A DNA stretch of 64,000 bases. Origin: Methanomicrobium sp. W14. Its GTDB lineage: Archaea > Halobacteriota > Methanomicrobia > Methanomicrobiales > Methanomicrobiaceae. Shown piece after piece: positions 1-64,000 of this stretch; position 1 is the stretch's first letter; each line of letters starts with the position of its first letter. Below the pieces are notes generated by a model. That model was not told the origin of the DNA, made no database searches, and worked only from the letters and a program-made list of their open reading frames with translations. The stretch is from positions 248,001 through 312,000 of the forward strand of contig NZ_JAGGMM010000003.1 of NCBI RefSeq assembly GCF_017875315.1, written 5' to 3'. The position numbers and the translations under genes were made by a program.

Positions 1-190
1 ACAGGGCATTAAGAGAAGACATTATACCGTAAACCCCGACGCCTGCATAGGCTGCAGGGCGTGCGTAAGGTTCGGATGCCCGGCAATAGAGTTCAGGGAC
101 GAAAAGTCGTCGATAAACGAGCTGTGTTCCGGGTGCGGTGTATGCTCCGACATCTGCCCGAAAGGGGCGATAATCCCGGAGGGAAACTAG
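1..190 (+). CDS. iorA: Indolepyruvate:ferredoxin oxidoreductase alpha subunit, C-terminal end (partial)
   Basis: The window opens inside a gene that ends with TAG at 188-190. The 62 residues visible carry two 4Fe-4S motifs: C-x2-C-x2-C-x4-C-P (CIGCRACVRFGCP) and C-x2-C-x2-C-x3-C-P (CSGCGVCSDICP). A double-cluster ferredoxin tail directly followed by an IorB-like gene, with no gap, is the classical arrangement of the archaeal IorA subunit, which oxidatively decarboxylates aryl pyruvates from aromatic amino-acid breakdown and passes electrons to ferredoxin. The thiamine-diphosphate part lies outside the window, so the assignment rests on this tail and on the neighbour. Confidence 0.85.
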   Translation, partial: QGIKRRHYTVNPDACIGCRACVRFGCPAIEFRDEKSSINELCSGCGVCSDICPKGAIIPEGN

Positions 191-778
191 ATGACTGAAA
201 GCTTTGACCTTCTCATCGTCGGAGTAGGAGGACAGGGAACAATCCTTGCGTCAAACATCATAGGAGAGGCATGCATTCTCGAAAAGAGAAGCGTAAGGTC
301 GGCGGAGACTCACGGGATGGCCCAGAGAGGGGGATCGGTCGAGACGCACATAAGAATCGACGGAATCTATGGTCCTCTCATATCTCCGGGAGGAGCTGAC
401 CTCATCATATCGTTTGACCTCCTGGAAGCACTGAGATACCGTCATTTCCTCAAAGAAGGAGGTATTATTGTCTCCGCATCAGGAATTGTGGTCCCGGTAT
501 CAGCATTCCAGAACAACCTTGAGATACCCTCTGAAGAGTGGATTTTAAGCCGGCTTGAGGACGTAAACCTGATTAAAGTCGATGCAGAGAAAGCTGCCCG
601 TGAAGCCGGAAGCATACTCTCGCAGAACGTTGTTATGCTCGGTGCGGCCTCCCATTACCTCCCGCTTAAAAAGGAGACGCTTCTTGAGGCGGTAAAGATG
701 CTCGTCCCGAAAAAGACCGTTGAAGTCAACGAGAAAGCATTTATTCTCGGTTTTGAACGTTCAGAACAGACTAAATAA
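191..778 (+). CDS. iorB: Indolepyruvate:ferredoxin oxidoreductase beta subunit
   Basis: A 195-residue protein whose ATG follows the iorA stop codon without any gap, so the two are translationally coupled. It has the 2-oxoacid oxidoreductase gamma-type domain: the N-terminal glycine-rich strand LLIVGVGGQGTILASNIIGE (residues 7-26) and the SAETHGMAQRGGSVETHIRI segment (about 37-56) are family hallmarks. Together with IorA it converts indolepyruvate and other aryl pyruvates to aryl-acetyl-CoA with reduced ferredoxin, or runs in reverse for aromatic amino-acid synthesis in methanogens. Length is typical of the family. The 199 nt that follow before the next gene hold AT-rich DNA with no gene that I can recognise. 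Confidence 0.93.
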   Translation: MTESFDLLIVGVGGQGTILASNIIGEACILEKRSVRSAETHGMAQRGGSVETHIRIDGIYGPLISPGGADLIISFDLLEALRYRHFLKEGGIIVSASGIVVPVSAFQNNLEIPSEEWILSRLEDVNLIKVDAEKAAREAGSILSQNVVMLGAASHYLPLKKETLLEAVKMLVPKKTVEVNEKAFILGFERSEQTK

Positions 779-977
779 CTATTATTTTTCAGGCTGCGGA
801 AATTATAATCACATGTATTAATTCAGGTGGTTACAGGGTTTTCGGCCTGACAGCCGTGCAGAATAAAGATATATAGAATCAAATCTCCATAATCCCTTAT
901 AGATTACAAAAATATTTTTCATAAAGAACCGTTTTCAGAAATATTATTCTGAAAAACGTGCATAACGAACAGTTTAA

Positions 978-1214
978 ATGAAGATGCCCAGAAATACTCA
1001 TAAAGCAAAAATGACGGAAAAAATGGTATATGGCGGCGCTATTCTTTCGGCAGGGAGCATAATCGTCGCAGGAATTGCCCTTATATTAATTATCATTTCA
1101 GTAAACGCCGGAGAAGAATTAGGCGGCATCATATACGTCCTGCCTGTAGCAGCAGTGTTCATCGTTGCAGGAATTGCCGCAATTCTCTACGGCTCAAGAG
1201 AAGAAGAAATATAA
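978..1214 (+). CDS. Small protein with two predicted membrane helices, function unknown
   Basis: A 78-residue protein with a basic N-terminus (about 15 residues, rich in Lys) and two hydrophobic stretches, roughly residues 18-43 and 50-70, separated by a short loop containing GEELGG. It ends in a charged REEEI tail. I do not recognise a family. There is no clear ribosome-binding site before the ATG, and a second in-frame ATG (residue 3) could also be used. It stands between iorB and a nitrilase gene, 29 nt upstream of the latter, so the two may be co-transcribed. An integral membrane protein is likely, but no job can be read from sequence. Confidence 0.6.
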   Translation: MKMPRNTHKAKMTEKMVYGGAILSAGSIIVAGIALILIIISVNAGEELGGIIYVLPVAAVFIVAGIAAILYGSREEEI

Positions 1215-1243
1215 TACTTAAAAATACACTTCTTTTTTAGGAA

Positions 1244-2056
1244 ATGGCATCTGTAAGGATATGTTTTGCACAGGCAGGTCCCGCGTGGGAAAATCCCCGT
1301 AAAAGCATGGACAAAGCCGGTATTTATGCAAAAGAGGCATCAGAAAAAGCCGCCGGCATAATAATATTTCCCGAGCAGTATGCAACAGGCTGGGACCCGG
1401 AATCAAACGAAAACATGTCCGGCCCGGATGGCTTCATCCCCCGGACTTTCAGAAAAATTGCAGAGGAGAATAATATTGCTGTCCTCGGCTCTTTCAGGGA
1501 AATAACGGAAGAAAACACTTACGGCCCGGCAAAACCGAAAAACACCTCGGTCTTCTATGACGAAAACGGGAGGCTTCTGGCAAAGTACTCAAAAATTCAT
1601 CTTTTTTCACCCGGAAACGAGGACAGGTTCTTTCTTTCCGGGGACATGCCCGCCGTTTTTGATTATAAGGGAATAAGGTTCGGGCTTTCGGTATGCTATG
1701 ACCTGAGATTTTCAGACCTCTATTCATACTACTGCAAAAAAGGGTGCGAGTGCATTTTCGTCCAGGCAGCCTGGCCGAAAAAAAGAATGAAGCACTGGAG
1801 ACTATTCATTCATTCACGAGCAGTCGAAAACCAGTACTTTGTCGCAGGAGTAAATACGACCGGAAACACTTCCGTCGACGAATATCCGGGAGGCTCCCTT
1901 CTCGTGTCACCTTCAGGTGAAGACATCCTTGAGGCTGGAGAAAACGAAGACTTATATTATGCTGAAATCGACCCTTACGTTGTGAAAGAGACCAGAAAAA
2001 AATTCTGTTCACTTTCGGACCGCAGGGACGACTTATACATAAAATGGGGAAGATAG
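1244..2056 (+). CDS. Carbon-nitrogen hydrolase (nitrilase superfamily)
   Basis: A 270-residue protein with the complete nitrilase-superfamily triad in the expected order: Glu44 (IFPEQ), Lys117 (YSKIHLF) and Cys151 (SVCYDLRF). The family hydrolyses amides or nitriles through a thioester on the cysteine. The CYDLRFSDLY context and the overall length match the omega-amidase/carbamoylase-like branches, which act on small omega-amides such as 2-oxoglutaramate, but the substrate cannot be fixed from sequence. A further glutamate typical of the family may be Glu126 in PGNEDRF. No signal peptide is present, so it should be cytoplasmic. It is followed 17 nt later by the DUF457 membrane protein. Confidence 0.87.
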   Translation: MASVRICFAQAGPAWENPRKSMDKAGIYAKEASEKAAGIIIFPEQYATGWDPESNENMSGPDGFIPRTFRKIAEENNIAVLGSFREITEENTYGPAKPKNTSVFYDENGRLLAKYSKIHLFSPGNEDRFFLSGDMPAVFDYKGIRFGLSVCYDLRFSDLYSYYCKKGCECIFVQAAWPKKRMKHWRLFIHSRAVENQYFVAGVNTTGNTSVDEYPGGSLLVSPSGEDILEAGENEDLYYAEIDPYVVKETRKKFCSLSDRRDDLYIKWGR

Positions 2057-2073
2057 AAGTATTTTAGAGAAAT

Positions 2074-2808
2074 ATGAGAGGAGAGCAGCATGTTTTTTTC
2101 AGTCTCCTTTCGGCTGCGGTATTCTTCCCGCTGATTTACGGCAGAGTTGAGGACATACTTTTAATTCCGGCGGTTTTCGGGATATTCATAGGCTCTCTTG
2201 CACCCGATGCCGACGCGGCCGACTCCGCCATAATGCACGGGCTTATGGGAGGACGCGGCGGTGCAAGAAAGCTGAGACGTCACACGGTTCTCATACTGCC
2301 GGTATTCGGCTACATCATAAGATACTTCATATACTACCCCGTGTCCCTTCTGGTATACATCTTCACGTTAGGGCGCATCAGGCCGAAACACAGGGGGCTT
2401 TTGCATTCCATGTTAGGCATTGCGGCAGCTTCGGTGCTTTTATGGGTTTACATATGCATAGCATCAAAACTGATTACCAATGATTTTATGACGGTCTCAA
2501 TTCCTGCGGGGGTATTCTGCGCAGGTGTCCTTTCAGGCTCCTTTCTTCACCTCCTCGAAGATTCGTGTACACATGAAGGCGTTTTCTGGCTTTTTCCTTT
2601 AAGCTGCACGAAGGTGTCGGGGACAGTTGCCCCCGGAAGCAGAAGGTACTGGTTAATCGCACTTGTCATCGGGGTCACAGCCGTTATGGCGCTTTTTTTT
2701 GCCCTCGACAGGAGCATAAAAAACACTACTGAGATCATTCTTCCTTTCGTACTCTTTGTCTTCGAATGGTCGGCCGTATTTTTAATCTCAGGCGTGCACA
2801 GGGGCTGA
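2074..2808 (+). CDS. Membrane-bound metal-dependent hydrolase, DUF457 (YdjM-like) family
   Basis: A 244-residue protein with about five to six hydrophobic segments and conserved polar residues of the DUF457/YdjM family: His6 (EQHVFFS), the PDADAADS motif near residues 44-51, HRGLLHS near 108-114, and EDSCTHEGVFW near 166-176. In this family the His/Asp set is thought to bind a metal at the membrane face, but the reaction is not established. Many members are annotated as LexA-regulated or metal-dependent hydrolases. It sits 17 nt behind the nitrilase and may share its transcript. The family call is firm; the enzymatic role is open. Confidence 0.75.
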   Translation: MRGEQHVFFSLLSAAVFFPLIYGRVEDILLIPAVFGIFIGSLAPDADAADSAIMHGLMGGRGGARKLRRHTVLILPVFGYIIRYFIYYPVSLLVYIFTLGRIRPKHRGLLHSMLGIAAASVLLWVYICIASKLITNDFMTVSIPAGVFCAGVLSGSFLHLLEDSCTHEGVFWLFPLSCTKVSGTVAPGSRRYWLIALVIGVTAVMALFFALDRSIKNTTEIILPFVLFVFEWSAVFLISGVHRG

Positions 2809-2861
2809 CCGGTACCTCCATCCACTACCTATAACTCCTCTGCGGACAGAAACTCATAATC

Positions 2862-4064
2862 ATGTTTCGTCTAGTCTGTGTAAACTGCGGCGCAGAATAC
2901 GACCAGAATGAGATAATATACAGGTGTAAACACTGCAATCATCTCCTTAAAGTTGAATATGACCTTGATACGCTGAATATCTCGCGTGAAGAGTGGAACA
3001 AAAGACCTCTCCGCCTCTGGAGATACAAAGAGCTTCTCCCGGTAAAAGGGGAGCCTGTAACCCTGCAGGAAGGCGGAACACAGATGTACCACCTGAAAAA
3101 GATAGGCGAGGAACTCGGGCTTAAAAACCTGTACGCAAAACACGAAGGCATGAACCCTTCAGGGTCATTCAAGGACAGGGGAATGACTGTAGGCGTTTCA
3201 ATGGCGCTTCAGCTAGGAATGAAGACCGTTGCATGCGCAAGCACAGGCAACACCTCGGCAAGTCTTGCGGTATATGCTGCAAAGGCAGGAATCCCTGCGG
3301 TTGTCCTTCTCCCGGCAGGGAAGGTTGCACTTGGAAAGATTGCCCAGGCCCTTATGCACGGAGCAAGGGTTATTGCAATACGCGGAAATTTCGACAGGGC
3401 GCTTGAGATGGTAAACGACCTCTGTATAAAAGAGGGGCTTTATCTTTTAAACTCGGTCAACCCTTACCGCCTTGAAGGCCAGAAAACCATAGGCTTTGAG
3501 GCAGTCGACCAGCTTGGGTGCGTCCCCGACAGGTTTGTTCTTCCGGTAGGAAACGCCGGAAACATATCAGCCGTATACAAAGGCCTTCTTGAATACCAGG
3601 ACCTCGGGTTCATCGATTCTCTTCCGAAGATGACAGGTGTCCAGGCAGAAGGGGCAAGTCCTGTAGTAAATGCAATCGAAAAGAATCTTGATGTTCTTGT
3701 CCCTGAAAAGAACCCTGAAACCGTAGCGACAGCCATAAGAATAGGTGCACCTGTCAACGCCGAAAAGGCTCTTGCAGCAATAAGAAACACTGGCGGCTGT
3801 GCACTCTCCGTAACCGACGACGAAATTCTTTCCATGCAGAAAGACCTTGCAAGAAAAGAGGGGATAGGTGTAGAGCCTGCCTCGGCCGCGTCTGTTGCAG
3901 GAATCAAAAAGATGGCCGAAGAAGGCCTTCTGGACAGTGACGAGAAAATTGTATGTGTGGTTACAGGACACCTCTTAAAAGACCCTGAAACGGTGATCAA
4001 ACAATGCGACCCGCCGACAGAGATAGATGCAGATTTAGAGTCACTTCTTTCTGTGCTGCACTGA
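2862..4064 (+). CDS. thrC: Threonine synthase
   Basis: A 400-residue fold-type II PLP enzyme converting O-phosphohomoserine to threonine. It opens with a rubredoxin-like zinc ribbon (Cys6, Cys9, Cys22, Cys25), common in archaeal threonine synthases. The PLP lysine is Lys104 in PSGSFKDRG. The phosphate-binding loop is visible as PVGNAGNISAVY, and the C-terminus has the CVVTGHLLKDP segment seen in the family. The product links to the nearby methionine genes (12265-15083), since both pathways branch from homoserine. The next gene starts inside its 3' end. Confidence 0.95.
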   Translation: MFRLVCVNCGAEYDQNEIIYRCKHCNHLLKVEYDLDTLNISREEWNKRPLRLWRYKELLPVKGEPVTLQEGGTQMYHLKKIGEELGLKNLYAKHEGMNPSGSFKDRGMTVGVSMALQLGMKTVACASTGNTSASLAVYAAKAGIPAVVLLPAGKVALGKIAQALMHGARVIAIRGNFDRALEMVNDLCIKEGLYLLNSVNPYRLEGQKTIGFEAVDQLGCVPDRFVLPVGNAGNISAVYKGLLEYQDLGFIDSLPKMTGVQAEGASPVVNAIEKNLDVLVPEKNPETVATAIRIGAPVNAEKALAAIRNTGGCALSVTDDEILSMQKDLARKEGIGVEPASAASVAGIKKMAEEGLLDSDEKIVCVVTGHLLKDPETVIKQCDPPTEIDADLESLLSVLH

Positions 4065-4624
4065 TAATACTATCATCCCTCGTTTTTTGCGTATCAGGGC
4101 TTAATGCATCGTATTATGTCTATGAAAACGCATCTTCATACCACGCGTCGGTTGATATCCAAAATCTTGACGGTTTTGAATTTCTTCAGCCCGGAATTCT
4201 AGGCGAAAAAGTTCCGCTTGAGGTCTCAAACGTCTCACTTGCATATGAAAACGGGACAAACGCCACATTTGAGGACAAGGGCAGAAGCATCACCTTTGAG
4301 AAGGGCAACTATACCGCAGGCTATGACGCAGAGCTTAAAAACAAAGACTTTCAGGTACTCTTCGACAATTTCTATAACGTAACGCTGTACCTTCCGAAAG
4401 GCTATGACGTCAGAAACCCGCTTCTGGGAACGGTAAGCACAGGCGGGTCTGCAACGGAAAACAACGGCACAGTGCAGATAGACTGGACAAGGAAATCCTA
4501 CGCGGAAGCAAGGTTTTACGATGCCTTTCAAGTCGAGATTCTGACAATTTTCGGGACTTTCTGGATTGCACTTGTGGCAGTCTTTCTTGTACCATACATA
4601 CTATCAAGGAGAAAGAGTCAGTAA
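4004..4624 (+). CDS. DUF5803-type exported membrane-anchored protein
   Basis: A 206-residue protein with an N-terminal hydrophobic signal segment (about residues 14-32), an extracytoplasmic region of about 140 residues rich in Asn-x-Thr/Ser sites, and a C-terminal membrane helix (about 180-199) followed by the basic tail SRRKSQ. This layout fits the archaeal DUF5803 family, whose function is unknown. The only usable start in frame is ATG at 4004, so the gene overlaps the end of thrC by 61 nt. Potential N-glycosylation sites suggest a surface location. The overlap implies expression coupled to thrC but not a shared function. Confidence 0.65.
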   Translation: MRPADRDRCRFRVTSFCAALIILSSLVFCVSGLNASYYVYENASSYHASVDIQNLDGFEFLQPGILGEKVPLEVSNVSLAYENGTNATFEDKGRSITFEKGNYTAGYDAELKNKDFQVLFDNFYNVTLYLPKGYDVRNPLLGTVSTGGSATENNGTVQIDWTRKSYAEARFYDAFQVEILTIFGTFWIALVAVFLVPYILSRRKSQ

Positions 4625-4651
4625 ATCAAAAAACAAAAAATGATTATTTTT

Positions 4652-5131
4652 TTATTGCCCGAACTGTTCATCCAGGCTGTTTTCAATTTTATCCAGGGCA
4701 TCCGCAATACGCGAAGACAATTCCTTGCCCCTGCTGTCATCAACGTATACCAGGTACTGGCCGACAACTATCGGAACGCCAGGGTTTTTCAGCTTTCCTA
4801 TAACCCTCGAATTGAATGACAATATAGCCGCATCCCTTGAAGCCGAGCTGTTGAAAGCCTGCGTATATACAACAAGTCTTTCATCCGGATCAGTGCAGTT
4901 TCCCGAGAACGTGTAAGTCTTACCGCCTTCTGCTCCCGGAATGTCCCATACAGAATCATTGACGCTGCATATTGAAAGTCCGGCAAGTTCCGCAGCCTCA
5001 ACTACAGGGTCATTTTCCATTTCACTGTAAGGAGACGACCCGTGCATAAACACGGCAATACTCACAGGTATAATCATTATCGCGATTACAAGCACAATAC
5101 ACCCCAGAATAAACTCCTGCTTTTCATTCAT
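4652..5131 (-). CDS. Membrane-anchored extracytoplasmic protein of unknown function, last gene of the decarboxylase operon
   Basis: A 159-residue protein with one strong N-terminal membrane helix (about residues 9-30) and a soluble domain facing outward. It has cysteines at about 55 and 79 that could pair, and Asn-x-Ser/Thr sites. The soluble part (FNSRVIGKLKNPGVPIVVGQYLVYVDDSRG) alternates strands and helices, but I recognise no family. It begins 4 nt after the antiporter stop, so it is almost surely on the same transcript as the decarboxylase and antiporter genes. A role at the envelope during amino-acid antiport or acid stress is conceivable from position only. Confidence 0.6.
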   Translation of the reverse strand: MNEKQEFILGCIVLVIAIMIIPVSIAVFMHGSSPYSEMENDPVVEAAELAGLSICSVNDSVWDIPGAEGGKTYTFSGNCTDPDERLVVYTQAFNSSASRDAAILSFNSRVIGKLKNPGVPIVVGQYLVYVDDSRGKELSSRIADALDKIENSLDEQFGQ

Positions 5132-5135
5132 TTCT

Positions 5136-6569
5136 TCACACCTCCTCCTTTTTTACACCCTTTTTCCACCACGGTTTTTTCAGCTTCAGGAAAATCACCG
5201 GCGGGACTGCCAGGACAAACGTCCCGAGAAGGACTGATGCGATATAGCCGAAAGTGTTCGAGTAATAGTTAGGCGGCATAAGTCCTACCAGAAACGAAAA
5301 CGACACTCCTACAAGACCGAGACCTCCCACAAGCCATACTCCAACCTTTCCGCCGGGTATTTTAAAAGCACGGGGCTTGTCGGGCTGGCTGTAGCGCAGT
5401 TTTATAAGAGCTGCAAAAACGAGGAAATATACTATGCACAAAAGCTCGACAGTCATAGCGGAAAGAATCCAGTATGCCTGGTTTACGGATGGCAGGAACA
5501 CGTAGAGAAGTGAGATTGCAGAGCCTATAAGGGCCTGGGTGACAAGTACGGCAACAGGGGCCCCGTATTTGTTCGTCCTGTCAAACATCGGAGGCATGTT
5601 TCCCTCCTCTGCAACAACACCAAGGCCCTTTGCAGGACCTATAAGCCATGCTGCAAGGGATACAACACCCCCGATTGCTATTAAAATGCCCATCGGACCG
5701 ACAAGGCCGGAAAGACCTGACGAGTCGAAGAAGTACTGTATAGCCTGCATGACACCCGATGCAAGGTTGAGCTTTTCAGCAGGTATCACAAAAGCGATTG
5801 CAAGGGTTGCGGCAACGCTGCAGAGAAATATTATTACTGCCGATATGCCGATTGCCCTTGGAAAATCCTCCTGTGGGTTTCTGACCTCAAGGGCGTGAAA
5901 GCCCGCCATCTCCATTCCGGCGAACAGAAGAATCACCGTCGAGAAGAAAGGCAGGGTCCCGAGGTTTATCTCCGGGACCAACACTGAAAAGGAAAACTGC
6001 GGCAGTACAATTGCTTTGCCCGACAAAAACCACCATAAACCGAGAAGAGTTATCAGAACGGCCGGGATGATGCTTCCGACGATGACACCGAAATTGCTCA
6101 TTTTTGCTGAAGCGTCCTCACCAAAATAGGCGACCGCCGTAGTCCCCCAGAATGCAATCATCATCACGGTAAACATATAGTAAGGGCTCTGCGAAAGCTC
6201 AGGCGTAAGCCCGAAGGCAAGGGTTGCAGCAATAAATGAGAGGACTGTCGGAAACCACACAAGATTGTTCGACCACTCGCAGAAAAGAGCGATAAAACCG
6301 TCCTTTTCACCGAAAGCCTGCTTCACCCACGCATAGACACCCCCGCCTTCCGGCCATCCCGTGGCAAGTTCGGCCCCGGCGAGGGAAATAGGGATTAAAA
6401 AAAAGATAGTCCCTATTATGTACCAGCCTATGCACGACCACCCATAAATTGCCATTGACGGAAAATTTCTTATGCTCAAAACCGCGGCAACGTTTATCAT
6501 TGCCAGGGTAAATACTCCCAGATACTTTTTTTTGCCTGAAAAAACACTTTTCGGCTCATTTTCAGCCAT
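5136..6569 (-). CDS. APC-family amino acid antiporter (GadC/AdiC-like)
   Basis: A 477-residue protein with about 12 predicted membrane helices of the amino acid-polyamine-organocation superfamily. Its features fit the glutamate:GABA antiporter (GadC) branch: the helix 1 region FTLAMINVAAVLSIRNFPSMAIYG, the EGGGVYAWVKQAFG loop, FAGMEMAGFHALEVRNPQEDFPRA and WLIGPAKGLGVVAEEG. It starts 4 nt after the upstream decarboxylase stop codon. In bacteria such antiporters import an amino acid and export its decarboxylated amine, so each cycle removes a cytosolic proton. Here the partner is an AdiA-type decarboxylase, so arginine/agmatine (or lysine/cadaverine) is the likely pair, although the sequence itself looks more GadC-like than AdiC-like. 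Confidence 0.82.
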   Translation of the reverse strand: MAENEPKSVFSGKKKYLGVFTLAMINVAAVLSIRNFPSMAIYGWSCIGWYIIGTIFFLIPISLAGAELATGWPEGGGVYAWVKQAFGEKDGFIALFCEWSNNLVWFPTVLSFIAATLAFGLTPELSQSPYYMFTVMMIAFWGTTAVAYFGEDASAKMSNFGVIVGSIIPAVLITLLGLWWFLSGKAIVLPQFSFSVLVPEINLGTLPFFSTVILLFAGMEMAGFHALEVRNPQEDFPRAIGISAVIIFLCSVAATLAIAFVIPAEKLNLASGVMQAIQYFFDSSGLSGLVGPMGILIAIGGVVSLAAWLIGPAKGLGVVAEEGNMPPMFDRTNKYGAPVAVLVTQALIGSAISLLYVFLPSVNQAYWILSAMTVELLCIVYFLVFAALIKLRYSQPDKPRAFKIPGGKVGVWLVGGLGLVGVSFSFLVGLMPPNYYSNTFGYIASVLLGTFVLAVPPVIFLKLKKPWWKKGVKKEEV

Positions 6570-6573
6570 GATA

Positions 6574-8862
6574 TCACTCCTTTGTGCAGTAGATCATGTA
6601 CTCCCCGTTTATGTTTTCGACACCGTGTATGTCATGCGAAAATCCCGGGAACTTTTTGTCAAACTCCTGCAGTGCAATAAGATAACTTAAAACAGGGCCA
6701 TTGGATTTTCCGGCAGCCTCACCGGGCGCAAGAACTGGTATTCCGGGGGGGTAAGGGAAAACGCCTGTTGCAACTATCCTGTCCTGCATCTTTGATACAG
6801 GCACCTGCTCGACGTCCCCTTTTACAAGTTTTTTGTAAGTGTCGGCGTAAGTTGCAACCTGCTCGGGAAGCTTTTCGTAGGCTTTTTCAAGAAGTTCTCC
6901 CTGCTTTGTGCTTCTCATATAGTCATGCATCTCCTTTACGAGTTCCGTTAAGGTCATACCTCCGTATCTTTCAGGATAAGTTTTTGAAAGAACCGGGAAG
7001 ACCTCTTCAAGAGGCGACCCTTCGTCGTAGTGCTTCTTGAACTCGAAGAGTTCGGTAACAAGAGTTCCCCATTTTCCTTTGGTTATCCCCATCGAGAAGA
7101 GAAACAGGATATTGTAGTCACCCGATTTTTCTATGACGATACCCCTCTTGTCAAGGAACCTGACTACAATAGCCGCAGGAATTCCCCATTCGGCAAGTGA
7201 ACCGTCATCGTTTACACCCGGCATAAGGACTGTCACCTTAATCGGGTCAAGCATGCAGTAGTCGTCGGGAAGACCTTTGAACCCGTGCCACGAATCGCCC
7301 GGGTGAAGCACCCAGCAGGACGGATTTTTGCCCAGGAGGTCCAGGGAAGCGTCGCAGAACTCAATCTGCTTTCCGGTGTTCATGTCGGTAACATGGTCAG
7401 GCTGCCACATGCCGAACCACCAGTCCTTTCCGGTTCCTACCTCCCTCTTTATCCTCGCCATCATCCTTCGAAACCTTATCGCATCCTCAATAGGCTCCTG
7501 GGTCAGCATCCTGCCCGATGCTCCGTCCATCATCTTCGATGATACGTCACAGGACGCAATTATCGTATAAAGCGGGGATGTCGACGAGTTCATCATGAAT
7601 GCCTCGTTGAACCTCGAGTGCTCAACAGGAACCCTGCCGTTTCTGACATGGACCATGGAAGCCTGGGAAAGTGCTGCAAGAAGTTTGTGCGTAGACTGCG
7701 TGGCAAAGACAGTCGGACCTTCGGGGTCCTTTGCACCGTCCCTCATTGCAAAGCGGTCACGGTAAAGCGGGTTAAACCTTGCGTAGCCGTACCATGCCTC
7801 GTCAAAGTGGATGCTGTCAACACTTTTTCCAAGCTCTTTTTCTACCCATACCGCCTGATAGCAGAGGCCGTCATACGTGGAATTCGTTATAATCGCATGA
7901 ACGGGTTTTTTGTCCTTGCAATCTTTTGCAAGCGGCGATTTCTCTATTTTTTTCTTTATTGTGGCAGGAGAGAACTCTTCAGGGCTAATCGGGCCGATTA
8001 TTCCGTACCTGTTCCTTGTCGGTATCATATAGACAGGGACAGCGTGCGTCATCGTTATGGAGTGTTCAGCCGATTTGTGGCAGTTTCTGTCGACAAGGAC
8101 TATGTCCCCCTCGGTGACACGGCCGAAGAATACAATCTTGTTCGACGTCGATGTCCCGTTTGTGACAAAATACGTCCTGTCAGCTCCAAACACCTTTGCG
8201 GCATACTTTTCAGCCTCTCCGACAGGACCCGAGTGGTCAAGAAGCGACCCCAGCTCTCCTACGGATATGGAGAGGTCTGACCTGAACAGCTGCTCGCCGA
8301 AAAAGTTGAAAAACGCTCTTCCAGCAGGAGATTTTCTGAATGCGGTTCCTCCTGCGTGCCCGGGCGTATGCCATGAATATTCAAAGTCATGCGAGAACCT
8401 TACGAGTTCACCGAAAAAAGGCGGCAGAAGCCCGCTGCGATACCTCCTTGCAGCGGCGGTTATTCTTCCGGCAAGAAACTCCGCCGTATCGTCCATAACC
8501 CATACGAACTCGTTTACTTCGCGGATTATATCAATTGTAAGGGTAGTAGGAGGGTCACGTGTAGGCTCTCCAATCATAAAGAGAGGAATATCCTCGTTTC
8601 TTTCCCTTATTGCAGAGATCATTTCACCGGCCACGTTCCTGTTATCATCCCCTTCACCGAGGTTCCAGTTTATAAGTATACAGTCTGCCCCGGGAAGGTT
8701 TGAAAGGGCGGCTTTTGCATCTTCATATGACACGAATTTCGTTACAAGTATTCCGTAACCTGAAAGGTCGTCAATTATGCGGTTTATCGCATTGCCTTCA
8801 GGAGTGTTTGAATTAACGGAACCATCAACTACAGCAACCTGTAGAACTTCTTCAGGATTCAT
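6574..8862 (-). CDS. adiA: Biodegradative arginine/lysine/ornithine decarboxylase, AdiA type
   Basis: A 762-residue group-III PLP decarboxylase. It has the N-terminal response-regulator-like wing domain (residues 1-130), the PLP core with Lys393 in STHKLLAALSQAS and HFDEAWYGYARFNP (about 352-365), and a C-terminal domain ending GVENINGEYMIYCTKE. Segments such as PTRNRYGIIGPISPEE, MLDPIKVTVLMPG and FPYPPGIPVLAPGE resemble E. coli AdiA as I remember it more than LdcI or SpeC. The start ATG is preceded by AGGGGG at a good distance. It is first in an operon with an antiporter and a membrane protein. Substrate preference (Arg over Lys) is an inference from overall similarity. Confidence 0.85.
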   Translation of the reverse strand: MNPEEVLQVAVVDGSVNSNTPEGNAINRIIDDLSGYGILVTKFVSYEDAKAALSNLPGADCILINWNLGEGDDNRNVAGEMISAIRERNEDIPLFMIGEPTRDPPTTLTIDIIREVNEFVWVMDDTAEFLAGRITAAARRYRSGLLPPFFGELVRFSHDFEYSWHTPGHAGGTAFRKSPAGRAFFNFFGEQLFRSDLSISVGELGSLLDHSGPVGEAEKYAAKVFGADRTYFVTNGTSTSNKIVFFGRVTEGDIVLVDRNCHKSAEHSITMTHAVPVYMIPTRNRYGIIGPISPEEFSPATIKKKIEKSPLAKDCKDKKPVHAIITNSTYDGLCYQAVWVEKELGKSVDSIHFDEAWYGYARFNPLYRDRFAMRDGAKDPEGPTVFATQSTHKLLAALSQASMVHVRNGRVPVEHSRFNEAFMMNSSTSPLYTIIASCDVSSKMMDGASGRMLTQEPIEDAIRFRRMMARIKREVGTGKDWWFGMWQPDHVTDMNTGKQIEFCDASLDLLGKNPSCWVLHPGDSWHGFKGLPDDYCMLDPIKVTVLMPGVNDDGSLAEWGIPAAIVVRFLDKRGIVIEKSGDYNILFLFSMGITKGKWGTLVTELFEFKKHYDEGSPLEEVFPVLSKTYPERYGGMTLTELVKEMHDYMRSTKQGELLEKAYEKLPEQVATYADTYKKLVKGDVEQVPVSKMQDRIVATGVFPYPPGIPVLAPGEAAGKSNGPVLSYLIALQEFDKKFPGFSHDIHGVENINGEYMIYCTKE

Positions 8863-8954
8863 AATATACCCCCTTTATCTTCACCAGATGTCAGGGTACG
8901 GCATAAATTTCTTTTTTAGCGGACAACTGGTTAAAATGATTACCTGCTCCAATA

Positions 8955-8968
8955 TTATTTATATATAT
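8955..8968 (-). promoter_or_regulatory. Likely TATA box of the adiA operon
   Basis: On the minus strand the sequence ATATATATAAATAA lies about 93-106 nt upstream of the adiA start codon. An archaeal start about 25 nt downstream would leave a leader of roughly 70 nt. It is the best TATA-like sequence in the 210-nt intergenic region. No repeat or operator is evident next to it. Confidence 0.5.
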
Positions 8969-9072
8969 CGCGAATTAAACGCCTAAAATGATTTTTAAAA
9001 GATTTATCAGCATAAAAATGGCAATATATGAAGATAAGAACCTGTATATTTTCCTGTCAGACAGTTAAACTA

Positions 9073-9750
9073 TTATTCTATCCTGTAGATGTTATGTATA
9101 ATTCCATCCTTTTTCAGGCCAGACCTCACAAGTTCCATGGAAAAAGGAACATTTACGTTTTCAAAAAGTTTTCTGGACCCTCTTCCTGCAACCACAGGGT
9201 ATACTAGAAGACTTAAAACGTCTGCCAGGCCCTCGTTTAAAATTACTCCGTTCAAAGTCCCGCCGCTGTCAGAGACTACCCTCCTGAAACCGTACCTTCT
9301 CTCCGCTTCCTTTAGTGCAGAATAAAGGGATATCCTGTCAGAACCTGAAACAATATAGTCATAGCCACGCCCCTCAAGGTAGCTGACGTAATTTTTCGGT
9401 GTCGTTTCTGATATCAGGACGACGACGTTTTTTATGTGCGAAAGACGCCTGTAGAAATGGAGTTTACCTAAAAGAAGACCCCTGCTGTCAACGAAAATCC
9501 CGCAGGGCCTTTTGTCCGAAGGGTCGGTCTGCGGTTTTATGAAATCACTTTCCTCCTCGCGGGGAAAATCATCACCGCACATTTCGGCTCCCTTTACGGA
9601 CGAACCTGAGCCTATAATCAGCGCATCAGGTTCAAAAGACAAAAGAACTTCATAATGAAGTCCTATATCAATGCCCTTTTTGGCAAATGCATCTGCTGTA
9701 AAAGCGTTGTCAAGGGTGACACTGTTGTGTACGATAACTTCAGGCGACAT
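9073..9750 (-). CDS. RibD C-terminal-type reductase (diaminohydroxyphosphoribosylaminopyrimidine reductase-like)
   Basis: A 225-residue protein of the RibD C-terminal/dihydrofolate-reductase-like fold. Visible features are the N-terminal VIVHNSVTLDNAFT strand-turn (riboflavin reductases have HVxxSLDGKI-like starts), the RPCGIFVDSRGLL segment, the DYIVSGSDRI region and the C-terminal SDSGGTLNGVILNEGLADVLSLLVYPVVAGRG motif, where GGxLNGxLL and the L-x-P-x-x-x-G-x-G signature contact NADPH. The canonical archaeal enzyme reduces the ribosylamino-pyrimidine intermediate of riboflavin/F420 precursor synthesis. This copy is shifted from the consensus at the N-terminus (TLDNAF instead of SLDGK), so it may be a paralogue with another substrate. 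Confidence 0.7.
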   Translation of the reverse strand: MSPEVIVHNSVTLDNAFTADAFAKKGIDIGLHYEVLLSFEPDALIIGSGSSVKGAEMCGDDFPREEESDFIKPQTDPSDKRPCGIFVDSRGLLLGKLHFYRRLSHIKNVVVLISETTPKNYVSYLEGRGYDYIVSGSDRISLYSALKEAERRYGFRRVVSDSGGTLNGVILNEGLADVLSLLVYPVVAGRGSRKLFENVNVPFSMELVRSGLKKDGIIHNIYRIE

Positions 9751-9843
9751 GACCTGAGATAGACATTTTTAGTATAATAACATATGACCCTGCAGCGCGA
9801 AAATGATATAATAAAGCAGAAAAAATTTCTTTATAAAAAATAT

Positions 9844-10260
9844 TTAGTGGTGGTGGGACTCTTTTCCGGGCTTTTCCTCCCACGGGGCAAGCCCCTGCTT
9901 TACGCGGTAGTCGTTTATCGCCTTGTGGATTGCGTCCTCTGCAAGGACAGAGCAGTGCATCTTCTGCGGGGGGAGACCCTCAAGTGCCTCCGCAACGGCC
10001 TTGTTTGAGAGCTCCCACGCCTCTTCAAGAGTCTTTCCCTTGATTAGCTCGGTCGCCATGCTTGACGAAGCTATCGCGGCACCGCACCCGAAAGTCTGAA
10101 ACTTCACGTCGGTTACGATGTTGCCCCTCACTTTCAGGTAAATCTTCATTATGTCGCCGCACTGCGGGTTTCCTTCTTCTCCTATCCCGTCAGCGTCCTC
10201 TATAACTCCCTGGTTTCTCGGGTTTTCGAAATGATCCATCACTGTTTCGTTGTAATTCAT
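9844..10260 (-). CDS. iscU: Fe-S cluster assembly scaffold IscU/NifU N-terminal type
   Basis: A 138-residue scaffold protein with the three invariant cysteines Cys34 (NPQCGD), Cys59 (FGCGAAIASSS) and Cys103 (MHCSVLAEDAI), plus Asp36, which controls cluster release. I place the start at the ATG at 10260 because AGGTGG lies just upstream; an in-frame GTG-GTG pair 2-3 codons earlier is part of that ribosome site. The protein ends in a short native histidine tail (SHHH). It is 160 nt downstream of iscS on the same strand and should accept sulfur from it. Confidence 0.93.
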   Translation of the reverse strand: MNYNETVMDHFENPRNQGVIEDADGIGEEGNPQCGDIMKIYLKVRGNIVTDVKFQTFGCGAAIASSSMATELIKGKTLEEAWELSNKAVAEALEGLPPQKMHCSVLAEDAIHKAINDYRVKQGLAPWEEKPGKESHHH

Positions 10261-10420
10261 ATACACCACCTTTTTTTATCCTTAAATCTGCGGGCGCAAT
10301 AACGTTTTCCGGTACAAAGCGGATTTACAGCATATCCCGGTAAAAATCCGCCCTGTACAGGAAAAACCTTCGCCCGTATTCTCTTCTCAGCCTTTTCCTT
10401 TTTTCTTTATTATTCCTGAT

Positions 10421-11605
10421 TTATGTCCTCAGTTCCGAAGGCGTCAGAGGAGACATGTTCCTCAGCTTTTGGACAATTTCAGGAACAACCTTTAAAACGT
10501 AGTCGACATCCGCATCAGTCGTGTCCTCTCCGATTGTAAGCCGAAGCGACCCGTGCACTATCTCCTGCGGAAGACCGATTGCAGTGAGGACATGCGACGG
10601 CTCAAGAGACGACGAGTTGCAGGCGCTTCCTGTCGATGCCGCAACTCCCCTGCGGTTTAGCATAAGGAGTATCGACTCGCCTTCGATATACTCGAAGATT
10701 ACATTCACGTTGTTTGCAAGCCTCTTTTCAGGGTGACCGTTGAGGCGCGATTTTGGTATCTTCAGAAGGCCGTCGATAAGCCTGTCGCGAAGCCTTGTAA
10801 GCCTTTTGTTCGTATCCTTCATCTCCTTTACCGAAAGCCCGAGGGCCAGGCCGAGACCGACGATTCCGGGGACGTTTTCGGTCCCTGCACGCCTCTTTCT
10901 CTCCTGGTCCCCGCCGTGGAGCAGGGGGTCAATCTTTACGCCCTTTCTTATGTAGAGGACTCCAGTCCCCTTCGGGCCGTTGAACTTGTGGCCCGAAATC
11001 GACAGCACGTCGATGTTCATCGAGGAGACATCTATCGGGACATGCCCTGCCGCCTGGACTGCGTCTGTGTGGAACAAAACACCCTTTTCACGGGCTATTC
11101 TGCCGATTTCCGCTACAGGCTCTATAGTCCCGATTTCGTTGTTTGCAAACATTATCGTGATTAAAATCGTATCGTCCCTGATAGCTTTCTCAACGTCCTC
11201 CGGGTCGATGAGCCCGTACTTGTCGACAGGAAGGTACGTGACCTCAAAGCCCTGCTTTTCAAGCCAGCCGCAGGTGTATGAGACTGCATGGTGCTCGATT
11301 GAACTTGTAATAATGTGCTTTCCCTTGTTTTTGTTTGCAAAGGCAGCACCTTTTACCGCCCAGTTGTCAGATTCCGTCCCGCACGAAGTGAAATATATCT
11401 CTTTAGGATCTGCTCCGATTGCGTCTGCGACCTGCCCGCGTGCCTTTGAGACGGCCTCACGTGAGACCTGTGCTATTGTATACAGTGAAGACGGGTTCCC
11501 GAAGTTCTGCGTCATAAAAGGGACCATCGCTTTGACTACCTCAGGTCTTACAGGCGTCGTTGCGGCGTTGTCCATGTAAATCATATGCTCTTCTGGTTTT
11601 TCCAT
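10421..11605 (-). CDS. iscS: Cysteine desulfurase, IscS/NifS type
   Basis: A 394-residue class-V PLP enzyme that takes sulfur from cysteine for Fe-S clusters and other thiolated products. The PLP lysine is Lys207 (SISGHKFNGPKGTG) and the persulfide cysteine is Cys329 (STGSACNSSSLEPSHVL), in the long flexible loop typical of IscS. The open frame extends 48 codons further upstream, but AAGGAGATAA placed correctly before ATG 11605 and the alignment of IYMDNAATTP near the N-terminus argue for this start. It lies 165 nt behind the threonyl-tRNA editing domain gene and precedes iscU. Its location next to metX/metY suits a sulfur-assimilation block. Confidence 0.93.
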   Translation of the reverse strand: MEKPEEHMIYMDNAATTPVRPEVVKAMVPFMTQNFGNPSSLYTIAQVSREAVSKARGQVADAIGADPKEIYFTSCGTESDNWAVKGAAFANKNKGKHIITSSIEHHAVSYTCGWLEKQGFEVTYLPVDKYGLIDPEDVEKAIRDDTILITIMFANNEIGTIEPVAEIGRIAREKGVLFHTDAVQAAGHVPIDVSSMNIDVLSISGHKFNGPKGTGVLYIRKGVKIDPLLHGGDQERKRRAGTENVPGIVGLGLALGLSVKEMKDTNKRLTRLRDRLIDGLLKIPKSRLNGHPEKRLANNVNVIFEYIEGESILLMLNRRGVAASTGSACNSSSLEPSHVLTAIGLPQEIVHGSLRLTIGEDTTDADVDYVLKVVPEIVQKLRNMSPLTPSELRT

Positions 11606-11770
11606 ATCCTGGTTATCTCCTTTTTTTGACTGGTGCTTATAGTAGAATTTAACTGTACTGCTTCTCTTCCGGATTGGTTTTGCACCGGAATTATCTTTTG
11701 CTTTTCTCATAAGAGAAGCAAATCCGGCCGCAGCAGTTGCCACCGGCAAAATTTCTCTTTTTTTGGACTT

Positions 11771-12268
11771 TCATGATTTTACCGCAACAAGCTCCTCCTT
11801 TACTACAGGAACTCCACAGAACGGGCAGTGAAAGTCGCACCTCTCCTTTCCGAAAGGCCTTATCATCATGGAGAGGTCTGCAAGAGGGTGACCATTGCTC
11901 TTCATTTCAAGCTCTTTGTACCACCCGAAAACGGCACGCTCCGTCTCCACCCCTTCCCTTTTAAGCGCTTCCTCAAGTCCCTTTAAAATTTTAACCGCAG
12001 TTTCGGGCGTTGAAAGGCACGGGGTCAGGTGTGCGTAAGGATAAATCATGACCTTTCTGCAGCCTATCATGTCAAGACATCTGATTACGTTTTCTACAGC
12101 GCTTTTTACCACAAATTCGGGGTTTATTTCGTCCTCCTTTTCTGCGCACGAAAACAGGACGAGCCCGTCTTCAATTCCGCCCTCCCTTTTTTCCAGTTCC
12201 CCGGCGGATTTTGCACGCTTAACCGCCCTGTACCTCATATAGTCGACGTGGATGAACACTATCCTCAT
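11771..12268 (-). CDS. Stand-alone threonyl-tRNA synthetase editing domain (archaeal type) with zinc-ribbon-like tail
   Basis: A 165-residue protein matching the archaeal ThrRS N-terminal editing domain, a D-aminoacyl-tRNA-deacylase-like fold that removes serine from mischarged tRNA-Thr. Typical segments are MRIVFIHVDYMRY at the N-terminus, VMIYPYAHLTP near 94-104 and FGWYKELEMKSNGHPLADLS near 134-153. The C-terminus has a CDFHCPFCG cysteine cluster (about 149-157) that may bind zinc. No synthetase domain follows, so it is a free-standing editing factor or a paralogue. Its ATG overlaps the metX stop (12265-12268, ATGA), so it is translated with the methionine genes, an unexpected partner. Confidence 0.82.
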   Translation of the reverse strand: MRIVFIHVDYMRYRAVKRAKSAGELEKREGGIEDGLVLFSCAEKEDEINPEFVVKSAVENVIRCLDMIGCRKVMIYPYAHLTPCLSTPETAVKILKGLEEALKREGVETERAVFGWYKELEMKSNGHPLADLSMMIRPFGKERCDFHCPFCGVPVVKEELVAVKS

Positions 12269-13776
12269 AGACTGCCTCCTCCTATAAGCCTGCTGAGACC
12301 TTCTCCTGTAACTATACCAAGAATTCTGCCGTCGTCGTCCACCACAGGAAGTGCGGATATCTGGTTTTTCGCCATTTTCCCGGCGGCGTCACCGACCGGC
12401 TCTTCCGGGCCGGTGCACACGACACTCCTTGTTATAATCCCGGAGTTTTCGCCCGCACCGCATGCAACCGCCTTGGCGATATCCCACGAAGTCACTATTC
12501 CGCAGATTTTTTTATCCTTCCCTGTTACCGGGAGGTGGTTTATCCCGTTTTCAATGAGAAGTCTGGCGGCTTTTTCAACCGAAAAATCGGACTCATCAAT
12601 AGTCTTTGTTTCGGACATCACGTCGCCTGAGCAGATCTGCGATAAAAACCTTCCCAGAATATAGTTGAGCTGTCCGCCTTCTATCAGAAAAGCGTCATGG
12701 CCCTTGTGCGACCGGATTTCGGAGTACTCCGCATGACCGTCGTTTTCAAGAACGGCCGAGACTATCTCCTCCGAATATTCGGGGGGATAAAGCCAGTCCG
12801 AGGTTATCGCAACAACAAGAAATCCGGCTTTCGCTTTCGACATTGCGGCCCGCAAAGACCCTCCCTTTTTGAGGTCGAAAAGGTCGGCCGCCTTTGTTAT
12901 GTAAAGGTAAGAGTTCGCGTCAAACCTCTCCGAAAACGTCCCTCCCTGGCGGTCAAGATAACTTTCGACCTGAAATCCGGCACGTGATACGGGGACTCCT
13001 GCGCTTTCGGGACATTTTTGGGATGAAATGGTGTCCCTCCCGAACTTCTCTGCCATCGACTGCGGGCTCAGGTAAGTGGTATGCCCTATCATCCTTGCAA
13101 GGGCAAGTCCCCGCCCGGGAAAGGTCTTTTCGTAATAACTCCCGCCGTTCCAGTCAGGGTCTTGTGTTATGGCTCTCCTCCCGATGGCATTGAATGCAAT
13201 CTGCTGCGGGCCCTGGGAGGCGGCAGACGCTATCACAACAGCTTTTCTGACCATATCCGGGTATGACACGGCCCACTGGAGGACCTGCATTCCCCCCATC
13301 GAACCGCCGGCTACGGCAAACAGGCATTTTATGCCGAAGGAGTCAGTCATAAGCTTCTGGGCATTTACCATATCACCTATGGTTATGACGGGAAAGTCCG
13401 CACCCCATACCCTGCCGGTCTCCGGGTTTACCGATGACGGGCCTGTTGAGCCTTTACACCCGCCGAGGACGTTTGAGCATATTATGCAGAATTTTTTAGT
13501 GTCAAACGCTTTTTTCGGCCCTATTACTATATCCCACCATCCGGGTTTTCTGTCGCCGTCGTTAAAGCCCGCTGCATGTGCATCAGCCGTAAGCGGGTGA
13601 CATATCAAAACCGCGTTGCTTCTTTCGGCATTGAGCCGGCCGTAAATCTCGTACGAAAGTTTTATTTCAGGCATTAACTGTCCGTTTTCGGTCAGAAAAT
13701 CGTGGTCATACGAGAATACGCCTTTTTCAACGGGAAATTCGTTCCTGCATTTTTCAGCATAAGTTTTTTCTGTCAT
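12265..13776 (-). CDS. metX: Homoserine O-acetyltransferase fused to a C-terminal CBS-domain pair
   Basis: A 503-residue fusion. Residues 1 to about 375 are the MetX alpha/beta-hydrolase, with GGCKGSTGPSSVNP (106-119), nucleophile Ser159 in AGGSMGGMQVLQWA and a C-terminal HDAFLIEGGQL carrying the catalytic His/Asp. Residues about 385-503 form two CBS domains (NGINHLPVTGKDKKICGIVTSWDIAKAV and QISALPVVDDDGRILGIVTGEGLSRL), which usually bind adenosyl ligands. That suggests allosteric control by SAM or an adenine nucleotide, although this is inference. I chose ATG 13776 over an open-frame start 60 nt upstream because GGTTGA precedes it and it avoids overlap with metY. It acetylates homoserine for direct sulfhydrylation by MetY. 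Confidence 0.92.
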   Translation of the reverse strand: MTEKTYAEKCRNEFPVEKGVFSYDHDFLTENGQLMPEIKLSYEIYGRLNAERSNAVLICHPLTADAHAAGFNDGDRKPGWWDIVIGPKKAFDTKKFCIICSNVLGGCKGSTGPSSVNPETGRVWGADFPVITIGDMVNAQKLMTDSFGIKCLFAVAGGSMGGMQVLQWAVSYPDMVRKAVVIASAASQGPQQIAFNAIGRRAITQDPDWNGGSYYEKTFPGRGLALARMIGHTTYLSPQSMAEKFGRDTISSQKCPESAGVPVSRAGFQVESYLDRQGGTFSERFDANSYLYITKAADLFDLKKGGSLRAAMSKAKAGFLVVAITSDWLYPPEYSEEIVSAVLENDGHAEYSEIRSHKGHDAFLIEGGQLNYILGRFLSQICSGDVMSETKTIDESDFSVEKAARLLIENGINHLPVTGKDKKICGIVTSWDIAKAVACGAGENSGIITRSVVCTGPEEPVGDAAGKMAKNQISALPVVDDDGRILGIVTGEGLSRLIGGGSL

Positions 13777-13790
13777 ATTCAACCATAGAA

Positions 13791-15083
13791 TCAGATCTTT
13801 GAAAGTGCGTACGAGAGGTCGCCTTTCAGGTCGCATGCATCTTCTATTCCGACCGAAAGCCTCACGAAATTGTCGTATACTCCTGCATCCCGCCTCTCCT
13901 TTTCGGAAAGCTGTGAATGCGTAGTCGAGGCAGGATGGACTATAAGGCTCTTAGTATCACCGATGTTTGCAAGGTGCGAAAACAGCCTGACCTCTTCGAC
14001 AAGTTTTGATGCAGCTTTAAGTCCGCCTTTTACCCCGAGGCCGACAATAGGACCAAACCCACCTGAAAGGTATTTTTTTGCAAGCTCATGCGACCTGTGG
14101 GACAAAAGACCGGGGTAAGATACCCACTCCGTCTTCGGGTGGTCTTCCAGAAACTCGGCAATTATCATCGCGTTTTCGGAGTGCTTTTTCACCCTGAGCT
14201 GAAGCGTCTCCATTCCGGTAAGGAGAAGAAACGAGTTGAAAGGGGATATGCACGGCCCCATATCCCTCATGAACTGCACCCTTGCCTTTACGATAAAAGC
14301 GGAATTTTTGAACTCGTCCGGGTAGATGAGACCACCGTAGCTTTCGTCGGGCGCTGTCATCTCCGGAAACCTGCCGTTAGTCCAGTCGAACTTTCCCGAG
14401 TCGGTTATAACTCCGCCGAGGGAATTTCCGTGACCGCCGATGTACTTTGTCGCCGAGTGGACGACTATGTCGGCACCGAACTCTATCGGTCTTACCAGAC
14501 CGACTCCAACGGTATTGTCGACTATTAGTGGTATCCCGTTTTCATGCGATATCTTTGAAAGCTCCTCTATGTCCGCAACTTCAAGGCCCGGATTTCCTAT
14601 TGACTCGACGAACAGCGCCTTTGTATTTTCGTTTATCTTCTCCGCAAAAGCGGCAGGGTCTCCGGAGTCCACGAATACGGCACGCCTTCCGAGCTTAGGA
14701 AAGGTCTGGCCGAAAAGTTCGTGCGTCCCGCCGTAGATCTTGTCACCCGAAACTATTTCGTCACCCGGGGACGTGAATGTCAAAACTGCCGTTGAAATCG
14801 CAGACATCCCGGAAGACGTAGCAAGAGATGCGATACCGTTTTCAACAGCAGCGACCCTGTCCTCGAAGACCTTCGTCGTCGGGTTGTTCAGCCTCGTGTA
14901 GATGTTTCCGTCCTCTTTTAATGAGAAGAGGTTTTTTGCGTTCTTTGAACTCTCAAAGACATATGCCGCCGTCTGGTAAATCGGGACGGCCCTTGCCCCG
15001 GTTGCAGGGTCAGGTCTGCTCCCCGCGTGTACACAGAGAGTTTCCTGCCCGTATTTTCTGTCTTCGCCGTTTTTTTTCGTCAT
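13791..15083 (-). CDS. metY: O-acetylhomoserine (thiol)-lyase
   Basis: A 430-residue Cys/Met-metabolism PLP enzyme that makes homocysteine from O-acetylhomoserine and sulfide. The PLP lysine is Lys213 (VVHSATKYIGGHGNSLGG), preceded by the family segment NIYTRLNNPTTKVFEDRVAAVE (about 60-81) and followed by SLIVHPASTTHSQLS near the C-terminus. It lies 14 nt upstream of metX and 13 nt downstream of the SepCysS-like gene, so all three are in one operon. The combination metX-metY marks the direct-sulfhydrylation route to homocysteine. Confidence 0.95.
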   Translation of the reverse strand: MTKKNGEDRKYGQETLCVHAGSRPDPATGARAVPIYQTAAYVFESSKNAKNLFSLKEDGNIYTRLNNPTTKVFEDRVAAVENGIASLATSSGMSAISTAVLTFTSPGDEIVSGDKIYGGTHELFGQTFPKLGRRAVFVDSGDPAAFAEKINENTKALFVESIGNPGLEVADIEELSKISHENGIPLIVDNTVGVGLVRPIEFGADIVVHSATKYIGGHGNSLGGVITDSGKFDWTNGRFPEMTAPDESYGGLIYPDEFKNSAFIVKARVQFMRDMGPCISPFNSFLLLTGMETLQLRVKKHSENAMIIAEFLEDHPKTEWVSYPGLLSHRSHELAKKYLSGGFGPIVGLGVKGGLKAASKLVEEVRLFSHLANIGDTKSLIVHPASTTHSQLSEKERRDAGVYDNFVRLSVGIEDACDLKGDLSYALSKI

Positions 15084-15096
15084 ATTTATTTCCCGG

Positions 15097-15669
15097 TTAT
15101 GGTTCTGGTTTTGGCTTTTTTACTTCAAGTCCGTATTTTTCAGCTATTTCGTCAAACGAGTCCGCAAGATACTTCACCTGCTCCCACGTAAGACCGTAGG
15201 TTGAAAACTTCCACTGCTTTGTCGCCCCCGGAACAACCCGTGCCTCGTCCATGTTGAGAAACGATGCAAGGTCACGGTGAAATCCCGCAATACACGGCTT
15301 TTCAATCTTGTCAAGACGAAAAGGCTTTCTGCACTGGTCACAGGCGGAATAACCGTCTCCGTATGATATTATCGCCTTTCTTGCATCCGCTGTAAGTCTT
15401 CCCGCAGCCTGTATCGGCTGGATGTTGATATATGCCTCCTCGCGGTCGCGTACCGGAAGACTGTCCCCTATCTTTTTGCCCGAAGAATTCCCGCGGTTGT
15501 ACTCTATGTCATCGATTGTCCCTTTCAGGCTCTCCGCAATTTTTTGTATGGCTTTTTCGCCTTCAACATCCGGGCCTGCCGGAAGGGATTTGCGGAATAC
15601 CTCCCTTATGTCCTCAATGGCAAACAGCGCTTCATAAACTTTCTCTATTCTCTGGTTCATATCAGACAC
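15097..15669 (-). CDS. SepCysS-like N-terminal domain protein, lacking the PLP-lysine domain
   Basis: A 190-residue protein whose central part (about residues 76-150) resembles the N-terminal region of Sep-tRNA:Cys-tRNA synthase: EEAYINIQPIQAAGRLT, YGDGYSACDQCRKPF, LDKIEKPCIAGFHRD and SFLNMDEARVVPGA. The CxxC pair (Cys110, Cys113) and a third Cys126 align with the SepCysS cysteines tied to its sulfur/Fe-S chemistry. The whole PLP-binding body of SepCysS is absent: after GATKQWKF the protein turns into a 40-residue helical tail and stops. The gene heads the metY-metX operon behind paired palindromes. A sulfur carrier or acceptor role in homocysteine synthesis is my inference; it could also be a regulator or a partner of the true SepCysS. 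Confidence 0.7.
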   Translation of the reverse strand: MSDMNQRIEKVYEALFAIEDIREVFRKSLPAGPDVEGEKAIQKIAESLKGTIDDIEYNRGNSSGKKIGDSLPVRDREEAYINIQPIQAAGRLTADARKAIISYGDGYSACDQCRKPFRLDKIEKPCIAGFHRDLASFLNMDEARVVPGATKQWKFSTYGLTWEQVKYLADSFDEIAEKYGLEVKKPKPEP

Positions 15670-15714
15670 AACATATGCTCATTTTTTGAAAAGTTTTATG
15701 CAGTCCTCATCATT

Positions 15715-15763
15715 AATTCACAATTGTGAAATTACTGTTATTGTTAATTCACAATTGTGAATT
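15715..15763. promoter_or_regulatory. Two copies of an 18-bp palindrome between divergent operons
   Basis: AATTCACAATTGTGAATT (15746-15763) is a perfect palindrome; a near-identical copy, AATTCACAATTGTGAAAT, is at 15715-15732. The centres are 31 bp apart, about three helical turns, so two dimers would bind the same face. On the minus strand a TATA-like TTTATAATT abuts the outer copy, so both lie over the likely core promoter of the SepCysS-like/metY/metX operon. This reads as an operator for a repressor of sulfur/methionine genes; it could also affect the divergent ACT/UPF0210 operon. Confidence 0.7.
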
Positions 15764-15881
15764 ATAAAGATTTGCATTACAACGAAAATAGTGATTCATT
15801 ATGAAAACAGTTTTGCATGAAAAAATTCGTATGGTGTCCGCACTGAATTAATGCCCGAGTAAAACAAACATAATCAGAACA

Positions 15882-16166
15882 ATGAATCCGGGCATTAAAA
15901 AGACTATAATAACTGTCGTCGGAAAGGACACGGTCGGGATAATTGCAAAGGTCTGCACGTACCTTGCAAAAAACCAGGTCAACATCGAGGACATATCGCA
16001 GACGATAGTTAAGGGCTACTTCAACATGATGATGATAGCTGATGCATCCGAATCACAAAAATCGTTCTGCGAGATGGCAGAAGAGCTTGAAAAACTCGGC
16101 GACGAGATTGGCGTCAAAATCAGGTGCCAGCACGAGGACATCTTCACGAAAATGCACCGCATCTGA
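15882..16166 (+). CDS. ACT domain protein (UPF0237 type)
   Basis: A 94-residue single ACT domain: ITVVGKDTVGIIAKVCTYLAKNQVNIEDISQTIVKGYFNMMMIADAS covers residues 9-55 with the expected beta-alpha-beta-beta pattern. The Gly-Lys-Asp turn and Asn-Ile-Glu-Asp-Ile segment form the usual amino-acid-binding edge. UPF0237 proteins nearly always sit beside UPF0210 genes, as here (22 nt gap), which suggests that the two form a complex or that this is an amino-acid sensor for its partner. The ligand is unknown. Confidence 0.9.
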   Translation: MNPGIKKTIITVVGKDTVGIIAKVCTYLAKNQVNIEDISQTIVKGYFNMMMIADASESQKSFCEMAEELEKLGDEIGVKIRCQHEDIFTKMHRI

Positions 16167-16188
16167 AAAAAACGGAGGTTGAGAAGTT

Positions 16189-17553
16189 ATGATCAACATC
16201 TTCGAGGTGTCCGAGACTAACAAGATGATCGAGCAGGAGAAGCTTGACGTAAGAACCATAACCATGGGCATAAGTCTTCTTGACTGCTGCGATTCCGACC
16301 CAGACACCTTAAAGGAAAACATATACGAAAAGATTACAGGAAAAGCAAAGGACCTCGTCAGGACAGGTGATGAGATTGGCCGCGAATTCGGGATTCCCAT
16401 AGTAAACAAGAGGATATCCGTTACACCGGTCTCACTTTTCGCGGGATGCGCATGCAAAACCCCAAAAGACTTCGTCGAAGTCGCAAAAACGCTTGACAAA
16501 GCGGCCGAAGACACAGACGTCAACTTCATAGGAGGATTTTCCGCACTCGTCTCAAAGGGGATGACCCCATCGGAGGAAAACCTCATCCGCTCGATACCGA
16601 AAGCAATGTCCGTAACCGAGAGAGTGTGCAGTTCGGTAAACGTCGGCTCGACAAGGACCGGAATAAACATGGACGCGGTCAGGCTCATGGGCGAAATAAT
16701 AAAGGAGACTGCCGAGGAGACAAAGGATACAGGCTCTTTCGGCTGTGCAAAGCTCGTCGTCTTCTGCAACGCACCTGACGACAACCCGTTTATGGCCGGG
16801 GCCTTTCACGGTGTCACCGAAGGGGATGCGGTGATAAACGTTGGTGTTTCAGGTCCCGGTGTCGTAAAACACGCCCTTGAGGCCGTAAGAGGTGAAAACT
16901 TTGAAATCCTGTGTGAGACGGTGAAAAAGACCGCCTTTAAGGTCACACGTGCAGGCCAGCTCGTCGCACAGGAGGCGTCAGAGAGACTCGGCGTCCCGTT
17001 CGGAATCGTCGACCTCTCGCTTGCACCGACACCTGCGGTCGGGGACAGTGTCGCAGGAATTCTCGAGGAGATGGGACTTGAGTCAGTCGGAGCGCCGGGG
17101 ACGACTGCTGCCCTCGCCCTTTTAAACGACCAGGTAAAAAAAGGCGGCTTAATGGCAAGCTCGTTTGTAGGGGGACTTTCCGGTGCATTCATCCCGGTAA
17201 GCGAGGACCAGGGGATGATCGATGCCGTGGAAAGAGGAGCTCTTACAATAGAAAAACTAGAAGCTATGACATGCGTCTGCTCGGTCGGCCTTGACATGAT
17301 TGCAATTCCCGGAAGCACCCCCGCATCGACCATCTCGGGAATCATCGCCGACGAGGCGGCAATAGGCATGGTAAACCAGAAGACGACAGCGGTCAGGCTT
17401 ATCCCGGCTGTGGGAAAGGACGTCGGCGACACCCTGGAATTCGGCGGCCTCTGGGGGCATGCACCTGTCCAGAGCGTAAACAGGTTCGGCTGCGAAGATT
17501 TCGTAAACCGCGGCGGAAGAATTCCGGCACCTGTACACAGTTTCAAGAATTAA
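16189..17553 (+). CDS. UPF0210 (DUF711) family protein
   Basis: A 454-residue protein of the usual length for UPF0210, with family segments such as [14 protein letters not shown] (near 23-36), [38 protein letters not shown] and [21 protein letters not shown] distant relationship to the glycyl-radical (pyruvate formate-lyase) fold has been noted for the family, but I see no Gly-radical loop or established reaction. A strong GGAGGTTGAG site precedes the ATG. It is translated after its regular partner, the ACT protein. It may be controlled with the divergent methionine operon through the shared palindromes. Confidence 0.9.
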
Positions 17554-17668
17554 GACCATCAGATAATCACATAATACCAGGCTGCCTGGACCGCCCGGAC
17601 AGAAATTCAGCCTGCACAATACAAATTTCCGGATATCTTTTTTATTCGCAAATAAAAACCTCATAACC

Positions 17669-17995
17669 ATGTCAATGCAAAGCGGCACGGATTCTGACTT
17701 TATTCCGGAAGACAGGTTTGCGCAGGTGACCGGGATAGAGCCTGTTGAGGTTTCCAAAGGATCTGCAAAGGCTTCCATGAAGATTGAAGACGGGCACAGA
17801 AACAGCCACGGCACGGCTCACGGCGGCAAAAGACGGAATTCTTACCGCAGATGCTGAGGAGTTTGAAAAGAACAATAAGATATCTCTTTATACGGTCTCG
17901 ATAACCTACGACAGCGGCAGAAAAATTGCGATATAATTGCGATATTCCAGGGAATGGCCTACAAAAAGACTCCAAAACCAGATATATCAGGATAA
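17669..17995 (+). pseudogene. Hot-dog thioesterase (PaaI-like), broken by internal deletion and frameshifts
   Basis: The first part reads FAQVTGIEPVEVSKGSAKASMKIEDGHRNSHGTAHGG, matching the N-terminal half of PaaI-type thioesterases up to the catalytic HGG. The reading frame then breaks. Later pieces in other frames (ISLYTVSITYDSGRKIAI and IAIFQGMAYKKTPKPDISG) match the family's last strands. The stretch that should hold the central helix is missing and two frame changes are needed. The intact enzyme would hydrolyse aryl- or acyl-CoA esters. I treat this as a decaying gene. Confidence 0.7.
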
Positions 17996-18070
17996 ATCCC
18001 CTTTTTCAGGCAGTCCCAAAACCGACCCTGCCAAAAAAAACAAATTCAAAAAAAGATTTTTTTGCTTTTT

Positions 18071-18688
18071 TCACTTATTTTCACATGTGAAATAGAGAAG
18101 CTTTCCGTTTTTTGAGATGCGCCGGTACGACAGACCGCATGATACGCATGTCTCTTTCAGGTCTTTTTCAAATATGGGTGCATAAAACCTGCCTTTACTG
18201 TAGTAATACCGCCAGTAGGAGTCAAGGATAATTCCGCTCTGCATCACGGGGCAGCAGCACACAAAAGAGCCTTCCTTTTTCAGGACACGCGACGCCTCCC
18301 TGATGCTTACCCTGAAATCGGGCATAAAATGAAGGGCAAGAGAGCATAAGACAACGTCGAAGGCTTCGTCCTTAAAGGGAAGCTTCACCGCATCCCCCTT
18401 TACAGGGTTAAAGTGGATTTTTCTGTGTTCCGATAAAAAAGAACTTTTATGCAGCATTTCATCCGAAATGTCAAGACCCGTGCATTTGTCCGAACTGTCC
18501 AGAATTCTTTCGCATATTCCCGTCCCGCAGGCGATATCAAGGACGTCCAAATCCCGAAACCCGCAAAGCATTTTTTCAAGAGTTTTGCGGTGGGCACCTG
18601 TCGTCGTCCTGTACAAAAAGGGCATTACGTAATATCTCATCCGGAAGTCATAGTTCTCCGTCGGCCGGGTAAAATCCTTACGTGACAT
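18071..18688 (-). CDS. Class I SAM-dependent methyltransferase
   Basis: A 205-residue Rossmann-fold methyltransferase with motif I VLDIACGTGICERIL (about 50-64), the acidic residue ending motif II (TGLDIS near 71-76), and AFDVVLCSLALHFMPDF (about 108-124) as motifs IV/post-I. The UbiE/Methyltransf_11 type is most likely. The substrate cannot be told. It overlaps the upstream regulator gene by 11 nt, so they are translated together and the methyltransferase may be the regulator's target or effector. A second CPVMQSG / CVSCGLSY cysteine set occurs near the C-terminus. Confidence 0.83.
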   Translation of the reverse strand: MSRKDFTRPTENYDFRMRYYVMPFLYRTTTGAHRKTLEKMLCGFRDLDVLDIACGTGICERILDSSDKCTGLDISDEMLHKSSFLSEHRKIHFNPVKGDAVKLPFKDEAFDVVLCSLALHFMPDFRVSIREASRVLKKEGSFVCCCPVMQSGIILDSYWRYYYSKGRFYAPIFEKDLKETCVSCGLSYRRISKNGKLLYFTCENK

Positions 18689-19439
18689 GATTTGCGTTGA
18701 GACTTTTGTAAAGCCCGGAGAGAGCCTTTAAGGTCCTGTAACCTTTGTCGGTTATTATGTAGTCGCTTCTTTCGTAGCGCTGAAATATCATCCCGGAATC
18801 GGTAAGCTTTTTTATGTGAAACAGAAGATTTCCCCCGCGAAGACCTGTCATCTTTGAAATTTCCGAAAACGAAAGGCTTTCTGATACGAGGGCCTTAAGT
18901 ATCTGGAACCTCTGGACATTCGATACGGGCTCCAGGACGTCTTTCACGATTTTCTCTTCGGAAATATCAGACACAGCCGATTTTTCATCCTCAGGTCCTG
19001 AATATACTCCAAGCGACTGCATTAAGTCAAGCTGCTTTTCAAATAGCCTGAAGACCTCGGAAAAACACGTGCCGCAGTTTTCGGATGTGCACTTCTTTCG
19101 AATCTCATTCATCTGCTCCCGGTATGAATTTATTATCTCGTCTGATACTTTGTCGTCATGAAGGTGCTTTGCTGTACCCTGCAAAAAGTCCATGAAAACC
19201 TTATAGCAGTTCTCACGCATCGCACATCCTTTGGTCATATTAGAGGAAAGACAGCTTTTTGCACTTTCTATCTGCTGCTCTTCGAACGCTTTTGCGTAGT
19301 TCTTCTTTATGTCGCCGAGAACCGTCTCTATGTGCTTCTGGCCCGACCGCTCCATGAACCGCCTGAGATCAGAACGCAGTCTGAATATCTCGTCTTTAAG
19401 CTCCACTATTTCATTTGCGGAATCAAATGCCGCTTCCAT
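18678..19439 (-). CDS. Cysteine-rich ArsR-like winged-helix regulator with N-terminal coiled coil
   Basis: A 253-residue protein. Residues 1-60 form a charged coiled-coil-like helix; residues 60-130 contain six cysteines (63, 72, 78, 117, 122, 125), including NCGTC; residues 165-245 are an ArsR-type winged helix (QRFQILKALVSESLSFSEISKMTGLRGGNLLFHIKKLTDSG). The cysteine pattern suggests metal or Fe-S/redox sensing that drives the DNA-binding domain. The gene is co-translated with a methyltransferase and lies divergent to a 59-residue CxxC protein, which could share control. Ligand and targets are unknown. Confidence 0.75.
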   Translation of the reverse strand: MEAAFDSANEIVELKDEIFRLRSDLRRFMERSGQKHIETVLGDIKKNYAKAFEEQQIESAKSCLSSNMTKGCAMRENCYKVFMDFLQGTAKHLHDDKVSDEIINSYREQMNEIRKKCTSENCGTCFSEVFRLFEKQLDLMQSLGVYSGPEDEKSAVSDISEEKIVKDVLEPVSNVQRFQILKALVSESLSFSEISKMTGLRGGNLLFHIKKLTDSGMIFQRYERSDYIITDKGYRTLKALSGLYKSLNANHVT

Positions 19440-19569
19440 AATTCTGCCGGCCCTCCTTTAGGTAATCGTCTGTCTGCCACATTATGGTTGAAGGTTATTT
19501 TTGTGTACCCGCAGTCTTTGTATATTTTAATGCCGCTTAAGTATATAACAATAACCTGCAAATTATGTT

Positions 19570-19749
19570 ATGGTGAGTAAATTGCCGACATGGAAATACA
19601 CTGGAAAAGAAATGACGAAAGAAAAAGCTGAAGAATCACTGAACAAAGTCAAAACCGCCTGTCTCGGGTGCGGGAAGCACAGCCCCGACTGCTCAATTGC
19701 AAAAGCTGTAGGCGACATCTCCGAAATGATTGAAAAATCAGGCAACTGA
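19570..19749 (+). CDS. Small CxxC...C protein, 59 residues, function unknown
   Basis: A short open frame starting ATG-GTG-AGT at 19570 and ending TGA at 19749. The protein is charged and hydrophilic and ends in an amphipathic helix (AVGDISEMIEKSGN). Its centre carries Cys31-x2-Cys34 and Cys41 (ACLGCGKHSPDC), with His37 as a possible fourth metal ligand. Coding character is good: no rare stops, balanced acidic and basic residues, and an archaeal TATA-like stretch (GTATATAACAA, about 20 nt upstream) that would give a nearly leaderless transcript. It diverges from the cysteine-rich regulator gene, so a shared metal or redox response is plausible. Confidence 0.6.
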   Translation: MVSKLPTWKYTGKEMTKEKAEESLNKVKTACLGCGKHSPDCSIAKAVGDISEMIEKSGN

Positions 19750-19870
19750 TTCCGGAATTATCCAAAACCCCCTACTCAAAATTAATTCATTTTTTTATTT
19801 CCGGGTGCAATCTGTACAATACGTTTAAAAGCTCTTTTTTCAAACTTAAATGAAGTCACCGGAGGCAAAG

Positions 19871-20566
19871 ATGACGGACGACTAATTTTCAGAAACGCTT
19901 AAAGGAGATATACTAAAATTTGGTGCGGACTTTGTCGGCATTGCGTATGCGTCATGCTTTGATAACCCCGGCTATGAAGGAAAAAACCCGAAAGATATTA
20001 TGGATGATGTCAGGTCTGTCATTATAATAGGGGTCTCCGTTCCAAAGGGGGCATTTGTGACACTTCCCAAAGGCCGTGCCGAATACACCAACACTCTTAT
20101 GGCCGGGACTGCAACGTTAAGGATAATTGCGTTTAAAGCCGCAAAAATCATCGAAACTGAAGGCTTTGTCGCAACGATAGCCCCGAGCGAGGGAAGCGAG
20201 TTCGGCTACTGGTATGCGGACCGCAAACTCCTGATGGCGGATTTTTCATCCAAGTATGCCGCATATAACGCAGGAATAGGAAATTTCGGGGTGAACCACC
20301 TGCTTATAACGAAAAAGTCAGGTCCCCGGGTGCGTATGACCGCAATACTTACTGATGCTCCTCTTAAGGCCGATGACAACGGCGGGCTTTCATTCATAAA
20401 CGAGGCGTGCCGTGACTGCATGAAATACATAGAAGTCTGCCCTCCAAAGGCCATTACCCCCGAAGGCGTTATCCACAGGGAGAGGTATGCAGATTATATG
20501 TTCAACTCCCTCGGGGGTCTTCGCTGCGGGATGTGCATTAAGGTCTGCCCCCTTGAGAAATTTTAA
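19871..20566 (+). pseudogene. Epoxyqueuosine reductase-like 4Fe-4S protein with a nonsense codon at position 5
   Basis: A strong ribosome site (GGAGG) precedes ATG 19871, but codon 5 is TAA (19883-19885). Reading on in the same frame gives a family-like protein: FSETLKGDILKFGADFVGIAYASCF, then AGIGNFGVNHLLITKKSGPRVRMTAILTD. The first Fe-S motif is damaged: CRDCMKYIEVCP has Tyr where a cluster cysteine is expected. The second, CGMCIKVCP, is intact. The next in-frame ATG (20000) would drop about 43 residues. Stop codon plus lost ligand make decay the likely state; reinitiation is possible but unsupported. Confidence 0.65.
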
Positions 20567-20596
20567 GTCAGATACAAAATGTCTAACTACAGAAAA

Positions 20597-21643
20597 TTAA
20601 GATTCGTTTTTGATGCCGCCGGCTTTCTTTTCAGCCCTGAAAAAACAGGAAGGATCATTATGAAAAACTCCTGTGCCGGCATATGAACTTGACGAACACC
20701 CGCCTTTGCACTCACCTATCTTTTCGCATTTTGCGCACAGAGGCCCGGCATCGTCTGCTGAAAAAACTCTCGTATACCTGAAAGAATCAGGACTAAACCA
20801 GATATCCCACAGACTCTGGTCACGGATATTACCTTCGCACACTTCATCAGGCATGGAAAGGCAGCCTTTTATTCGTCCGTCGCTCATTATCCCGCAGGAT
20901 ACAATTCCGGCAGGGCATCCTCTCCAGGGCCGCTCACCATCTCCGGTCTTTTTGACGTATTCCAGTCCGTCGCTGCATATAATCTCCGGAGACCCGGACT
21001 CAGCTTCTCTGGCCTGACTGCGTACGAATTCTCCAAGTGAAAGCATCTCACTGTCGCCAAGCTCAAGTCCGGGAGATTTTCGTGCACGTCCGGTTTGAAT
21101 TAACGGCTGAAGACGCCAGAAAGCCACACCAAGAGATTTGAAGGCTTCGTTCATAGAAGGAAGAAATCCGATATTTTCCCTGTTTACGGTAGTTATAATA
21201 TTATAACCAATCCCGGCTTCCTGGAAAAGTTTTATCGCATTAACAGCTTTTTCGTAGGAGCCGTTATAATTGCGAATGCGGTCATGGACATTCTGCGGAC
21301 CGTCTATACTCAGGCCCGCACCGGTAATTTTGCATTCATTCATCTTCCTGATCATCTTTTCGTCTATAACAAGCCCGTTTGTCAGGACATTTACGGGAAT
21401 GTTAAGGTCATTAAGATGTTTTGCTATCTGCATCCAGTCATCTCTCAAAAGGGGCTCGCCTCCCGTGAGGTCAACCTCCCGGACAAGGAGGTCAGGGAAC
21501 TGGTCGCAGAGAGACAGGGCCTCTTTTGTAGAAAGCTCTTTGGTACGTCTCATTCCCGCAACAGAGCCGCAATGCCTGCAACGCATGTTGCATTCAAGAG
21601 TCAGCTCCCAGCCGATTATAAAAGGGAATCCTTCAAAAACCAT
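20597..21643 (-). CDS. Radical SAM/SPASM domain protein
   Basis: A 348-residue radical SAM enzyme. Cys18-x3-Cys22-x2-Cys25 (LECNMRCRHC) binds the SAM-cleaving 4Fe-4S cluster; VDLTGGEPLLR (about 57-67) and LSIDGPQNVHDRIR are the GGEP and strand-5 motifs. The C-terminal third has the SPASM-type cysteines (C-x-AG...CG...GCLSMPDEVCEGN, then CAKCEKIGECKGGC) for auxiliary clusters. SPASM proteins modify peptides or proteins, or build cofactors. Its only close neighbour on the same strand is a 114-residue protein 50 nt upstream, with no obvious leader-core peptide structure. The substrate is unknown. Confidence 0.85.
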   Translation of the reverse strand: MVFEGFPFIIGWELTLECNMRCRHCGSVAGMRRTKELSTKEALSLCDQFPDLLVREVDLTGGEPLLRDDWMQIAKHLNDLNIPVNVLTNGLVIDEKMIRKMNECKITGAGLSIDGPQNVHDRIRNYNGSYEKAVNAIKLFQEAGIGYNIITTVNRENIGFLPSMNEAFKSLGVAFWRLQPLIQTGRARKSPGLELGDSEMLSLGEFVRSQAREAESGSPEIICSDGLEYVKKTGDGERPWRGCPAGIVSCGIMSDGRIKGCLSMPDEVCEGNIRDQSLWDIWFSPDSFRYTRVFSADDAGPLCAKCEKIGECKGGCSSSSYAGTGVFHNDPSCFFRAEKKAGGIKNES

Positions 21644-21693
21644 AAAAAATACCTTTATGGGAAGTGATTCTCAGAACCTTCTTCCGCACCCGG

Positions 21694-22038
21694 TCATTTT
21701 GCCCGGGTCTTGGTCTTAGTCTTACCTTTTACCTTCCGGAAGTGATTTTGAAGGATATAATAATCCCCTGCTCTTAGAAACAGCTCCCTTCCGGCAAAAT
21801 GATCATCAGCCAGATTCATTACCACCGGAGCAATCTCCGGATCAGGCATTTTTTTCTCGCTAAGGTACTCGTTCAGTGTTTTTTCAACGAATGCATTGAA
21901 ATCTTTGGATGGGGTCGCTATTATAGAATCCCCGACTTCCTTGAAATGCCAGTTCACTAAGGCAAGATATCTTACCCAGTCCCTGCGGTCGATAACCGCT
22001 TCAGGGACCTTTATTACATACTGCGTGATTGTTGGCAT
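21694..22038 (-). CDS. Protein of 114 residues, function unknown, upstream of the radical SAM gene
   Basis: The ATG at 22038 is preferred to longer open-frame starts because a minus-strand TATA box (AAATATATAC, about 22069-22078) would start transcription only a few nt before it. The product begins MPTITQYVIKVPEAV, has mixed alpha/beta character (ADDHFAGRELFLRAGDYYILQNHF) and ends in a very basic run (KVKGKTKTKTRAK), suggesting contact with nucleic acid or another acidic partner. No family is recognised. It is followed 50 nt later by a radical SAM/SPASM gene and may be its partner or substrate, on position alone. Confidence 0.5.
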   Translation of the reverse strand: MPTITQYVIKVPEAVIDRRDWVRYLALVNWHFKEVGDSIIATPSKDFNAFVEKTLNEYLSEKKMPDPEIAPVVMNLADDHFAGRELFLRAGDYYILQNHFRKVKGKTKTKTRAK

Positions 22039-22204
22039 AGCAATCAGCTCAGGGATGAATAAGCTAATCCTGTATATATTTCTTTGGTAGAGATAACTGC
22101 AATGGCGAGGGAAGTCCACAAAGGCCCTTATGGGTCTGGTGAAACTGCAGGTATTGAGATTATTTCGATACGTTTATCGCCGCGCCCCATATAGAGAAAT
22201 TATT

Positions 22205-22761
22205 ATGCCACCGGCAGCAGTCAAAACAGTCCGCGACCTGATATTCTGGCAGTATGCAAAACTTATTGCCAAATCTGCAGGTCTTGAGGGGCAGCATGCG
22301 TTTCAGATGAACAGGTTTATTCAGCTCAGGGACGGTAAAATTGTCTGGTCGTCGACAATACGGGAATGGTTAAGAGAGCATGAAAAACCCGACGAATGCA
22401 TATATTGCGGAGCGAAAGGTCCGCTGACAACAGAGCACATACTTGTCCACGCTGCTGCGGAGGACCTGACACACCGGACAATGCAATACGCGTGTGCATG
22501 CCATGCAATTCGGGAAAGGGCAAAAAAAGGCTTTACGAATGGGAAGGGTCGGACTCAAAGGACGAAATCCCGAGAATTGCCGAGGGTAAATACCTGAAGC
22601 TTCTGTATGACCTCCATGAAAAGAACGGGACACTGAACGTGGACAAAAAAGAGCTGGGGCACCTCATGTGTCCTCACTGTGACCTTAGAAAAAAGTGCAT
22701 CGGGGAAGGGACTGAAGAGAAGCTTACGGTATACTGCCTTGAATGGATTTTCCATAAATAA
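22205..22761 (+). pseudogene. HNH-nuclease-like zinc-finger protein split by a frameshift
   Basis: The first frame from ATG 22205 gives MPPAAVKTVRDLIFWQYAKL...CIYCGAKGPLTTEHIL. Near 22438-22452 the frame must shift by one base to continue with PRCCGGPDTPDNAIRVCMPCN, then SGKGKKRLYEW and MCPHCDLRKKCIGEGTEEKLTVYCLEWIF. Joined, these make an HNH-like domain (CxxC...EHI...N...CxxC) plus a second cysteine cluster, a layout known from small archaeal HNH proteins. A single lost base explains the break. It may be a pseudogene or a sequencing error; each half alone looks nonfunctional. Confidence 0.65.
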
Positions 22762-22890
22762 TGCACATGGATATAGAAAAAAATTAGCAAAATATGGATT
22801 TTTCCGGAGGCAGAAACCGGACAACTGCGGCTGATAAAGATATCCTAAAATCATGATGTATTTTATCCTGTCAGAATAGAAGGTAAAAGC

Positions 22891-23670
22891 ATGAGTGATG
22901 TCACGGTCATTGACCTGACTCCTGAAAACATCGCCGAATACGGTGTCTGCGGGTATAAGGACGTAAAAAAGCACGTTGAGCTGAGAAGAAAAATAGACTG
23001 GTTCAAAAAATACTACCCAAAGGGACTAAGAATAAAGGCGGTTTTAACGAAGGAAGGGGAATACCAGGGGATGCTTGAATACATGCCGGGCCGCTATGCC
23101 CACCGCCCTGTCGATGCCGGCGGGTATATGTTTATCCAGTGCATCTTCGTCGGGTTCAGGAAAGAATTCAAGGGCCACGGTTATGCTTCCTCCCTCATAG
23201 ACGCCTGCATAAGTGATGCAAAAAATGCAGGTATGAAAGGTGTTGCAGTCGTCACAAGAAAAGGCCCTTTTATGGCCAAAAAGGACATATTCGTCAAAAA
23301 GGGTTTTGTTATGGTCGATGAGGCAAAGCCTGATTTCGAACTTATGGCACTCAAATTCGACCCCGGGGCAGAAAATCCATCCTTTAAGGCGGATATAGAA
23401 AAGAACTGTGAAAAATATCCCGAAGGCCTGTCAATATTCCGTTCGGCCCAGTGCCCGTATTCTGAGAAAAACGTTGCGGCAATCATGGAGACGGCTTCAG
23501 AAAAATACGGTATAAAGGCCAGGCTTGTAGAAATGGAGGATGAAGAATCGGTCCAGAACGCACCCTCTCCCTTCGGGACGTTCTGCATCATGTACAACGG
23601 CAAGGTCATAAGTCACCACCCGATAAGCAATACAAGATTTGAAAACATCATGGATAAGATAATAAAATGA
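22891..23670 (+). CDS. GNAT acetyltransferase with C-terminal YoaP-like domain
   Basis: A 259-residue two-domain protein. Residues about 20-150 are a GNAT fold; the acetyl-CoA loop is near FRKEFKGHGYASSLIDACI. Residues about 180-259 look like the YoaP domain, a thioredoxin/glutaredoxin-like module: SIFRSAQCPYSEKNVAAIMETASEKYG, with CPYS in place of CxxC. Such GNAT-YoaP proteins are common in methanogens and clostridia, but no substrate is established. The single active-site-like Cys with Ser suggests mono-thiol chemistry or a structural role. It stands alone. Confidence 0.8.
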   Translation: MSDVTVIDLTPENIAEYGVCGYKDVKKHVELRRKIDWFKKYYPKGLRIKAVLTKEGEYQGMLEYMPGRYAHRPVDAGGYMFIQCIFVGFRKEFKGHGYASSLIDACISDAKNAGMKGVAVVTRKGPFMAKKDIFVKKGFVMVDEAKPDFELMALKFDPGAENPSFKADIEKNCEKYPEGLSIFRSAQCPYSEKNVAAIMETASEKYGIKARLVEMEDEESVQNAPSPFGTFCIMYNGKVISHHPISNTRFENIMDKIIK

Positions 23671-23879
23671 AGACTAAGAACACCGGCAATCAGATATATT
23701 TAATTAAAAAAATCTTTAGCCTGAAAAGGGTTCTTTAAGCTTTTTGATAGTATAATTTTTTTATCGCATCGATGTTTCTTACTTTTGCGGGTTCTTCCTT
23801 TACACCGGATTTTAAACAGGGATGTCACTCTCCCGGGTAAGCCCCGCAAAAAAAGGTTGGTATAATTAAGTCATCTGCA

Positions 23880-24524
23880 TCACGGGCTGCAGAGACGGAC
23901 ACCCAGTTCATACGCCTTTTTGCAGTCTTCCGGAAACACCGTCCTGTGCCTTTTGAGTCTTTCCTTCGGGTCGAAAAGAGATGATACGTATTTGTCGTAG
24001 TTTGCAAACTGAAGCGTCTCATACGAACAAAGCTTCTCGGAATATCCGAATATTCTTACCAGAACATTTTCTATCGAGCCGAAAACGGCATCATACCCGA
24101 CTTCCTTTGCCTGCTTTTCAGGAGCATTCATTGTGTATATCGCAGCCGTTTTGATTTTTCTCCCGAATATAGACGACGGGGGATTCGTATATGCAAGGTA
24201 CTGGAAGAAAAGCCTTTCAAGAAACGATCTCATCTCTCCTGTTACGTCCCCGAAGTATACCGGAGAGCCGATTACAAGTGCGTCCGCACCGGCGATTTCC
24301 TCAAGGACAGGTGCAAGTCCGTCCTTCAATACACATTTTCCATAGCTTTTTCCGTCTTTGACCTTGCAGGCAAAACAGCTGGTGCACCCGCGGTAATCAA
24401 GGTTATAAAGATGAAAGATTTTTGTCTGTGCACCTTTTGAGGCGGCGCCTTCCAGCACTTTTTCAACAAGAGTCTCAGTATTCCACTTTATCCTCGGGCT
24501 GCCGTTTATTCCTATCACTTTCAT
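23880..24524 (-). CDS. Iron-sulfur flavoprotein / NADPH-dependent FMN reductase family
   Basis: A 214-residue flavodoxin-fold protein. GINGSPRIKWNTETLV (5-20) is the FMN-phosphate loop, and CTSCFACKVKDGKSYGKC (about 47-64) gives Cys-x2-Cys-x2-Cys-x10-Cys, the compact cluster motif of archaeal iron-sulfur flavoproteins (Isf). GSPVYFGDVTGEMRSFLERL (about 87-106) is the second flavin-binding loop. It likely shuttles electrons from ferredoxin to small oxidants such as O2, peroxide or quinone-like compounds. It is close to a ferredoxin-nitroreductase and a flavin reductase-like gene on the same strand, which together form a small redox group. Confidence 0.83.
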   Translation of the reverse strand: MKVIGINGSPRIKWNTETLVEKVLEGAASKGAQTKIFHLYNLDYRGCTSCFACKVKDGKSYGKCVLKDGLAPVLEEIAGADALVIGSPVYFGDVTGEMRSFLERLFFQYLAYTNPPSSIFGRKIKTAAIYTMNAPEKQAKEVGYDAVFGSIENVLVRIFGYSEKLCSYETLQFANYDKYVSSLFDPKERLKRHRTVFPEDCKKAYELGVRLCSP

Positions 24525-24575
24525 TGAGATATCACACTCTTTAATTTTTTATTTTACCCGGAAACACTTAAACCT

Positions 24576-25394
24576 TCAAATCCATGTCACTTTAACCGGA
24601 TTTCGGCCGGGAACAGATTTCGCCTGATATCTGGGATATCCGAACATCACCGCATATCCAACCTTCCTCCCGTCAGGGATTCCTATTTCGTCCTGGAGAG
24701 GCTTATACGAAGAGGCCGCCATTGAAACGAATCCGGCCCAGCATGTCCCTATACCGAAGGCAGGTGCAGCAACGTCAAAATTTGTAAGGGCTATTATGGC
24801 GTCGACCGGAGAAACCGGGTTTCCCTCAGGGATATGCGCAAAAAGAAGATGAGGGGCATTGCGGCAGATAACGTCATTTCCTCCTTCAAAAGCCGTGATA
24901 AGCCCTCCCATCAGGCCGCTCATCGGGTGACTGACATTGACAAGCGTCTTCATCCATTCGATGGTAAGTTCAGCAATCCGTCTCACCTTTTCAAAGTCAT
25001 ATACGACTATCCATTCGACGGTCTGCCCGTTTCCACCTGAAGGTGCGTACCTTGCAATGTCCAGAAGCTCCGCTATTTTCTCCTTCTGCACCGGGTCTTT
25101 TGTATATAATCTGACAGAACGCCTTTTTTTCAGGTAAAGATCAATGTCTTCCGGGGAAATCTCTCCCGTACCTTCAGGCTGGTACTCGCGGTCGTCAGGG
25201 CGGAAACTGTGCTTAAGTGCTTTTTCAGGACAAAAAGCCTCGCAGTGCCCGCAAAGTATGCAAAGACCTGACATACCCTCTTCAACATACGGAAGATTAT
25301 TTTTTCCTGCCGGAATCACGATACCCATAGGGCATACTTCGGAGCAGGTCCCGCATTTTGTACAGAGACTGCCGTCAACGGTTATTGTATCCAT
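24576..25394 (-). CDS. Nitroreductase with N-terminal 2[4Fe-4S] ferredoxin domain
   Basis: A 272-residue fusion: residues 1-60 hold two 4Fe-4S motifs (CTKCGTCSEVCP and CILCGHCEAFCP), and about 95-270 form an FMN-binding nitroreductase domain (KKRRSVRLYTKDPVQKEKIAELLDIARYAPSGGNGQTVEW is the flavin-binding start). The fused ferredoxin lets the flavin take electrons directly from reduced ferredoxin. I prefer ATG 25394, preceded by GAGGTGA, to the longer frame at 25442, which would overlap the upstream gene. Natural substrate unknown. It is co-oriented with the flavin reductase gene. Confidence 0.85.
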   Translation of the reverse strand: MDTITVDGSLCTKCGTCSEVCPMGIVIPAGKNNLPYVEEGMSGLCILCGHCEAFCPEKALKHSFRPDDREYQPEGTGEISPEDIDLYLKKRRSVRLYTKDPVQKEKIAELLDIARYAPSGGNGQTVEWIVVYDFEKVRRIAELTIEWMKTLVNVSHPMSGLMGGLITAFEGGNDVICRNAPHLLFAHIPEGNPVSPVDAIIALTNFDVAAPAFGIGTCWAGFVSMAASSYKPLQDEIGIPDGRKVGYAVMFGYPRYQAKSVPGRNPVKVTWI

Positions 25395-25428
25395 GTATAC
25401 TGATTCACCTCTTTTTCCGTTATATTTA

Positions 25429-26001
25429 TCAGTCTTTGCCATTCTCCATTAATTTTCTGCCCGCACTCCAGGCATCTCCGGCGTACTCTCCGAGTGTCCA
25501 GTAATTATTGTCAGGCATAGTCAGAATGAGGGGATCTATCTTCTTAAAATCGGGTTTGTTCCCGCTGAAAACGTTTCCGTCCGCATATGCTCCTGCAATT
25601 TCTCCGATATAGAGGCTGTTTGACGGGAGAAGAACTGTCTTAACAAGCCTGCATTCGAGTGACACCGGACATTCGGATATCATAGGCGCCGTTTCAAGCC
25701 GCCCGTAGAATACATCAAAGACGCAGGACTTATCGGTCTTAACTCCTGAAACCATACCGCAATAATCCGCTTTTTCGAGAAGCGACCTTGGGACAATATT
25801 TACAGAGAAGGTTTCAGTCCCGGCGATTCCCTTTGGCGTATAATGAGTGTTTCCGATTGCACATACAATCATAGGAGGGCTTGCGTTTGCACGGGTGCAC
25901 CACCCTGCGGTCATGAAGTTAGCTTTCCCGTGAACCTTTGTCCCTACAAGAACAACAGGCATCGGGATGAAGAAGTTAGGATTTATTTCCTTCTTTTCCA
26001 T
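25429..26001 (-). CDS. Flavin reductase-like, FMN-binding protein
   Basis: A 190-residue flavoredoxin-type protein: PMPVVLVGTKVHGKANFMTAGWCTRANASPPMIVCAI is the FMN-binding beta-barrel entry, with NYWTLGE near the C-terminus. Family members bind FMN and reduce it or exchange electrons with ferredoxin or rubredoxin. The start at ATG 26001 follows GAGAGGTC. The gene ends 35 nt before the nitroreductase start and so is likely in one operon with it, with the iron-sulfur flavoprotein further downstream on the same strand. Confidence 0.8.
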   Translation of the reverse strand: MEKKEINPNFFIPMPVVLVGTKVHGKANFMTAGWCTRANASPPMIVCAIGNTHYTPKGIAGTETFSVNIVPRSLLEKADYCGMVSGVKTDKSCVFDVFYGRLETAPMISECPVSLECRLVKTVLLPSNSLYIGEIAGAYADGNVFSGNKPDFKKIDPLILTMPDNNYWTLGEYAGDAWSAGRKLMENGKD

Positions 26002-26146
26002 GGATGACCTCTCTGTTTTTTTGCATAATATATATTGCCCCAAAAATTACCCTGAAATATCCTTACCGGTTAACGCAGGGTAAGACATCCGCCCATACAA
26101 ACATATATTCCACAGAATTAACCAAAACTTACCGGATGATCTTACA

Positions 26147-26404
26147 ATGAGCTCTCGGGAAGGTTTCGGTTCATTTACATGGAATGCGTCCGACTACTGC
26201 AAAAATTCACCTGCCCAGAAAAAATGGGGAAATGAGCTTATCGAAAAACTCGGGCTTAACGGAAGCGAACGGCTTCTTGATATCGGTTGTGGTGACGGGA
26301 CACTGACGGCTGAGATTTCACGCCTGCTCCCGAAAGGCCAAGACCGTCTTATTCATGTAAGAATGGCAAGACTTGAAGCCAAAGCGAAAAAACCTGAAAA
26401 ATGA
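26147..26404 (+). pseudogene. Truncated SAM-dependent methyltransferase
   Basis: Of 85 residues, the first 65 match the start of a class I methyltransferase: NELIEKLGLNGSERLLDIGCGDGTLTAEISRLLPKGQ contains motif I (LLDIGCGDG). The reading then departs abruptly into DRLIHVRMARLEAKAKKPEK and stops, where motifs II-VI should follow. No continuation is evident in the other frames downstream, so the remainder was deleted. On its own it could not form a methyltransferase fold. Confidence 0.65.
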
Positions 26405-26451
26405 AGCCCGGGAACTTTCCGGTTTTCAGGAAATCATACCATTTACTCATA

Positions 26452-26583
26452 TCAATGAATGCCAAGGTCAGAAAGTATCTTCTCGTGAGTATAGTAAATT
26501 CCCTTCTTATATTCTTCAAGTGACTCTTCAATAACCAGGAGTTCTTCTTTTGTCAGGGGTTCATTATCACTTTGGCAGTCCAT
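26452..26583 (-). CDS. Possible small antitoxin-like protein, 43 residues
   Basis: A minus-strand open frame from ATG 26583 to TGA 26452 encodes a 43-residue acidic protein; its second half (EESLEEYKKGIYYTHEKILS) has the E-x-x-x-D/G-x-x-x-THEEVL pattern of the short RelB/Phd-like antitoxin C-termini. I see no RelE, PIN or other toxin downstream, so it would be an orphan. It could be a remnant of a toxin-antitoxin pair. The rest of the 26405-26854 interval holds no other recognisable gene. Confidence 0.4.
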   Translation of the reverse strand: MDCQSDNEPLTKEELLVIEESLEEYKKGIYYTHEKILSDLGIH

Positions 26584-26854
26584 AAATCTTTTTTTGCCCT
26601 CACATATGATGGGCCTTTTGGATGATAACGGTGTTTTTTATTAAAATGGTACTCTAAACAAAACCTTCCTCAAGATACAGTTCTGCGAAATGTTAATTTA
26701 TGATAATGAATACTTTTTAAAATCAGCGCAAAAATTCAGGACATTGCATCACAAAATTCTCTGGTCAGGATTTAAGGTGCTATGACCTGGTTTTCAACGT
26801 GAAACTGATATATCCGTTAACATTTTAATCAGGCGACAATTGGGGGTTAAAAAA

Positions 26855-28351
26855 ATGTCTGATGATATTACACTGGCAATGGCTGCAGTGGAGAAATGGA
26901 TTGGCAACCCGTTCTCACTATCTCTTCTCAGATTCGTCGTAAGTGACGACAAATGCGGAAACAGACTTTCAAACGCAATAGACAGCTACCTGGGCTGTGA
27001 TACGGACATGTGCCGGAGGTGCAGGCTGGCCGGAAAAATTGTGGGATACACGGTCAAAAAAGGAGGAAGTCTCTTCGGAATAGATGACGACACAATTAAA
27101 GAAGGGCTTTCCAACCCGGTATTCAAAAGAGGGCTTATGAATGTACTTAAAGGAATCGCCCAGTACGGAGTCACAAAGCCCCAGATAATAAATGCACCGT
27201 TTCTCGTGGTCTGGGACTTCACGCACCTCTGCAACCTGAAATGCAGACACTGCTACCAGGACGCACAAAAGGCGCTTCCTGACGAACTCACAACGGACGA
27301 GTCAAAAAGACTCATAGATGAACTTGCCTCGGCAGGAGTCGTCGTCATTGCTTTTTCAGGCGGAGAGCCACTTATGAGAAAGGACTTCTTTGAGGTCGCT
27401 TCATATGCAAACCAGAAAGGGATGTACGTTGCACTGGCGAGCAACGGAACGATGATTGACAGCAAAACGGCATCAAGACTCAGAAAAACAGGTGTAGATT
27501 ACATAGAAATATCCATCGACGGAAAGGATGCAGTGCAGCATGACGCCATGAGAGGAATACACGGTGCATTTGACCGCAGTGTTGAAGGCATAAAAAACTG
27601 CGTAAAAGAAGGCATATACACGTGCATTGCAACTACCGTCACACAGGACAACTACTGCCAGATGAACGAAATCTACGACTTTGTAAAGGATACCGGTGCA
27701 AAAAGGCTCATCTGCTTCAATTTCATTCCGACAGGAAGGGGAACCGAGATGGCAAACCGCGACATTCAGCCGTGCGAAAGGGAGAAACTTTTGGAAAGGA
27801 TACTTTCAAAAAACAGCCCCGGTGTCTACCCCGAAGTCCTTTCCACAGCACCACAGTTTGCCCGTGTGGCTGTAGACAGGCATGAAAAATCCGGTGTCCC
27901 GGTAGGTCACTTCTATCTGGGAGGGGCCATAAAGGGAAAGACAAGAATGCTTGCCGACTTCATTGGCGGGTGCGGTGCAGGAAGACTTTACTGCAGCATT
28001 GAGCCGCAGGGAGACGTTCAGCCGTGTGTATTCATGCCTGTCAATGTCGGAAACGTAAGAGAAAATGACTTTCTCACTATATGGCACACATCACCGGTCC
28101 TAAAACAGCTGAGAAACCGCGACCTCCTGAAAGGAAACTGCGGAAAATGCCCGGACAAATACATCTGCGGCGGGTGCAGGGCCAGAGCATGGTCATACTT
28201 CAGCGACCTTTCGATGCCCGACCCCGGATGTATCAAAAACGAATCTCTGTGGGACGAAATTGAAGACAAGCAGAAAAGCTACAGCGTGAAGGCAGAAGAG
28301 CCTCTGACCGATAAAAAAACAGTTGTGGTAACGGCATCTGCCGGACGATAA
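26855..28351 (+). CDS. Radical SAM/SPASM domain protein (498 residues)
   Basis: A long radical SAM protein. The N-terminal ~115 residues include a small cysteine set (CDTDMCRRCRLAG) that may hold an extra cluster. The SAM cluster motif is FTHLCNLKCRHCYQD (about 122-136), followed by IAFSGGEPLMR and YIEISIDGKDAVQHD. The SPASM region has GGCGAGRLYCSIEPQGDVQPCVFMPVNVGN and CGKCPDKYICGGCRARA, giving auxiliary clusters. GGGGG at a proper distance supports ATG 26855 over the slightly earlier frame start. This type resembles the heme-d1/AhbD-like and peptide-modifying SPASM enzymes, but I cannot assign a product. It stands alone with its own promoter region. Confidence 0.85.
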   Translation: MSDDITLAMAAVEKWIGNPFSLSLLRFVVSDDKCGNRLSNAIDSYLGCDTDMCRRCRLAGKIVGYTVKKGGSLFGIDDDTIKEGLSNPVFKRGLMNVLKGIAQYGVTKPQIINAPFLVVWDFTHLCNLKCRHCYQDAQKALPDELTTDESKRLIDELASAGVVVIAFSGGEPLMRKDFFEVASYANQKGMYVALASNGTMIDSKTASRLRKTGVDYIEISIDGKDAVQHDAMRGIHGAFDRSVEGIKNCVKEGIYTCIATTVTQDNYCQMNEIYDFVKDTGAKRLICFNFIPTGRGTEMANRDIQPCEREKLLERILSKNSPGVYPEVLSTAPQFARVAVDRHEKSGVPVGHFYLGGAIKGKTRMLADFIGGCGAGRLYCSIEPQGDVQPCVFMPVNVGNVRENDFLTIWHTSPVLKQLRNRDLLKGNCGKCPDKYICGGCRARAWSYFSDLSMPDPGCIKNESLWDEIEDKQKSYSVKAEEPLTDKKTVVVTASAGR

Positions 28352-28553
28352 AAATCCCACCCACTTTCACCGGTAGGGACATGAACCATTTTTTAACTTC
28401 CCGAAAGCTTTTATCCGGTGCAATAAACTGCCTGCCCATTTCAGGTTATGCCGTATGAAAAACGGAGACTTATTCAGATTAACTACCGTTTTCAGTCATT
28501 TTTCTTGCAGAAAAGAAAACCCTTTTTGCCGATTTCGGTGAAACACGATAGTT

Positions 28554-29864
28554 ATGACCGGTGACAGGAAAGCAATAGGCCTTGCCGAAGCCGTTTCAAT
28601 AGGGATCGGAGGCATGGTCGGAGGCGGCATATTCGCTGTATTGGGCCTTGCAGTAAAGCTTTCCGGGGGCGGGACGCCGGTCGCATTCATGATAGCGGGG
28701 CTTGTCGCAATAGTAACCTCATACTCCTACGCAAAGCTTTCGGTAGCATATCCAAGTCCCGGGGGGACTGTTAAATTCATAATCAAAGGATACGGAAACG
28801 GCCTTTTTTCAGGCACGATGAACCTTCTGATATGGATAAGCTATATTATAATGCTCTCCCTTTACGCATACGCCTTCGGAAGTTACGGGGCGACGTTTTT
28901 TCCTGAAAACATACAGTTTCTGATGAAGCATGTTCTTGCAACGGCAGTTATCCTCATTTTGATGTTTTTAAACGTCTTAAAGGCAAACGTCGTCGGAAAG
29001 GCGGAGGACGTGATAGTCGCAATAAAACTGGCAATCCTTATTGTTTTCACCGCGATAGGCCTTCTGTCCGTTAACACCGCATCGCTTTCGCCTTCGACAT
29101 GGTCTCCGGCGCTTACCCTCGTATCGGGAGGTTTCATCATATTCGTTGCGTATGAAGGGTTTGAACTTATCGCAAACACCGCAAAAGATGTCCGTAACCC
29201 TGAAAAGACCCTGCCCCATGCTTTCTACATTTCTGTCGGGTTTGTCGCGGTGCTTTATATCCTGATAGCAATAGTTGCCGTAGGAAACCTTTCACTGGAC
29301 AAAATCGCGGCATCTAGTGATTATGCACTTGCCGAGGCCGCAACTCCGTTTTTAGGGCATGCAGGCTTTGTCCTTATAGCAATCGCGGCCCTTCTTTCAA
29401 CAGCATCGGCAATAAACGCGACATTCTACGGGACGGCCCGTTTAAGCTACATAATCGCGAAATCAGGCGAACTCCCACATTTTCTTGAAAAGGAGGTCTG
29501 GAACCGCCACCTTGAGGGACTTTTCATCACCGCGGCGATAACCCTTGTAATAACAAATACTCTTGACCTCCAGGACATATCGACGATGGGCTCTGCCGGG
29601 TTTTTGATAATATTTGCGGCCGTAAACTACGCAAACGTCCGCCTGTCGAAAGAAACAGGTTCAAAACGTATAATTCCGGCACTAGGAACAGTCCTCTGCC
29701 TTGCGGCGGCAGGATTTCTGGTCTATGACACGGTTGTTACCGCACCGGTGAAGCTTTTAGTGCTTGTCGTCATGTTCGGCCTTGCTTTCGGAATCGAATA
29801 CCTGTATTATCATCTTGGCGAAAGGGAAATAAGCATAGATGACAGGGAAGAAGATGATTTTTAG
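28554..29864 (+). CDS. APC-family amino acid permease
   Basis: A 436-residue transporter with about 12 hydrophobic helices. The unwound helix 1 motif GIGGMVGGGIFAVLG (about residues 17-31) and helix 6 FVAYEGFELIANTAKDVRNPEKTLP are typical of the APC amino acid transporters with the LeuT-like fold. It differs clearly from the two GadC-like antiporters in the window, being closer to bacterial cationic amino acid / AmpA-type permeases. The C-terminus ends in an acidic tail (SIDDREEDDF). Substrate not predictable. It is not clustered with a metabolic enzyme. Confidence 0.85.
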   Translation: MTGDRKAIGLAEAVSIGIGGMVGGGIFAVLGLAVKLSGGGTPVAFMIAGLVAIVTSYSYAKLSVAYPSPGGTVKFIIKGYGNGLFSGTMNLLIWISYIIMLSLYAYAFGSYGATFFPENIQFLMKHVLATAVILILMFLNVLKANVVGKAEDVIVAIKLAILIVFTAIGLLSVNTASLSPSTWSPALTLVSGGFIIFVAYEGFELIANTAKDVRNPEKTLPHAFYISVGFVAVLYILIAIVAVGNLSLDKIAASSDYALAEAATPFLGHAGFVLIAIAALLSTASAINATFYGTARLSYIIAKSGELPHFLEKEVWNRHLEGLFITAAITLVITNTLDLQDISTMGSAGFLIIFAAVNYANVRLSKETGSKRIIPALGTVLCLAAAGFLVYDTVVTAPVKLLVLVVMFGLAFGIEYLYYHLGEREISIDDREEDDF

Positions 29865-30025
29865 GATTCTTTTCACTGTATAACCAGCCGCAACTGCGAA
29901 AACCCGGCATAAACCCTTATTGAAAATATGCAGGACTATTTTCTATGCACCTTTGTATTAACACCTTAAAGTTACGGTAACCGGACAAAAGACAAAAAAA
30001 TAGGTTATATATAATATTTCATGAC

Positions 30026-30442
30026 TCAGAACAGCAGCTTTTTCTTTGGGTCGAGGTTTGTCTCCATAGTCCAGAAGTAGGCTTCGCCTTTCGATATCCT
30101 GAATATGGCAAGTTTCGGGCTGTCGGCCGTAAGACCAAAGTCTTTTAGGAACGGGCGGTCATTAAGAGACTTCTCTTTTAGTTTCAGGTCGTCCAGAAAC
30201 TCGGCACGGCCCGCGATGCGAAGAACCCTGTCCTTTTTTTCGCTTATAAACCCGAGTTCAAGGACGGGATTTTTCTCCATCTGCTTATAGATATCCTTTA
30301 TAGTCCATATCTGGAAGTAAAACCCGGTCTTATCGGCAAACCACATCCCGAGAGGCCTCACACGTGGCTGGTCTCCGTCTTCTGTTCCCACCCATGCAAC
30401 AGGGTTTTCGTTCGCGAACTTAATGCATTCTTCTAGGTCCAT
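30026..30442 (-). CDS. Pyridoxamine 5'-phosphate oxidase-like FMN/F420-binding protein
   Basis: A 138-residue split-barrel protein: NENPVAWVGTEDGDQPRVRPLGMWFADKTGFYFQI (about 9-43) is the classical start of PNPOx-like flavoproteins, followed by KDIYKQMEKNPVLELGFIS. The family includes FMN- and F420-dependent reductases and heme-binding members. In a methanogen F420 is likely, but that is an inference. The protein ends with NLDPKKKLLF. It has no functional neighbour. Confidence 0.75.
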   Translation of the reverse strand: MDLEECIKFANENPVAWVGTEDGDQPRVRPLGMWFADKTGFYFQIWTIKDIYKQMEKNPVLELGFISEKKDRVLRIAGRAEFLDDLKLKEKSLNDRPFLKDFGLTADSPKLAIFRISKGEAYFWTMETNLDPKKKLLF

Positions 30443-30537
30443 AATTCATCAACTGATCTACATATGCACGAGATTTAATAAATGCAGTGGCACATAAAAT
30501 CAACAAAAAAATGAACAGGACAAATATTCCAAAAACC

Positions 30538-31098
30538 TTATTTTTGTTCTTTCCGTGCCTTTTTCACGATATCACGGATAAATTCTGTTTTTCCATCCGT
30601 GTATGCCTCGCGGTTGAACTCATATTTTTCCTTCAGGCGAATTTTCAAAGAGGCATACTCTTTTGCAGCGTCGTTGTGCTTTTCCAGGTAATCCCTGAAA
30701 TACAGCTCGTCCCAGTCTCCCTTATACCTTACATGGATATGGTAAGCCTGGCCCGTGAAGCCCTCTTTCCCGTATCCTTTCATAAACATCATATGGGGAG
30801 GGGGATTTTGTGGCTGCGGATCAAAAGCATAACCCATATTTGTCAGTTTTGCGACGATATCACTGTTTTTCATGTCACTTCTGACTTCAAGCAGAATATC
30901 AATCGTAGGCTTTGCAGGCATGCCTTTGACTGAAGTGCTACCGATATGCGATATTTTTTCAATATTTCCCGCACCAAGAGATTTTTTGATAAGCTCTTTT
31001 TCATCGGCGAATATTTTCGGCCATTTTGGGTCGTATTTCGATATAATTATAGGATAGAGTTTTCCTAACCTTGATATTTCATTTTTGTCGGTAATCAT
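30538..31098 (-). CDS. GrpB/UPF0157 nucleotidyltransferase-like protein
   Basis: A 186-residue protein with the GrpB signature: YDPKWPKIFADEKELIKKSLGAGNIEKISHIGSTSVKGMPAKPTIDILLEV covers residues 22-72, where H-I-G-S-T-S-V and the D-I-x-x-x-V strand correspond to the nucleotidyltransferase core. HIHVRYKGDWDELYFRDYLEKH is the second conserved block. The family belongs to the polymerase-beta-like nucleotidyltransferases; some relatives act in dephospho-CoA formation, but its own function is not known. The gene is free-standing. Confidence 0.85.
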   Translation of the reverse strand: MITDKNEISRLGKLYPIIISKYDPKWPKIFADEKELIKKSLGAGNIEKISHIGSTSVKGMPAKPTIDILLEVRSDMKNSDIVAKLTNMGYAFDPQPQNPPPHMMFMKGYGKEGFTGQAYHIHVRYKGDWDELYFRDYLEKHNDAAKEYASLKIRLKEKYEFNREAYTDGKTEFIRDIVKKARKEQK

Positions 31099-31165
31099 TC
31101 AGGTAATACCTTATTGGCAAAACATGAATTTTATATTTTGCAGCATTACGATTTATCAAAAAGAA

Positions 31166-31699
31166 TCATTCACGAAACCTGGCGTACATAATTTCGTCCA
31201 TAAGTCTTCCTTTTTTAAAGATGGCGTCTTTTAAAACGGCCTCAAGGACAAACCCGCATTTTTCAAGAACCCTTGCAGATGCAGGGTTGCACCCGAAGAC
31301 CCCGGCCTGAATTCTTGCAATGTCAAACCTCTCAAAAGCGACCGGTACAACCGCCTTCACGGCTTCTGTAACAATCCCTCTTCCCCAGAAAGGCTCTCCA
31401 AGCCAGTAGCCTATTTCGGCAGTCTTCCTGTAGACGTCACTTAAAATACTTATCCCGATTCCGCCGCACGCTTCTCCACCAGTCTCGATTGCAAGCATAA
31501 AGCCGTTCTCCAAAACATTTGCAGCCGATATAAACTTCAGTGCGTCGTCCCGGAAATAAGGACTCGGAAACCCGTCCCTTAAGTTTCCGGCGACATTAGG
31601 GTTGTCAGCGTATTTAACGATGGAATCAGCGTCGGCAACACTCCACGGACGAAGGACTGCCAAAGACGTTTTTATAAAAACAGGTTCTGAAGTTTCCAT
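31166..31699 (-). CDS. GNAT-family N-acetyltransferase (RimJ/RimL type)
   Basis: A 177-residue acetyltransferase of the RimJ/RimL branch. TSLAVLRPWSVADADSIVKYADNPNVAGNLRDGFPSPY is the typical beginning, EIGYWLGEPFWGRGIVTEAVKAVVPVAF (about 91-118) holds the acetyl-CoA pyrophosphate loop, and ARVLEKCGFVLEAVLKDAIFKKGRLMDEIMYAR is the C-terminal core. Members acetylate ribosomal protein N-termini or small amines and antibiotics; no substrate can be given here. Confidence 0.87.
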   Translation of the reverse strand: METSEPVFIKTSLAVLRPWSVADADSIVKYADNPNVAGNLRDGFPSPYFRDDALKFISAANVLENGFMLAIETGGEACGGIGISILSDVYRKTAEIGYWLGEPFWGRGIVTEAVKAVVPVAFERFDIARIQAGVFGCNPASARVLEKCGFVLEAVLKDAIFKKGRLMDEIMYARFRE

Positions 31700-31772
31700 T
31701 CTATCACTGCTTCATGTTATTGATTCCGTATATATGAAAAAACCTTTACAAAATATCTTTAGGATTAGTTTA

Positions 31773-31791
31773 AAAAAAGGAGATCTTTTTT
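31773..31791. terminator. Possible bidirectional hairpin terminator
   Basis: AAAAAAG and CTTTTTT form a seven-pair stem around GAGAT, with T-runs in both directions. It lies 22 nt downstream of the gadC-like stop codon on the minus strand. The stem is AT-rich and weak, so it may work mainly through its T-tract, as archaeal terminators often do. Confidence 0.4.
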
Positions 31792-31812
31792 ATCACGCCT
31801 TTAACCTTTAAA

Positions 31813-33270
31813 TCAGGACTCTGCACCTTCGCTTCCGGAAGGACTATCACCAGCACTGTCTTTTGGTCTTAAGTCCCACCCGGGTTTTTTGTACTCGTGA
31901 AGGATGAAAGGCCCCGAACCAAGAACAATAATTCCAATGAGGAGGATTCCTGCATAGAAGAACGGGTTGAGGTTTTCTCCCGAAGGCTGGATGAAACCTA
32001 TGAAAAACGCAAGGATACTTGCAATAACCCCGACGGATGCGACAAAACGCATTGCAGGCACTTTAAAGCCCCTTTTTGTATCAGGAGCGCTTTTCCTCAG
32101 CTTCATCGCCGTCATAAACATCATAACGTACATTATAAGGTAGAGCTGAACGGCCATAGCGGAAAGTATCCAGAAAGCCTCTCCCACCGACGGTATAAGT
32201 GCATAGAACAGTGCAAGAACAGTTACGATAATTCCCTGCACAGCCATTATGTTCTCCTGCATCCCGGCTTTGTTCGTCCTTTGGAGCCACGGGGGGAGGT
32301 ATCCTTCCTTTCCCACAAACAAAAGACCACGGCTCGGACCCGGAATCCATGTTACGACCGAGGCGAGAACACCTATAACGACAAGACAGGCCATAACTGA
32401 TGCTCCCCACGATATACCCACATGGGCGAACAAAACGTCAAAAGCCTGGAAAACACCCGTAGTCAGGTCAATTCCTGACGCAGGAAGGCATGCAGAAATA
32501 GCAAGCGTTCCCGGTATGAATATAAGGAGAATAAGGACTGATGCCATAAGTATTGATTTCGGGTAATTTTTCGCAGGTTTGTGCATATCCGTTACATGGA
32601 CAGCGTTCATCTCCATCCCGGCAAACGAAAGGAAATTGCTTATTATAAGAACGACGCTTCCGATTCCCGCCCACATTGGAACGAAACCGGATGCACTGAC
32701 AGGAATATCCGTTTTTCCTCCCGTAAAGACGAATATGACCGCAAGGATCACAAGGACGAGGACAGGAAGAAGGGTTCCGATTATAAGGCCCTTGCTTCCA
32801 ATCTCCGAGAACGTCTTCACGCCGCGTAGAGCAATCAGGTTTGCAATCCAGTATACGACAATAATAATGAAGCCTACAAAAACACCGTTCTGCGCAAGGG
32901 AAGGGTTAAAGATGTAGGCTACAGCCGCTGCAAAGAAAGCGAGCTGCACAGGGAACCAGACGACGTTTTGTATCCACTGCTGCCATATCGCAACCATTCC
33001 GGCACGTCCCCCGTAAGCGGCGTAGACCCATCCGAATATACCGCCTTCCCACCCGCTCGCAAGCTCTGCAGAGACAAGTGCCGTAGGAATAAGAAAGACA
33101 ATCGCCGGGATTACATACAGGACAATCGATGAAAGCCCGTAAGGCGCCATTGCAGGCAGGCCGCGGATGCTTGCGACGGCAACCGTGGTCAAAAGAGCCA
33201 TAGTAACCCAGTTTATGGATTTTACAGGATTTTGAAAGGCTTTTTCAGCATCTTTTTTATCATCACCCAT
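31813..33270 (-). CDS. gadC: Glutamate:GABA antiporter-like APC transporter
   Basis: A 485-residue protein with about 12 predicted helices. VASIRGLPAMAPYGLSS (helix 1), GWEGGIFGWVYAAYGGRAGMVAIWQQWIQNVVWFP, SFAGMEMNAVHVTDMHKPAKNYPKS and WIPGPSRGLLFVGKEGYLPPWLQ follow the GadC pattern closely. The start at ATG 33270 follows GGGGGGTGA. The cytosolic tail is about 30 residues and acidic, with KDSAGDSPSGSEGAES; E. coli GadC carries a longer tail that plugs the channel at neutral pH, so control here may differ. It lies 22 nt downstream of gadB and should exchange glutamate for the GABA that GadB makes. Confidence 0.85.
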   Translation of the reverse strand: MGDDKKDAEKAFQNPVKSINWVTMALLTTVAVASIRGLPAMAPYGLSSIVLYVIPAIVFLIPTALVSAELASGWEGGIFGWVYAAYGGRAGMVAIWQQWIQNVVWFPVQLAFFAAAVAYIFNPSLAQNGVFVGFIIIVVYWIANLIALRGVKTFSEIGSKGLIIGTLLPVLVLVILAVIFVFTGGKTDIPVSASGFVPMWAGIGSVVLIISNFLSFAGMEMNAVHVTDMHKPAKNYPKSILMASVLILLIFIPGTLAISACLPASGIDLTTGVFQAFDVLFAHVGISWGASVMACLVVIGVLASVVTWIPGPSRGLLFVGKEGYLPPWLQRTNKAGMQENIMAVQGIIVTVLALFYALIPSVGEAFWILSAMAVQLYLIMYVMMFMTAMKLRKSAPDTKRGFKVPAMRFVASVGVIASILAFFIGFIQPSGENLNPFFYAGILLIGIIVLGSGPFILHEYKKPGWDLRPKDSAGDSPSGSEGAES

Positions 33271-33292
33271 AATATTCACCCCCCTGTATTAC

Positions 33293-34687
33293 TTAGTGGT
33301 GGAAGCTTGTACCCGTCTTTTCGTCATGAACGGGCACGGACTGTTTTTCAAGGACTTTGAGCTGTCTTTTCAGGTCCTCGAGAAACATATCCGCAAGGTC
33401 GCAGGAAAATCCACGTCTTACGACAATCCTTAAAACCGCAAGGTCTTTGCAGTTTTCAGGGAAAGTGTACGCAGGAATGAGCCAGCCGCGTTCACGCATC
33501 TTGTTGGATACATCAAACACAGTGTAATTTTTTATACTGTCATTTAATTTGAACGCAAACACAGGCAGTTCGTCTCCTCTGGTCACAAGTTCGAAAGGAC
33601 CGAGTTTTTCTATTTCCGACGAGAGGAACAGTGCAATATCCCTTGCATACTGCTGGACTTTTTTGTATCCCTCCCTTCCGAGACGCAGGAAATTGTAATA
33701 CTGAAGGACTATCTGTGAACCGGGCCTTGAGAAGTTAAGCGCGAAAGTCGGCATGTTCGAGCCGAGATAATTTACGTAGAATATCAGATCCTCAGGCAGT
33801 GCCTCCGCATTGCGCCATATGACCCAGCCTACCCCGGGATATACCAGACCATACTTGTGGCCTGACGTGTTTATGGATGCGACCCTCGGGATCCTGAAGT
33901 CCCAGATTAAACCGGGGTCAAGGAAAGGAGCTATCATTCCTCCTGATGCGGCGTCGACATGCACAGGTATGTCAAGACCTGTCTTTTCCTGGAATTTGTC
34001 AAGTGCCTGGCATATTTCAAGGACGGGCTCGTATGAACCGTCGAAAGTCGAGCCGAGAATTGCAATGACACCTATAGTGTTCTCGTCGCAGAGCTTTACA
34101 GCCTCTTCTGCCGTTAAATGATAACGCCCCTTCTCCATGGGGACAAGACGCATCTCTACGTCCCAGTAGTTTGCGAATTTCTCCCAGCAGACCTGAACGT
34201 TTATCCCCATGACGATATTCGGTCTGTCAACGGGCTTCCCTTCGGCCTTTCTTTTGTGCTGCCATCTCCTTTTCATCGATATTCCGCCGAGCATCGCGGC
34301 TTCGCTTGACCCGGTGGTGGAGCACCCTGTCGCCTGTTCAAGGTCGGGTGCATTCCACAGGTGGCTTAACATGCTTACGCACCTCATTTCAAGGTCAGCC
34401 GTCTGCGGATACTCGTCCTTGTCTATCATGTTCTTGTCGAAGGTCTCGGAAGCAAGCTTTCTTGCCTGCGGCTCCATCCAGGTCCCTACGAATGTCGCCA
34501 GGTTAAGCCTTGCATTGCCGTCGAGCATGAGCTCGTCATGGACTATCTGGTATGCAAGGTCAGGCTCGATCTCGTTTTCAGGCAGCCTGTCCCTCGGGAT
34601 TGTCTCCATTCCCTCACTTGCAAAGATGGGGTCTATTATCAGGTCTTTTATGTGGGTTTTGGGCCCTTTCGGATGTTTCAGTCCCAT
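33293..34687 (-). CDS. gadB: Glutamate decarboxylase, bacterial GadB type
   Basis: A 464-residue group-II PLP decarboxylase. The PLP lysine is Lys278 (SINTSGHKYGLVYPGVGW); the cofactor-ring residues are in HVDAASGGMIAPF (about 243-255), and TFVGTWMEPQA (66-75) and STTGSSEAAML are substrate/phosphate-site segments. It has GadB length and motifs throughout, unlike the shorter archaeal MfnA tyrosine/aspartate decarboxylases. It ends GTSFHH; in E. coli GadB the penultimate histidine of a similar SFKHT tail caps the active site at neutral pH, so a pH switch may be kept. The start has GAGGTGA upstream. It is first in an operon with the antiporter. Confidence 0.92.
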   Translation of the reverse strand: MGLKHPKGPKTHIKDLIIDPIFASEGMETIPRDRLPENEIEPDLAYQIVHDELMLDGNARLNLATFVGTWMEPQARKLASETFDKNMIDKDEYPQTADLEMRCVSMLSHLWNAPDLEQATGCSTTGSSEAAMLGGISMKRRWQHKRKAEGKPVDRPNIVMGINVQVCWEKFANYWDVEMRLVPMEKGRYHLTAEEAVKLCDENTIGVIAILGSTFDGSYEPVLEICQALDKFQEKTGLDIPVHVDAASGGMIAPFLDPGLIWDFRIPRVASINTSGHKYGLVYPGVGWVIWRNAEALPEDLIFYVNYLGSNMPTFALNFSRPGSQIVLQYYNFLRLGREGYKKVQQYARDIALFLSSEIEKLGPFELVTRGDELPVFAFKLNDSIKNYTVFDVSNKMRERGWLIPAYTFPENCKDLAVLRIVVRRGFSCDLADMFLEDLKRQLKVLEKQSVPVHDEKTGTSFHH

Positions 34688-35018
34688 AATCTAGATTCAC
34701 CTCGTATAAAAACAGCTGCAAAACGCGGGATGACTTTTTGCCTGTAATTTCTCCTCTGCGCAAGAGCACTGAGAAATACCGCTACATCACAGACCAGAAT
34801 TTTTGCACACCACTTCCGCTTTGCCTGTCTGATAGTTCAATAGAAGAGTTATAAATAATTTGTGGGAACTAAAGTCTTTGCGGGCAGATAATTAAAAGCA
34901 GGATATGTTAACTATATATCTCAGGAATCCGGTCCTGGCAGGAAAAATCGGTAATTCCGGCTGGCAGTTATTATTGTTAAAAACTCATTTGGAAACCAGT
35001 TAAATGAACAGATGACCT
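34688..35018 (-). promoter_or_regulatory. Intergenic region with likely gadB promoter
   Basis: No gene is visible in these 331 nt. The best minus-strand TATA box is AATTATTTATAA at 34849-34860, which would give a gadB leader of about 130 nt. A second AT-rich stretch (CTATATATCTC) occurs near 34912. The distal part should contain the 3' end of the regulator transcript coming from 35019. No repeat or dyad symmetry stands out. Confidence 0.45.
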
Positions 35019-35840
35019 TCAGGCCGCTACAGCGTAACCTGAGACGATTTTTGCGAGGTCTTTTTTCAGGGAATCATTTATGCAATAACTGACACAGCCT
35101 CCATTCTGCTCCTTCGTTATGATATTGTCACGTACCAGCCCCGATATGTACCAGCTTACGGAAGGTGCGGATATTTTTACGGCAATGCTGAGTTCCTTTC
35201 TTGAGATTCCGGGATTTTCATTAATTGTTTCAAGAATCTTTCTTTCGGTCGGGTTTTTGGAATGCAGGTACAAAAGCTTCTCACCAGACGAATATGTGCC
35301 GGAATTCCTGAAATAACCTTTTCCTCTTGCTGTCTTTTTTGATACTACCATATTGTAGCTCAAAAGTTTTTTTACATGATATTCTACGTTTTTGTTCGTA
35401 AGTCCGGTATTCTTTTCAATCTCGCTTAAATGAACACCGGGACTGTTGACTATAGTTTCATATACCTGCCTGCGTGGTCCGTTTTCAAGGATTTCACTTT
35501 TTTTAAGCCGGGAAAGTCCTGTAAGGGCAGGAAGCTTACCTGAAAGGAGTAGTTTTGCCGGATACGCCAAGACTGCACCGGCACCTAAAAATGCGAGTAT
35601 TATGAGTACCGGAAGGGGGAGGTCTGAATATCCGGTCTGTTCAGGCTGCGGTCCGCTTAACAGGTTATCGTCACCGTCCATGGAGCCAAAATAAATATCT
35701 GTATAATCAGGCGATATGCCGTATGCCGGTTCAACTACATATCCTCCTGTCTCAATTGCCGACACACAGCTGATTAAACAGGAAATGGCAAAAAGGACTC
35801 CAAGAACCGTAATAATTAAAATGTTCTTTATTCCTTTCAT
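35019..35840 (-). CDS. Membrane-anchored transcription regulator with two winged-helix domains
   Basis: A 273-residue protein. It has an N-terminal signal/anchor helix (7-29), a short extracytoplasmic region of about 45 residues, a second membrane helix (LPLPVLIILAFLGAGAVLAYPAKLLL, about 74-99), then two winged-helix domains: about 120-185 (RRQVYETIVNSPGVHLSEIEKNTGLTNKNVEYHVKKL) and 195-260 (ERKILETINENPGISRKELSIAVKISAPSVSWYISGLV). This arrangement would let an outside signal reach the promoter directly. It is 11 nt downstream of an exported YWGDD-family gene and so shares its promoter; it is the natural candidate to control the shared element upstream of the exported genes at 35852-41744. 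Confidence 0.75.
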   Translation of the reverse strand: MKGIKNILIITVLGVLFAISCLISCVSAIETGGYVVEPAYGISPDYTDIYFGSMDGDDNLLSGPQPEQTGYSDLPLPVLIILAFLGAGAVLAYPAKLLLSGKLPALTGLSRLKKSEILENGPRRQVYETIVNSPGVHLSEIEKNTGLTNKNVEYHVKKLLSYNMVVSKKTARGKGYFRNSGTYSSGEKLLYLHSKNPTERKILETINENPGISRKELSIAVKISAPSVSWYISGLVRDNIITKEQNGGCVSYCINDSLKKDLAKIVSGYAVAA

Positions 35841-35851
35841 AATCCCCCCTC

Positions 35852-36565
35852 CTAGTAGAATAAAAGCACAAAGTGCTGTTTTTTATCGGTCTTATCAGCC
35901 TGAACCACTGCATACCATTCCCCGCTTTCTATACCTTCCGGCCTTGATATTCTGAGAAAAATTCTGCCGTTTACTACACCGTCGCTGTCATCCGAATACG
36001 GACCCATCATGCCGTCCGGCGAGAATATCGTAATTTTCAACTCGCTCCCGGAATCCATCCAGTTGAGATCGCAGGTGAAATTTTCGATTCCTTCAGGCAT
36101 CGTCTTGTAGAAAGGAACTGATTCTCCCTCCTCAACCGAATTTTTCATGTAGCCGAGGATGACATATCCGTCCTTTCCGATTAGTGTGGATTCCAGGCCG
36201 TAAATCTCTTTTTCTGACCTGTTGAGACTGCTTAGGTTTACCGGTCCGTTCTCGTCCCAGAAATTTGCACCATGGGAAAGCTCAGGGTAATCGTCTCCCC
36301 AGTACTTCTGCCTGCTGCAGAAATCCCTGAACTCCTCATCTGTCATACTTTTTTTCAGGGCACCAAGGGTATCGGGGTCGGTCATAGAAAGAAACTCCCC
36401 GTTTGTGATATTTTCACCGTACAGCTCGTTTATGAGACTTATTCTTGAATCATCGGTGATTGTGCTGTTTTCCGCTGAAACAGCCTGCGAGACAAAAAAG
36501 ACAAGCAAAACTGATGAAAAGGCCATAAATACCCATTTCATCTCAGGACTTCTTTTTTTAAGCAT
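35852..36565 (-). CDS. Exported protein of the YWGDD/WDENGPV family (paralogue 1)
   Basis: A 237-residue protein with a signal peptide (about 10-31). Residues 40-120 carry a block shared with two neighbours: LINELYGENITNGEFLS, EEFRDFCSRQKYWGDDYPELSHGANFWDENGPVNL. After it comes a short YGLESTLIGKDGYVILGY strand pair, also shared in pattern, then a private beta-rich domain (residues about 135-237) that looks like a pre-peptidase/jelly-roll C-terminal module (GRIFLRISRPEGIESGEWYAVVQ). No known family is recognised. It is first of a two-gene operon with the membrane regulator and has the shared promoter element upstream (36707-36727, degenerate copy). Confidence 0.65.
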   Translation of the reverse strand: MLKKRSPEMKWVFMAFSSVLLVFFVSQAVSAENSTITDDSRISLINELYGENITNGEFLSMTDPDTLGALKKSMTDEEFRDFCSRQKYWGDDYPELSHGANFWDENGPVNLSSLNRSEKEIYGLESTLIGKDGYVILGYMKNSVEEGESVPFYKTMPEGIENFTCDLNWMDSGSELKITIFSPDGMMGPYSDDSDGVVNGRIFLRISRPEGIESGEWYAVVQADKTDKKQHFVLLFY

Positions 36566-36706
36566 ATTTTATGCCTCTCAGTTCAGAATTTTTTTGCATC
36601 AGTCAAAATTTTTGGATTTTTTACTTCTTCAGGCCGTCCAATACGGGGATAAATACTTACAGCAGGTATTACGGGTGAGTAATATAATGTCCCTCATATA
36701 TACGTA

Positions 36707-36727
36707 TTATTCCAAAACCGTCAACGC
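36707..36727 (-). promoter_or_regulatory. Shared promoter element, degenerate copy (gene at 35852-36565)
   Basis: On the minus strand the 3' half GGAATAA of the shared element is kept, while the 5' half is diverged (GTTGACGGTTTT). A TATA box (CGTATATATGA, 36694-36704) follows 2-3 nt downstream, as in the other copies. Predicted leader about 105 nt. Confidence 0.5.
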
Positions 36728-36777
36728 ATAAACCCAAATCTTCCGGATTTTTTTAAATGAATTTTTTGGGATTTTTC

Positions 36778-37386
36778 TCAGAATATCCCAAGAAATTCAG
36801 AAATTGATCTTATTAGATCGATCTGTGTCCTTACAGGCGAACTGCTGTAAAGACCTGATGCAAGGGCATTCAGGAAGTTCTCTCCGCTTACATCCCCGTA
36901 TGCCTCAAGTCTTTCCATTGCACCCTTTGTGTCGTTGTCAAACCCCAATATGATATATCCGCTGTCATCGACGATAACTCCGCCAAGCCCGAGTCCCTCC
37001 TTCTCTTCGTCGCTGATTTCGTTAAGGTTAACCGGCCCGTTTTCGTCCCACACATTTGCACCGTAGGGAAGTTCAGGGTGGTCGTCTCCCCAGTACTTTT
37101 CAGTCTCCGAAAAATTTTTGAACTCTTCAGGAGTCATGTTGTCTTTCATCATTGTGTACTCTTCAGGAAATACCAGCTGCCAGAACTCTCCCTGGGTCAT
37201 CTTCTGTCCGTATATCTCATTTATCAGTTCAAGCTGGCTTTCGTTTGCATGGGCTGACACGGCATATGCACCTGCAACTCCGGCCATCCCGCACACAATT
37301 ATCAGAACAGACAGGACAGCCGGTATACCGGCTGATGTCAGCAATTCTTTTTTTTCATTTTTTTCCTCTTTCATTACTGTTTTCAT
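36778..37386 (-). CDS. Exported protein of the YWGDD/WDENGPV family (paralogue 2)
   Basis: A 202-residue protein with a basic N-terminus and a signal/anchor helix (about 18-42). The shared block is ELINEIYGQKMTQGEFWQLVFPEEY, then MTPEEFKNFSETEKYWGDDHPELPYGANVWDENGPVNLNEI, then GLGLGGVIVDDSGYIILGF. The private C-terminus (about 150-202) is short and ends LIRSISEFLGIF. A strong AAGGAGG site precedes ATG 37386. It has its own promoter with the shared element at 37499-37519. Function unknown; it is likely extracytoplasmic. Confidence 0.65.
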   Translation of the reverse strand: MKTVMKEEKNEKKELLTSAGIPAVLSVLIIVCGMAGVAGAYAVSAHANESQLELINEIYGQKMTQGEFWQLVFPEEYTMMKDNMTPEEFKNFSETEKYWGDDHPELPYGANVWDENGPVNLNEISDEEKEGLGLGGVIVDDSGYIILGFDNDTKGAMERLEAYGDVSGENFLNALASGLYSSSPVRTQIDLIRSISEFLGIF

Positions 37387-37498
37387 CTAAATTCCTCCTT
37401 TATTTTTTATATTCTCCTTTTATTCAGGTCATGAATTACCTGCATGAAAAAAACACGTAATCCTTAAGGCTATAGTAGAACCGGAGCTTAAATATGCA

Positions 37499-37519
37499 TT
37501 ATTCCGAAAGTATCTACAC
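37499..37519 (-). promoter_or_regulatory. Shared promoter element (gene at 36778-37386)
   Basis: The minus strand reads GTGTAGATACTTTCGGAATA(A), directly followed by a TATA box (GCATATTTAAG, 37487-37497). The same core occurs upstream of the genes starting at 39004, 39979 and 40335. Position just upstream of TATA is typical for an archaeal activator site. Confidence 0.7.
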
Positions 37520-37564
37520 AAAAAGTCCGTATTAAAAAAATGGAACGGTTATTTTATTTTTCGT

Positions 37565-39004
37565 TTATTTTCGTCTCCGTGCTCCCCAAAAAACCACGGA
37601 CGTTATAAGAAGTGCCGCCAGTGAAACAAAAGGAGACAAAGGGCTTTCAGTACCCGGCAGGTTGCTGTTCCCTTCCCTGTTATTTCCGGTCTCTGTGGAA
37701 TTATCTGCATTCGGGTTAATAAACGGGTTAAGATCTACAAACCATATCTCGTATTTGTTCGGCTCATAACCGGGGTAATCCTTCGGGTATGCCCTTAAAA
37801 GAAGCTGACCGTTGTCAAACTCAATGATATCACCAACCTCAAATTCATCGTTTCCTGTTATATGAATCTCTTTTTTCATACCGTCCGGGATATGATACAG
37901 GTAAATATGACCGCTTTTTTTGTAGACCACATAATCACCGTCGACGGCATATGAGTAAAACCCGAATTTCTCAATGTTATCTTTCTCCCTGACCACATTC
38001 ATTTCACCAACCGGCTCATTTATTGTGTCTATGACAGTCTCCCTTAGTGTATTCAGATCGGTTACACAAAGTTCAGCCCATCCGTTTTCCCCGGAATTAT
38101 CGTAATCAGGAGACACTTCTTTTGACCAGATTAGCTTATCTCCTGAAAAACAGTCCTGGCTTACTGCCATCTCTCCTTCAGTGTACGAATAACCGGTTGA
38201 TGACGGGATGGTAACGGATTCAAAAGAATTTCCGGTAATATTTTTTGGAAGTCTGAAGACAGTTATCCCATCTTCAGGCTTCCTGACATTTTGGTGAGAA
38301 GAGAGAATGCATAAAGATAATGCGGCATTGTTATCACCAAACCCGATTATATTGTTAAGTGCCAGTCCACGGTTATCCAGAGTAATTATATTGCCTGTGT
38401 CACGCGAATAGACCCGTAAACAGTCCATATCAGAAAGTTCATCCATAAGAACAAGATCATCAAACGCCCTTAGATTAACGATATCATTCTCTCCATCAGA
38501 AATCTTTTCATAATTATTATCACTGTCAAGAGAGAACATGCCCTCAGTGAATGCACAAGTACCGTTGGGGGTAGTTGTGGAAGTTTGAAGGGAAAAATAA
38601 ACAATACCGTCTGAAATATCAACGGATTCTATTCCCATCTTATACGATATCCAGTCGTTGGCTTTTCTTTTTTCTCCGATTACCTTTGTGTCAAATGTTT
38701 TTGTTTCTTTAGTAGTGCTGTTCCAGATATAGACAAGCGGGTCTTCATATTTTCTGTACGCAACCTCTCCCATACTAAGTCCCATATAAGATGTATGATA
38801 AGCCGAAGGATAAGTGAGAATATTGCATGAATTCCCGTCAACATATGTGTATGGCGTATTTATTACGGAGGATTCTGCACTTACTACTGAAATTAAGGAA
38901 ACAGATACAAAAACTGTTACTATTAAATATATAAATATTTTGTAAAGAATATTCAAAAATCCACGACATCGGATTTTTTCATTAAATTCAAGTTCTATTG
39001 CCAT
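37565..39004 (-). CDS. Exported beta-propeller-like protein with C-terminal membrane anchor (paralogue A)
   Basis: A 479-residue protein with a signal helix (about 22-43) and repeated strand pairs of the TolB/propeller kind, e.g. AYRKYEDPLVYIWNSTTKETKTFD and VDGDYVVYKKSGHIYLYHIPDGMKKEI. A conserved block near 385-425 ends VDLNPFINPN, followed by a Ser/Asn/Gly-rich linker, TESPLSPF, a hydrophobic helix and RRRK. The end looks like a sorting signal of the archaeosortase kind (short motif - helix - basic cluster), though not a named class I can confirm. The TATA box at 39023-39036 predicts transcription starting at or next to the ATG, so the mRNA is probably leaderless. A close paralogue is encoded at 40335-41744. 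Confidence 0.7.
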   Translation of the reverse strand: MAIELEFNEKIRCRGFLNILYKIFIYLIVTVFVSVSLISVVSAESSVINTPYTYVDGNSCNILTYPSAYHTSYMGLSMGEVAYRKYEDPLVYIWNSTTKETKTFDTKVIGEKRKANDWISYKMGIESVDISDGIVYFSLQTSTTTPNGTCAFTEGMFSLDSDNNYEKISDGENDIVNLRAFDDLVLMDELSDMDCLRVYSRDTGNIITLDNRGLALNNIIGFGDNNAALSLCILSSHQNVRKPEDGITVFRLPKNITGNSFESVTIPSSTGYSYTEGEMAVSQDCFSGDKLIWSKEVSPDYDNSGENGWAELCVTDLNTLRETVIDTINEPVGEMNVVREKDNIEKFGFYSYAVDGDYVVYKKSGHIYLYHIPDGMKKEIHITGNDEFEVGDIIEFDNGQLLLRAYPKDYPGYEPNKYEIWFVDLNPFINPNADNSTETGNNREGNSNLPGTESPLSPFVSLAALLITSVVFWGARRRK

Positions 39005-39037
39005 GAACAGATAATTAATTTTGATATTATATACTGA

Positions 39038-39058
39038 TTTTTCCGAAAGTATCTACAC
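39038..39058 (-). promoter_or_regulatory. Shared promoter element (gene at 37565-39004)
   Basis: The minus strand reads GTGTAGATACTTTCGGAAAA, followed by the TATA-like CAGTATATAATATC. This copy differs from the consensus only at its 3' end (GGAAAAA for GGAATAA). Spacing to TATA matches the other copies. Confidence 0.7.
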
Positions 39059-39103
39059 AAAAAAGTGTTATTTGTCTTTTTTATGATTTAGAATAATAAA
39101 ATT

Positions 39104-39128
39104 AAAAAAAAGGAGACTTTGAGTCTCC
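39104..39128 (-). terminator. Hairpin terminator of the gene at 39199-39979
   Basis: GGAGACT and AGTCTCC (39112-39118 / 39122-39128) form a seven-pair stem with a three-base loop; on the minus strand it is followed by eight or nine T's. It lies about 70 nt after the TAA of the upstream gene. This is an unusually bacterial-looking intrinsic terminator for an archaeon. Confidence 0.7.
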
Positions 39129-39198
39129 CCCATTACAATATTTATAGATTTGATCAAGAAAGGTGGCACTTAATGCAACACCAATTCATTACAGATAT

Positions 39199-39979
39199 CT
39201 AGTTATATGGCCACAGTCTCCCGGGTGACCATGTATACGTTGTAAGATCCGGATTTGTTGATGTTCCAATAACTTTTGATTGGTATAAAGTGCCACTTTG
39301 CGGATTTGAATAGGAATTTGAAACAGTTACTGTGTGACCTTTATTTCCATAATTCACATCATAACCTACTCTAGTACCATCTCCATACAGTTCAATTGTT
39401 ACAGTCAATTCTGTAGAGCTGGTATATCCTGCAACTCTTCCTGTACCACTATAGACTATTGAAGATCCCTTTCTCCTAAGATTATCTGCACATAAAACAA
39501 TCCCACTCTTTCTACCCAAAAGTAGGCATAATCTATTTACAGTAAACTCTGCATCCTGATTTGCTCCCTTAATGACATATCCACTCTTATCTATATTCTG
39601 GTTTTTAAGACCATAAATACTAGTTTCTCCGTTTTTAATTGATCTAAGTGAAACAGGACCGTTTTCGTCCCATACATTTGCCCCGTATGGAAGCTCGGGA
39701 TGGTCATCTCCCCAATATTTTTTCATCGCTGAAAAGTTTTCAAACTCTTCTGCAGTCAGGTTTTCCTTTAACATTGCATATTCTTCCGGGAAAACCTGCT
39801 CCCAAAACTCTCCTTCGGTCATGTCTTGGCCATATATATCATCAATTTCTTTAAGCTGGCTTTCATTTGCATGTGCCGATATGGAGTATGCACTTGCAAC
39901 CCCCGTTCCTGCTGCCAGCAGCAGAAGAAGACAAACAGCAAAATGAAAATTTGATTGTTTTCGCGTTCATTTTTGTCAT
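39199..39979 (-). pseudogene. Exported YWGDD/WDENGPV family protein (paralogue 3), frameshifted in the signal peptide
   Basis: The long open part (from 39822, and readable in frame back to about 39945) encodes FAVCLLLLLAAGTGVASAYS as a signal core, then ANESQLKEIDDIYGQDMTEGEFWEQVFPEEY and EFENFSAMKKYWGDDHPELPYGANVWDENGPV, nearly identical in layout to paralogue 2. The private C-terminus is beta-rich (TVTIELYGDGTRVGYDVNYGNKG, then VSNSYSNPQSGTLYQSKVIG) and could be an adhesive or binding module. The natural starts ATG 39979/39970 (MTKMNAKTIK) are one base out of frame with the signal core; the shift falls in the A/T-rich stretch near 39945-39960. It may be a real lesion, a switchable tract or a read error. 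Confidence 0.6.
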
Positions 39980-40231
39980 CTTTTTTTTATCTTGCCGTAT
40001 ATCACTAAATCAGACGTTTTGATCAATTCCCGGCTGCTAATTATGGTTTCCCTGTATTCATATGATTCAGATTTATCGGCATTGGTATGAATCACACCTG
40101 TGGCTGAGGGGCTTTGTTTCATTAAACTAAACCCACGCAGACTATGAATTTGCATAAAAATCGAAGTTTTTATGTGCAGTGCCGGGCATGCGGTCCACGT
40201 AGTTGCAATAAACCGTATTATTTGATAAGCA

Positions 40232-40252
40232 TTATTCCGAAAGCATCTACAT
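40232..40252 (-). promoter_or_regulatory. Shared promoter element (gene at 39199-39979)
   Basis: The minus strand reads ATGTAGATGCTTTCGGAATA(A), two changes from the consensus. An AT-rich CAAATAATA follows about 10 nt on. The leader to the first ATG would be about 215 nt, the longest of the group; no gene is seen in 39980-40231. The element is back-to-back with the copy at 40274-40294. Confidence 0.6.
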
Positions 40253-40273
40253 GAAACTAAAAGATACATTTTT

Positions 40274-40294
40274 GTGTAGATACTTTTGGAATAA
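40274..40294 (+). promoter_or_regulatory. Shared promoter element (gene at 40335-41744)
   Basis: The plus strand reads GTGTAGATACTTTTGGAATA(A), followed by the TATA box CATATAAAAAG (40299-40309). Together with the inverted copy at 40232-40252 this makes a divergent, mirror-image promoter pair. Confidence 0.7.
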
Positions 40295-40334
40295 ACAGCA
40301 TATAAAAAGATGAATGATTATTCCCAGAATGATG

Positions 40335-41744
40335 ATGGTGTCTGAATTTCATGAAAAATATAGTGCCATAGGTGGGATACACCGCACTTTCAATATTTTC
40401 ATATTCTCAATATTTGTAGTCCTGATATCTGTATCCTCAATCTCAATAGTTAGCGCAGAAGAGTGCCAGATAATTACTACCAGTTATACATACATTGACG
40501 GAAATGACGGTGTTTACTTTCCTAACCTGCCGTCTGATCTACCTGTTTCGCGGGCAGGACTAAGCAAAGGAGAAGTTGCATACAGGAAATATGCAGACCC
40601 GATTGTCTATATCTGGAACAGCACTACCAAAGAAACAAAAAAGTTTGATACAGGAATCATAGGAGAAAAAAGGCGGGCAAACGACTGGATTTCATACTGG
40701 ATGAATATAGAAAGCCTTGATATCTCAAATGGCGTTGCGTACTATTCTCTCTCAACAGAAATTACTTCTTCAAGTGGTACCGGCGGTGTCGCTGAAGGAA
40801 CATTCTCATTTGATGGAGAGAATAACGAGAAGGTTTCTGATCATTTTATGGAAAGAGTACTGGCCGACAATGATCTGGTCTTGTTTGAAGACTGCCTCCC
40901 ATATGAAGGAGAAGATATTATCCGGCCAGATCGCCTGAGAATATATTCTCACAGTAACGGGAATGTAATTACAATCGACAACCAGTCAAAAATTGATGAT
41001 CTACTTGGATTCGGGAATTATAAAGTCGCAACCCTTGCAGGAACTATAAATAAAAGACCCGGTGAACGAAATCATGATGACGGAATTGCAGTATATAACG
41101 TGAAACCGGCACTTTCAGGCGGAAAAGCTGAAAAAATCTCTATTAAAGGGGCTGAAGATATTTCTTCAGATGAAAGTGTGGCAATAGACCAGGACTGCTT
41201 TTCAGACAATTATTTCATCTGGTCTAAAGGTACAAAGACCACTAATAATAACGGTAATGATGAGTTTTATTGTACGCTCTATGCTACAGATCTTCAAAGC
41301 CTTGAAAACATTGTTTTAGACACAAAAGACGGAGACCTGGACTTCGGTCTTTACGCCTATTCAGTCGACGGTGATTATGTGGTCTACAAAAAAGACGGTC
41401 ATATTTACCTGTATCATATCCCGGACGGTATGAAAAAAGAGATTAATATAACAGGAAACGATGAATTTGAGGTCGGCGATATAGTCGAGTTCGACAAAGG
41501 TCAGCTTCTTTTAAGGGCATATCCTAAGGATTACCCGGGATATGAACCGGACAAATACGAAATATGGTTTGTAGACCTGAACCCTTTTATTAACCCAAAT
41601 ACCATAAATTCAACGAAAATTAAAAGTAATGCGGAGATAGACAACAACCTGGCAGGCACTGAAAGTCCCATATCTCCTCTTGCTTCACTGGCCGCACTTC
41701 TTATAGTGTCGATAGTTTTTGCGAGAAATCCAAAAAGAAAATAA
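40335..41744 (+). CDS. Exported beta-propeller-like protein with C-terminal membrane anchor (paralogue B)
   Basis: A 469-residue paralogue of the 37565-39004 product. Shared blocks include SKGEVAYRKYADPIVYIWNS, IGEKRRANDWISYWMNIESLDIS and VDGDYVVYKKDGHIYLYHIPDGMKKEINITGNDEFEVGDIVEFDKGQLLLRAYPKDYPGYEPDKYEIWFVDLNPF; the middle is more diverged. It ends TESPISPLASLAALLIVSIVFARNPKRK, again motif-helix-basic tail. The frame is open from 40314, but the TATA box at 40299-40309 puts the transcript start near 40326-40334, so ATG 40335 (MVSEFHEK, aligned with MAIELEFNEK of the paralogue) is the better start, nearly leaderless. Confidence 0.7.
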   Translation: MVSEFHEKYSAIGGIHRTFNIFIFSIFVVLISVSSISIVSAEECQIITTSYTYIDGNDGVYFPNLPSDLPVSRAGLSKGEVAYRKYADPIVYIWNSTTKETKKFDTGIIGEKRRANDWISYWMNIESLDISNGVAYYSLSTEITSSSGTGGVAEGTFSFDGENNEKVSDHFMERVLADNDLVLFEDCLPYEGEDIIRPDRLRIYSHSNGNVITIDNQSKIDDLLGFGNYKVATLAGTINKRPGERNHDDGIAVYNVKPALSGGKAEKISIKGAEDISSDESVAIDQDCFSDNYFIWSKGTKTTNNNGNDEFYCTLYATDLQSLENIVLDTKDGDLDFGLYAYSVDGDYVVYKKDGHIYLYHIPDGMKKEINITGNDEFEVGDIVEFDKGQLLLRAYPKDYPGYEPDKYEIWFVDLNPFINPNTINSTKIKSNAEIDNNLAGTESPISPLASLAALLIVSIVFARNPKRK

Positions 41745-41861
41745 ATAAAACCAAAAACTGCTTTTTTTAGTCAGAACAATATATGAGAATAAATCCGTGA
41801 AAAAAAAACAATTGACACCCTTTGCGACCTGAAAAGACAGGAGACTTGATTTTTGGGGGTA

Positions 41862-42545
41862 CTACCACCACCTGTTTTCATAAATCCGTTCCATAAGCTT
41901 CGGCCCGTCATTGTCGGGATTTTCCACACCGTTTCCGACAGGATATAACCCTGTTTTCTCCGAGGGATAAGGCTTTAGCAGAGAAAGAAAATCCTCATAT
42001 TCAGGGTTTATCCACTTCATTGCACCGCTTCCGCGTAATATTACAGGCATCCTGCCGTGGACCTCTTTCAGGACCCTGTTCGAAGCTGTTGTTACGATAC
42101 TGCATGAATAAGACCTGCCATTTGAAGAAGAGGACGATTTATAAACGCCTGCAAATGCAAACACCGGAGAGTCTGAAGCATAAATGTAAAACGGAGTCTT
42201 TCTCAGGCCCCCGGATTTCCACTCGTAAAAACCGTTGGCGGGAATAAGGCACCTCCCCGTATTCCCGAAAAGATATACGCCTTCTTTTAACGTATCGTCC
42301 CTTGTATTTATCACGGAATACTTTTTCTGCCCTGAAAAATCTGAATCTGGTTTTGGACTTTTATCAATACCCCATTTTGCGGACATTACATAATTTCCAT
42401 TATTATTTCCTTTATTGCTGCAGATGATGCATACGTTTTTTACGGGTGATATATTGTATGAAAGGTTTACCTGCGGGACCGGACCGCATACTCCGAAAAG
42501 GTCGCAGAAAAACTCCAAATCATAAAGGGCGAACCTTTTGCACAT
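41862..42545 (-). CDS. SRAP (HMCES/YedK) abasic-site processing protein
   Basis: A 227-residue SRAP-domain protein. Cys2 directly after the initiator Met (MCKRF) is the residue that bonds covalently to abasic sites in single-stranded DNA; the other family residues are visible as Asn80 (VINTRDDTL), Glu108 (IPANGFYEWK) and His163 (VHGRMPVIL). It protects abasic sites during replication by forming a stable DNA-protein link. Length matches E. coli YedK. It stands alone between the propeller gene and a decayed Fe-S gene. Confidence 0.93.
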   Translation of the reverse strand: MCKRFALYDLEFFCDLFGVCGPVPQVNLSYNISPVKNVCIICSNKGNNNGNYVMSAKWGIDKSPKPDSDFSGQKKYSVINTRDDTLKEGVYLFGNTGRCLIPANGFYEWKSGGLRKTPFYIYASDSPVFAFAGVYKSSSSSNGRSYSCSIVTTASNRVLKEVHGRMPVILRGSGAMKWINPEYEDFLSLLKPYPSEKTGLYPVGNGVENPDNDGPKLMERIYENRWW

Positions 42546-42572
42546 AAAAGATTATTTCAGTGCATGACAGGA

Positions 42573-42914
42573 TTAACAGTTTCCTTTTTTCCGGATTCCC
42601 CGTGCACTGGGGCATATTTCCCTGCACCTGCGGCACTTCTGGAGGACAAAACCCCTTTGCGTTATAAAGTTTGAAAGCGGCCTGCACAGTTTCTGGTTCA
42701 CGGTTTTGCCGTCAAGTGCGGATACCGGACAGTTGTTCAGGCATAAAGAGCACTTTTAAGGGCAGACTTCATATGTCGCAACAGGGTCTGGGTCCAGTTT
42801 TTTTGCGAGAAGAAGTGCACCGGGAAAACTTTCAACATCCGCAATCCCGCACAGGTCCGCACCCAAAGTTTTTGCCTTTTCTTTTACTTCCGCCGAACCT
42901 AAAACATCTGGCAT
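42573..42914 (-). pseudogene. 4Fe-4S protein (epoxyqueuosine reductase-like) with deletion and internal stop
   Basis: From ATG 42914 the frame reads MPDVLGSAEVKEKAKTLGAD then LCGIADVESFPGALLLAKKLDPDP, matching the beginning of the same Fe-S family as the broken gene at 19871. It then jumps to VATYEVCP, a TAA stop, and KCSLCLNNCPVSALDG, followed by CRRCREICPSARGIRKKGNC. The central ~100 residues of the family are missing and the first cluster motif is interrupted by the stop. It begins 8 nt after a radical SAM gene, so it was once in the same operon. Confidence 0.7.
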
Positions 42915-42921
42915 ATTTCAT

Positions 42922-44016
42922 CTATTTTTTCTCATGGAGGGTTTTGACCCATTCCCTGTTCGCCCAGAGTGCACACCCGCCCCCGGACTCGGTGAGCATA
43001 CCGTGACTCTTTCTTATCTTTTCCAAAAGACCCGATTTAAGGGCGTCCTCCAGGGGAACGGTCTTCAGGTTCATGTCGGAAAATGGGGCGGCAGGGCAGG
43101 GTTCAAGGTCGCCTGAAGGACTTACGTGCACAAAGCCCCTTCCGGCCGCAAGGCACCCGCCGTATGCATCCTCGTCGCCCGGAAAACCTATGAAAAGTGC
43201 AGGGAAACGGTCGCAGTATTCATGAAGCTTTTCCCGAAGGTGCGACTGCTGCTCCTTTGTCAGGACAAGGTCTTCGGTCCCTGCTTCAATCGGGACGTAT
43301 TCGACGTATACGAACGCCAGAACACCCCTTGAGACCATGTCGCTGACGAACTCCTCACCGGTTACGCAGGGCATGTTCTTTGAGGTGACCATAAGAGAGC
43401 AGCCGAAAAACATTCCCCTCTCAGAAAGCCTTCTGCAAACATCCATCAGCTTTTCATATGTCCCTTCCCCCCTGCGGAAATCCGTCTCCACTGAAAAACC
43501 CTCAAGGCTCAGCATCGGGACTATATTTTTGTGTCTACCAAGCTCTTTTGATACGGCTTCGTCTATAAGAAGGCCGTTTGTAAAAACGGGAAACAGCATC
43601 TCGTGATATCTCTTTGCAAGCGAAAGGATCAAAGGAAGCCTGAGGAACGGTTCTCCTCCCGCAAAAACGACGGCAGAGACTCCAAGGTCCCTTGCCTGCG
43701 ATATTATATCCGACACTTCCTCATCGGTCATATCTGAACTGCCTAAACGGCACTCACGGGAGTTCATGTAGCACCCCATGCACGTCAGGTTGCAGCGTGA
43801 CGTAAGGGATATCATCATGACGCCCGGGACCAGGACTCCCTTTCTCTCGTATTCAGCCCTCTTTGCTGCAGCCTTTTTCTGGTGATATGCTATCTTTGCC
43901 CCCGTAAGGACAAGTCCCGGATTTTTCGAGGCAATCCTGCCCGCATTCTTTATGGTCGCCTCTATAACCCCGTCAAATATATCCCTGTACGACCTTTCCT
44001 CTCTGCATTCGCTCAT
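42922..44016 (-). CDS. Radical SAM protein with SPASM-like C-terminus
   Basis: A 364-residue enzyme. SLTSRCNLTCMGCYMNS (about 70-86) has Cys-x3-Cys-x2-Cys for the SAM cluster; VVFAGGEPFLRLPLI is the GGEP motif and PMLSLEGFSVETDFRRGEGTYEKL the strand-5 region. C-terminal cysteines in GGCLAAGRG, LEPCPAAPFSD and GGGCALWANREW suggest an auxiliary cluster. An N-terminal helical arm of about 60 residues (IKNAGRIASKNPGLVLTGAKIAYHQKKAAAKRAEY) precedes the core. This pattern resembles archaeal tungsten/molybdopterin- or peptide-modifying radical SAM proteins, but the product is unknown. Confidence 0.83.
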   Translation of the reverse strand: MSECREERSYRDIFDGVIEATIKNAGRIASKNPGLVLTGAKIAYHQKKAAAKRAEYERKGVLVPGVMMISLTSRCNLTCMGCYMNSRECRLGSSDMTDEEVSDIISQARDLGVSAVVFAGGEPFLRLPLILSLAKRYHEMLFPVFTNGLLIDEAVSKELGRHKNIVPMLSLEGFSVETDFRRGEGTYEKLMDVCRRLSERGMFFGCSLMVTSKNMPCVTGEEFVSDMVSRGVLAFVYVEYVPIEAGTEDLVLTKEQQSHLREKLHEYCDRFPALFIGFPGDEDAYGGCLAAGRGFVHVSPSGDLEPCPAAPFSDMNLKTVPLEDALKSGLLEKIRKSHGMLTESGGGCALWANREWVKTLHEKK

Positions 44017-44184
44017 ATTATGTACTGTTTAAATGTATATTGAAATCAGAAAGAATTAACCCAAAAAGAATATCATAAAAGCAGACAGGAAGAAAAGAAA
44101 CCTTCGGTTTAACTAAAGAAGTATGATAAAAACGGATATGAATAATTAAAAAAAGGAAGAGATTTTTTGTATAAAGCCTTTATT

Positions 44185-46281
44185 TCATGTCTCATCCGGG
44201 GTGTTCAGGCCAAGATAATCATAAAGTGCATCTACACCCGGCTTCTCCCCCAAAAAGTTCTCGAGAAGAACCATGTTGTCTTCTGTATTCCCTTTTGAAT
44301 AGATGTCATCCCTAAGTTTTAAGCCAAGGGTTTCGTTTGTCATCCCGTATTCTTTGAATTTTTCATCAATATCAAGTGCGTATACCTTAGACCAGAGGTA
44401 CCCGTAATAGCCTGCATCATACCCCCCCATAAGGTGCGGGAACGTCGCCTGCGGGTGAATAAGGACAGGAAGACCCTCCCCGAAGACCTCCTCGTACGTG
44501 GAGTTCCAGACGTTTGTAGTATTCACAGGAACCGTTGAATTATGATAATACATGTCCACAAGGGAATACATCAGCTGCGAACTGTAGCTGATGCCTTTCC
44601 CGAAATCTCTTGCGGAGATTACACTTTTAAGAAGCGAATCAGGAATCTTTTCCGAAGGCTTGTCGTATTTTCCGGACATCAACTCAAGAATTTCCGGGTC
44701 CCATGCCCACTCCTCAAGGGTCTGTGAAGGTGTCTCAGTAAAGTCAAAGTCCACATTATATCCCGAAAGCGTGCCGTAAGGCGACTTTGAGAGTATAATA
44801 TGCAGGGAATGACCGGTCTCATGGAAGAGTGTTTCGATATCGGATACCGAAAGAAGACTCGGTCTGCCGTTCTGCGGTTTCTCAAAATTACCGATTATGA
44901 CCGCAACGGGCTTTACGTATTCGCCGTTCTTCTCTCTTCCCGTTATAACCATTTCGGCTGCAGCTCCGGTATATTTGCCGTCACGGACATACGGGTCGAC
45001 GTAAAGGTAACCCAGAACCTTCCCGTCAGACGAATTCGTGACCTCATACAGGCTCACGTCAGGCGACCAGACGGAGGCGTTCTCAACCTTTATGAAATTT
45101 ACCCCGAACAGCTTTCCGCATGTATCGAAAACGCCGTTTAAAACACTCCCGTATGGGAAATACGATTTCAGCTTCTCCTCATCGTAGCTGTATTCGTTTT
45201 CTTTCAGGATATTTGAAAGATAAACCTTGTCCCACGGGAAGACTGTCGTCGCATTTGAATCAATGCTCTTCTTAACCTCCAGGAGTTTTTTCATCTCCTC
45301 GTCGTTTTTCTCAGAGAGGGGCTCTTTTATGGAGTTAAGAAAGTCCATCACATTGCTTACGTTTTTGGCCATTCTGTCAGAAAGGACATATTCGGCCCAG
45401 GTGGAATACCCCATCTCCTCTGCAATCCTCGTCCTCAGGGATATTGCTTCCTCAATAAGCTTCGTGTTTTTGTCGGCCTCAATGTTGCTGTAGGCTATAT
45501 ATGCTCTTTTTCTAGCATTTTCGTCATCCGCATATTTCATCACTATTGCGTAATTCGGATAGTTTAGCTTCACGCTGTAGTTTTTGTCTGCTGTCCTGTC
45601 AAATTTGTTCAGGTCAGACTGCGATATCCCTGCAAGTTCCTCTTTCGTAAACTCAACAACCGAATCGTCGGAATTGATATTGTAGTTGTATTTTGTTTCA
45701 AGAGAACTCAGGTTCGTTTTCATATCCCTTATTACGGCCGTTTTGTCACCAGAAAGGCCAAGACCGTTTTTATCGAACTCCTCCATGACAACATCATACA
45801 GGCGCTGTTCAACGGGATTTCCGGCAGTCTGACCCTTCATTGCGTTATAAAGGTCTTCCCTGGTGTAAACGTCGTTTAAAAATGAGTTGTATGAGTCCTT
45901 TGCACCAAGACCCTCAGCCAGAACCTCGGGGTCCGGGAAAATGTCCCCCACCAGGGTCATTGGAGACATCGCATCGGAATAGTCCGTCATCACGCTGTCA
46001 AACGCTATAACAGTGTTTTCAAAAGTCCTGTATTCAGGAGGAATGTTTGCTATAGTGTTCAGGGAGGCGTTTGCCGAATCCTGCGCCTCCTTTGCCAGAA
46101 CCGGAATTTCACCGGAAGAGTAGTTCATCTTTACGCCAGGGTCAAAGGTTATGTTGTTTATCCCTGACGCTGCTGCAAAGGACGTGGTTCCGTTCACAAA
46201 AATTAAAAATAAAGTTAATATAGACAAAAAAAAGCAGCAGAAAACAGGATTCCTGCACATATATATTGATATCAATGTCAT
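44185..46281 (-). CDS. Exported M3-family metallopeptidase (oligopeptidase F/thimet type)
   Basis: A 698-residue protein with an N-terminal hydrophobic segment (about 8-36) as signal or anchor. The zinc site is HETGH at residues 487-491 (TLFHETGHSLHIILS), with the third ligand in the following TETPSQTLEEWAWD block. Helical N-terminal lobe features (DKNTKLIEEAISLRTRIAEEMGYSTWAEYVLSDRMAK) match PepF/thimet oligopeptidases. Members cut short peptides; an exported form in a methanogen could process peptides outside the membrane. It is monocistronic. Export is inferred from the hydrophobic N-terminus only. Confidence 0.88.
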   Translation of the reverse strand: MTLISIYMCRNPVFCCFFLSILTLFLIFVNGTTSFAAASGINNITFDPGVKMNYSSGEIPVLAKEAQDSANASLNTIANIPPEYRTFENTVIAFDSVMTDYSDAMSPMTLVGDIFPDPEVLAEGLGAKDSYNSFLNDVYTREDLYNAMKGQTAGNPVEQRLYDVVMEEFDKNGLGLSGDKTAVIRDMKTNLSSLETKYNYNINSDDSVVEFTKEELAGISQSDLNKFDRTADKNYSVKLNYPNYAIVMKYADDENARKRAYIAYSNIEADKNTKLIEEAISLRTRIAEEMGYSTWAEYVLSDRMAKNVSNVMDFLNSIKEPLSEKNDEEMKKLLEVKKSIDSNATTVFPWDKVYLSNILKENEYSYDEEKLKSYFPYGSVLNGVFDTCGKLFGVNFIKVENASVWSPDVSLYEVTNSSDGKVLGYLYVDPYVRDGKYTGAAAEMVITGREKNGEYVKPVAVIIGNFEKPQNGRPSLLSVSDIETLFHETGHSLHIILSKSPYGTLSGYNVDFDFTETPSQTLEEWAWDPEILELMSGKYDKPSEKIPDSLLKSVISARDFGKGISYSSQLMYSLVDMYYHNSTVPVNTTNVWNSTYEEVFGEGLPVLIHPQATFPHLMGGYDAGYYGYLWSKVYALDIDEKFKEYGMTNETLGLKLRDDIYSKGNTEDNMVLLENFLGEKPGVDALYDYLGLNTPDET

Positions 46282-46369
46282 AATTTCATAATTATGCCTG
46301 AAAACTGATAAACAGTTGCATACTGTCCCGAAAAATAATGGAGGGCTAAGTGTAAAGGAAAAATCTCTC

Positions 46370-46939
46370 TTATATTCTGACGACTTTAGGCGTCAGCTTT
46401 TCCCCGGCCTTTGGCTTTTCCAGAGGATAACCAAAAGCGATAGTCCCTACGGGACTGGAGCCTTCAGGAATCCTGAACTTTTCCAGGAGTTCTTTGTTTT
46501 CGTATGCAATCTCGGATGACCCGACAAAACAGCTCCCGACTCCAAGGGCGTGAGCTGCAAGCATCATGTTTTCGGCACACAGCGAACAGTCTATATCCTT
46601 AAAACGGCAGGTATTCTTTCCCGCGATAAGGATAACGGTCGGTGCGTTGTAATAAATGGAATAGTTCTCTCCTTCAAGAAGCTTTCTGAACTTATCGGAC
46701 ATGCCCTCATGGGAAACAGATTTTCTCATATTCGACAAAAGAACAGGTGCACAGTAATCAGAGATTTCCTTAAGAAACTCTTTGTCCTGTATCACGACAA
46801 AAGCCCACGGCTGGAGTGCAAGAGCGGAAGGTGCATATGTACCAGCAAGAATTATCCTGTTTAGAATCTCATCAGGAATCTGCCTTTCCTCAAATTTTCT
46901 GATGCTTCTGCGTGTCATTATGGCATCCATCGTATCCAT
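46370..46939 (-). CDS. Nitroreductase family flavoprotein
   Basis: A 189-residue FMN-dependent nitroreductase: MDAIMTRRSIRKFEERQIPDEILNRIILAGTYAPSALALQPWAFVVIQDKEFL (4-56) has the flavin-binding RRSxRxF and the substrate-side PSALALQPW loop; IDCSLCAENMMLAAHALGVGSCFVG and FGYPLEKPKAGEK complete the fold. Unlike the protein at 24576 it lacks a ferredoxin domain, so electrons must come from another donor. Substrate unknown. Confidence 0.87.
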   Translation of the reverse strand: MDTMDAIMTRRSIRKFEERQIPDEILNRIILAGTYAPSALALQPWAFVVIQDKEFLKEISDYCAPVLLSNMRKSVSHEGMSDKFRKLLEGENYSIYYNAPTVILIAGKNTCRFKDIDCSLCAENMMLAAHALGVGSCFVGSSEIAYENKELLEKFRIPEGSSPVGTIAFGYPLEKPKAGEKLTPKVVRI

Positions 46940-47278
46940 TTTTAGTCCTCCCCGTTATGATAAGTCTCTTGAAAATTTTGGAATAAAAAACTATCCCCTC
47001 CCACAGGGGGTGACAAATTAACATTCAGAATTTTAGGTTAAGTGGGTTAATTAATGCAATTAATATTATTTTATGATAATACTAACAATGAAGCTCTCAT
47101 AACAATTATTATGTGTTCAGCAAATTTCTGCGGGGTGAGAGATTGTCACAACGATTCATCCGGCATCCTCCGTTGATCCGTTTATATCCGCACTGATGCT
47201 CGGAATAGTGGCCTTATGCATATTCGGCATGGCTGTTATCTCAGGGCGTTTCTGTCCTGAATTCGGAGGAAGGCTGTT

Positions 47279-48066
47279 TTGCCACGAAACAACTATTTAA
47301 TTTCACTCATTTTTGCAGTTCTGCTGATAATTTGCATTTCTGCGGGTTATATATTCGTTTCAGGCCTAGGCCAGTCCCGGGGAGACCAGACCGAAATTTT
47401 AAAGGTTGTTATGCCATATGATGAATCTGTATAACTTCTTAACTTCTGCCCTGACACAGACAGCTGAAAATTACAGCAGTGACCACAACGCAGGAATTGA
47501 AATAACAATAGTTCAGGGAAGAAAGAAAATAGTCTCGGAAATCCTGAACGGCGATATTTCGCCTGACATCGTAATACTTTAAAAGAGCTATCCCTTATTC
47601 AGTCTCAGCGGCCTTTATATTTTCAGCCAGAAAGGGATCATAAGTTCCTAAGACTACCTGTGCACGGGAAAATCAGAGCTTATTTCAGGAGAATACAGCA
47701 GGATAAACGGTTTTTCTGACCTTAATAAAAACACGAATTTCGCAATCATCGACCTTGACAACTATCATGTGCCCCGGGGTGCCTTGCAAACTACATAATT
47801 TCGTCTGAAAACATAACGGTTAATCCCGTCCTGTGTATTGATACGGGGACTCTCTATCTGACCGTAAAGAACGGCACTTGCTGATTGCGACCTGCATGTT
47901 GGACAGTGAATTCAAAGCTTTTGAAAATTAGTACGGCAGAAACCTTAAGGAAACGGAACTTTCGCAGTACAACATGGACAACTACATCGCCGTAATGAAT
48001 ACGTCTGAAGATGTTAAGTCCGCAGAAGATTTTAAGAATTACGTATTATCTCCGGGATTTTTCTAA
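47279..48066 (+). pseudogene. Heavily decayed exported solute-binding-like protein
   Basis: No long open frame exists between 46940 and 48258. On the plus strand, pieces can be joined: a TTG start and signal helix (LISLIFAVLLIICISAGYIF), then QTEILKVVMPYDE; after a frame change NFLTSALTQTAENYSSDHNAGIEITIVQGRKKIVSEILNGDISPDIVIL; a stop; then GLYIFSQKGI, SELISGEYSRINGFSDLN and, in later frames, ANYIISSENITVNPVL and MDNYIAVMNTSEDVKSAEDFKNYVLSPGFF. The order of features fits a periplasmic solute-binding protein, but several stops and at least two frameshifts rule out function. A short membrane-protein-like frame (about 47145-47300, SALMLGIVALCIFGMAVISG) before it has no normal start. Confidence 0.5.
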
Positions 48067-48258
48067 AAAGGCCTCAATGTTCCAAAAATTTTGAATAAAC
48101 TCACATTTTCCTAATAAACCATGAATAAATTCTCTGATAATAAAACTCATAATTCAGACCTTAAGGCAGGTTAAAAAGCTTGTAGAAGGCAACCGGCCTT
48201 TACACAGGACAAGTCCAACAGAATCCTTTCACTTCAGAAAAAAACAGGAAGGTTTTAT

Positions 48259-48816
48259 TCAGACCTTTTTTTCAATGATATAAACGTTCAGGTTTTCCAG
48301 CGGAACAACCCTTAAGCTACCTGATTTGTTAAGATAAGATTCAAGTGAATGAAGGTCTACTCCGGTAAATCCGTCTTTTCCGTGAAGAATTTCAAATCCT
48401 TCAGGTGTAAACTCCGCTATTATGAAACGAAGATAAGAAACACGGGAGATTTCAGCCAGAGCTTTTTCTCTTTTGTCCTCAGGAATATGGTGCAGTGCAC
48501 CAAAGCATATTCCCACATCAAAGGCATCATTGCAGTAGGAGAGGTTTGTTACATCCTCTTTTTCAAAACTTATCTTTTCGGAAACTCCCTCGTTTTCCGC
48601 TTTTTCCTCCCAGACTGCAATTTTTTCAGTATCAATATCGATTGACGTTACAAAACAGTCGTACCCTTTCGCAGCCATGATGCAAAGAGGCCCGGCCCCG
48701 ACGTCAAGCACTTCAAGATCGTTTACACCCGCAATCTCAAGAACTTTTTTCCGTTCATCAAGAAAACTACTTTTGTCATGCGGTTTTTTTGTATCTTCTG
48801 AGTGTTCCATTCTCAC
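48259..48816 (-). CDS. Class I SAM-dependent methyltransferase
   Basis: A 185-residue methyltransferase: VLDVGAGPLCIMAAKGYDCFVTSIDID (about 35-61) contains motif I and the acidic end of strand 2; KEDVTNLSYCNDAFDVGICFGALHHIP (86-112) is motif IV with the GALHH turn of the Methyltransf_11/25 class. The substrate is not predictable. It is the last gene before the methyltransferase/corrinoid array but has no sequence relation to it. Confidence 0.82.
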   Translation of the reverse strand: MRMEHSEDTKKPHDKSSFLDERKKVLEIAGVNDLEVLDVGAGPLCIMAAKGYDCFVTSIDIDTEKIAVWEEKAENEGVSEKISFEKEDVTNLSYCNDAFDVGICFGALHHIPEDKREKALAEISRVSYLRFIIAEFTPEGFEILHGKDGFTGVDLHSLESYLNKSGSLRVVPLENLNVYIIEKKV

Positions 48817-48976
48817 TTTCTTTTTGTCTTTATTGCAGATGAAATTTTGCAGGCGCCGGGAACAAAAGAATACTTTAAAAATGAGCGTTTAATTTGACAT
48901 TACTCTAAAAATTGTTGTATTTTTTGGTTTTTTACAGATTGTTTCAGCAGGAGACAAAAAAAATTTCTTCCCCCGG

Positions 48977-50220
48977 TTAATACGTACCGTACTTCTTTAC
49001 GGCGTCTGTTAAAGCCCTGACATTTTCAGGTTTTGAAGCTCCGGATATTCCACCTCCGTCGACACCCGGGAAGACAATGAAGCCGCCGTCTTTACAGTCG
49101 GTAAGAAGACTCTTCATGTAATCATCCATCTTCTGCGGCGTCCCTCCTATCAGAAGAGAGCTTGAAGGCCCTCTAAAGAGAATAATGTGGTCGTCAAGGA
49201 CTTCCCTTACCTTCCTCGGGTCGGTCTTGTCAAAAATACCAATGACCTTGCCCTTCGGGAGCTCGAGAAGTTTTTCAAGATGTGCATCGTGCCTGCCCTC
49301 AAAGAAAACATACGGTGTCTGTCCCATCTTAATTACCTCCTCAAGGACTTTTTTAAGTGAAGGCCAGTAGAACTCGTCATACTGTTTCGGATTTAAGTAT
49401 TCGTTCAAGTGAAGCGGGAAGAAGCACTCGACAATGTTCGTTCCGAGAGCTTCTTTCAGTTCAGGAGGAAGTGTCCCGGTAATTCTTGCCGAATCTATGA
49501 ATTACGGTGTTACTGCATCGGTTGCCGCTTTAACCTTGTCCTTCCTCCTGTAGATATCAAGAACAATATTCTGTATATTTCTCAGGTCGTCGCTTATGAA
49601 ATCAAGCGGTGCATAGCTATCATTGGAATGGACGGGAGGCTGCACTCCTGCGCAAGCGACATGATAAGGTCGGTCACTGCATTGCCGTATTTTTCAAGCT
49701 CTGCACCGTATTTTGTCAGGGTCGCACCTGCCTCGACAGAACCGGGGTTTGCAAGGCCTTTGCAGATTCTGGGAACAGCCTCGTTGCACACGAAACCAAG
49801 CGGGTCAGCTATGAATTTATCATACTCGTCCACCTTCATGATTTCACTGCCGATAAACTGCGGGTGCAGGTCATCTTCAAGCTCAATACCAGGCCATTTC
49901 GTGAAAACGTCACCGAGAAGCTTGTGGAACCTTGCCGAAGGAACAAGTTCAGGTGCGTTCTTCATCAGGTAAAAACTCATGAACGAGGCTTCAAGTCCGG
50001 TCACGACACCAAGGGAATCAAAATCGAAATCTTTGCCGACCTTAACAGCCGCCTGGCGGTTCTTTTCATAGTCAAAGAAGATATCTTTTGCAGTATAGCC
50101 GGAATAGTGCGCATGGAAAAGGATAACAAGGGATGTCACCGGGACTCTGTCAGGAGTTTTGCAGTTTATTTTATCCTCTATCCTTGCAAGCCTCTCACGG
50201 AACAGTTCACTGTGTTCCAT
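48977..50220 (-). pseudogene. UroD-superfamily methyltransferase, inactivated (frameshift and stop)
   Basis: Read through, this is a full-length member of the array's methyltransferase family (about 415 residues), from MEHSELFRERLARIEDKINC to RALTDAVKKYGTY. Two lesions break it: near 49605-49625 one base is missing (PSIP... should continue SYAPLDFISD), leading to TAA at 49594; and a tyrosine codon has become TAA at 49502-49504, in TP-stop-FIDSARITG where paralogues have TPYFIE. The last 143 codons are open and little altered, so decay is recent. Closest in wording to the gene at 61158 (LELPKGKVIGIFDKTDPRKVREVLDDH). Confidence 0.85.
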
Positions 50221-50225
50221 AATTA

Positions 50226-50795
50226 TCACGCCCCCACAAGCTTTCTGAACTTCTTTACACCCGATGTTGCATCATCCGACCATTCGTCGGCACCGGTGTA
50301 CTTCATGGTCTCTTTGTCTGTCCTTCCGCCGCCTACGACAATCTTTACCTTGTCGCGAAGACCGGCTTCCTTTATCTTCTCGACAATATTCTTCATTGAC
50401 TCGGTGGCTTCGGTCAGAAGTCCGCTTAATGCAACGATGTCAGGGTTGTTCTCCCTGATTGCGTTGATATATGAATCAGCAGGCTGGTCCACTCCAAGGT
50501 CTATGACCTTAAAGCCCTCAGCTTCAAGAAGAGCTATGATGATGTTCTTTCCGATGTCGTGAACATCTCCCTCGACAGTTCAGATAACAACTGTTCCGAT
50601 GTTCTCCATCTGGCTGTCGCCGAATACAGGCTTTAAAACATCCATAATCTGCGAAAGGATTTCACCTGTCATCATAAGGTCTGAAACAAAGAACCTTCCT
50701 TCCTCAAATCTTTTACATACGATATCCGTGGCTTTCCTTACATCCTCAATTATGAGTTTTGGGTCTTCCTTGGCTGCAATTCTCTGGTTTAAAAT
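50226..50795 (-). pseudogene. Corrinoid protein, 5'-truncated and with an in-frame TGA
   Basis: Homology to the 212-residue corrinoid proteins of the array begins at ILNQRIAAKEDPKLIIEDVRKATDIV (residue ~23 of intact copies) and runs to FRKLVGA. The first ~22 codons are replaced by unrelated AT-rich sequence. At 50580-50582 a GGA glycine codon (Gly94 of intact copies, GTVVI-G-TVEGD) has become TGA. The cobalamin motif DVHDIG is otherwise kept. It precedes the broken methyltransferase gene with the usual tight spacing, so the whole module is dead. No promoter/hairpin like those of the other modules is found upstream. Confidence 0.85.
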
Positions 50796-51000
50796 ATATG
50801 CCTTCTGCAACAAAAAAACGAAAAAATCCACAAAATTTTTGCAACAAAAAAGTTTAAAGGAGATCTTTTGGCAGACGTACTGAAAGTACATTAATTCTTA
50901 TGTGACGAATGAAAGAGCAAACCAGAAAAGTTCTGATTAAAAAGGTTTAATATAATAAGATATTCAGAATTCCTTTTTTAAATCATTAAATACGAAAACA

Positions 51001-51020
51001 ATCTGGAATGATTTCCAGAT
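51001..51020 (-). terminator. Inverted repeat downstream of the solo corrinoid gene
   Basis: ATCTGGAA and TTCCAGAT form a perfect eight-pair stem around TGAT, 15-34 nt after the stop codon of the corrinoid gene at 51035. On the minus strand a T-rich stretch (TGTTTTCG) follows. Likely a transcript end. Confidence 0.5.
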
Positions 51021-51034
51021 AGAATATACTTTTT

Positions 51035-51679
51035 TCAGACCTGCTTTTTATCCAGGAGCCTTTTAAATTTTCCAACGCCTGAAGTTGCATCATATGACCA
51101 TTCGTCGGCGCCTGTGTACTTCATGGTCTCTTCGTCCGTCCTTCCGCCACCTACGACAATCTTTACCTTGTCGCGAAGACCGGCTTTTTTTATTTCGTTT
51201 ATTATATTTTTCATGGACTCGGAGGCCTCGGTTAAAAGTCCGCTCAGTGCAACGATATCGGGATGGTACTCCCTGATGGCATTTATATATGACTCGGGGG
51301 GCTGGTTAACACCTAAATCGATGACCCTGAAACCTTCCGTCTCAAGAAGAGCTATAACTATACTCTTTCCGATATCATGGACATCACCTTCTACAGTACC
51401 TATAACTACAGTCCCTATGATTTTTTCACGCCTTACACTTAAAACAGGGTTTAAAACCTCCATTATCTGTGAAAGCACTTCACCAGCCATCATAAGGTCT
51501 GACACAAGGTAGTCACCGTCCTCAAACCTCTTTCCGACAATTCCCGTAGCTTTCCTTATGTCCTCAATTATATTCTCCAGATCCTCATCGTCAGCAATTC
51601 TTTTCTTCAGAATATTAATGCACTTCAGCTCATCAAAATCAACAATTGCATTTATGAATTCATCTCTTCTGTCTGTCAT
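51035..51679 (-). CDS. Corrinoid (methyl-carrier) protein, solo copy
   Basis: A 214-residue corrinoid protein of the MtaC/MtvC-like type. Residues 1-85 are the helical cap; the cobalamin motif is Asp99-x-His101-x2-Gly104 (EGDVHDIGKSI), Ser146-x-Leu148 (LSGLLT) and GGG near 177-179. It diverges more than the other copies (e.g. NPVLSVRREK for KPVFGDSQME, a KKQV tail) and has no methyltransferase directly behind it; the next genes are the dead module. His101 is expected to ligate cobalt. It could serve a partner encoded elsewhere or in trans in this array. Confidence 0.88.
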   Translation of the reverse strand: MTDRRDEFINAIVDFDELKCINILKKRIADDEDLENIIEDIRKATGIVGKRFEDGDYLVSDLMMAGEVLSQIMEVLNPVLSVRREKIIGTVVIGTVEGDVHDIGKSIVIALLETEGFRVIDLGVNQPPESYINAIREYHPDIVALSGLLTEASESMKNIINEIKKAGLRDKVKIVVGGGRTDEETMKYTGADEWSYDATSGVGKFKRLLDKKQV

Positions 51680-51704
51680 TTTATAACCATTAACCCGCTC
51701 TCAG

Positions 51705-51718
51705 ACACACCAATGTGT
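51705..51718 (-). promoter_or_regulatory. Leader inverted repeat of the solo corrinoid gene
   Basis: ACACA and TGTGT pair around CCAA, 26-39 nt before the start codon. The arms have a different sequence from those of the other modules but the repeat occupies the same place, between a shared GATACCCAATT-like stretch and the GGTTA ribosome region. Confidence 0.55.
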
Positions 51719-51877
51719 ACCAATTGGGTATCTATAAAGGGTTATACTAATACTTTTTCCATAATAAAACCGGAATAAATAAGTTACACAAGAAATGTTG
51801 TATTAGAATAAGATTATTTTCATGGATATTGATGCTTTTTAAGCTTCTGTTCTGTGCAGTATATGTTGCTATCCAAA

Positions 51878-51905
51878 AATATATATATAAAAACCTTATG
51901 CGCCT
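51878..51905 (-). promoter_or_regulatory. GCGC-TATA promoter of the solo corrinoid gene
   Basis: On the minus strand GCGCATAAGG is followed by a TATA stretch (TTATATATATAT). GCGC begins 221 nt upstream of the start codon, against 211-214 nt in the other four modules. Predicted leader about 180 nt. From 51906 to 52131 I see no gene. Confidence 0.55.
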
Positions 51906-52131
51906 CACCTCTGAAAATGAGATTAAGCAAACAGATTTAACCGGAATAAAGCCTGAAAACTTAGATAAATCACTACATCGCCAAAAAAGAGAAGCTTGTT
52001 AAAAACAGAATTATCCAAAAAAGACCTTTTTCAAAAACGGGATCGAAATCACTGCAAATCTCTAATACCATTTTAACTATTCAACCTGATTTTATGCAAA
52101 AAATTAATGGAGGGAACTGCCCCCGCAACAT

Positions 52132-53331
52132 TCAGGATTTACTTTTTTCCTTTGGAAAAGGGTTGACAAAAACCGAAGCAAAAGCTCCGACTCCCAGAAG
52201 TACCATTCCGGCAAACAGAGGCATTGCAATGGCGTCGCCGGTGATGTTACCGATAAAATCAATCCAGTAGCCTGAAAGGAAGGCAAAAACTCCCATGCAA
52301 ACAGTCATTATAGACGTCGACTTTGCAACGACCTCCGGGTTTGCCATAACTCCTATTATCATAAGAACTCCCGGGTACATTATGGAAAATCCTGCCCCGG
52401 TCACGGCAATACCAAGTGCCACAATAACGACATTTCCTCCGTAAAACACAAGGCCAAGGCCTGCCGCCATGCAGAAGAGTGCAATTGAAATTATATACCT
52501 CCTGGTAATGCTTCTTGTCGAAAGACTACCGAAAAGAGCGCCTGCAATCATCCCTCCTATGGTGTAAAACGAAAGTACAATTCCTGCAACCGTTGAATCT
52601 CCAAGCGAATTTTCGGTCATAAAGCTTGACATATTAAGGAGCACAGGATACAAAAGGAGCAGTGCGATTCCGAAGGCTATTGATATCATCCACACTCCGG
52701 CAGGGACCTTGACCTTATCCTGCGATTCAGATGACCCCGTTTCACTTACAGACTTTTTCTGCGGTTCCGGCAGAAAAAGCAGGACCAAAACGAACGATGC
52801 TATTGCAAAGGCATGAGCCCAGAAACTGGCATGCCACCCGAAACTTGCGAAAAAACCCCCAAAGAACTGGAGGATGATTCCGCCGACATTCATTACTATG
52901 GTTCCTACGCCAAGCAGTTTCGCCTGCATATCACCTTCGTAAAAATTCAGTATCAGGGCACTTCCCAGAGGAGAAATCAGCCCGAGACCAAAACCGAAGA
53001 CTGCACGGTTAATAAGAATTACATAAAAATTATCGAGAAATACCGGAGCTATTCCTCCTATAATAAACAACAGAATTCCAAGAGCTGCAAGAGTCCTGTA
53101 CTTCATCTTTGACCCGGCTATTACACCCGCGATAACAGATCCTGGGATCATCAGAAGCGATGGGAGATTTGATATCAGGAGAAACGTACTGATGGAAAGG
53201 TCGGGGAATGCATCCATAATTACGTTAAGCGCAGGTGTGATAACTCCAAGTCCCATCATCAAAAAAAAGATTGACATTATCGTTATCACTACGACGGGTG
53301 AATCAGGATTAAATGCCTGAGATTTATCCAT
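52132..53331 (-). CDS. MFS transporter of the methyltransferase array (copy 1)
   Basis: A 399-residue protein with 12 predicted helices of the major facilitator superfamily. The inter-helix loop after helix 2 (AGSKMKYRTLAALGI) and the NRAVFGFGLGLISPLGSALIL helix are typical. It follows the methyltransferase gene by 13 nt, with GGAGG before its ATG, so it is in the same operon as 53345-54604. Uptake of the methylated substrate, or export of the demethylated product, is the natural inference. Its central loop carries a charged linker (EPQKKSVSETGSSESQDKVK). Confidence 0.83.
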   Translation of the reverse strand: MDKSQAFNPDSPVVVITIMSIFFLMMGLGVITPALNVIMDAFPDLSISTFLLISNLPSLLMIPGSVIAGVIAGSKMKYRTLAALGILLFIIGGIAPVFLDNFYVILINRAVFGFGLGLISPLGSALILNFYEGDMQAKLLGVGTIVMNVGGIILQFFGGFFASFGWHASFWAHAFAIASFVLVLLFLPEPQKKSVSETGSSESQDKVKVPAGVWMISIAFGIALLLLYPVLLNMSSFMTENSLGDSTVAGIVLSFYTIGGMIAGALFGSLSTRSITRRYIISIALFCMAAGLGLVFYGGNVVIVALGIAVTGAGFSIMYPGVLMIIGVMANPEVVAKSTSIMTVCMGVFAFLSGYWIDFIGNITGDAIAMPLFAGMVLLGVGAFASVFVNPFPKEKSKS

Positions 53332-53344
53332 TTCAAACGCCTCC

Positions 53345-54604
53345 TTAGTACCCGCCGTATTTTATTACTGCATCAACAAGGGCTTTTACGTTTTCAGGCT
53401 TCGCACTGCCGGAAATTCCTCCGTCTACACCGGGCGTTACTATCATTCCACCCTCTTTGCAGTCGTCCAGAAGGCTTTTTACGTAAGTTTCCACTTTCTG
53501 CGGTGTTCCGGCAATTAAAAGGGAGTTGGGCGGGCCGCTCACAAGGACGAGATGATCTCCCAGGACATCTCTTACCTTTCTCGGGTCGGTTTTGTCAAAC
53601 AGACCGATTACCTTTCCTTTAGGAAGGTCCAAAAGGCTCTCCAGGTGAGCGTCCTGCCTGCCTTCGAATACAACAAAAGGCGTCTGGCCCATCTTTATTA
53701 CTTCTTCAAGAACTTCGAGAAGCGAAGGCCAGAAATATTCATCGTAAAGCTTAGGGTTAAGATACTCATTCAGGTGAAGCGGAAACATGCACTGGACGAT
53801 ATCCGTTCCTGCCTGTTTTCTTACCTCCTCGGGAAAAGTCCCGGTGACTTTCGCGGACTCCACCATAACAGGTGTAAGAGCGTCTACTGCCACTTTGACC
53901 TTTTCAGGACACCTGTAGAGGTCAAGCGAGAGGTTTTTCATGTCCCTCAAAAAATCGCTGAGGAAATCAAGGGGTGCACTGCTCCATCCTGTCGGAATCA
54001 AAGGCACTTCATATTTGCCTGAAAGTTCAGCTGACATTTCTCCCATAACCATGTTGAACTTATTAATCTCGGCACCGAAACTGGTAAGAGCAGCGTTGTA
54101 TTCGGAAGAGCCCGGGTCATTTAAGGACCTGCATATTCTCGGGAGAAGAACCCTGTTGATGAAATCGTAAGGGTCCTCTGCAAGTTTTGCATATTCATCG
54201 GAGGACATTACCTCCCGGCCGATAAACTGGGGAGCTGCATCATCTTCTATCTCGATGCCGGGCCACCTTGTATAGACGTCATTCAGGATTTTATGAAAGG
54301 GAGCCTGCATCAGAGCGGCCGAGGGTGCTATCTGGGGTGCATCCTTCATCAGGGCAAGAAAACTGTAAAACCCCGCAACTCCTGTAATGCAGGCCAGAGT
54401 ATCAAAATTGAAGTCACGGGCGGTCTTTAGGGCCGCATCCTTGTTCTTCAGATAGTCAAGGGTGATGTCCTTTGCAGTATATCCCGCATAGTGTGCATGA
54501 AAAAGACTTGTTTCAGCATGAACCGGAACTCTGTCGGGCTCTTTTCCTTTTATTACGGCTTCAAGCCTCTCCAGCCTCTCCGTGTAAAGTTCACCGGGCT
54601 CCAT
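53345..54604 (-). CDS. UroD-superfamily methyltransferase (copy next to a lost corrinoid gene)
   Basis: A 419-residue protein of the uroporphyrinogen-decarboxylase superfamily, the fold shared by MtaA/MtbA and by several substrate:corrinoid methyltransferases. Family-wide blocks in this array: KEPDRVPVHAETSLFHAHYAGYTAKDI (N-terminus), EDDAAPQFIGREVMSSDEY, CMFPLHLNEYLNPKLYDEYFWPSL, VVFEGRQDAHLESLLDLPKGKVIGLFDKTDPRKVRDVLGDH and MIVTPGVDGGISGSAKPENVKAL. The MtaA-type His-x-Cys and later zinc-ligand Cys are absent. ATG 54604 (MEPGELYTERLERLEA) aligns with the other copies; the open frame runs 8 codons further up into the remnant of the corrinoid gene. Confidence 0.85.
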   Translation of the reverse strand: MEPGELYTERLERLEAVIKGKEPDRVPVHAETSLFHAHYAGYTAKDITLDYLKNKDAALKTARDFNFDTLACITGVAGFYSFLALMKDAPQIAPSAALMQAPFHKILNDVYTRWPGIEIEDDAAPQFIGREVMSSDEYAKLAEDPYDFINRVLLPRICRSLNDPGSSEYNAALTSFGAEINKFNMVMGEMSAELSGKYEVPLIPTGWSSAPLDFLSDFLRDMKNLSLDLYRCPEKVKVAVDALTPVMVESAKVTGTFPEEVRKQAGTDIVQCMFPLHLNEYLNPKLYDEYFWPSLLEVLEEVIKMGQTPFVVFEGRQDAHLESLLDLPKGKVIGLFDKTDPRKVRDVLGDHLVLVSGPPNSLLIAGTPQKVETYVKSLLDDCKEGGMIVTPGVDGGISGSAKPENVKALVDAVIKYGGY

Positions 54605-54605
54605 T

Positions 54606-54713
54606 TCAGACCACTTCCGGGTCATCAACAGTTTTTCGTATCTGTAATTCTGTGCACTGTGACTTAAAAAAGTCCAAAAAAGTATTTAGCAACTTTTTTC
54701 TTTTGTCTGTCAT
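54606..54713 (-). pseudogene. Remnant of a corrinoid gene: first 35 codons only
   Basis: The frame starts at ATG 54713 with MTDKRKKLLNTFLDFFKSQC and ends at TGA 54606. Intact neighbours start MTDKRKEFVDALIDFDESKC; shared residues include the first six, then Asp14, Phe15, Ser18, Cys20, Glu22 and Asp30. The promoter, leader hairpin and start region upstream match the other modules, but everything after codon ~33 of the corrinoid gene is gone and the methyltransferase follows 1 nt after the stop. Either a deletion relic or a short leader peptide still translated to couple the methyltransferase. Confidence 0.75.
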
Positions 54714-54728
54714 TAGTATAACCCCGTA

Positions 54729-54745
54729 CTCACCCCTAAGGTGAG
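54729..54745 (-). promoter_or_regulatory. Leader inverted repeat of the 53345 module
   Basis: CTCACC and GGTGAG pair around a five-base spacer, 16-32 nt upstream of the remnant's start codon. The arms are identical to those of the 58325 module. A GGGGTTA stretch, the probable ribosome site, follows on the minus strand. Confidence 0.6.
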
Positions 54746-54901
54746 ATAATTGGGTATCTATAATGAGTTTTACAAATAGTTTATCAGCAAAACTTATATA
54801 ATGAATTTATTTAGGCAACAATAGTTGTTGTATATAATTATTAATTTATTTTATATATGTTAACGGAGCATGATCCGCAGATATCGTTTGCCCATATACA
54901 T

Positions 54902-54930
54902 AAAAATAAATATGTCCAGGCATACGCGCT
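54902..54930 (-). promoter_or_regulatory. GCGC-TATA promoter of the 53345 module
   Basis: Minus strand: AAAGCGCGTATG, then TATA-like CATATTTATTTTTATG. GCGC begins 213 nt upstream of the start codon. Conservation here suggests the module is still transcribed although its corrinoid gene is lost. 54931-55176 holds no gene that I can see. Confidence 0.55.
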
Positions 54931-55176
54931 TTATTTTAGATAAATAATAGAATAAAAAGCATAATTAAATTTTTTAGGACTTTTTCTATGATATTAAGAA
55001 TAATTTTAATACACAACCATCTAAAAATCAGGTTTGATATATAAAAAGATTCATTTCAACAATATGGCGCACCAGATGACATAGAATCATATCACAGACA
55101 GTTTACAAAGAAATTTTTAAAAATATGCGCCACAGCCGGCACTCACAGAAAAAGTGTCATAAAAAGAGCAAATTAA

Positions 55177-56391
55177 TCAGGAAGATTCTCCTGACTTATT
55201 TGCAACGTCGTTTTTCGGGTACGGGTTGATGAATATCGAGATTACAGCACAGACAGCAACGATTACCATGCCCACGAACAATGGCATTGCAATTGCGTCC
55301 CCTGTCAGGTCACCGATTAACTCAATCCAGTATCCGGAAATGAACTCAAATATACCCATGCAGATTGTCATTATAGCTGTTGATTTGGCAAGAGCATCAG
55401 GTGTTACTATAAGGCCGATGAGCATCAGAACTCCGGGATACATCGTCGAGAAGCCTATACCAACAAACGATATACCGATAGTTACGAGGACAATGTTTCC
55501 TCCGTAGAGCACGAGGCCCAGACCTAAGGAAACAGCAAACATGGCGATTGTAAGAAGATACCTGCGTGTCGCCTTAAGCTTCGTCATTTTGCTGAATATA
55601 ACTCCCGCAATCATTCCGCCTACCGTGAAGAATGAAAGTACGATACCTGCAACAGCCGACCCTCCGAGAGAGTTGATATCCATAAACGTGGACATGTTCA
55701 GAAGGACAGGGTAGAGCATAAGGACAGTGAAACCCCATATAAGGGACAGGGCCCATACCGAAGACGGTACTCTGACTTTTTCCTTGGGCTTGTCGCCATT
55801 CTCTTCCTGGACTGATTTGTTTGGTTCAGGCAGAAAGAGCAGAACTAAAATGAACGATATTATTGCAAAAGCGTGGGCCCAGAAACTTGCGTGCCATCCG
55901 AAACTTGCGAAATATCCTCCGAAGAACTGGAGAACAATACCACCGATGTTCATGACGATTGTTCCCATTCCAAGCAGCCTTGCCTGCATTTCACCTTCAT
56001 ACAGACCAAGTATAAGGGCACTTCCAAGCGGGTACAGCATACCGATACCAAACCCGAATATGGCCCTGTTCAGAAGGATTACCGAGAAGTCGTCAAGGAA
56101 TACAGGAGCGATACCTCCGAGGGTAAACAGTGCAATACCGATAAGTGCAAGCACTTTGTATTTTACCTTGGTTCCGGCGATAGCACCGGCAATCATAGAC
56201 CCCGGTACAAGTATCAGCGACGGCAGCGTTGATATCAGGTAAAATGTACTTATAGAAAGGTCCGGAAACGCCTTCATTATAACGTCAAGAGCCGGTGTGA
56301 TTGTACCAAAACCCATCAGCAGGAAAAAGATTGACATTATCGTAATTATGACAAGCGGTGAATCAGGACTGAGTAATTTTGAATTAGCCAT
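55177..56391 (-). CDS. MFS transporter of the methyltransferase array (copy 2)
   Basis: A 404-residue, 12-helix MFS protein, a close paralogue of the 52132 product (both contain SFGWHASFWAHAFAI and GSALIL...YEG-MQA--LG-GTIVMN). ATG 56391 follows GGAGG; the frame is open five codons further upstream. It is 38 nt behind a methyltransferase gene, the third gene of the only complete three-gene module (corrinoid 57687, methyltransferase 56430, transporter). The charged central loop (NKSVQEENGDKPKEKVR) is the usual MFS midpoint. Substrate unknown; likely the methyl donor or its product. Confidence 0.84.
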   Translation of the reverse strand: MANSKLLSPDSPLVIITIMSIFFLLMGFGTITPALDVIMKAFPDLSISTFYLISTLPSLILVPGSMIAGAIAGTKVKYKVLALIGIALFTLGGIAPVFLDDFSVILLNRAIFGFGIGMLYPLGSALILGLYEGEMQARLLGMGTIVMNIGGIVLQFFGGYFASFGWHASFWAHAFAIISFILVLLFLPEPNKSVQEENGDKPKEKVRVPSSVWALSLIWGFTVLMLYPVLLNMSTFMDINSLGGSAVAGIVLSFFTVGGMIAGVIFSKMTKLKATRRYLLTIAMFAVSLGLGLVLYGGNIVLVTIGISFVGIGFSTMYPGVLMLIGLIVTPDALAKSTAIMTICMGIFEFISGYWIELIGDLTGDAIAMPLFVGMVIVAVCAVISIFINPYPKNDVANKSGESS

Positions 56392-56429
56392 TGTAAAAAC
56401 CTCCAATCTGAATTATGCAAACTATTTAT

Positions 56430-57686
56430 TCAGTACTTTCCATACTTGTGGACAGCCTCGATAAGGGCCTTCACGTTCTCGGGCTTGGCGCCTCCGGAGA
56501 TTCCTCCCTCAACACCAGGCGTAATTATCATTCCGCCTTCCTTGCAGTCGTCAAGCATACTCTTCATGTAATCATCCACTTTCTGGGGTGTTCCGCCAAT
56601 CAAAAGCGAATTCGGCGGGCCGCTCATGAGAATGATATGATCACCGACAGCTTCCCTGACTCTTCTCGGGTCTGTCTTGTCGAAGTAACCTACAAGTTTC
56701 TTTTTCGGAATGTCAAGAAGCGTCTCAAGGTGTGCATCATGCCTGCCTTCAAACATTACATAAGGCGTCTGTCCCATATCGATAACAGTTTTGAATACCT
56801 TCAGAAGGGAAGGCCAGTAATATTCGTTGTAAAGTTTCGGGTTGAGATATTCGTTTAAGTGCAGCGGGAAGAAGCACTTTATGAGGTCAGTTCCGCAGGC
56901 CTTCTGAACTTCAGGCGGGATATTTCCTGAAACCCTTGCCTCTTCGATGATAAGAGGCGTTGTCGCATCGATTGCCTCTTTGACTTTGTCGCCGTTTCTG
57001 TAGAAATCAAGAATCATGTTCTTTATGTCACGCAGAAAGTCGCTTATGAAGTCAAGAGGAGCGTAGCCGCTTGCCTGTGGTATAGAAGGATAGCCGCATT
57101 CGCCAAGTGCCATAAAAAGCTTCGCGTTGTCTTCGGATTTTTTCTGTACTGCAGCACCATACTCGGCCATAGCTCCGTTGTACTCCGGAGAGCCGGGGTC
57201 CTTTAAGGCTGAGCACATCCTCGGAAGTGCAGTCCCGTGAAGGAAGCCGAGAGGGTCTTCTATGTAACTGTCGTACTCGTCAGGCTTCATTATCTCCCGG
57301 CCGATAAACTGGGGGGAAGCGTCGTCTGAAAGCTCGATTCCGGGCCATTTCGTAAATACGTCCTTTAAAACACTGTGGAAAGGCGCCTCCATCATCCTGG
57401 TGGCAGGACCTATTGACGGAGCCGAGTTTATGAACGGTATGGTCATAAAAGAGCCGTCAAGTCCGATAAGCGGTGCAAAGGAATCAAAATCGAAGTCCTG
57501 ACCGGTTTTAACCGCAGCCTTTATATTAAGCTCAGGGTTGAGGATAACATCCTTTGATGTATACCCGCAATAATGGGCGTGAAACACATTTGTTGAAGCG
57601 ATTATAGGCACCCTGTCAGGCTCCTTTCCTTTCATAACAGCTTCAAGCCTTTCAAGCCTTTCACGGCGCAGTTCATCTGTATCCAT
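56430..57686 (-). CDS. UroD-superfamily methyltransferase (complete three-gene module)
   Basis: A 418-residue member of the array family. Blocks: KEPDRVPIIASTNVFHAHYCGYTSKDV, DDASPQFIGREIMKPDEYDSYIEDPLGFLHGTALPRMC, YAPLDFISDFLRDIKNMILDFYRNGDKVK, CFFPLHLNEYLNPKLYNEYYWPSL and VMFEGRHDAHLETLLDIPKKKLVGYFDKTDPRRVREAVGDH. The HxC/Cys zinc set of CoM methyltransferases is replaced (FEGRHDAH; PGVEGG). The start abuts the corrinoid stop with no gap; the ribosome site GGAGG is inside the corrinoid gene's last codons. It presumably moves a methyl group from a donor to the partner corrinoid. Confidence 0.87.
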   Translation of the reverse strand: MDTDELRRERLERLEAVMKGKEPDRVPIIASTNVFHAHYCGYTSKDVILNPELNIKAAVKTGQDFDFDSFAPLIGLDGSFMTIPFINSAPSIGPATRMMEAPFHSVLKDVFTKWPGIELSDDASPQFIGREIMKPDEYDSYIEDPLGFLHGTALPRMCSALKDPGSPEYNGAMAEYGAAVQKKSEDNAKLFMALGECGYPSIPQASGYAPLDFISDFLRDIKNMILDFYRNGDKVKEAIDATTPLIIEEARVSGNIPPEVQKACGTDLIKCFFPLHLNEYLNPKLYNEYYWPSLLKVFKTVIDMGQTPYVMFEGRHDAHLETLLDIPKKKLVGYFDKTDPRRVREAVGDHIILMSGPPNSLLIGGTPQKVDDYMKSMLDDCKEGGMIITPGVEGGISGGAKPENVKALIEAVHKYGKY

Positions 57687-58325
57687 TTAGTTCGCCTCCA
57701 CAAGCTTTCTGAACTTTTTTACACCCGATGTTGCATCGTCCGACCATTCGTCGGCACCGGTGTACTTCATGGTCTCTTCGTCTGTCCTTCCGCCGCCCAC
57801 TACAATCTTTACCTTGTCGCGAAGACCTGCTTCCGTAATCTTTTCGACAATGTTTTTCATGGACTCGGTAGCTTCGGTAAGAAGTCCGCTTAATGCGACG
57901 ATATCAGGTTTATTCTCCTGAATAGCCTTTATAAAGGCGTCTGCCGGCTGGTCTACGCCAAGGTCTACAACCTTAAAGCCTTCAGCCTCGAGAAGAGCTA
58001 TTATGATGTTCTTCCCGATGTCGTGTACATCTCCCTCGACTGTTCCTATGACAACAGTTCCGATACTCTCCATCTGGCTGTCGCCGAATACGGGCTTTAA
58101 AACCCCCATAATCTGCGAGAGTATCTCTCCGGTCATCATGAGATCGGAAACAAAGAACCTTCCTTCCTCAAATCTCTGACCTACAATGTCTGTAGCCTTT
58201 CTTACGTCTTCGATTATCAGTTTAGGGTCTTCCTTGTCTGCTATTCTCTGGTTTAGAATCTCAATGCATTTCGACTCATCAAAGTCGATTAACGCATCAA
58301 CGAATTCTTTTCTCTTGTCTGTCAT
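57687..58325 (-). CDS. Corrinoid (methyl-carrier) protein
   Basis: A 212-residue protein: helical cap (1-85), then the B12-binding Rossmann domain with Asp99-x-His101-x2-Gly104, Ser146-x-Leu148 and the Gly triplet at 177-179. This is the layout of MtaC/MtbC/MtvC carriers that hold methyl-Co(III). The frame is open to 58469, but the conserved MTDKRKEFVDALIDFDESKC start, the hairpin and the GGGGTTA upstream fix ATG 58325. It pairs with the methyltransferase at 56430. Confidence 0.92.
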   Translation of the reverse strand: MTDKRKEFVDALIDFDESKCIEILNQRIADKEDPKLIIEDVRKATDIVGQRFEEGRFFVSDLMMTGEILSQIMGVLKPVFGDSQMESIGTVVIGTVEGDVHDIGKNIIIALLEAEGFKVVDLGVDQPADAFIKAIQENKPDIVALSGLLTEATESMKNIVEKITEAGLRDKVKIVVGGGRTDEETMKYTGADEWSDDATSGVKKFRKLVEAN

Positions 58326-58340
58326 TAGTATAACCCCGCA

Positions 58341-58357
58341 CTCACCCCTAAGGTGAG
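58341..58357 (-). promoter_or_regulatory. Leader inverted repeat of the 58325 corrinoid gene
   Basis: CTCACC and GGTGAG pair around CCTAA, 16-32 nt upstream of the ATG, just ahead of GGGGTTATAC on the transcribed strand. It may hide or expose the ribosome site, or be an operator. Confidence 0.6.
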
Positions 58358-58509
58358 CTAAATTGGTCTCTCTTGAGAGTGGTATAAAATACTTATTAAA
58401 TGAAAAACGAAAAAAAAGGCAGATTTGACAATAAATTTTTCTATAAATCAAGTTTTCTTGAAATCTCAAAAAATTTGGGCTTATTTCTTGCAGATCGTAT
58501 GCCCCTATC

Positions 58510-58547
58510 TATAAAGTTATATACTGTATATTTGTGCGCTTTTTTGG
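58510..58547 (-). promoter_or_regulatory. GCGC-TATA promoter of the 58325 module
   Basis: Minus strand: CCAAAAAAGCGCACAAATAT, then a TATA box CAGTATATAAC. GCGC begins 211 nt from the ATG. Predicted leader about 170 nt. The remaining interval to 58739 holds only the terminator at 58679-58698. Confidence 0.6.
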
Positions 58548-58678
58548 CTAAAAGACGTGACAAATCAGATTATCTAAATATTATGAACAAAAAAAACGAT
58601 GACAATTTAATCAGATTAAAATACCACAATAAAAATGCCGTAAGCTACATTTCAGGAGCATAAAGCCATGAGAGTCGG

Positions 58679-58698
58679 GGGGATTTTAAAAAATCCCC
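58679..58698 (-). terminator. Hairpin after the 58740 methyltransferase gene
   Basis: GGGGATTTT and AAAATCCCC form a nine-pair stem with a two-base loop, about 42-61 nt downstream of the methyltransferase stop codon on the minus strand. It separates this module from the promoter of the next one. Confidence 0.6.
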
Positions 58699-58739
58699 TT
58701 TAGAGAAGAAAATGTATTTATGTGGAGTGACTATCCAGT

Positions 58740-59996
58740 TCAGTATTTCCCGTATTTGTGAACAGCCTCTACAAGAGCTTTTACGTTTTCAGGTTTTGCA
58801 TCTCCGGAGATTCCTCCGTCTACTCCGGGCGTTATAATCATACCGCCCTCCTTGCAGTCTTCAAGCATGCTCTTGATATAATCGTCCACCTTCTGGGGTG
58901 TTCCTCCGATGAGAAGTGAGTTCGGCGGGCCGGTCATCAGTATCACGTGGTCACCGACTGCTTCCCTGACTTTTCTCGGGTCAGTTTTATCAAAGAAACC
59001 GATAAGCTTCTTTTTCGGGATGTCAAGCAAAGTCTCGAGGTGGGCATCGTGCCTTCCCTCAAAGATTACATAAGGTGTCTGGCCCATGTCTATGACTGTC
59101 TTGAATACCTTCAGAAGGGAAGGCCAGTAGAACTCCTTGTAAAGCTTCGGGTTTAAGTATTCGTTTAAGTGAAGAGGGAAAAAGCACTCGACTATATCAG
59201 TCCCGAACGCTTTTTTGGCTTCGGGAGGAATGTTCCCGGAAACTTTTGCGGACTCTATCATAAGAGGAGTCGTTACATCAACCGCTTTTTTCACCACATC
59301 GCCATTTCTGTAGAAATCAAGAACAATGTTTTTGATATCACGCAGAAAGTCGCTTATAAAGTCCAGCGGTGCATAGCTGTTTGCGGATGGTATCAGGGGA
59401 TAACCGCACTCTCCAAGCGCCTGGAAAAGCTTTGCCGACGCTTCAGAGTTTTTCTGCACTTCAGCACCGAATTCCGCCATGGCCCCGTTGTACTCGGGGG
59501 ACCCCGGATTTTTTAAGGCCTGGCACATTCTCGGAAGTGCAGTCCTGTGCAGAAAGCCTACCGGGTCTTCAATGTAGTCGCCGTACTCGTTAAGCTTCAT
59601 TACCTCTTTTCCGATAAACTGTGGCGAGGCGTCGTCAGAAAGCTCCATTCCGGGCCATTTGGTGAAGTCGTCCTTTAAGACCTTGTGAAATGAGGCCTGC
59701 ATAAACCTGGTGGAAGGCCCGAAAGAGGGCGAAGAGCACGTAAAAGGTATACTCAGAAATGACCCTTCTAGTCCCACAAGAGGGGCGAAAGAATCAAAGT
59801 CAAAGTCTTTGGCTGTTTTTACTGCTGCTTTCACGTTCAGTTCGGGATTGTGGATGATGTCTTTTGAGGTGTAGCCTGCATAATGAGCATGAAACACGCT
59901 CGTTGAAACAAGTACAGGAACCCTGTCAGGCTCTTTTCCCTTAATAACCGTTTCAATTCTTTCAAGCCTTTCGCGACGTAGTTCGTCTGCATCCAT
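58740..59996 (-). CDS. UroD-superfamily methyltransferase (two-gene module)
   Basis: A 418-residue paralogue, the closest relative of the 56430 product over its whole length (KAAVKTAKDFDFDSFAPLVGLEGSF, TKWPGMELSDDASPQFIGKEVMK, VIFEGRHDAHLETLLDIPKKKLIGFFDKTDPRKVREAVGDH). Differences cluster in the N-terminal half around residues 75-110 (SFLSIPFTCSSPSFGPSTRFMQASFHKVLKDDF), which could line the donor pocket. It starts 1 nt after the corrinoid stop (59998) and has no transporter behind it; a terminator follows. Confidence 0.87.
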   Translation of the reverse strand: MDADELRRERLERIETVIKGKEPDRVPVLVSTSVFHAHYAGYTSKDIIHNPELNVKAAVKTAKDFDFDSFAPLVGLEGSFLSIPFTCSSPSFGPSTRFMQASFHKVLKDDFTKWPGMELSDDASPQFIGKEVMKLNEYGDYIEDPVGFLHRTALPRMCQALKNPGSPEYNGAMAEFGAEVQKNSEASAKLFQALGECGYPLIPSANSYAPLDFISDFLRDIKNIVLDFYRNGDVVKKAVDVTTPLMIESAKVSGNIPPEAKKAFGTDIVECFFPLHLNEYLNPKLYKEFYWPSLLKVFKTVIDMGQTPYVIFEGRHDAHLETLLDIPKKKLIGFFDKTDPRKVREAVGDHVILMTGPPNSLLIGGTPQKVDDYIKSMLEDCKEGGMIITPGVDGGISGDAKPENVKALVEAVHKYGKY

Positions 59997-59997
59997 T

Positions 59998-60636
59998 TTA
60001 GTTCGCCTCCACGAGTTTTCTGAATTTCTTTACACCTGACGTTGCGTCGTCCGACCACTCGTCGGCACCTGTGTATTTCATGGTCTCTTCGTCTGTCCTT
60101 CCGCCGCCAACGACAATCTTTACCTTGTCGCGAAGACCTGCTTCCGTTATCTTTTCGACAATGTTCTTCATGGACTCGGTAGCTTCCGTTAAAAGACCGC
60201 TCAGAGCAACTATATCGGGGTTGTTCTCCTTAATGGCCTTAATGAACGCGTCTGCGGGCTGGTCTACGCCAAGGTCTATGACTTTGAAGCCTTCAGCCTC
60301 TAGAAGGGCTATGATGATGTTCTTTCCGATGTCGTGGACATCTCCCTCGACTGTTCCGATGACAACTGTCCCAATGTTTTCCATCTGGCTGTCGCCGAAT
60401 ACTGGCTTTAAAACCTCCATAATCTGCGAGAGTATCTCTCCGGTCATCATGAGGTCCGAAACAAAGAACCTCCCTTCCTCAAATCTCTGGCCTACAATGT
60501 CTGTAGCCTTTCTTACGTCTTCGATTATAAGTTTAGGGTCCTCTTTGTCTGCAATTCTCTGGTTTAAAATATCCATGCACTTCGACTCGTCAAAGTCGAT
60601 GAGTGCATCGACGAATTCCTTTCTTTTGTCTGTCAT
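59998..60636 (-). CDS. Corrinoid (methyl-carrier) protein
   Basis: A 212-residue corrinoid protein nearly identical to the copies at 57687 and 62419; changes are conservative (e.g. CMDILNQR, KENNPDIV). The cobalamin motif Asp99-x-His101-x2-Gly104, Ser146 and the Gly triplet are intact. Its partner at 58740 begins 1 nt later. The near-identity of carriers, against more diverse methyltransferases, suggests interchangeable carriers or gene conversion. Confidence 0.92.
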   Translation of the reverse strand: MTDKRKEFVDALIDFDESKCMDILNQRIADKEDPKLIIEDVRKATDIVGQRFEEGRFFVSDLMMTGEILSQIMEVLKPVFGDSQMENIGTVVIGTVEGDVHDIGKNIIIALLEAEGFKVIDLGVDQPADAFIKAIKENNPDIVALSGLLTEATESMKNIVEKITEAGLRDKVKIVVGGGRTDEETMKYTGADEWSDDATSGVKKFRKLVEAN

Positions 60637-60651
60637 TAGTGTAACCCCGGT

Positions 60652-60669
60652 CTCACAAGTAACTGTGAG
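60652..60669 (-). promoter_or_regulatory. Leader inverted repeat of the 60636 corrinoid gene
   Basis: CTCACA and TGTGAG pair around AGTAAC, 16-33 nt upstream of the ATG. The last pair of the arm changed from C:G to A:T on both sides relative to the 58341 copy. Confidence 0.6.
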
Positions 60670-60826
60670 GTAATTTGCTCTCTATAAACCGCCGTACTAA
60701 TACTTTTCCTACAAAACAGACAGAATAAACCACACAATACAAAAGATATGGATTTAAGTAAATATTATCTAATAACAAACAGCACATCCAAGCCAGAATC
60801 ATTGAGATCATTTGCCGCTACCAAAA

Positions 60827-60861
60827 TATCTATATACGGATACATCTGTGCGCTTTTTTGG
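60827..60861 (-). promoter_or_regulatory. GCGC-TATA promoter of the 60636 module
   Basis: Minus strand: CCAAAAAAGCGCACAGATG, then TATA box CGTATATAGATA. GCGC begins 214 nt upstream of the ATG. Predicted leader about 172 nt. 60862-61157 shows no gene. Confidence 0.6.
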
Positions 60862-61157
60862 TAAATCAGGTGGGATTTCGTTTTCACCAGGATTTCAACC
60901 TGAAAATACCTGATCAGATACGTAATATTAAAAGCAGTAGTAAAAGTCAGATATAACATTTTTGAGCGTGCAGGAGCAGAATATATTAAATAAACAGTAG
61001 AGGTAATTCAAAAAAAATAAATTTAAAAATTACAGCCACTGCTAATATCCCGGCAAAAACACTGTTTTCAGGCGAAGCCAGCCTAAAAACCAGAACAAAG
61101 TTATATCTGAAGAGAAATTATTCCCTTCAGGCATATGGTTTTTTTATTTTGGTTTAT

Positions 61158-62417
61158 TTAGTATGTACCGTACTTCTTTACTGCCTCAATAAGAGCTTTT
61201 ACGTTTTCGGGCTTTGCATTTCCGGATATTCCACCGTCAACACCGGGGAAAACTATCATTCCGCCGTCTTTGCAGTCGTCAAGCATACTCTTCATATAAC
61301 TGTCGACCTTCTGGGGAGTTCCTCCTATAAGAAGCGAGTTTGGAGGCCCGTATGCAAGGACTACATGGTCATCAAGGACTTCACGGACTTTTCTCGGGTC
61401 TGTCTTGTCGAATACACCGATGACTTTTCCTTTCGGAAGCTCAAGAAGCGTCTCGAGATGGGCATCATGCCTGCCCTCGAAGAGGACATAAGGAGTCTGC
61501 CCCATCTTTATCACTTCTTCAAACACTTTCCTCAGAGACGGCCAGTAATACTCGTCGTAAAGCCTTGGGTTCAGGTACTCGTTTAAGTGCAGCGGGAAGA
61601 AGCACTCCACAATATCCGTTCCGGCGGCTTTCTGCACTTCAGGCGGAATTGCACCGGTAACTTTTGCACATTCTATAAAGTAAGGTGTCAGTGCGTCAAC
61701 GGCAGCTTTTACCTTGTCCCCGTGCCTGTAGAAATCAAGAACCACATGCTTAATGTCACGCATAAAGTCCCCGACAAAATCAAGAGGTGCGTAGCTCCAG
61801 CCCATGGGAAGAGTAGGAACACCGTACTGGCCTGCAAGAGACTGAACGAGGTCCGTCTGGAAAGCGCCTGATTTTGCAAGTTCTGCCTTATAACCGGAAA
61901 GAGCAGCATCTGCCTTTGGAGAACCGGGATTTGCAAGATTTTTGCATATTCTGGGGAGTGCAACCGAGTTCAGAAATCCAATAGGGTCTGCTATGAACTG
62001 GTCATACTCGTCAAGCTTCATAATCTCTGACCCGATGAACTGCGGGTGTGCATCATCCTCAAGTTCGATGCCCGGCCATTTGGTAAAGACATCACCAAGT
62101 ATCTGGTGGTAATTTCCAAGCATGAACTTCGCAGGCGGGACAAGTTCAGGTGAACTTTTAAGGAGGCTTAAACCCATGAATGTCGCATCAAGGCCACCTA
62201 TGGCAGAGATACTGTCCATGTCAAAGTCTTTTGCAACTTTCAGAATGGCCTTTTTGTTTTTTTCCGGATTAAAAAATATCTCCTTTGCAGTATATCCGGA
62301 ATAGTGCGCCTGAAACAGCGTCATAAGGCCCAGTACAGGTGTCCGGTCAGGAGTTTTTCCTTTGATGACGTTGTCAAGCCTTGTAATCTTCTCTTTATAT
62401 ACTTCTTTTGCGTCCAT
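61158..62417 (-). CDS. UroD-superfamily methyltransferase (two-gene module)
   Basis: A 419-residue paralogue with its own subgroup signatures: TPDRTPVLGLMTLFQAHYSGYTAKEIFF, SAIGGLDATFMGLSLLKSSPELVPPAKF and LELPKGKVIGVFDKTDPRKVREVLDDHVVLAYGPP. It is close to the dead copy at 48977 and to the partial copy at the right edge, so at least two methyltransferase subgroups exist in the array (this one, and the 56430/58740 one). I chose ATG 62417 (MDAKEVYKEK), 1 nt after the corrinoid stop; the open frame goes six codons further. No transporter follows. Confidence 0.87.
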   Translation of the reverse strand: MDAKEVYKEKITRLDNVIKGKTPDRTPVLGLMTLFQAHYSGYTAKEIFFNPEKNKKAILKVAKDFDMDSISAIGGLDATFMGLSLLKSSPELVPPAKFMLGNYHQILGDVFTKWPGIELEDDAHPQFIGSEIMKLDEYDQFIADPIGFLNSVALPRICKNLANPGSPKADAALSGYKAELAKSGAFQTDLVQSLAGQYGVPTLPMGWSYAPLDFVGDFMRDIKHVVLDFYRHGDKVKAAVDALTPYFIECAKVTGAIPPEVQKAAGTDIVECFFPLHLNEYLNPRLYDEYYWPSLRKVFEEVIKMGQTPYVLFEGRHDAHLETLLELPKGKVIGVFDKTDPRKVREVLDDHVVLAYGPPNSLLIGGTPQKVDSYMKSMLDDCKDGGMIVFPGVDGGISGNAKPENVKALIEAVKKYGTY

Positions 62418-62418
62418 T

Positions 62419-63057
62419 TTAGTCCGCCTCCACAAGCTTTCTGAACTTCTTTACACCTGACGTTGCGTCGTCCGACCATTCGTCGGCACCGGTGTACTTC
62501 ATGGTTTCTTCGTCTGTCCTTCCGCCGCCCACTACAATCTTTACCTTGTCGCGGAGACCTGCCTTTTTGATCTCTTCAATGATATTCTTCATGGACTCGG
62601 TAGCCTCGGTCAGAAGTCCACTTAACGCGACGATATCAGGTTTGTTCTCCTTAATGGCCTTAATGAACGCGTCTGCCGGCTGGTCCACACCAAGGTCTAT
62701 GACTTTGAAGCCTTCAGCCTCGAGAAGAGCTATGATAATGTTCTTTCCGATATCGTGGACATCTCCCTCGACTGTTCCGATGACAACTATCCCAATGTTT
62801 TCCATCTGGCTGTCGCCGAATACTGGCTTTAAAACCTCCATAATCTGCGACAGTATCTCTCCGGTCATCATGAGATCGGAGACAAAGAACCTTCCTTCCT
62901 CAAATCTCTGGCCTACAATATCTGTAGCCTTTCTTACGTCTTCGATTATCAGTTTAGGGTCCTCTTTGTCTGCAATTCTTTTATTTAAAATATCCATGCA
63001 CTTCGACTCGTCAAAGTCGATGAGTGCATCTACAAATTCCTTTCTTATATCTGTCAT
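62419..63057 (-). CDS. Corrinoid (methyl-carrier) protein
   Basis: A 212-residue corrinoid protein (MTDIRKEFVDALIDFDESKC start) with the intact Asp99-x-His101-x2-Gly104 motif, Ser146-x-Leu148 and the Gly triplet. It differs from the 59998 copy at few sites (GIVVIGTVEGD, NIIEEIKKAGLRD). First gene of the module with the methyltransferase at 61158. The upstream leader carries the perfect version of the inverted repeat. Confidence 0.92.
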   Translation of the reverse strand: MTDIRKEFVDALIDFDESKCMDILNKRIADKEDPKLIIEDVRKATDIVGQRFEEGRFFVSDLMMTGEILSQIMEVLKPVFGDSQMENIGIVVIGTVEGDVHDIGKNIIIALLEAEGFKVIDLGVDQPADAFIKAIKENKPDIVALSGLLTEATESMKNIIEEIKKAGLRDKVKIVVGGGRTDEETMKYTGADEWSDDATSGVKKFRKLVEAD

Positions 63058-63072
63058 TAGTATAACCCCGGT

Positions 63073-63090
63073 CTCACAGTTAACTGTGAG
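63073..63090 (-). promoter_or_regulatory. Leader inverted repeat of the 63057 corrinoid gene
   Basis: CTCACAGTTAACTGTGAG is a perfect 18-bp palindrome, 16-33 nt upstream of the ATG. It is the most symmetric copy in the array. Confidence 0.65.
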
Positions 63091-63240
63091 GTAATTTGCT
63101 CTCTATAAATGGTGATATTAATAGTTTTCCCGGAAAAACGCCTTAAAAAAAGAGAAAAACAAAAAAAATGTATATATTAAAACATTACTTAATCTAATTC
63201 CGGCAATCAGAGTCTTTTTCTTCAGTATACTATGCCTTGA

Positions 63241-63280
63241 TACATATAATTATATATGATATCCTATATGCGCTTTTTTC
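63241..63280 (-). promoter_or_regulatory. GCGC-TATA promoter of the 63057 module
   Basis: Minus strand: GGAAAAAAGCGCATATAGG, then a TATA-rich run (CATATATAATTATATG). GCGC begins 213 nt upstream of the ATG. Predicted leader about 170 nt. The rest of 63281-63704 is AT-rich and holds no gene that I can recognise. Confidence 0.6.
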
Positions 63281-63670
63281 CTGAAAAGATACATAATAGA
63301 TGGTTTTAACCCGTATCAGGACGCCTGAGAATATGTTTCAACAGATAAAATTAGAATCAGTCTTTAAACCAGGATATAACTGTATTTGACCTTACAAGAG
63401 TAAAAGGAGACAAAAAATCCGAAAAAAATAAAAAAACAAAACCAGAAAATGTAAAATAACTAAGAAACCGGAACGCTGCATTCAGGTGAACCTGGAATAA
63501 CTGACAAAAAAATACAGAAACAGATTATTTTAATTACATTTTTGAATATTTAAAAGAGGAACAAAAGCCTGCGGCTGTAAACATCACCAGAGCCGCATCA
63601 AAGCCAAACCCCTGCGAGACATGCCTAAATATCAAAATTGAAGGATTTAAACAAAGGAAAATATTATTTT

Positions 63671-63690
63671 AAAGGGATTTTCGTCCCTTT
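63671..63690 (-). terminator. Inverted repeat after the right-edge methyltransferase gene
   Basis: AAAGGGA and TCCCTTT pair around a six-base loop, 15-34 nt downstream of the stop codon on the minus strand. There is no clear T-run behind it, so it may be a 3'-end stabiliser as much as a terminator. Confidence 0.4.
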
Positions 63691-63704
63691 TGATATCAGT
63701 GTCT

Positions 63705-64000
63705 TTAGTATGTACCGTATTTCTTGACTGCATCAATTGCAGCACGGACGTTCTCAGGTTTTGCGTCTCCGGAGATTCCTCCGTCAACACCAAGGTAAAC
63801 AAGCATACCACCGTCCTTGCAGTCATCAAGCATGCTCTTCATGTAACTGTCGACCTTCTCAGGGGTTCCACCTATAAGCAGCGAGTTCGGAGCTCCGTAT
63901 GAAAGTATTACATGGTCGTCAATGACTTCCCTGACCTTTCTCGGGTCGGTCTTGTCGAACACACCGATAACCTTTCCTTTCGGGAGTTCAAGGAGTGACT
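63705..64000 (-). CDS. UroD-superfamily methyltransferase, C-terminal part (runs off the window)
   Basis: The last ~98 residues of another array methyltransferase: SLLELPKGKVIGVFDKTDPRKVREVIDDHVILSYGAPNSLLIGGTPEKVDSYMKSMLDDCKDGG, then MLVYLGVDGGISGDAKPENVRAAIDAVKKYGTY. The frame is open to the window edge. It belongs to the 61158 subgroup. Notable local change: VYLGVDGG for the usual V(F/T)PGVDGG. The array therefore continues to the right of the window. Confidence 0.88.
   Translation of the reverse strand, partial: SLLELPKGKVIGVFDKTDPRKVREVIDDHVILSYGAPNSLLIGGTPEKVDSYMKSMLDDCKDGGMLVYLGVDGGISGDAKPENVRAAIDAVKKYGTY

Follow-up and report, generated by a model that had tools for sequence, protein, structure and literature searches.

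Closest described regulators and gene content of the locus

Among described systems, ArnR/ArnR1 and EarA come closest, and the regulator encoded at 35019 in the window (the complete 64,000-nucleotide stretch analyzed) belongs to neither. According to the available part of the published description (PMC6396743), ArnR and ArnR1 of Sulfolobus acidocaldarius are membrane-bound one-component activators of the archaellum promoter and have in common with the 35019 regulator the (here predicted) membrane anchoring of a DNA-binding protein, the association with surface-structure genes and boxes just upstream of BRE/TATA. However, the same text (PMC6396743) assigns to ArnR a single HTH at the N-terminus, a HAMP domain, a sensor domain and two C-terminal TM helices, whereas in 35019 the domain order is reversed, with N-terminal predicted TM helices and two winged helices; likewise, ArnR requires paired boxes, each an inverted repeat TCGAC-N5-GTCGA (PMC6396743), whereas the window element is asymmetric, bipartite and single per promoter. 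As far as that text goes, both domain order and operator place 35019 outside ArnR/ArnR1. EarA of Methanococcus maripaludis, in the part of its description available (PMC5512572), activates transcription in a euryarchaeon from sites that directly precede BRE and TATA, a setting and position that the window element shares. EarA has four 6-bp site copies at one operon (PMC5512572), whereas 35019 is associated with one 20-bp bipartite site per promoter in an exact TATA register and carries predicted membrane helices; several 6-bp sites directly upstream of BRE, by which an EarA system would be recognized from that text, are not what the locus presents.

A census of transmembrane transcription regulators, in its available part (PMC10269533), describes these proteins as enriched in Methanomicrobia; for its archaeal entries, that part of the census names neither operators nor target genes nor a promoter grammar. 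The 35019 protein has the required DNA-binding domain, with predicted TM helices in the same chain. Both DNA-binding domains of 35019 score above the curated cut-offs (HTH_24, PF13412, 55.9 bits against 21.9; HVO_0163_N, PF24266, 48.8 against 31), and these are domain families; the matches supply neither an operator nor a function. The genes considered here are the following.

35019..35840, minus strand: regulator (35019) with two predicted TM helices, a conserved loop and two winged-helix domains
35852..36565, minus strand: exported WGDD-family protein with a C-terminal beta-sandwich, first gene of the regulator operon
36778..37386, minus strand: exported WGDD-family protein with a hydrophobic export-type N-terminus
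37565..39004, minus strand: exported 479-aa protein with a C-terminal hydrophobic anchor
39199..39822, minus strand: exported WGDD-family protein, with a hydrophobic export-type signal upstream of the ORF
40314..41744, plus strand: exported 476-aa protein, paralogue of 37565-39004; a start at 40329 fits the homologues

The regulator begins with an N-terminal hydrophobic helix, followed by a conserved ETGGYVVxPAY loop, a second predicted TM helix and the two winged helices, which are also present in its structure model (pLDDT about 92). The predicted helices (2-24 and 76-99) are hydrophobic in 13 orthologues, and the first could be a cleaved signal. A search for a HAMP domain gave no Pfam hit, and the VIA and Foldseek lists contained winged-helix folds with no convincing two-domain match.

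The five exported proteins fall into two paralogous families, with 52% identity between the 37565-39004 and 40314/40329 proteins. In the current assembly the export signal of 39199 lies upstream of the ORF, and the frame differs from that of the upstream ATG. There are no Pfam hits for 35852, 36778 and 39199, and the C-terminal beta-sandwich in the model of 35852 (pLDDT only 72) resembles subtilase C-terminal domains; on these grounds, the identification of the WGDD proteins as an enzyme family was rejected. The 37565 protein shows a weak Pfam match to Amidase_5 (22.3 bits, cut-off 21, residues 117-172).

A bipartite element in a fixed TATA register

The element, TGTAGA-N7-GGAATAA, is bipartite, spans 20 bp, is followed 4 nt further on by a TATA box, and occurs at five promoters, all within 36.7-40.3 kb of the window:

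37499..37518, minus strand: copy 1, TGTAGATACTTTCGGAATAA; TATA 37494-37488; promoter of 36778-37386
39038..39057, minus strand: copy 2, TGTAGATACTTTCGGAAAAA; TATA 39033-39027
40232..40251, minus strand: copy 3, TGTAGATGCTTTCGGAATAA; left half of a mirrored divergent promoter
40275..40294, plus strand: copy 4, TGTAGATACTTTTGGAATAA; right half of the divergent promoter; TATA about 40299-40305
36707..36726, minus strand: copy 5 (degenerate), CGTTGACGGTTTTGGAATAA; promoter of the 35852-35019 operon

The first-pass annotation of this DNA had placed a shared core at four positions plus a degenerate copy. A search of the window for GTAGATACTTTCGGAATAA with up to three mismatches returned these four matches, at 37499-37517 (minus strand, no mismatches) and at 39038-39056 (minus), 40232-40250 (minus) and 40276-40294 (plus) with one each; the plus-strand copy, previously put at 40274, lies at 40276-40294, two bases away. 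Given a chance expectation of 0.01 matches and the failure of any of 100 shuffles to reach four, a chance repeat can be ruled out. The degenerate copy at 36707 (minus strand, GTTGACGGTTTTGGAATAA, five mismatches) is also real, because orthologous copies, GTAGAC(G/T)GTTTCGGAATAA, precede the orthologous gene in three other genomes (L035, L036 and L037) and the TATA register is retained. As proposed earlier, the copies stand upstream of TATA boxes and of genes for exported proteins, all five of which have hydrophobic export-type N-termini, and the 40232/40275 pair, 23 nt apart, indeed forms a conserved mirror-image divergent promoter. The start codon at 39004 is 29 nt past the TATA start of copy 2, a leaderless-type arrangement; copy 3 is followed by a long leader and then the 39199 gene, and the homologous start codon downstream of copy 4 is 40329. 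The bipartite structure and the rigid TATA phasing go beyond the earlier description, as does the membership of the regulator in a large family with further elements in the same register.

In the host genome (2.54 Mb), the search with up to three mismatches returned seven matches, namely the four locus copies and three others with three mismatches, two of these inside coding sequence and the third at C1:1077703. No further promoter with the element was found in this genome; the element is confined to the locus of the regulator, and scatter at random positions, which would have spoken against a regulon, was rejected. Across the order (232 genomes), the exact pattern occurs at 52 sites in 27 genomes, compared with 13 sites for the reversed pattern; 31 of the 52 lie within the regulator locus, in 12 genomes, and the other 21 are found as one or two per genome. 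Orthologues of the regulator (E<1e-110; next best hit 6.5e-51) are present in 14 of the 232 genomes, and wherever the promoter is assembled the element is at the locus (13 of 13; exact in 12, one mismatch in G042), the contig of the fourteenth genome beginning inside the gene. These 13 genomes represent four families of one archaeal order and carry the same exported proteins with the regulator. The notion of a compact regulon is accordingly upheld in the host and 12 other genomes, where the element precedes the TATA box of exported-protein operons; the operon of 35019, the regulator suggested earlier, is itself among them. Since copy 5 is the promoter of that operon, 35019 is probably autoregulated.

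Proteins encoded at the four closest loci share about 49-72% identity with their orthologues in the window, and the element there hardly varies; between the mirrored copies, the spacer keeps 23 nt in four genomes and differs in sequence. The TATA register was compared at 40 sites with up to two mismatches standing at promoters of the 13 loci (a further 19 matches, each with two mismatches and located in L111-L113, the 13 loci or the window, were left out). It is identical in all 40, where T stands at +24, and likewise at +26, in 39 sites and indels are absent, and at each of the 40 the TATA-phased element lies beside a tandem winged-helix regulator. Two other kinds of element were considered and rejected: a palindromic operator, given that the window's element contains the half-palindromes GTAnnTAC and TTCnGAA but families differ in its middle, and an RNA element, given the position upstream of TATA and the lack of any Rfam family in 34500-42000.

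Activation, repression and other readings

The location, exclusivity, register and conservation of the element, its one-to-one co-occurrence with the regulator and the recurrence of this architecture at paralogues suggest that it is the private operator of the neighboring membrane-anchored one-component regulator 35019, which would bind next to TBP/TFB and most likely activate; we consider this reading probable. We infer that 35019 binds the element, dimerizes, responds to a signal and activates transcription. The regulator would be anchored in the membrane through its two helices, with the ETGGYVVxPAY loop exposed outside the cell and the winged helices inside, where they would bind TGTAGA-N7-GGAATAA directly upstream of BRE/TATA, probably touching it, at the five promoters. 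Bound regulator and TBP/TFB would then be held in one fixed geometry in which 35019 most likely recruits or stabilizes TBP/TFB, so that a cue sensed by the outside loop could switch on the operon of 35019 together with the divergent operons for exported surface proteins; at the mirrored copies, two regulator molecules may sit back to back between the divergent genes. Co-occurrence and co-divergence of element and regulator could also stem from inheritance of the locus as a block.

At the same operator, 35019 could instead act as a repressor that covers BRE and keeps TFB off until an outside signal releases it, a reading that we regard as unlikely but worth weighing. The conserved AATAA end occupies the expected BRE position, 5-6 nt ahead of the TATA core, an overlap of the 3' half that would suit a TFB-blocking repressor as well; TBP/TFB sites can be blocked by repressors (PMC5512572), and autoregulation, with the element at the regulator-containing operon, fits too. 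However, TGTAGA and the middle, that is, most of the element, lie upstream of BRE, where archaeal activators typically bind (PMC5512572), and the rigid register in 40 of 40 sites exceeds the needs of occlusion, so that activation is the more likely mode.

In a further reading, a specialized TFB or another soluble factor would recognize the element as an extension of the core promoter while 35019 acts elsewhere. This would account for the rigid TATA spacing and the overlap with BRE but seems very improbable, given that the element is restricted to genomes with the regulator, at a single locus in each, and that paralogous regulators have different elements in the same register. Furthermore, GGAATAA is hardly enriched ahead of other TATA boxes (53 matches versus 41 in the control), and A reaches just 42% at +18/+19 in 31 control promoters, which also rejects GGAATAA as a general BRE. 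Functionless left-overs of a recent duplication of genes and promoters, for which the two paralogous families and hence a possible shared promoter ancestry might speak, are scarcely credible in view of a near-invariant element beside strongly diverged proteins in four families, the constant 23-nt spacer of changing sequence and the zero indels between element and TATA over 40 sites.

Very few archaeal membrane-anchored regulators have, to our knowledge, had their operators and targets worked out; this locus brings together one regulator, one exact word and a short list of targets. It offers a directly testable system for a transcription factor working from the membrane beside TBP/TFB and draws attention to uncharacterized families of exported proteins as what methanogens may deploy in response to surface sensing.

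Paralogous regulators and a candidate operator code

The 35019 regulator belongs to a large paralogous family, and other loci of this family have different elements that keep the same TATA register and frequently form mirrored divergent pairs. We see about an even chance that the following five propositions jointly hold as a family-wide operator code: (i) the code would be that of a large set of membrane-anchored tandem winged-helix regulators of Methanomicrobiales, together with some related ones from further families of the phylum; (ii) each regulator would govern neighboring exported-protein genes via a private 20-bp word; (iii) a common grammar would underlie the words, approximately TGTARA - variable middle - AnAA - 4 nt - TATA; (iv) the second winged helix would read the shared 5' half and the first the private middle; and (v) a whole number of helical turns would separate mirrored words between divergent genes (gaps near 12, 23, 33 and 44 nt). 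If so, surface sensors would dock directly onto TBP/TFB from the membrane. The comparison of paralogues predicts operators for dozens more regulators at once, provides a specific test of the domain-to-half reading and might yield a set of orthogonal archaeal promoters. We found no description of the element or of such a code in the literature searched, which took in few subscription papers and preprints.

In the mirror test, 41 of 101 paralogue loci exceeded the 99% level of the null (about 1 expected) and 60 fell below it, in a set from which the window clade (bits >350) and duplicates (identical last 90 residues) had been excluded; some high scores, at L160, L209 and L211, look spurious. The shared grammar was matched at 54 of 79 held-out loci, 25 failing, versus 3 of 73 control upstreams, and these counts are dependent events because the held-out loci are relatives of the training loci. 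The control had genes within 6 kb of any family member removed; an earlier version of 194 genes, regulator-locus genes still included, gave 14.9% above threshold. One TATA pattern, applied in a positive-control run, under-detects, since the known pair was recovered in only 6 of 13 window-clade loci, and a paralogue in the host genome (L159) has a weak site (score 13.4). In exploratory, uncorrected Mantel tests, the more alike the winged-helix domains are, the more alike are the elements, and in an equally exploratory test of helical spacing the 12-nt class of mirrored gaps dominates; among 22 non-redundant short gaps, those of 8 and 49 are off the helical spacing. For the 19 loci that come from other families of the phylum, the 99% level is reached by 5 in the mirror test and by 6 in the grammar test, with 8 of the 19 passing one test or both.

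Distribution of the element and its probable regulator

The motif search of the window returned the core positions of the first-pass annotation, except that the plus-strand copy starts at 40276 rather than 40274. With one further conserved base added to the core, the unit is 20 bp long (TGTAGA-N7-GGAATAA). The features concerned are:

35019-35840, minus strand: gene for the candidate membrane regulator
36707: degenerate copy of the element
37499, minus strand: copy of the element
39038, minus strand: copy of the element
40232, minus strand: copy of the divergent, mirrored pair
40276, plus strand: second copy of this pair

Across the archaeal genome of W14 (2.54 Mb, six contigs), in which the window spans 248001-312000 of contig C3, a search allowing up to three mismatches yielded four strong copies, three weak matches and nothing else; the two weak matches that were read both lie within coding sequence. 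The genome-wide search proposed earlier supports the compact regulon, the element being real and confined to one locus.

The same cluster is present in three other genomes (G015, G016 and G018). It includes mirrored copies in a divergent promoter, genes for exported proteins with the WGDD motif and for exported proteins of 470-500 aa, and a final operon encoding one WGDD protein and the regulator. The orthologous proteins are ~49-72% identical to those of the window, and the element departs from the core in 0-3 of 19 bases, compared to 5 in the degenerate copy of the window, the counterpart of which, GTAGAC(G/T)GTTTCGGAATAA, stands ahead of the orthologous gene. In a protein search of the 232 genomes of the order, the WGDD alignment matched 13 genomes (E<1e-30), all with the WGDD-regulator gene pair and the divergent promoter with mirrored copies; the 470-500-aa proteins were found in five (alignment A3).

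The exact element occurs at 52 sites in 27 of the 232 genomes. By our count, 31 of these are within the locus (12 genomes); the remaining 21 are dispersed at one or two per genome, compared with 13 for the reversed-pattern control. The thirteenth locus (G042) has one copy with one mismatch and one with two. At a cut-off of E<1e-110, regulator orthologues were detected in 14 genomes, whereas the best remaining match among the 232 is at 6.5e-51; the element is carried by all 13 of these in which the promoter region is assembled. In the fourteenth (G190), the contig starts within the WGDD gene, and the sole exact match elsewhere falls within a 1301-aa ORF. Against 84,980 species genomes, in a scan that may omit records near the window, the regulator alignment matched seven loci, all in Methanomicrobiales. 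Most likely, the element serves as operator for the putative membrane regulator encoded beside it.

Two tandem arrays were observed in the related genomes. In G016 (L036, 7003-12681), the gene for the 470-500-aa exported protein has expanded to four tandem copies whose ORF ends overlap; the element precedes just two of them. In G018 (contig C1, at 2.19 Mb; L112, 4295, 8157 and 10334), three relatives of the N-terminal WGDD region are accompanied by a repeated TGCCGAGGTGGCCGGAATAA with no TATA box after it.

Promoter register and probable mode of regulation

The TATA box begins 24 nt beyond the first T of TGTAGA at 40 promoter sites in the 13 genomes (T at +24 and at +26 in 39 sites each, at +28 in 36), with no indels between element and TATA box. 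Two invariant A's at +18/+19 sit at the expected position of the BRE. As a general BRE, these A's were ruled out (A in 42% of 31 control promoters, each >6 kb from any regulator family member), and so was GGAATAA, which is barely enriched before TATA boxes genome-wide (53 vs 41 in the control).

According to PMC5512572, known archaeal activators bind immediately ahead of the BRE, recruiting TBP or TFB, and repressors cover the core promoter or sit downstream. Given the position of the element and its fixed register, activation is favoured; the overlap of the element with the BRE would also accommodate repression by the regulator, the less probable mode. ArnR/ArnR1 (PMC6396743) are the nearest working model and EarA the nearest euryarchaeal one, but 35019 did not qualify as a member of either family. 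In the portion of the census of transmembrane transcription regulators considered here (PMC10269533), these proteins are enriched in Methanomicrobia and no operators for them are seen.

The start codons at 39004 and 40329 lie ~30 nt past the TATA start, which would fit leaderless transcripts; the genes at 36778, 35852 and 39199 have longer leaders. The leader of the 39199 gene (39976-40200, minus strand; ~215-250 nt) is conserved in three other genomes, with a block around CGCAGGTGTGATTCACACC; it has no Rfam match, and RNAalifold gave 38 pairs, 7 with two-sided changes, from four sequences of which two are nearly identical. At 39823-39990 (minus strand), the export signal and the upstream ATG of this gene are in different frames, and other genomes have intact copies; the frame break may reflect either a pseudogene or an assembly error.

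Architecture of the candidate regulator

The 273-aa product of 35019 matches the HVO_0163_N and HTH_24 winged helices above curated cut-offs. Its structure model comprises helices at 2-24 and 76-99, a low-confidence stretch at 22-67, and a pair of winged helices modelled with confidence (114-178 and 185-254). Across 13 orthologues, 31-58% identical to the window's protein over the whole length, the loop retains ETGGY-V-P-Y. This short loop, ETGGYVV(E/Q/R)PAY, is near-invariant across four families, far more so than the predicted membrane helices; it is a candidate ligand- or partner-binding loop and, by the predicted topology, would lie outside the cell.

Among 60 representatives, in an exploratory, uncorrected test, similarity in winged helix 2 is correlated with similarity in the 5' half of the word (r=0.32, 0/2000 permutations), whereas winged helix 1 shows no such correlation (r=-0.02, p=0.62), a contrast that is informative because both domains share one phylogeny; both correlate with positions 6-19.

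Paralogous regulators and a shared grammar

Tandem winged-helix relatives are present in 160 of the 232 genomes (E<1e-20), with nine in W14 (E<1e-10). In five of the eight other W14 neighbourhoods (L163, L166, L167, L169, L170), the regulator is preceded by a small ORF of 104-156 aa, which in most cases has an export-type N-terminus. When 17 divergent intergenic regions were compared for mirrored TATA-phased pairs, the top two pairs both adjoined regulator paralogues. Orthologues of the paralogue at C2:435240 have a different mirrored word, GATGATTYGGYCA. Both copies could be located in six loci (G000, G016, G018/L182, G010/L174, G011, G024), where they stand exactly 33 bp apart; the pair is absent at this place in L176, and the pattern search found nothing in L172, L181, L183 and L178.

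Mirrored 20-mers, each with a TATA box at +24, were sought within 1.5 kb upstream of 101 non-redundant paralogue loci; compared to 1010 shuffles, 41 loci scored above the 99% level and 22 above the shuffle maximum. A grammar matrix built on the 22 best loci placed 54 of the remaining 79 above the 99% null, against 3 of 73 real control upstreams. Since related loci are not independent, these counts indicate presence and not effect size. All eight other W14 paralogues have a site above the 99% null, L159 being weak and two (L157, L158) belonging to the training set. When 19 loci from other families of the phylum were tested, 5 passed for mirroring and 6 for the grammar. The words group into clades, with grammar and register common to all; the gaps within short mirrored pairs fall into groups at 12, 22-23, 33 and 44 nt, which differ by whole turns, and 8 and 49 are outliers. 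The element may well be one word of a wider operator code, of which we found no description in the literature searched.

Two further repeated words were observed. On C3 of W14, TGTAGAGAGTTGTGCAAAAA followed by a TATA box occurs in two identical copies, at 10.9 and 16.3 kb (888 and 6342 in L163; 9388 and 14842 in L168). Two other regulator paralogues and ABC-transporter-like operons are close by, the next gene being ~600 nt away. The final quarter of the window contains a dispersed repeat of four identical 20-mers ATCTGGCTGTCGCCGAATAC, each followed by NGGCTTTAAAAC (50608, 58072, 60383 and 62804, plus strand).

What the first reader, a model, noticed from the sequence alone, without database searches (positions are those of the whole stretch)
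48977..64000. Expanded array of corrinoid / UroD-superfamily methyltransferase modules in a probable Methanomicrobiales genome
Seen: six methyltransferase copies (one dead, one cut by the window edge), five corrinoid genes (one dead, one solo) plus one corrinoid remnant, and two MFS transporters, all on one strand in about 15 kb. Known: UroD-superfamily methyltransferases with small corrinoid proteins serve methylotrophic methanogenesis (MtaA/MtbA) or O-demethylation (MtvB/MtoB-like). Inference: a lineage usually described as hydrogenotrophic has a set of methyl-donor systems, with the transporters bringing in donors. No acceptor enzyme (CoM or H4MPT methyltransferase, or corrinoid activator) is in the window.
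Basis: partly seen in the sequence, partly recalled or inferred. Interest (0 to 1): 0.88.

Follow-up and report, generated by a model that had tools for sequence, protein, structure and literature searches.

The report
Expanded methoxydotrophy (mto) locus in methanogen
A methane-making archaeon from a group thought to live mainly on hydrogen and carbon dioxide carries an enlarged gene array, with five intact versions of an enzyme family that strips methyl groups, most likely from lignin-type methoxy compounds, for feeding into methane formation.

Summary
The window ends inside the sixth methyltransferase. The whole is an mtoA-mtoD-(mtoC-mtoB)n locus: MtrH-like corrinoid:H4MPT methyltransferase, activase, and corrinoid/UroD-fold modules, two with MFS transporters. 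The methyltransferases fall in a 100/100 clade with Archaeoglobus fulgidus MtoB (AF_0007; 56-60% identity), whose cluster is induced by 2-methoxyphenol. They are not HemE or MtaA/MtbA, and joining them to the chloromethane enzyme CdmB is rejected (AU p=0.001). Kurth et al. 2021 already listed Methanolacinia petrolearia as an mto carrier, so presence in Methanomicrobiales is known. New here: expansion from one copy (7 of 59 relatives) to five intact plus one dead; corrinoids far more conserved than their methyltransferases; a CTCAC..GTGAG leader hairpin before mtoC, shared across genera. Caveats: no substrate tested; the genome's only activase appears frameshifted in an A9 run (sequencing error or real). 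Most likely function: methoxydotrophic methyl transfer to H4MPT, then Mtr and Mcr to methane.

The parts
63705..64000 (-). mtoB copy MT0, 3' part; the gene continues to genome C3:312964 (window-equivalent 64964), 419 aa
   Evidence: 74% identical to the single Methanoplanus limicola copy
62419..63057 (-). mtoC copy C1 (corrinoid protein, 212 aa)
   Evidence: B12-binding and B12-binding_2 domains; 96% identical to C2
61158..62435 (-). mtoB copy MT1; start likely the ATG at 62417, 1 nt after C1
   Evidence: URO-D, 78.6 bits; tree
59998..60636 (-). mtoC copy C2
58740..59996 (-). mtoB copy MT2
57687..58325 (-). mtoC copy C3
56430..57686 (-). mtoB copy MT3 (82% identical to MT2)
55177..56406 (-). 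MFS transporter MFS3, 38 nt after MT3 when started at 56391
   Evidence: weak hits to the aromatic acid/H+ symport subfamily, far below cut-off; 43% to an MFS gene in Bacillota C-MT-MFS loci
54593..54713 (-). 5' remnant of an mtoC gene in front of MT4, with intact leader palindrome (3' limit approximate)
53345..54628 (-). mtoB copy MT4, the most diverged; start likely ATG 54604
52132..53331 (-). MFS transporter MFS4, 13 nt after MT4
   Evidence: MFS_1, 105 bits
51035..51679 (-). solo mtoC C5, diverged (74% to C1), no methyltransferase follows
50226..50891 (-). dead mtoC: lost 5' end and leader, in-frame TGA
48977..50229 (-). dead mtoB: one frameshift and one in-frame TAA; groups with MT0 and MT1
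63073..63090 (-). leader palindrome CTCACAGTTAACTGTGAG in front of C1
60652..60669 (-). leader palindrome in front of C2
58341..58357 (-). leader palindrome in front of C3
54729..54745 (-). leader palindrome in front of the mtoC remnant

Best explanation
This is an expanded mto (methoxydotrophy) locus. Each UroD-fold MtoB paralogue binds a methylated donor, most likely a methoxylated aromatic compound, and passes its methyl group to the Co(I) corrinoid of an MtoC protein, usually the one encoded directly before it. [quoted passage not shown] One shared RACo-type MtoD (C3:313813-315555) re-reduces oxidised MtoC. Methyl-H4MPT then enters the normal pathway through Mtr and Mcr to methane, using H2 or formate as reductant. 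Paralogy widens donor range while the near-invariant corrinoids keep the shared A and D partners; MFS proteins of two modules import the donor or export the product. Shown here: gene content, families, order, phylogeny, selection, and presence of mtr-mcr. Inferred: activity, donor, acceptor, donor differences between paralogues, transport, regulation.
For: Four-part set in one locus: MtrH paralogue (343 bits), RACo, and corrinoid-methyltransferase modules. The same compact order A-D-C-B occurs in Methanoplanus, Methanolacinia, Methanogenium, Methanofollis and Methanoregula relatives. MTs form a 100/100 clade with A. fulgidus AF_0007 and its relatives, 56-60% identical. AF_0006-AF_0013 is a cluster strongly induced on 2-methoxyphenol (PMC8359953), and Mto activity is shown for Methermicoccus, with an MtrH-like MtoA acting on H4F but not CoM (PMC8630106). 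The conserved motifs PLHLNEY and FEGxHDAHLE are shared with archaeal MtoB and differ in CdmB. No CoM route: no MtaB, no MttB, no second UroD methyltransferase. mcr-mtr operon present. Purifying selection on the paralogues.
Against: No substrate, transcript or growth evidence exists for this organism. The only activase in the genome reads out of frame at its first ~31 codons because of an A9 run. The locus carries two dead genes and a remnant. The MFS proteins did not match the A. fulgidus locus at E 1e-10. The biochemically tested Methermicoccus MtoB could not be put in the tree.
Confidence: 0.7

Rival explanations
1. Halomethane system: the MTs are Cdm-like chloromethane methyltransferases feeding H4MPT.
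For: CdmB is the only solved structure matched (E 5e-73); 30-35% identity; corrinoid chemistry would be the same.
Against: Grouping the window MTs with CdmB and its neighbour is rejected (lnL -74, AU p 0.0014); CdmB sits on a long separate branch and lacks the PLHLNEY/FEGxHDAHLE residues. CdmB is the best PDB hit because it is the only close relative solved.
Confidence: 0.08
2. Same machinery, other donors: one or more paralogues, above all the diverged MT2/MT3/MT4 group, use non-aromatic donors such as methoxylated aliphatics, methylated sulfur or nitrogen compounds, while MT0/MT1 keep the ancestral activity.
For: MT2-4 branch outside all single-copy Methanomicrobiales orthologues (96/96); MFS genes follow only MT3 and MT4; the UroD superfamily is known for switching donors (PMC13222342).
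Against: Monophyly of all window copies is not rejected (AU p 0.47 and 0.17), so MT2-4 may only be fast-evolving; divergence is spread over the protein much as among orthologues.
Confidence: 0.2
3. A decaying array with little present function: an activase frameshift, a dead C-MT pair, a remnant and an orphan corrinoid mark relaxed selection.
Against: Five MTs, five corrinoids (C0-C3, C5), two MFS genes and MtoA are all open, with dN/dS about 0.02-0.17; leader elements are kept in front of intact modules; the activase lesion is a single homopolymer position, typical of sequencing error.
Confidence: 0.1

Closest known systems
Archaeoglobus fulgidus mto cluster AF_0006-AF_0013 (PMC8359953)
   Same: Same four components; C-MT pairs followed by transporters; MTs 56-60%, corrinoid about 63%, MtoA 52% and MtoD 52% identical
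   Different: Two C-MT pairs instead of five intact MT copies; non-methanogen that oxidises the methyl group; A-D lie between the two pairs
Methermicoccus shengliensis MtoABCD (PMC8630106)
   Same: MtrH-like MtoA, UroD-type MtoB, corrinoid MtoC, RACo-like MtoD, MFS transporters; methyl to H4MPT in a methanogen
   Different: Two MtoB genes; a methylotroph that also has methanol and amine systems, which are absent here; its sequences could not be compared directly
Single-copy mtoADCB operons of other Methanomicrobiales (Methanolacinia petrolearia named in PMC8630106)
   Same: Same gene order; leader palindrome in most; best MT identity 66-74%
   Different: One MT, one corrinoid, no linked MFS of this type; here the C-MT module is multiplied
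CdmBCA of Acetobacterium dehalogenans (PMC13222342)
   Same: UroD-fold MT plus corrinoid protein; only solved structural homologue
   Different: Haloalkane-specific, separate clade, 30-35% identity
MtaA/MtbA/HemE
   Same: URO-D fold
   Different: Far below the curated cut-offs; acceptor is CoM, or function is decarboxylation

Membership tests
Mto (archaeal methoxydotrophy system) | UroD-superfamily MT in the archaeal MtoB clade | tested here: met
   100/100 clade with A. fulgidus AF_0007; Methermicoccus MtoB sequence not available
Mto (archaeal methoxydotrophy system) | Small corrinoid protein MtoC paired with MtoB | tested here: met
   C directly before MT, 0-6 nt gaps; C tree places all copies in the MtoC clade
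Mto (archaeal methoxydotrophy system) | MtrH-like MtoA distinct from the Mtr-complex MtrH | tested here: met
   second MtrH at C3:315653-316531, 33% to the canonical MtrH of the mtr operon, 52% to AF_0009
Mto (archaeal methoxydotrophy system) | RACo-type corrinoid activase MtoD | tested here: inconclusive
   RACo domains present but the first ~31 codons are out of frame at an A9 run
Mto (archaeal methoxydotrophy system) | Linked MFS transporters | tested here: met
   two MFS genes in the array; not the same subfamily as in A. fulgidus at E 1e-10
Mto (archaeal methoxydotrophy system) | O-demethylation of methoxyaromatics, induction by them, transfer to H4MPT | not testable with these tools
   needs enzyme assays or cultures
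Cdm (chloromethane system) | MT in the CdmB clade | tested here: not met
   AU p 0.0014 against it
MtaA/MtbA CoM methyltransferases | Score over family cut-off | tested here: not met
   at most 48 bits against cut-offs of 235-600
HemE uroporphyrinogen decarboxylase | Score over family cut-off | tested here: not met
   31-35 bits against 303

The most novel reading that the evidence does not exclude
A hydrogenotrophic methanogen with a multi-donor methyl platform: five selected MtoB paralogues with different donors, at least one of a new class (MT2/3/4), share one acceptor and one activator through near-identical corrinoid adaptors, each module switched by its own promoter and leader hairpin.
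Probability: 0.3. Interest if true: 0.68.

Novelty: new variant of a known kind. Interest (0 to 1): 0.5.

Why it matters
Methanomicrobiales are treated as CO2 reducers in methane budgets and isotope models. An expanded, selected mto locus in one of them makes methoxy-group methanogenesis in this order directly testable, links it to plant- and coal-derived matter, and gives five natural paralogues with one shared corrinoid partner set, a good system for learning what sets donor specificity in UroD-fold methyltransferases.

Tried and rejected
Chloromethane function from the best PDB hit: rejected by tree, AU test and motif comparison. CoM-linked methylotrophy: no MtaB, MttB or second UroD methyltransferase. 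A claim that paralogue divergence is concentrated in the substrate-channel half: the N-terminal half is more variable, but the ratio to the ortholog control is about 1.1-1.7 in every segment with no clear focus, so not claimed. A claim that MT2-4 are an ancient or imported lineage: not established, AU does not reject monophyly of all copies. A zinc-ligand spacing motif recalled from memory: no match in the four copies scanned (MT0-MT3; the script stopped before MT4 and the references), source not found, dropped. Methermicoccus MtoB: not found in the 393 phylum and 292 class genomes searched. Structure prediction was not run, because coordinates are not returned and sequence homology was already decisive. 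tRNA and Rfam scans of the window: nothing.
Full report
OBSERVATION. On the minus strand, in transcription order: MT0 (cut by the window edge), C1-MT1, C2-MT2, C3-MT3-MFS3, corrinoid remnant-MT4-MFS4, solo C5, dead C - dead MT. Within a pair the gap between corrinoid and methyltransferase genes is 0-6 nt; between modules 414-647 nt. The dead MT has a frameshift and a TAA; the dead corrinoid lost its 5' end and leader and has a TGA, so there are several independent lesions.

BEYOND THE WINDOW. The window is C3:248001-312000 of a 2.54-Mb, 6-contig, 99% complete genome. Past the edge come the 5' end of MT0, C0 (C3:312971-313609), a RACo-type activase (313813-315555) and an MtrH paralogue (315653-316531). 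It is the only RACo in the genome and one of two MtrH genes. The other MtrH sits in a normal mcr-mtr operon with two mtrA genes, a known mark of Methanomicrobiales and Methanococcales (PMC4632066, abstract). No MttB or MtaB gene was found, and the only URO-D hit elsewhere is a MetE-type synthase. All strong B12-binding matches lie in the array.

FAMILY. The only solved relative of the MTs is CdmB, a chloromethane methyltransferase (PMC13222342). That match reflects what has been crystallised, not function. A 59-protein maximum-likelihood tree puts the window MTs in a 100/100 clade with Archaeoglobaceae and Jordarchaeum proteins, including A. fulgidus AF_0007; CdmB is elsewhere, and forcing it together is rejected (p 0.0014). 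AF_0006 to AF_0013 were reported as MtoC, MtoB, MFS, MtoA, MtoD and MFS genes highly induced on 2-methoxyphenol (PMC8359953). In Methermicoccus the same four components were shown biochemically, with transfer to a folate analogue and not to CoM (PMC8630106). That paper also says that Methanolacinia petrolearia has the genes, so the trait in Methanomicrobiales is not new.

RELATIVES. Of 60 close genomes 8 carry the MT, the own one included: the other seven have one copy each (one split by a frameshift), and none of five same-genus genomes has it. Neighbourhoods show a compact A-D-C-B operon in all. An M3 peptidase gene flanks the locus here, in M. limicola and in both Methanogenium species, which suggests an old shared site.

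EXPANSION AND SELECTION. MT paralogues are about 61-82% identical; synonymous sites are near saturation and dN/dS is about 0.05-0.17 where it can be computed. Corrinoids C0-C3 are 92-97% identical with dN/dS 0.02-0.05. For C1, C2 and C3 synonymous differences (0.35-0.44 per site) are far fewer than for their neighbours MT1, MT2 and MT3 (0.71-0.74), so homogenisation between corrinoid genes is likely; C0-C1 (0.67) matches MT0-MT1 (0.66). The corrinoid tree unites all window copies (100/100), whereas MT2/3/4 fall outside the single-copy orthologues (96/96); but a single clade of window MTs is not rejected. My reading: the corrinoid is a constant adaptor to the shared MtoA and MtoD, and the MTs are free to diverge. 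Whether donors differ is inference.

LEADER. In front of C0, C1, C2, C3 and the remnant is a palindrome CTCAC-N6..8-GTGAG, about 12-17 nt before the start codon; a changed version stands before C5. The same element lies before mtoC in the Methanoplanus, two Methanolacinia, two Methanogenium and the G021 genomes, with a near-match in the Methanofollis genome. In the window the two spacings tested are found 4 times against 0.03-0.05 expected each. Elsewhere in the genome 7 scattered sites match the loose form, the same number as the reversed-pattern control gives over the whole genome, so these are probably chance. A conserved GAAAAnTATTnnTA box upstream looks like BRE/TATA, which would place the palindrome in the 5' leader as a hairpin next to the ribosome-binding site (RNA folds of the CTCAC form -11 to -15 kcal/mol, modest z about -1.8 to -2.0) or as an operator near the start site. 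Each module therefore probably has its own promoter; this is inference from sequence.

WEAK POINT. MtoD of relatives starts about 31 codons earlier; here those codons are interrupted by a frame change at nine A. As the sole activase this matters. A homopolymer sequencing error is the simplest reading, but slippage or loss is open.

VERDICT. A real, expanded, selected mto locus, most likely for methoxydotrophic methyl transfer to H4MPT; a new variant of a known system, with unknown donors for each paralogue.

Noticed in passing
genome C3 about 315,595-315,640 (L012, between 3556 and 3654): The only RACo/MtoD gene changes frame in an A9 run after its likely ATG; relatives read through with ~31 more N-terminal residues. 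Sequencing error, slippage or loss.
   Followed up: partly
window 54729, 58341, 60652, 63073; genome C3:313622: Conserved CTCAC..GTGAG palindrome in front of the mtoC modules, shared with other Methanomicrobiales genera; a changed palindrome before C5.
   Followed up: partly
window 57687-63057: C1, C2 and C3 are closer at synonymous sites than the methyltransferases beside them, pointing to gene conversion among corrinoid genes.
   Followed up: partly
L062 and L073 (JAAYKP010000020.1, Bacillota MAG AS10tlH2TH_59): A bacterial contig with at least ten related methyltransferases and many corrinoid genes in one row, a larger array of the same superfamily with unknown donors.
   Followed up: no
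window 52132-53331 and 55177-56406; L055, L058, L068: The two MFS proteins match (40-43%) MFS genes in Bacillota C-MT-MFS loci, not the A. fulgidus mto locus at E 1e-10.
   Followed up: partly
window 48259-48816: Small SAM-methyltransferase at the 3' end of the array, with a weak hit to corrinoid protein-associated methyltransferase CpaM; a 51% homologue lies near the mto locus of Methanoplanus limicola (L031 15324-15866).
   Followed up: partly
G004:C1:454078-454827: A same-genus genome has a distant RACo (E 1e-54) but no MtoB-type gene.
   Followed up: no
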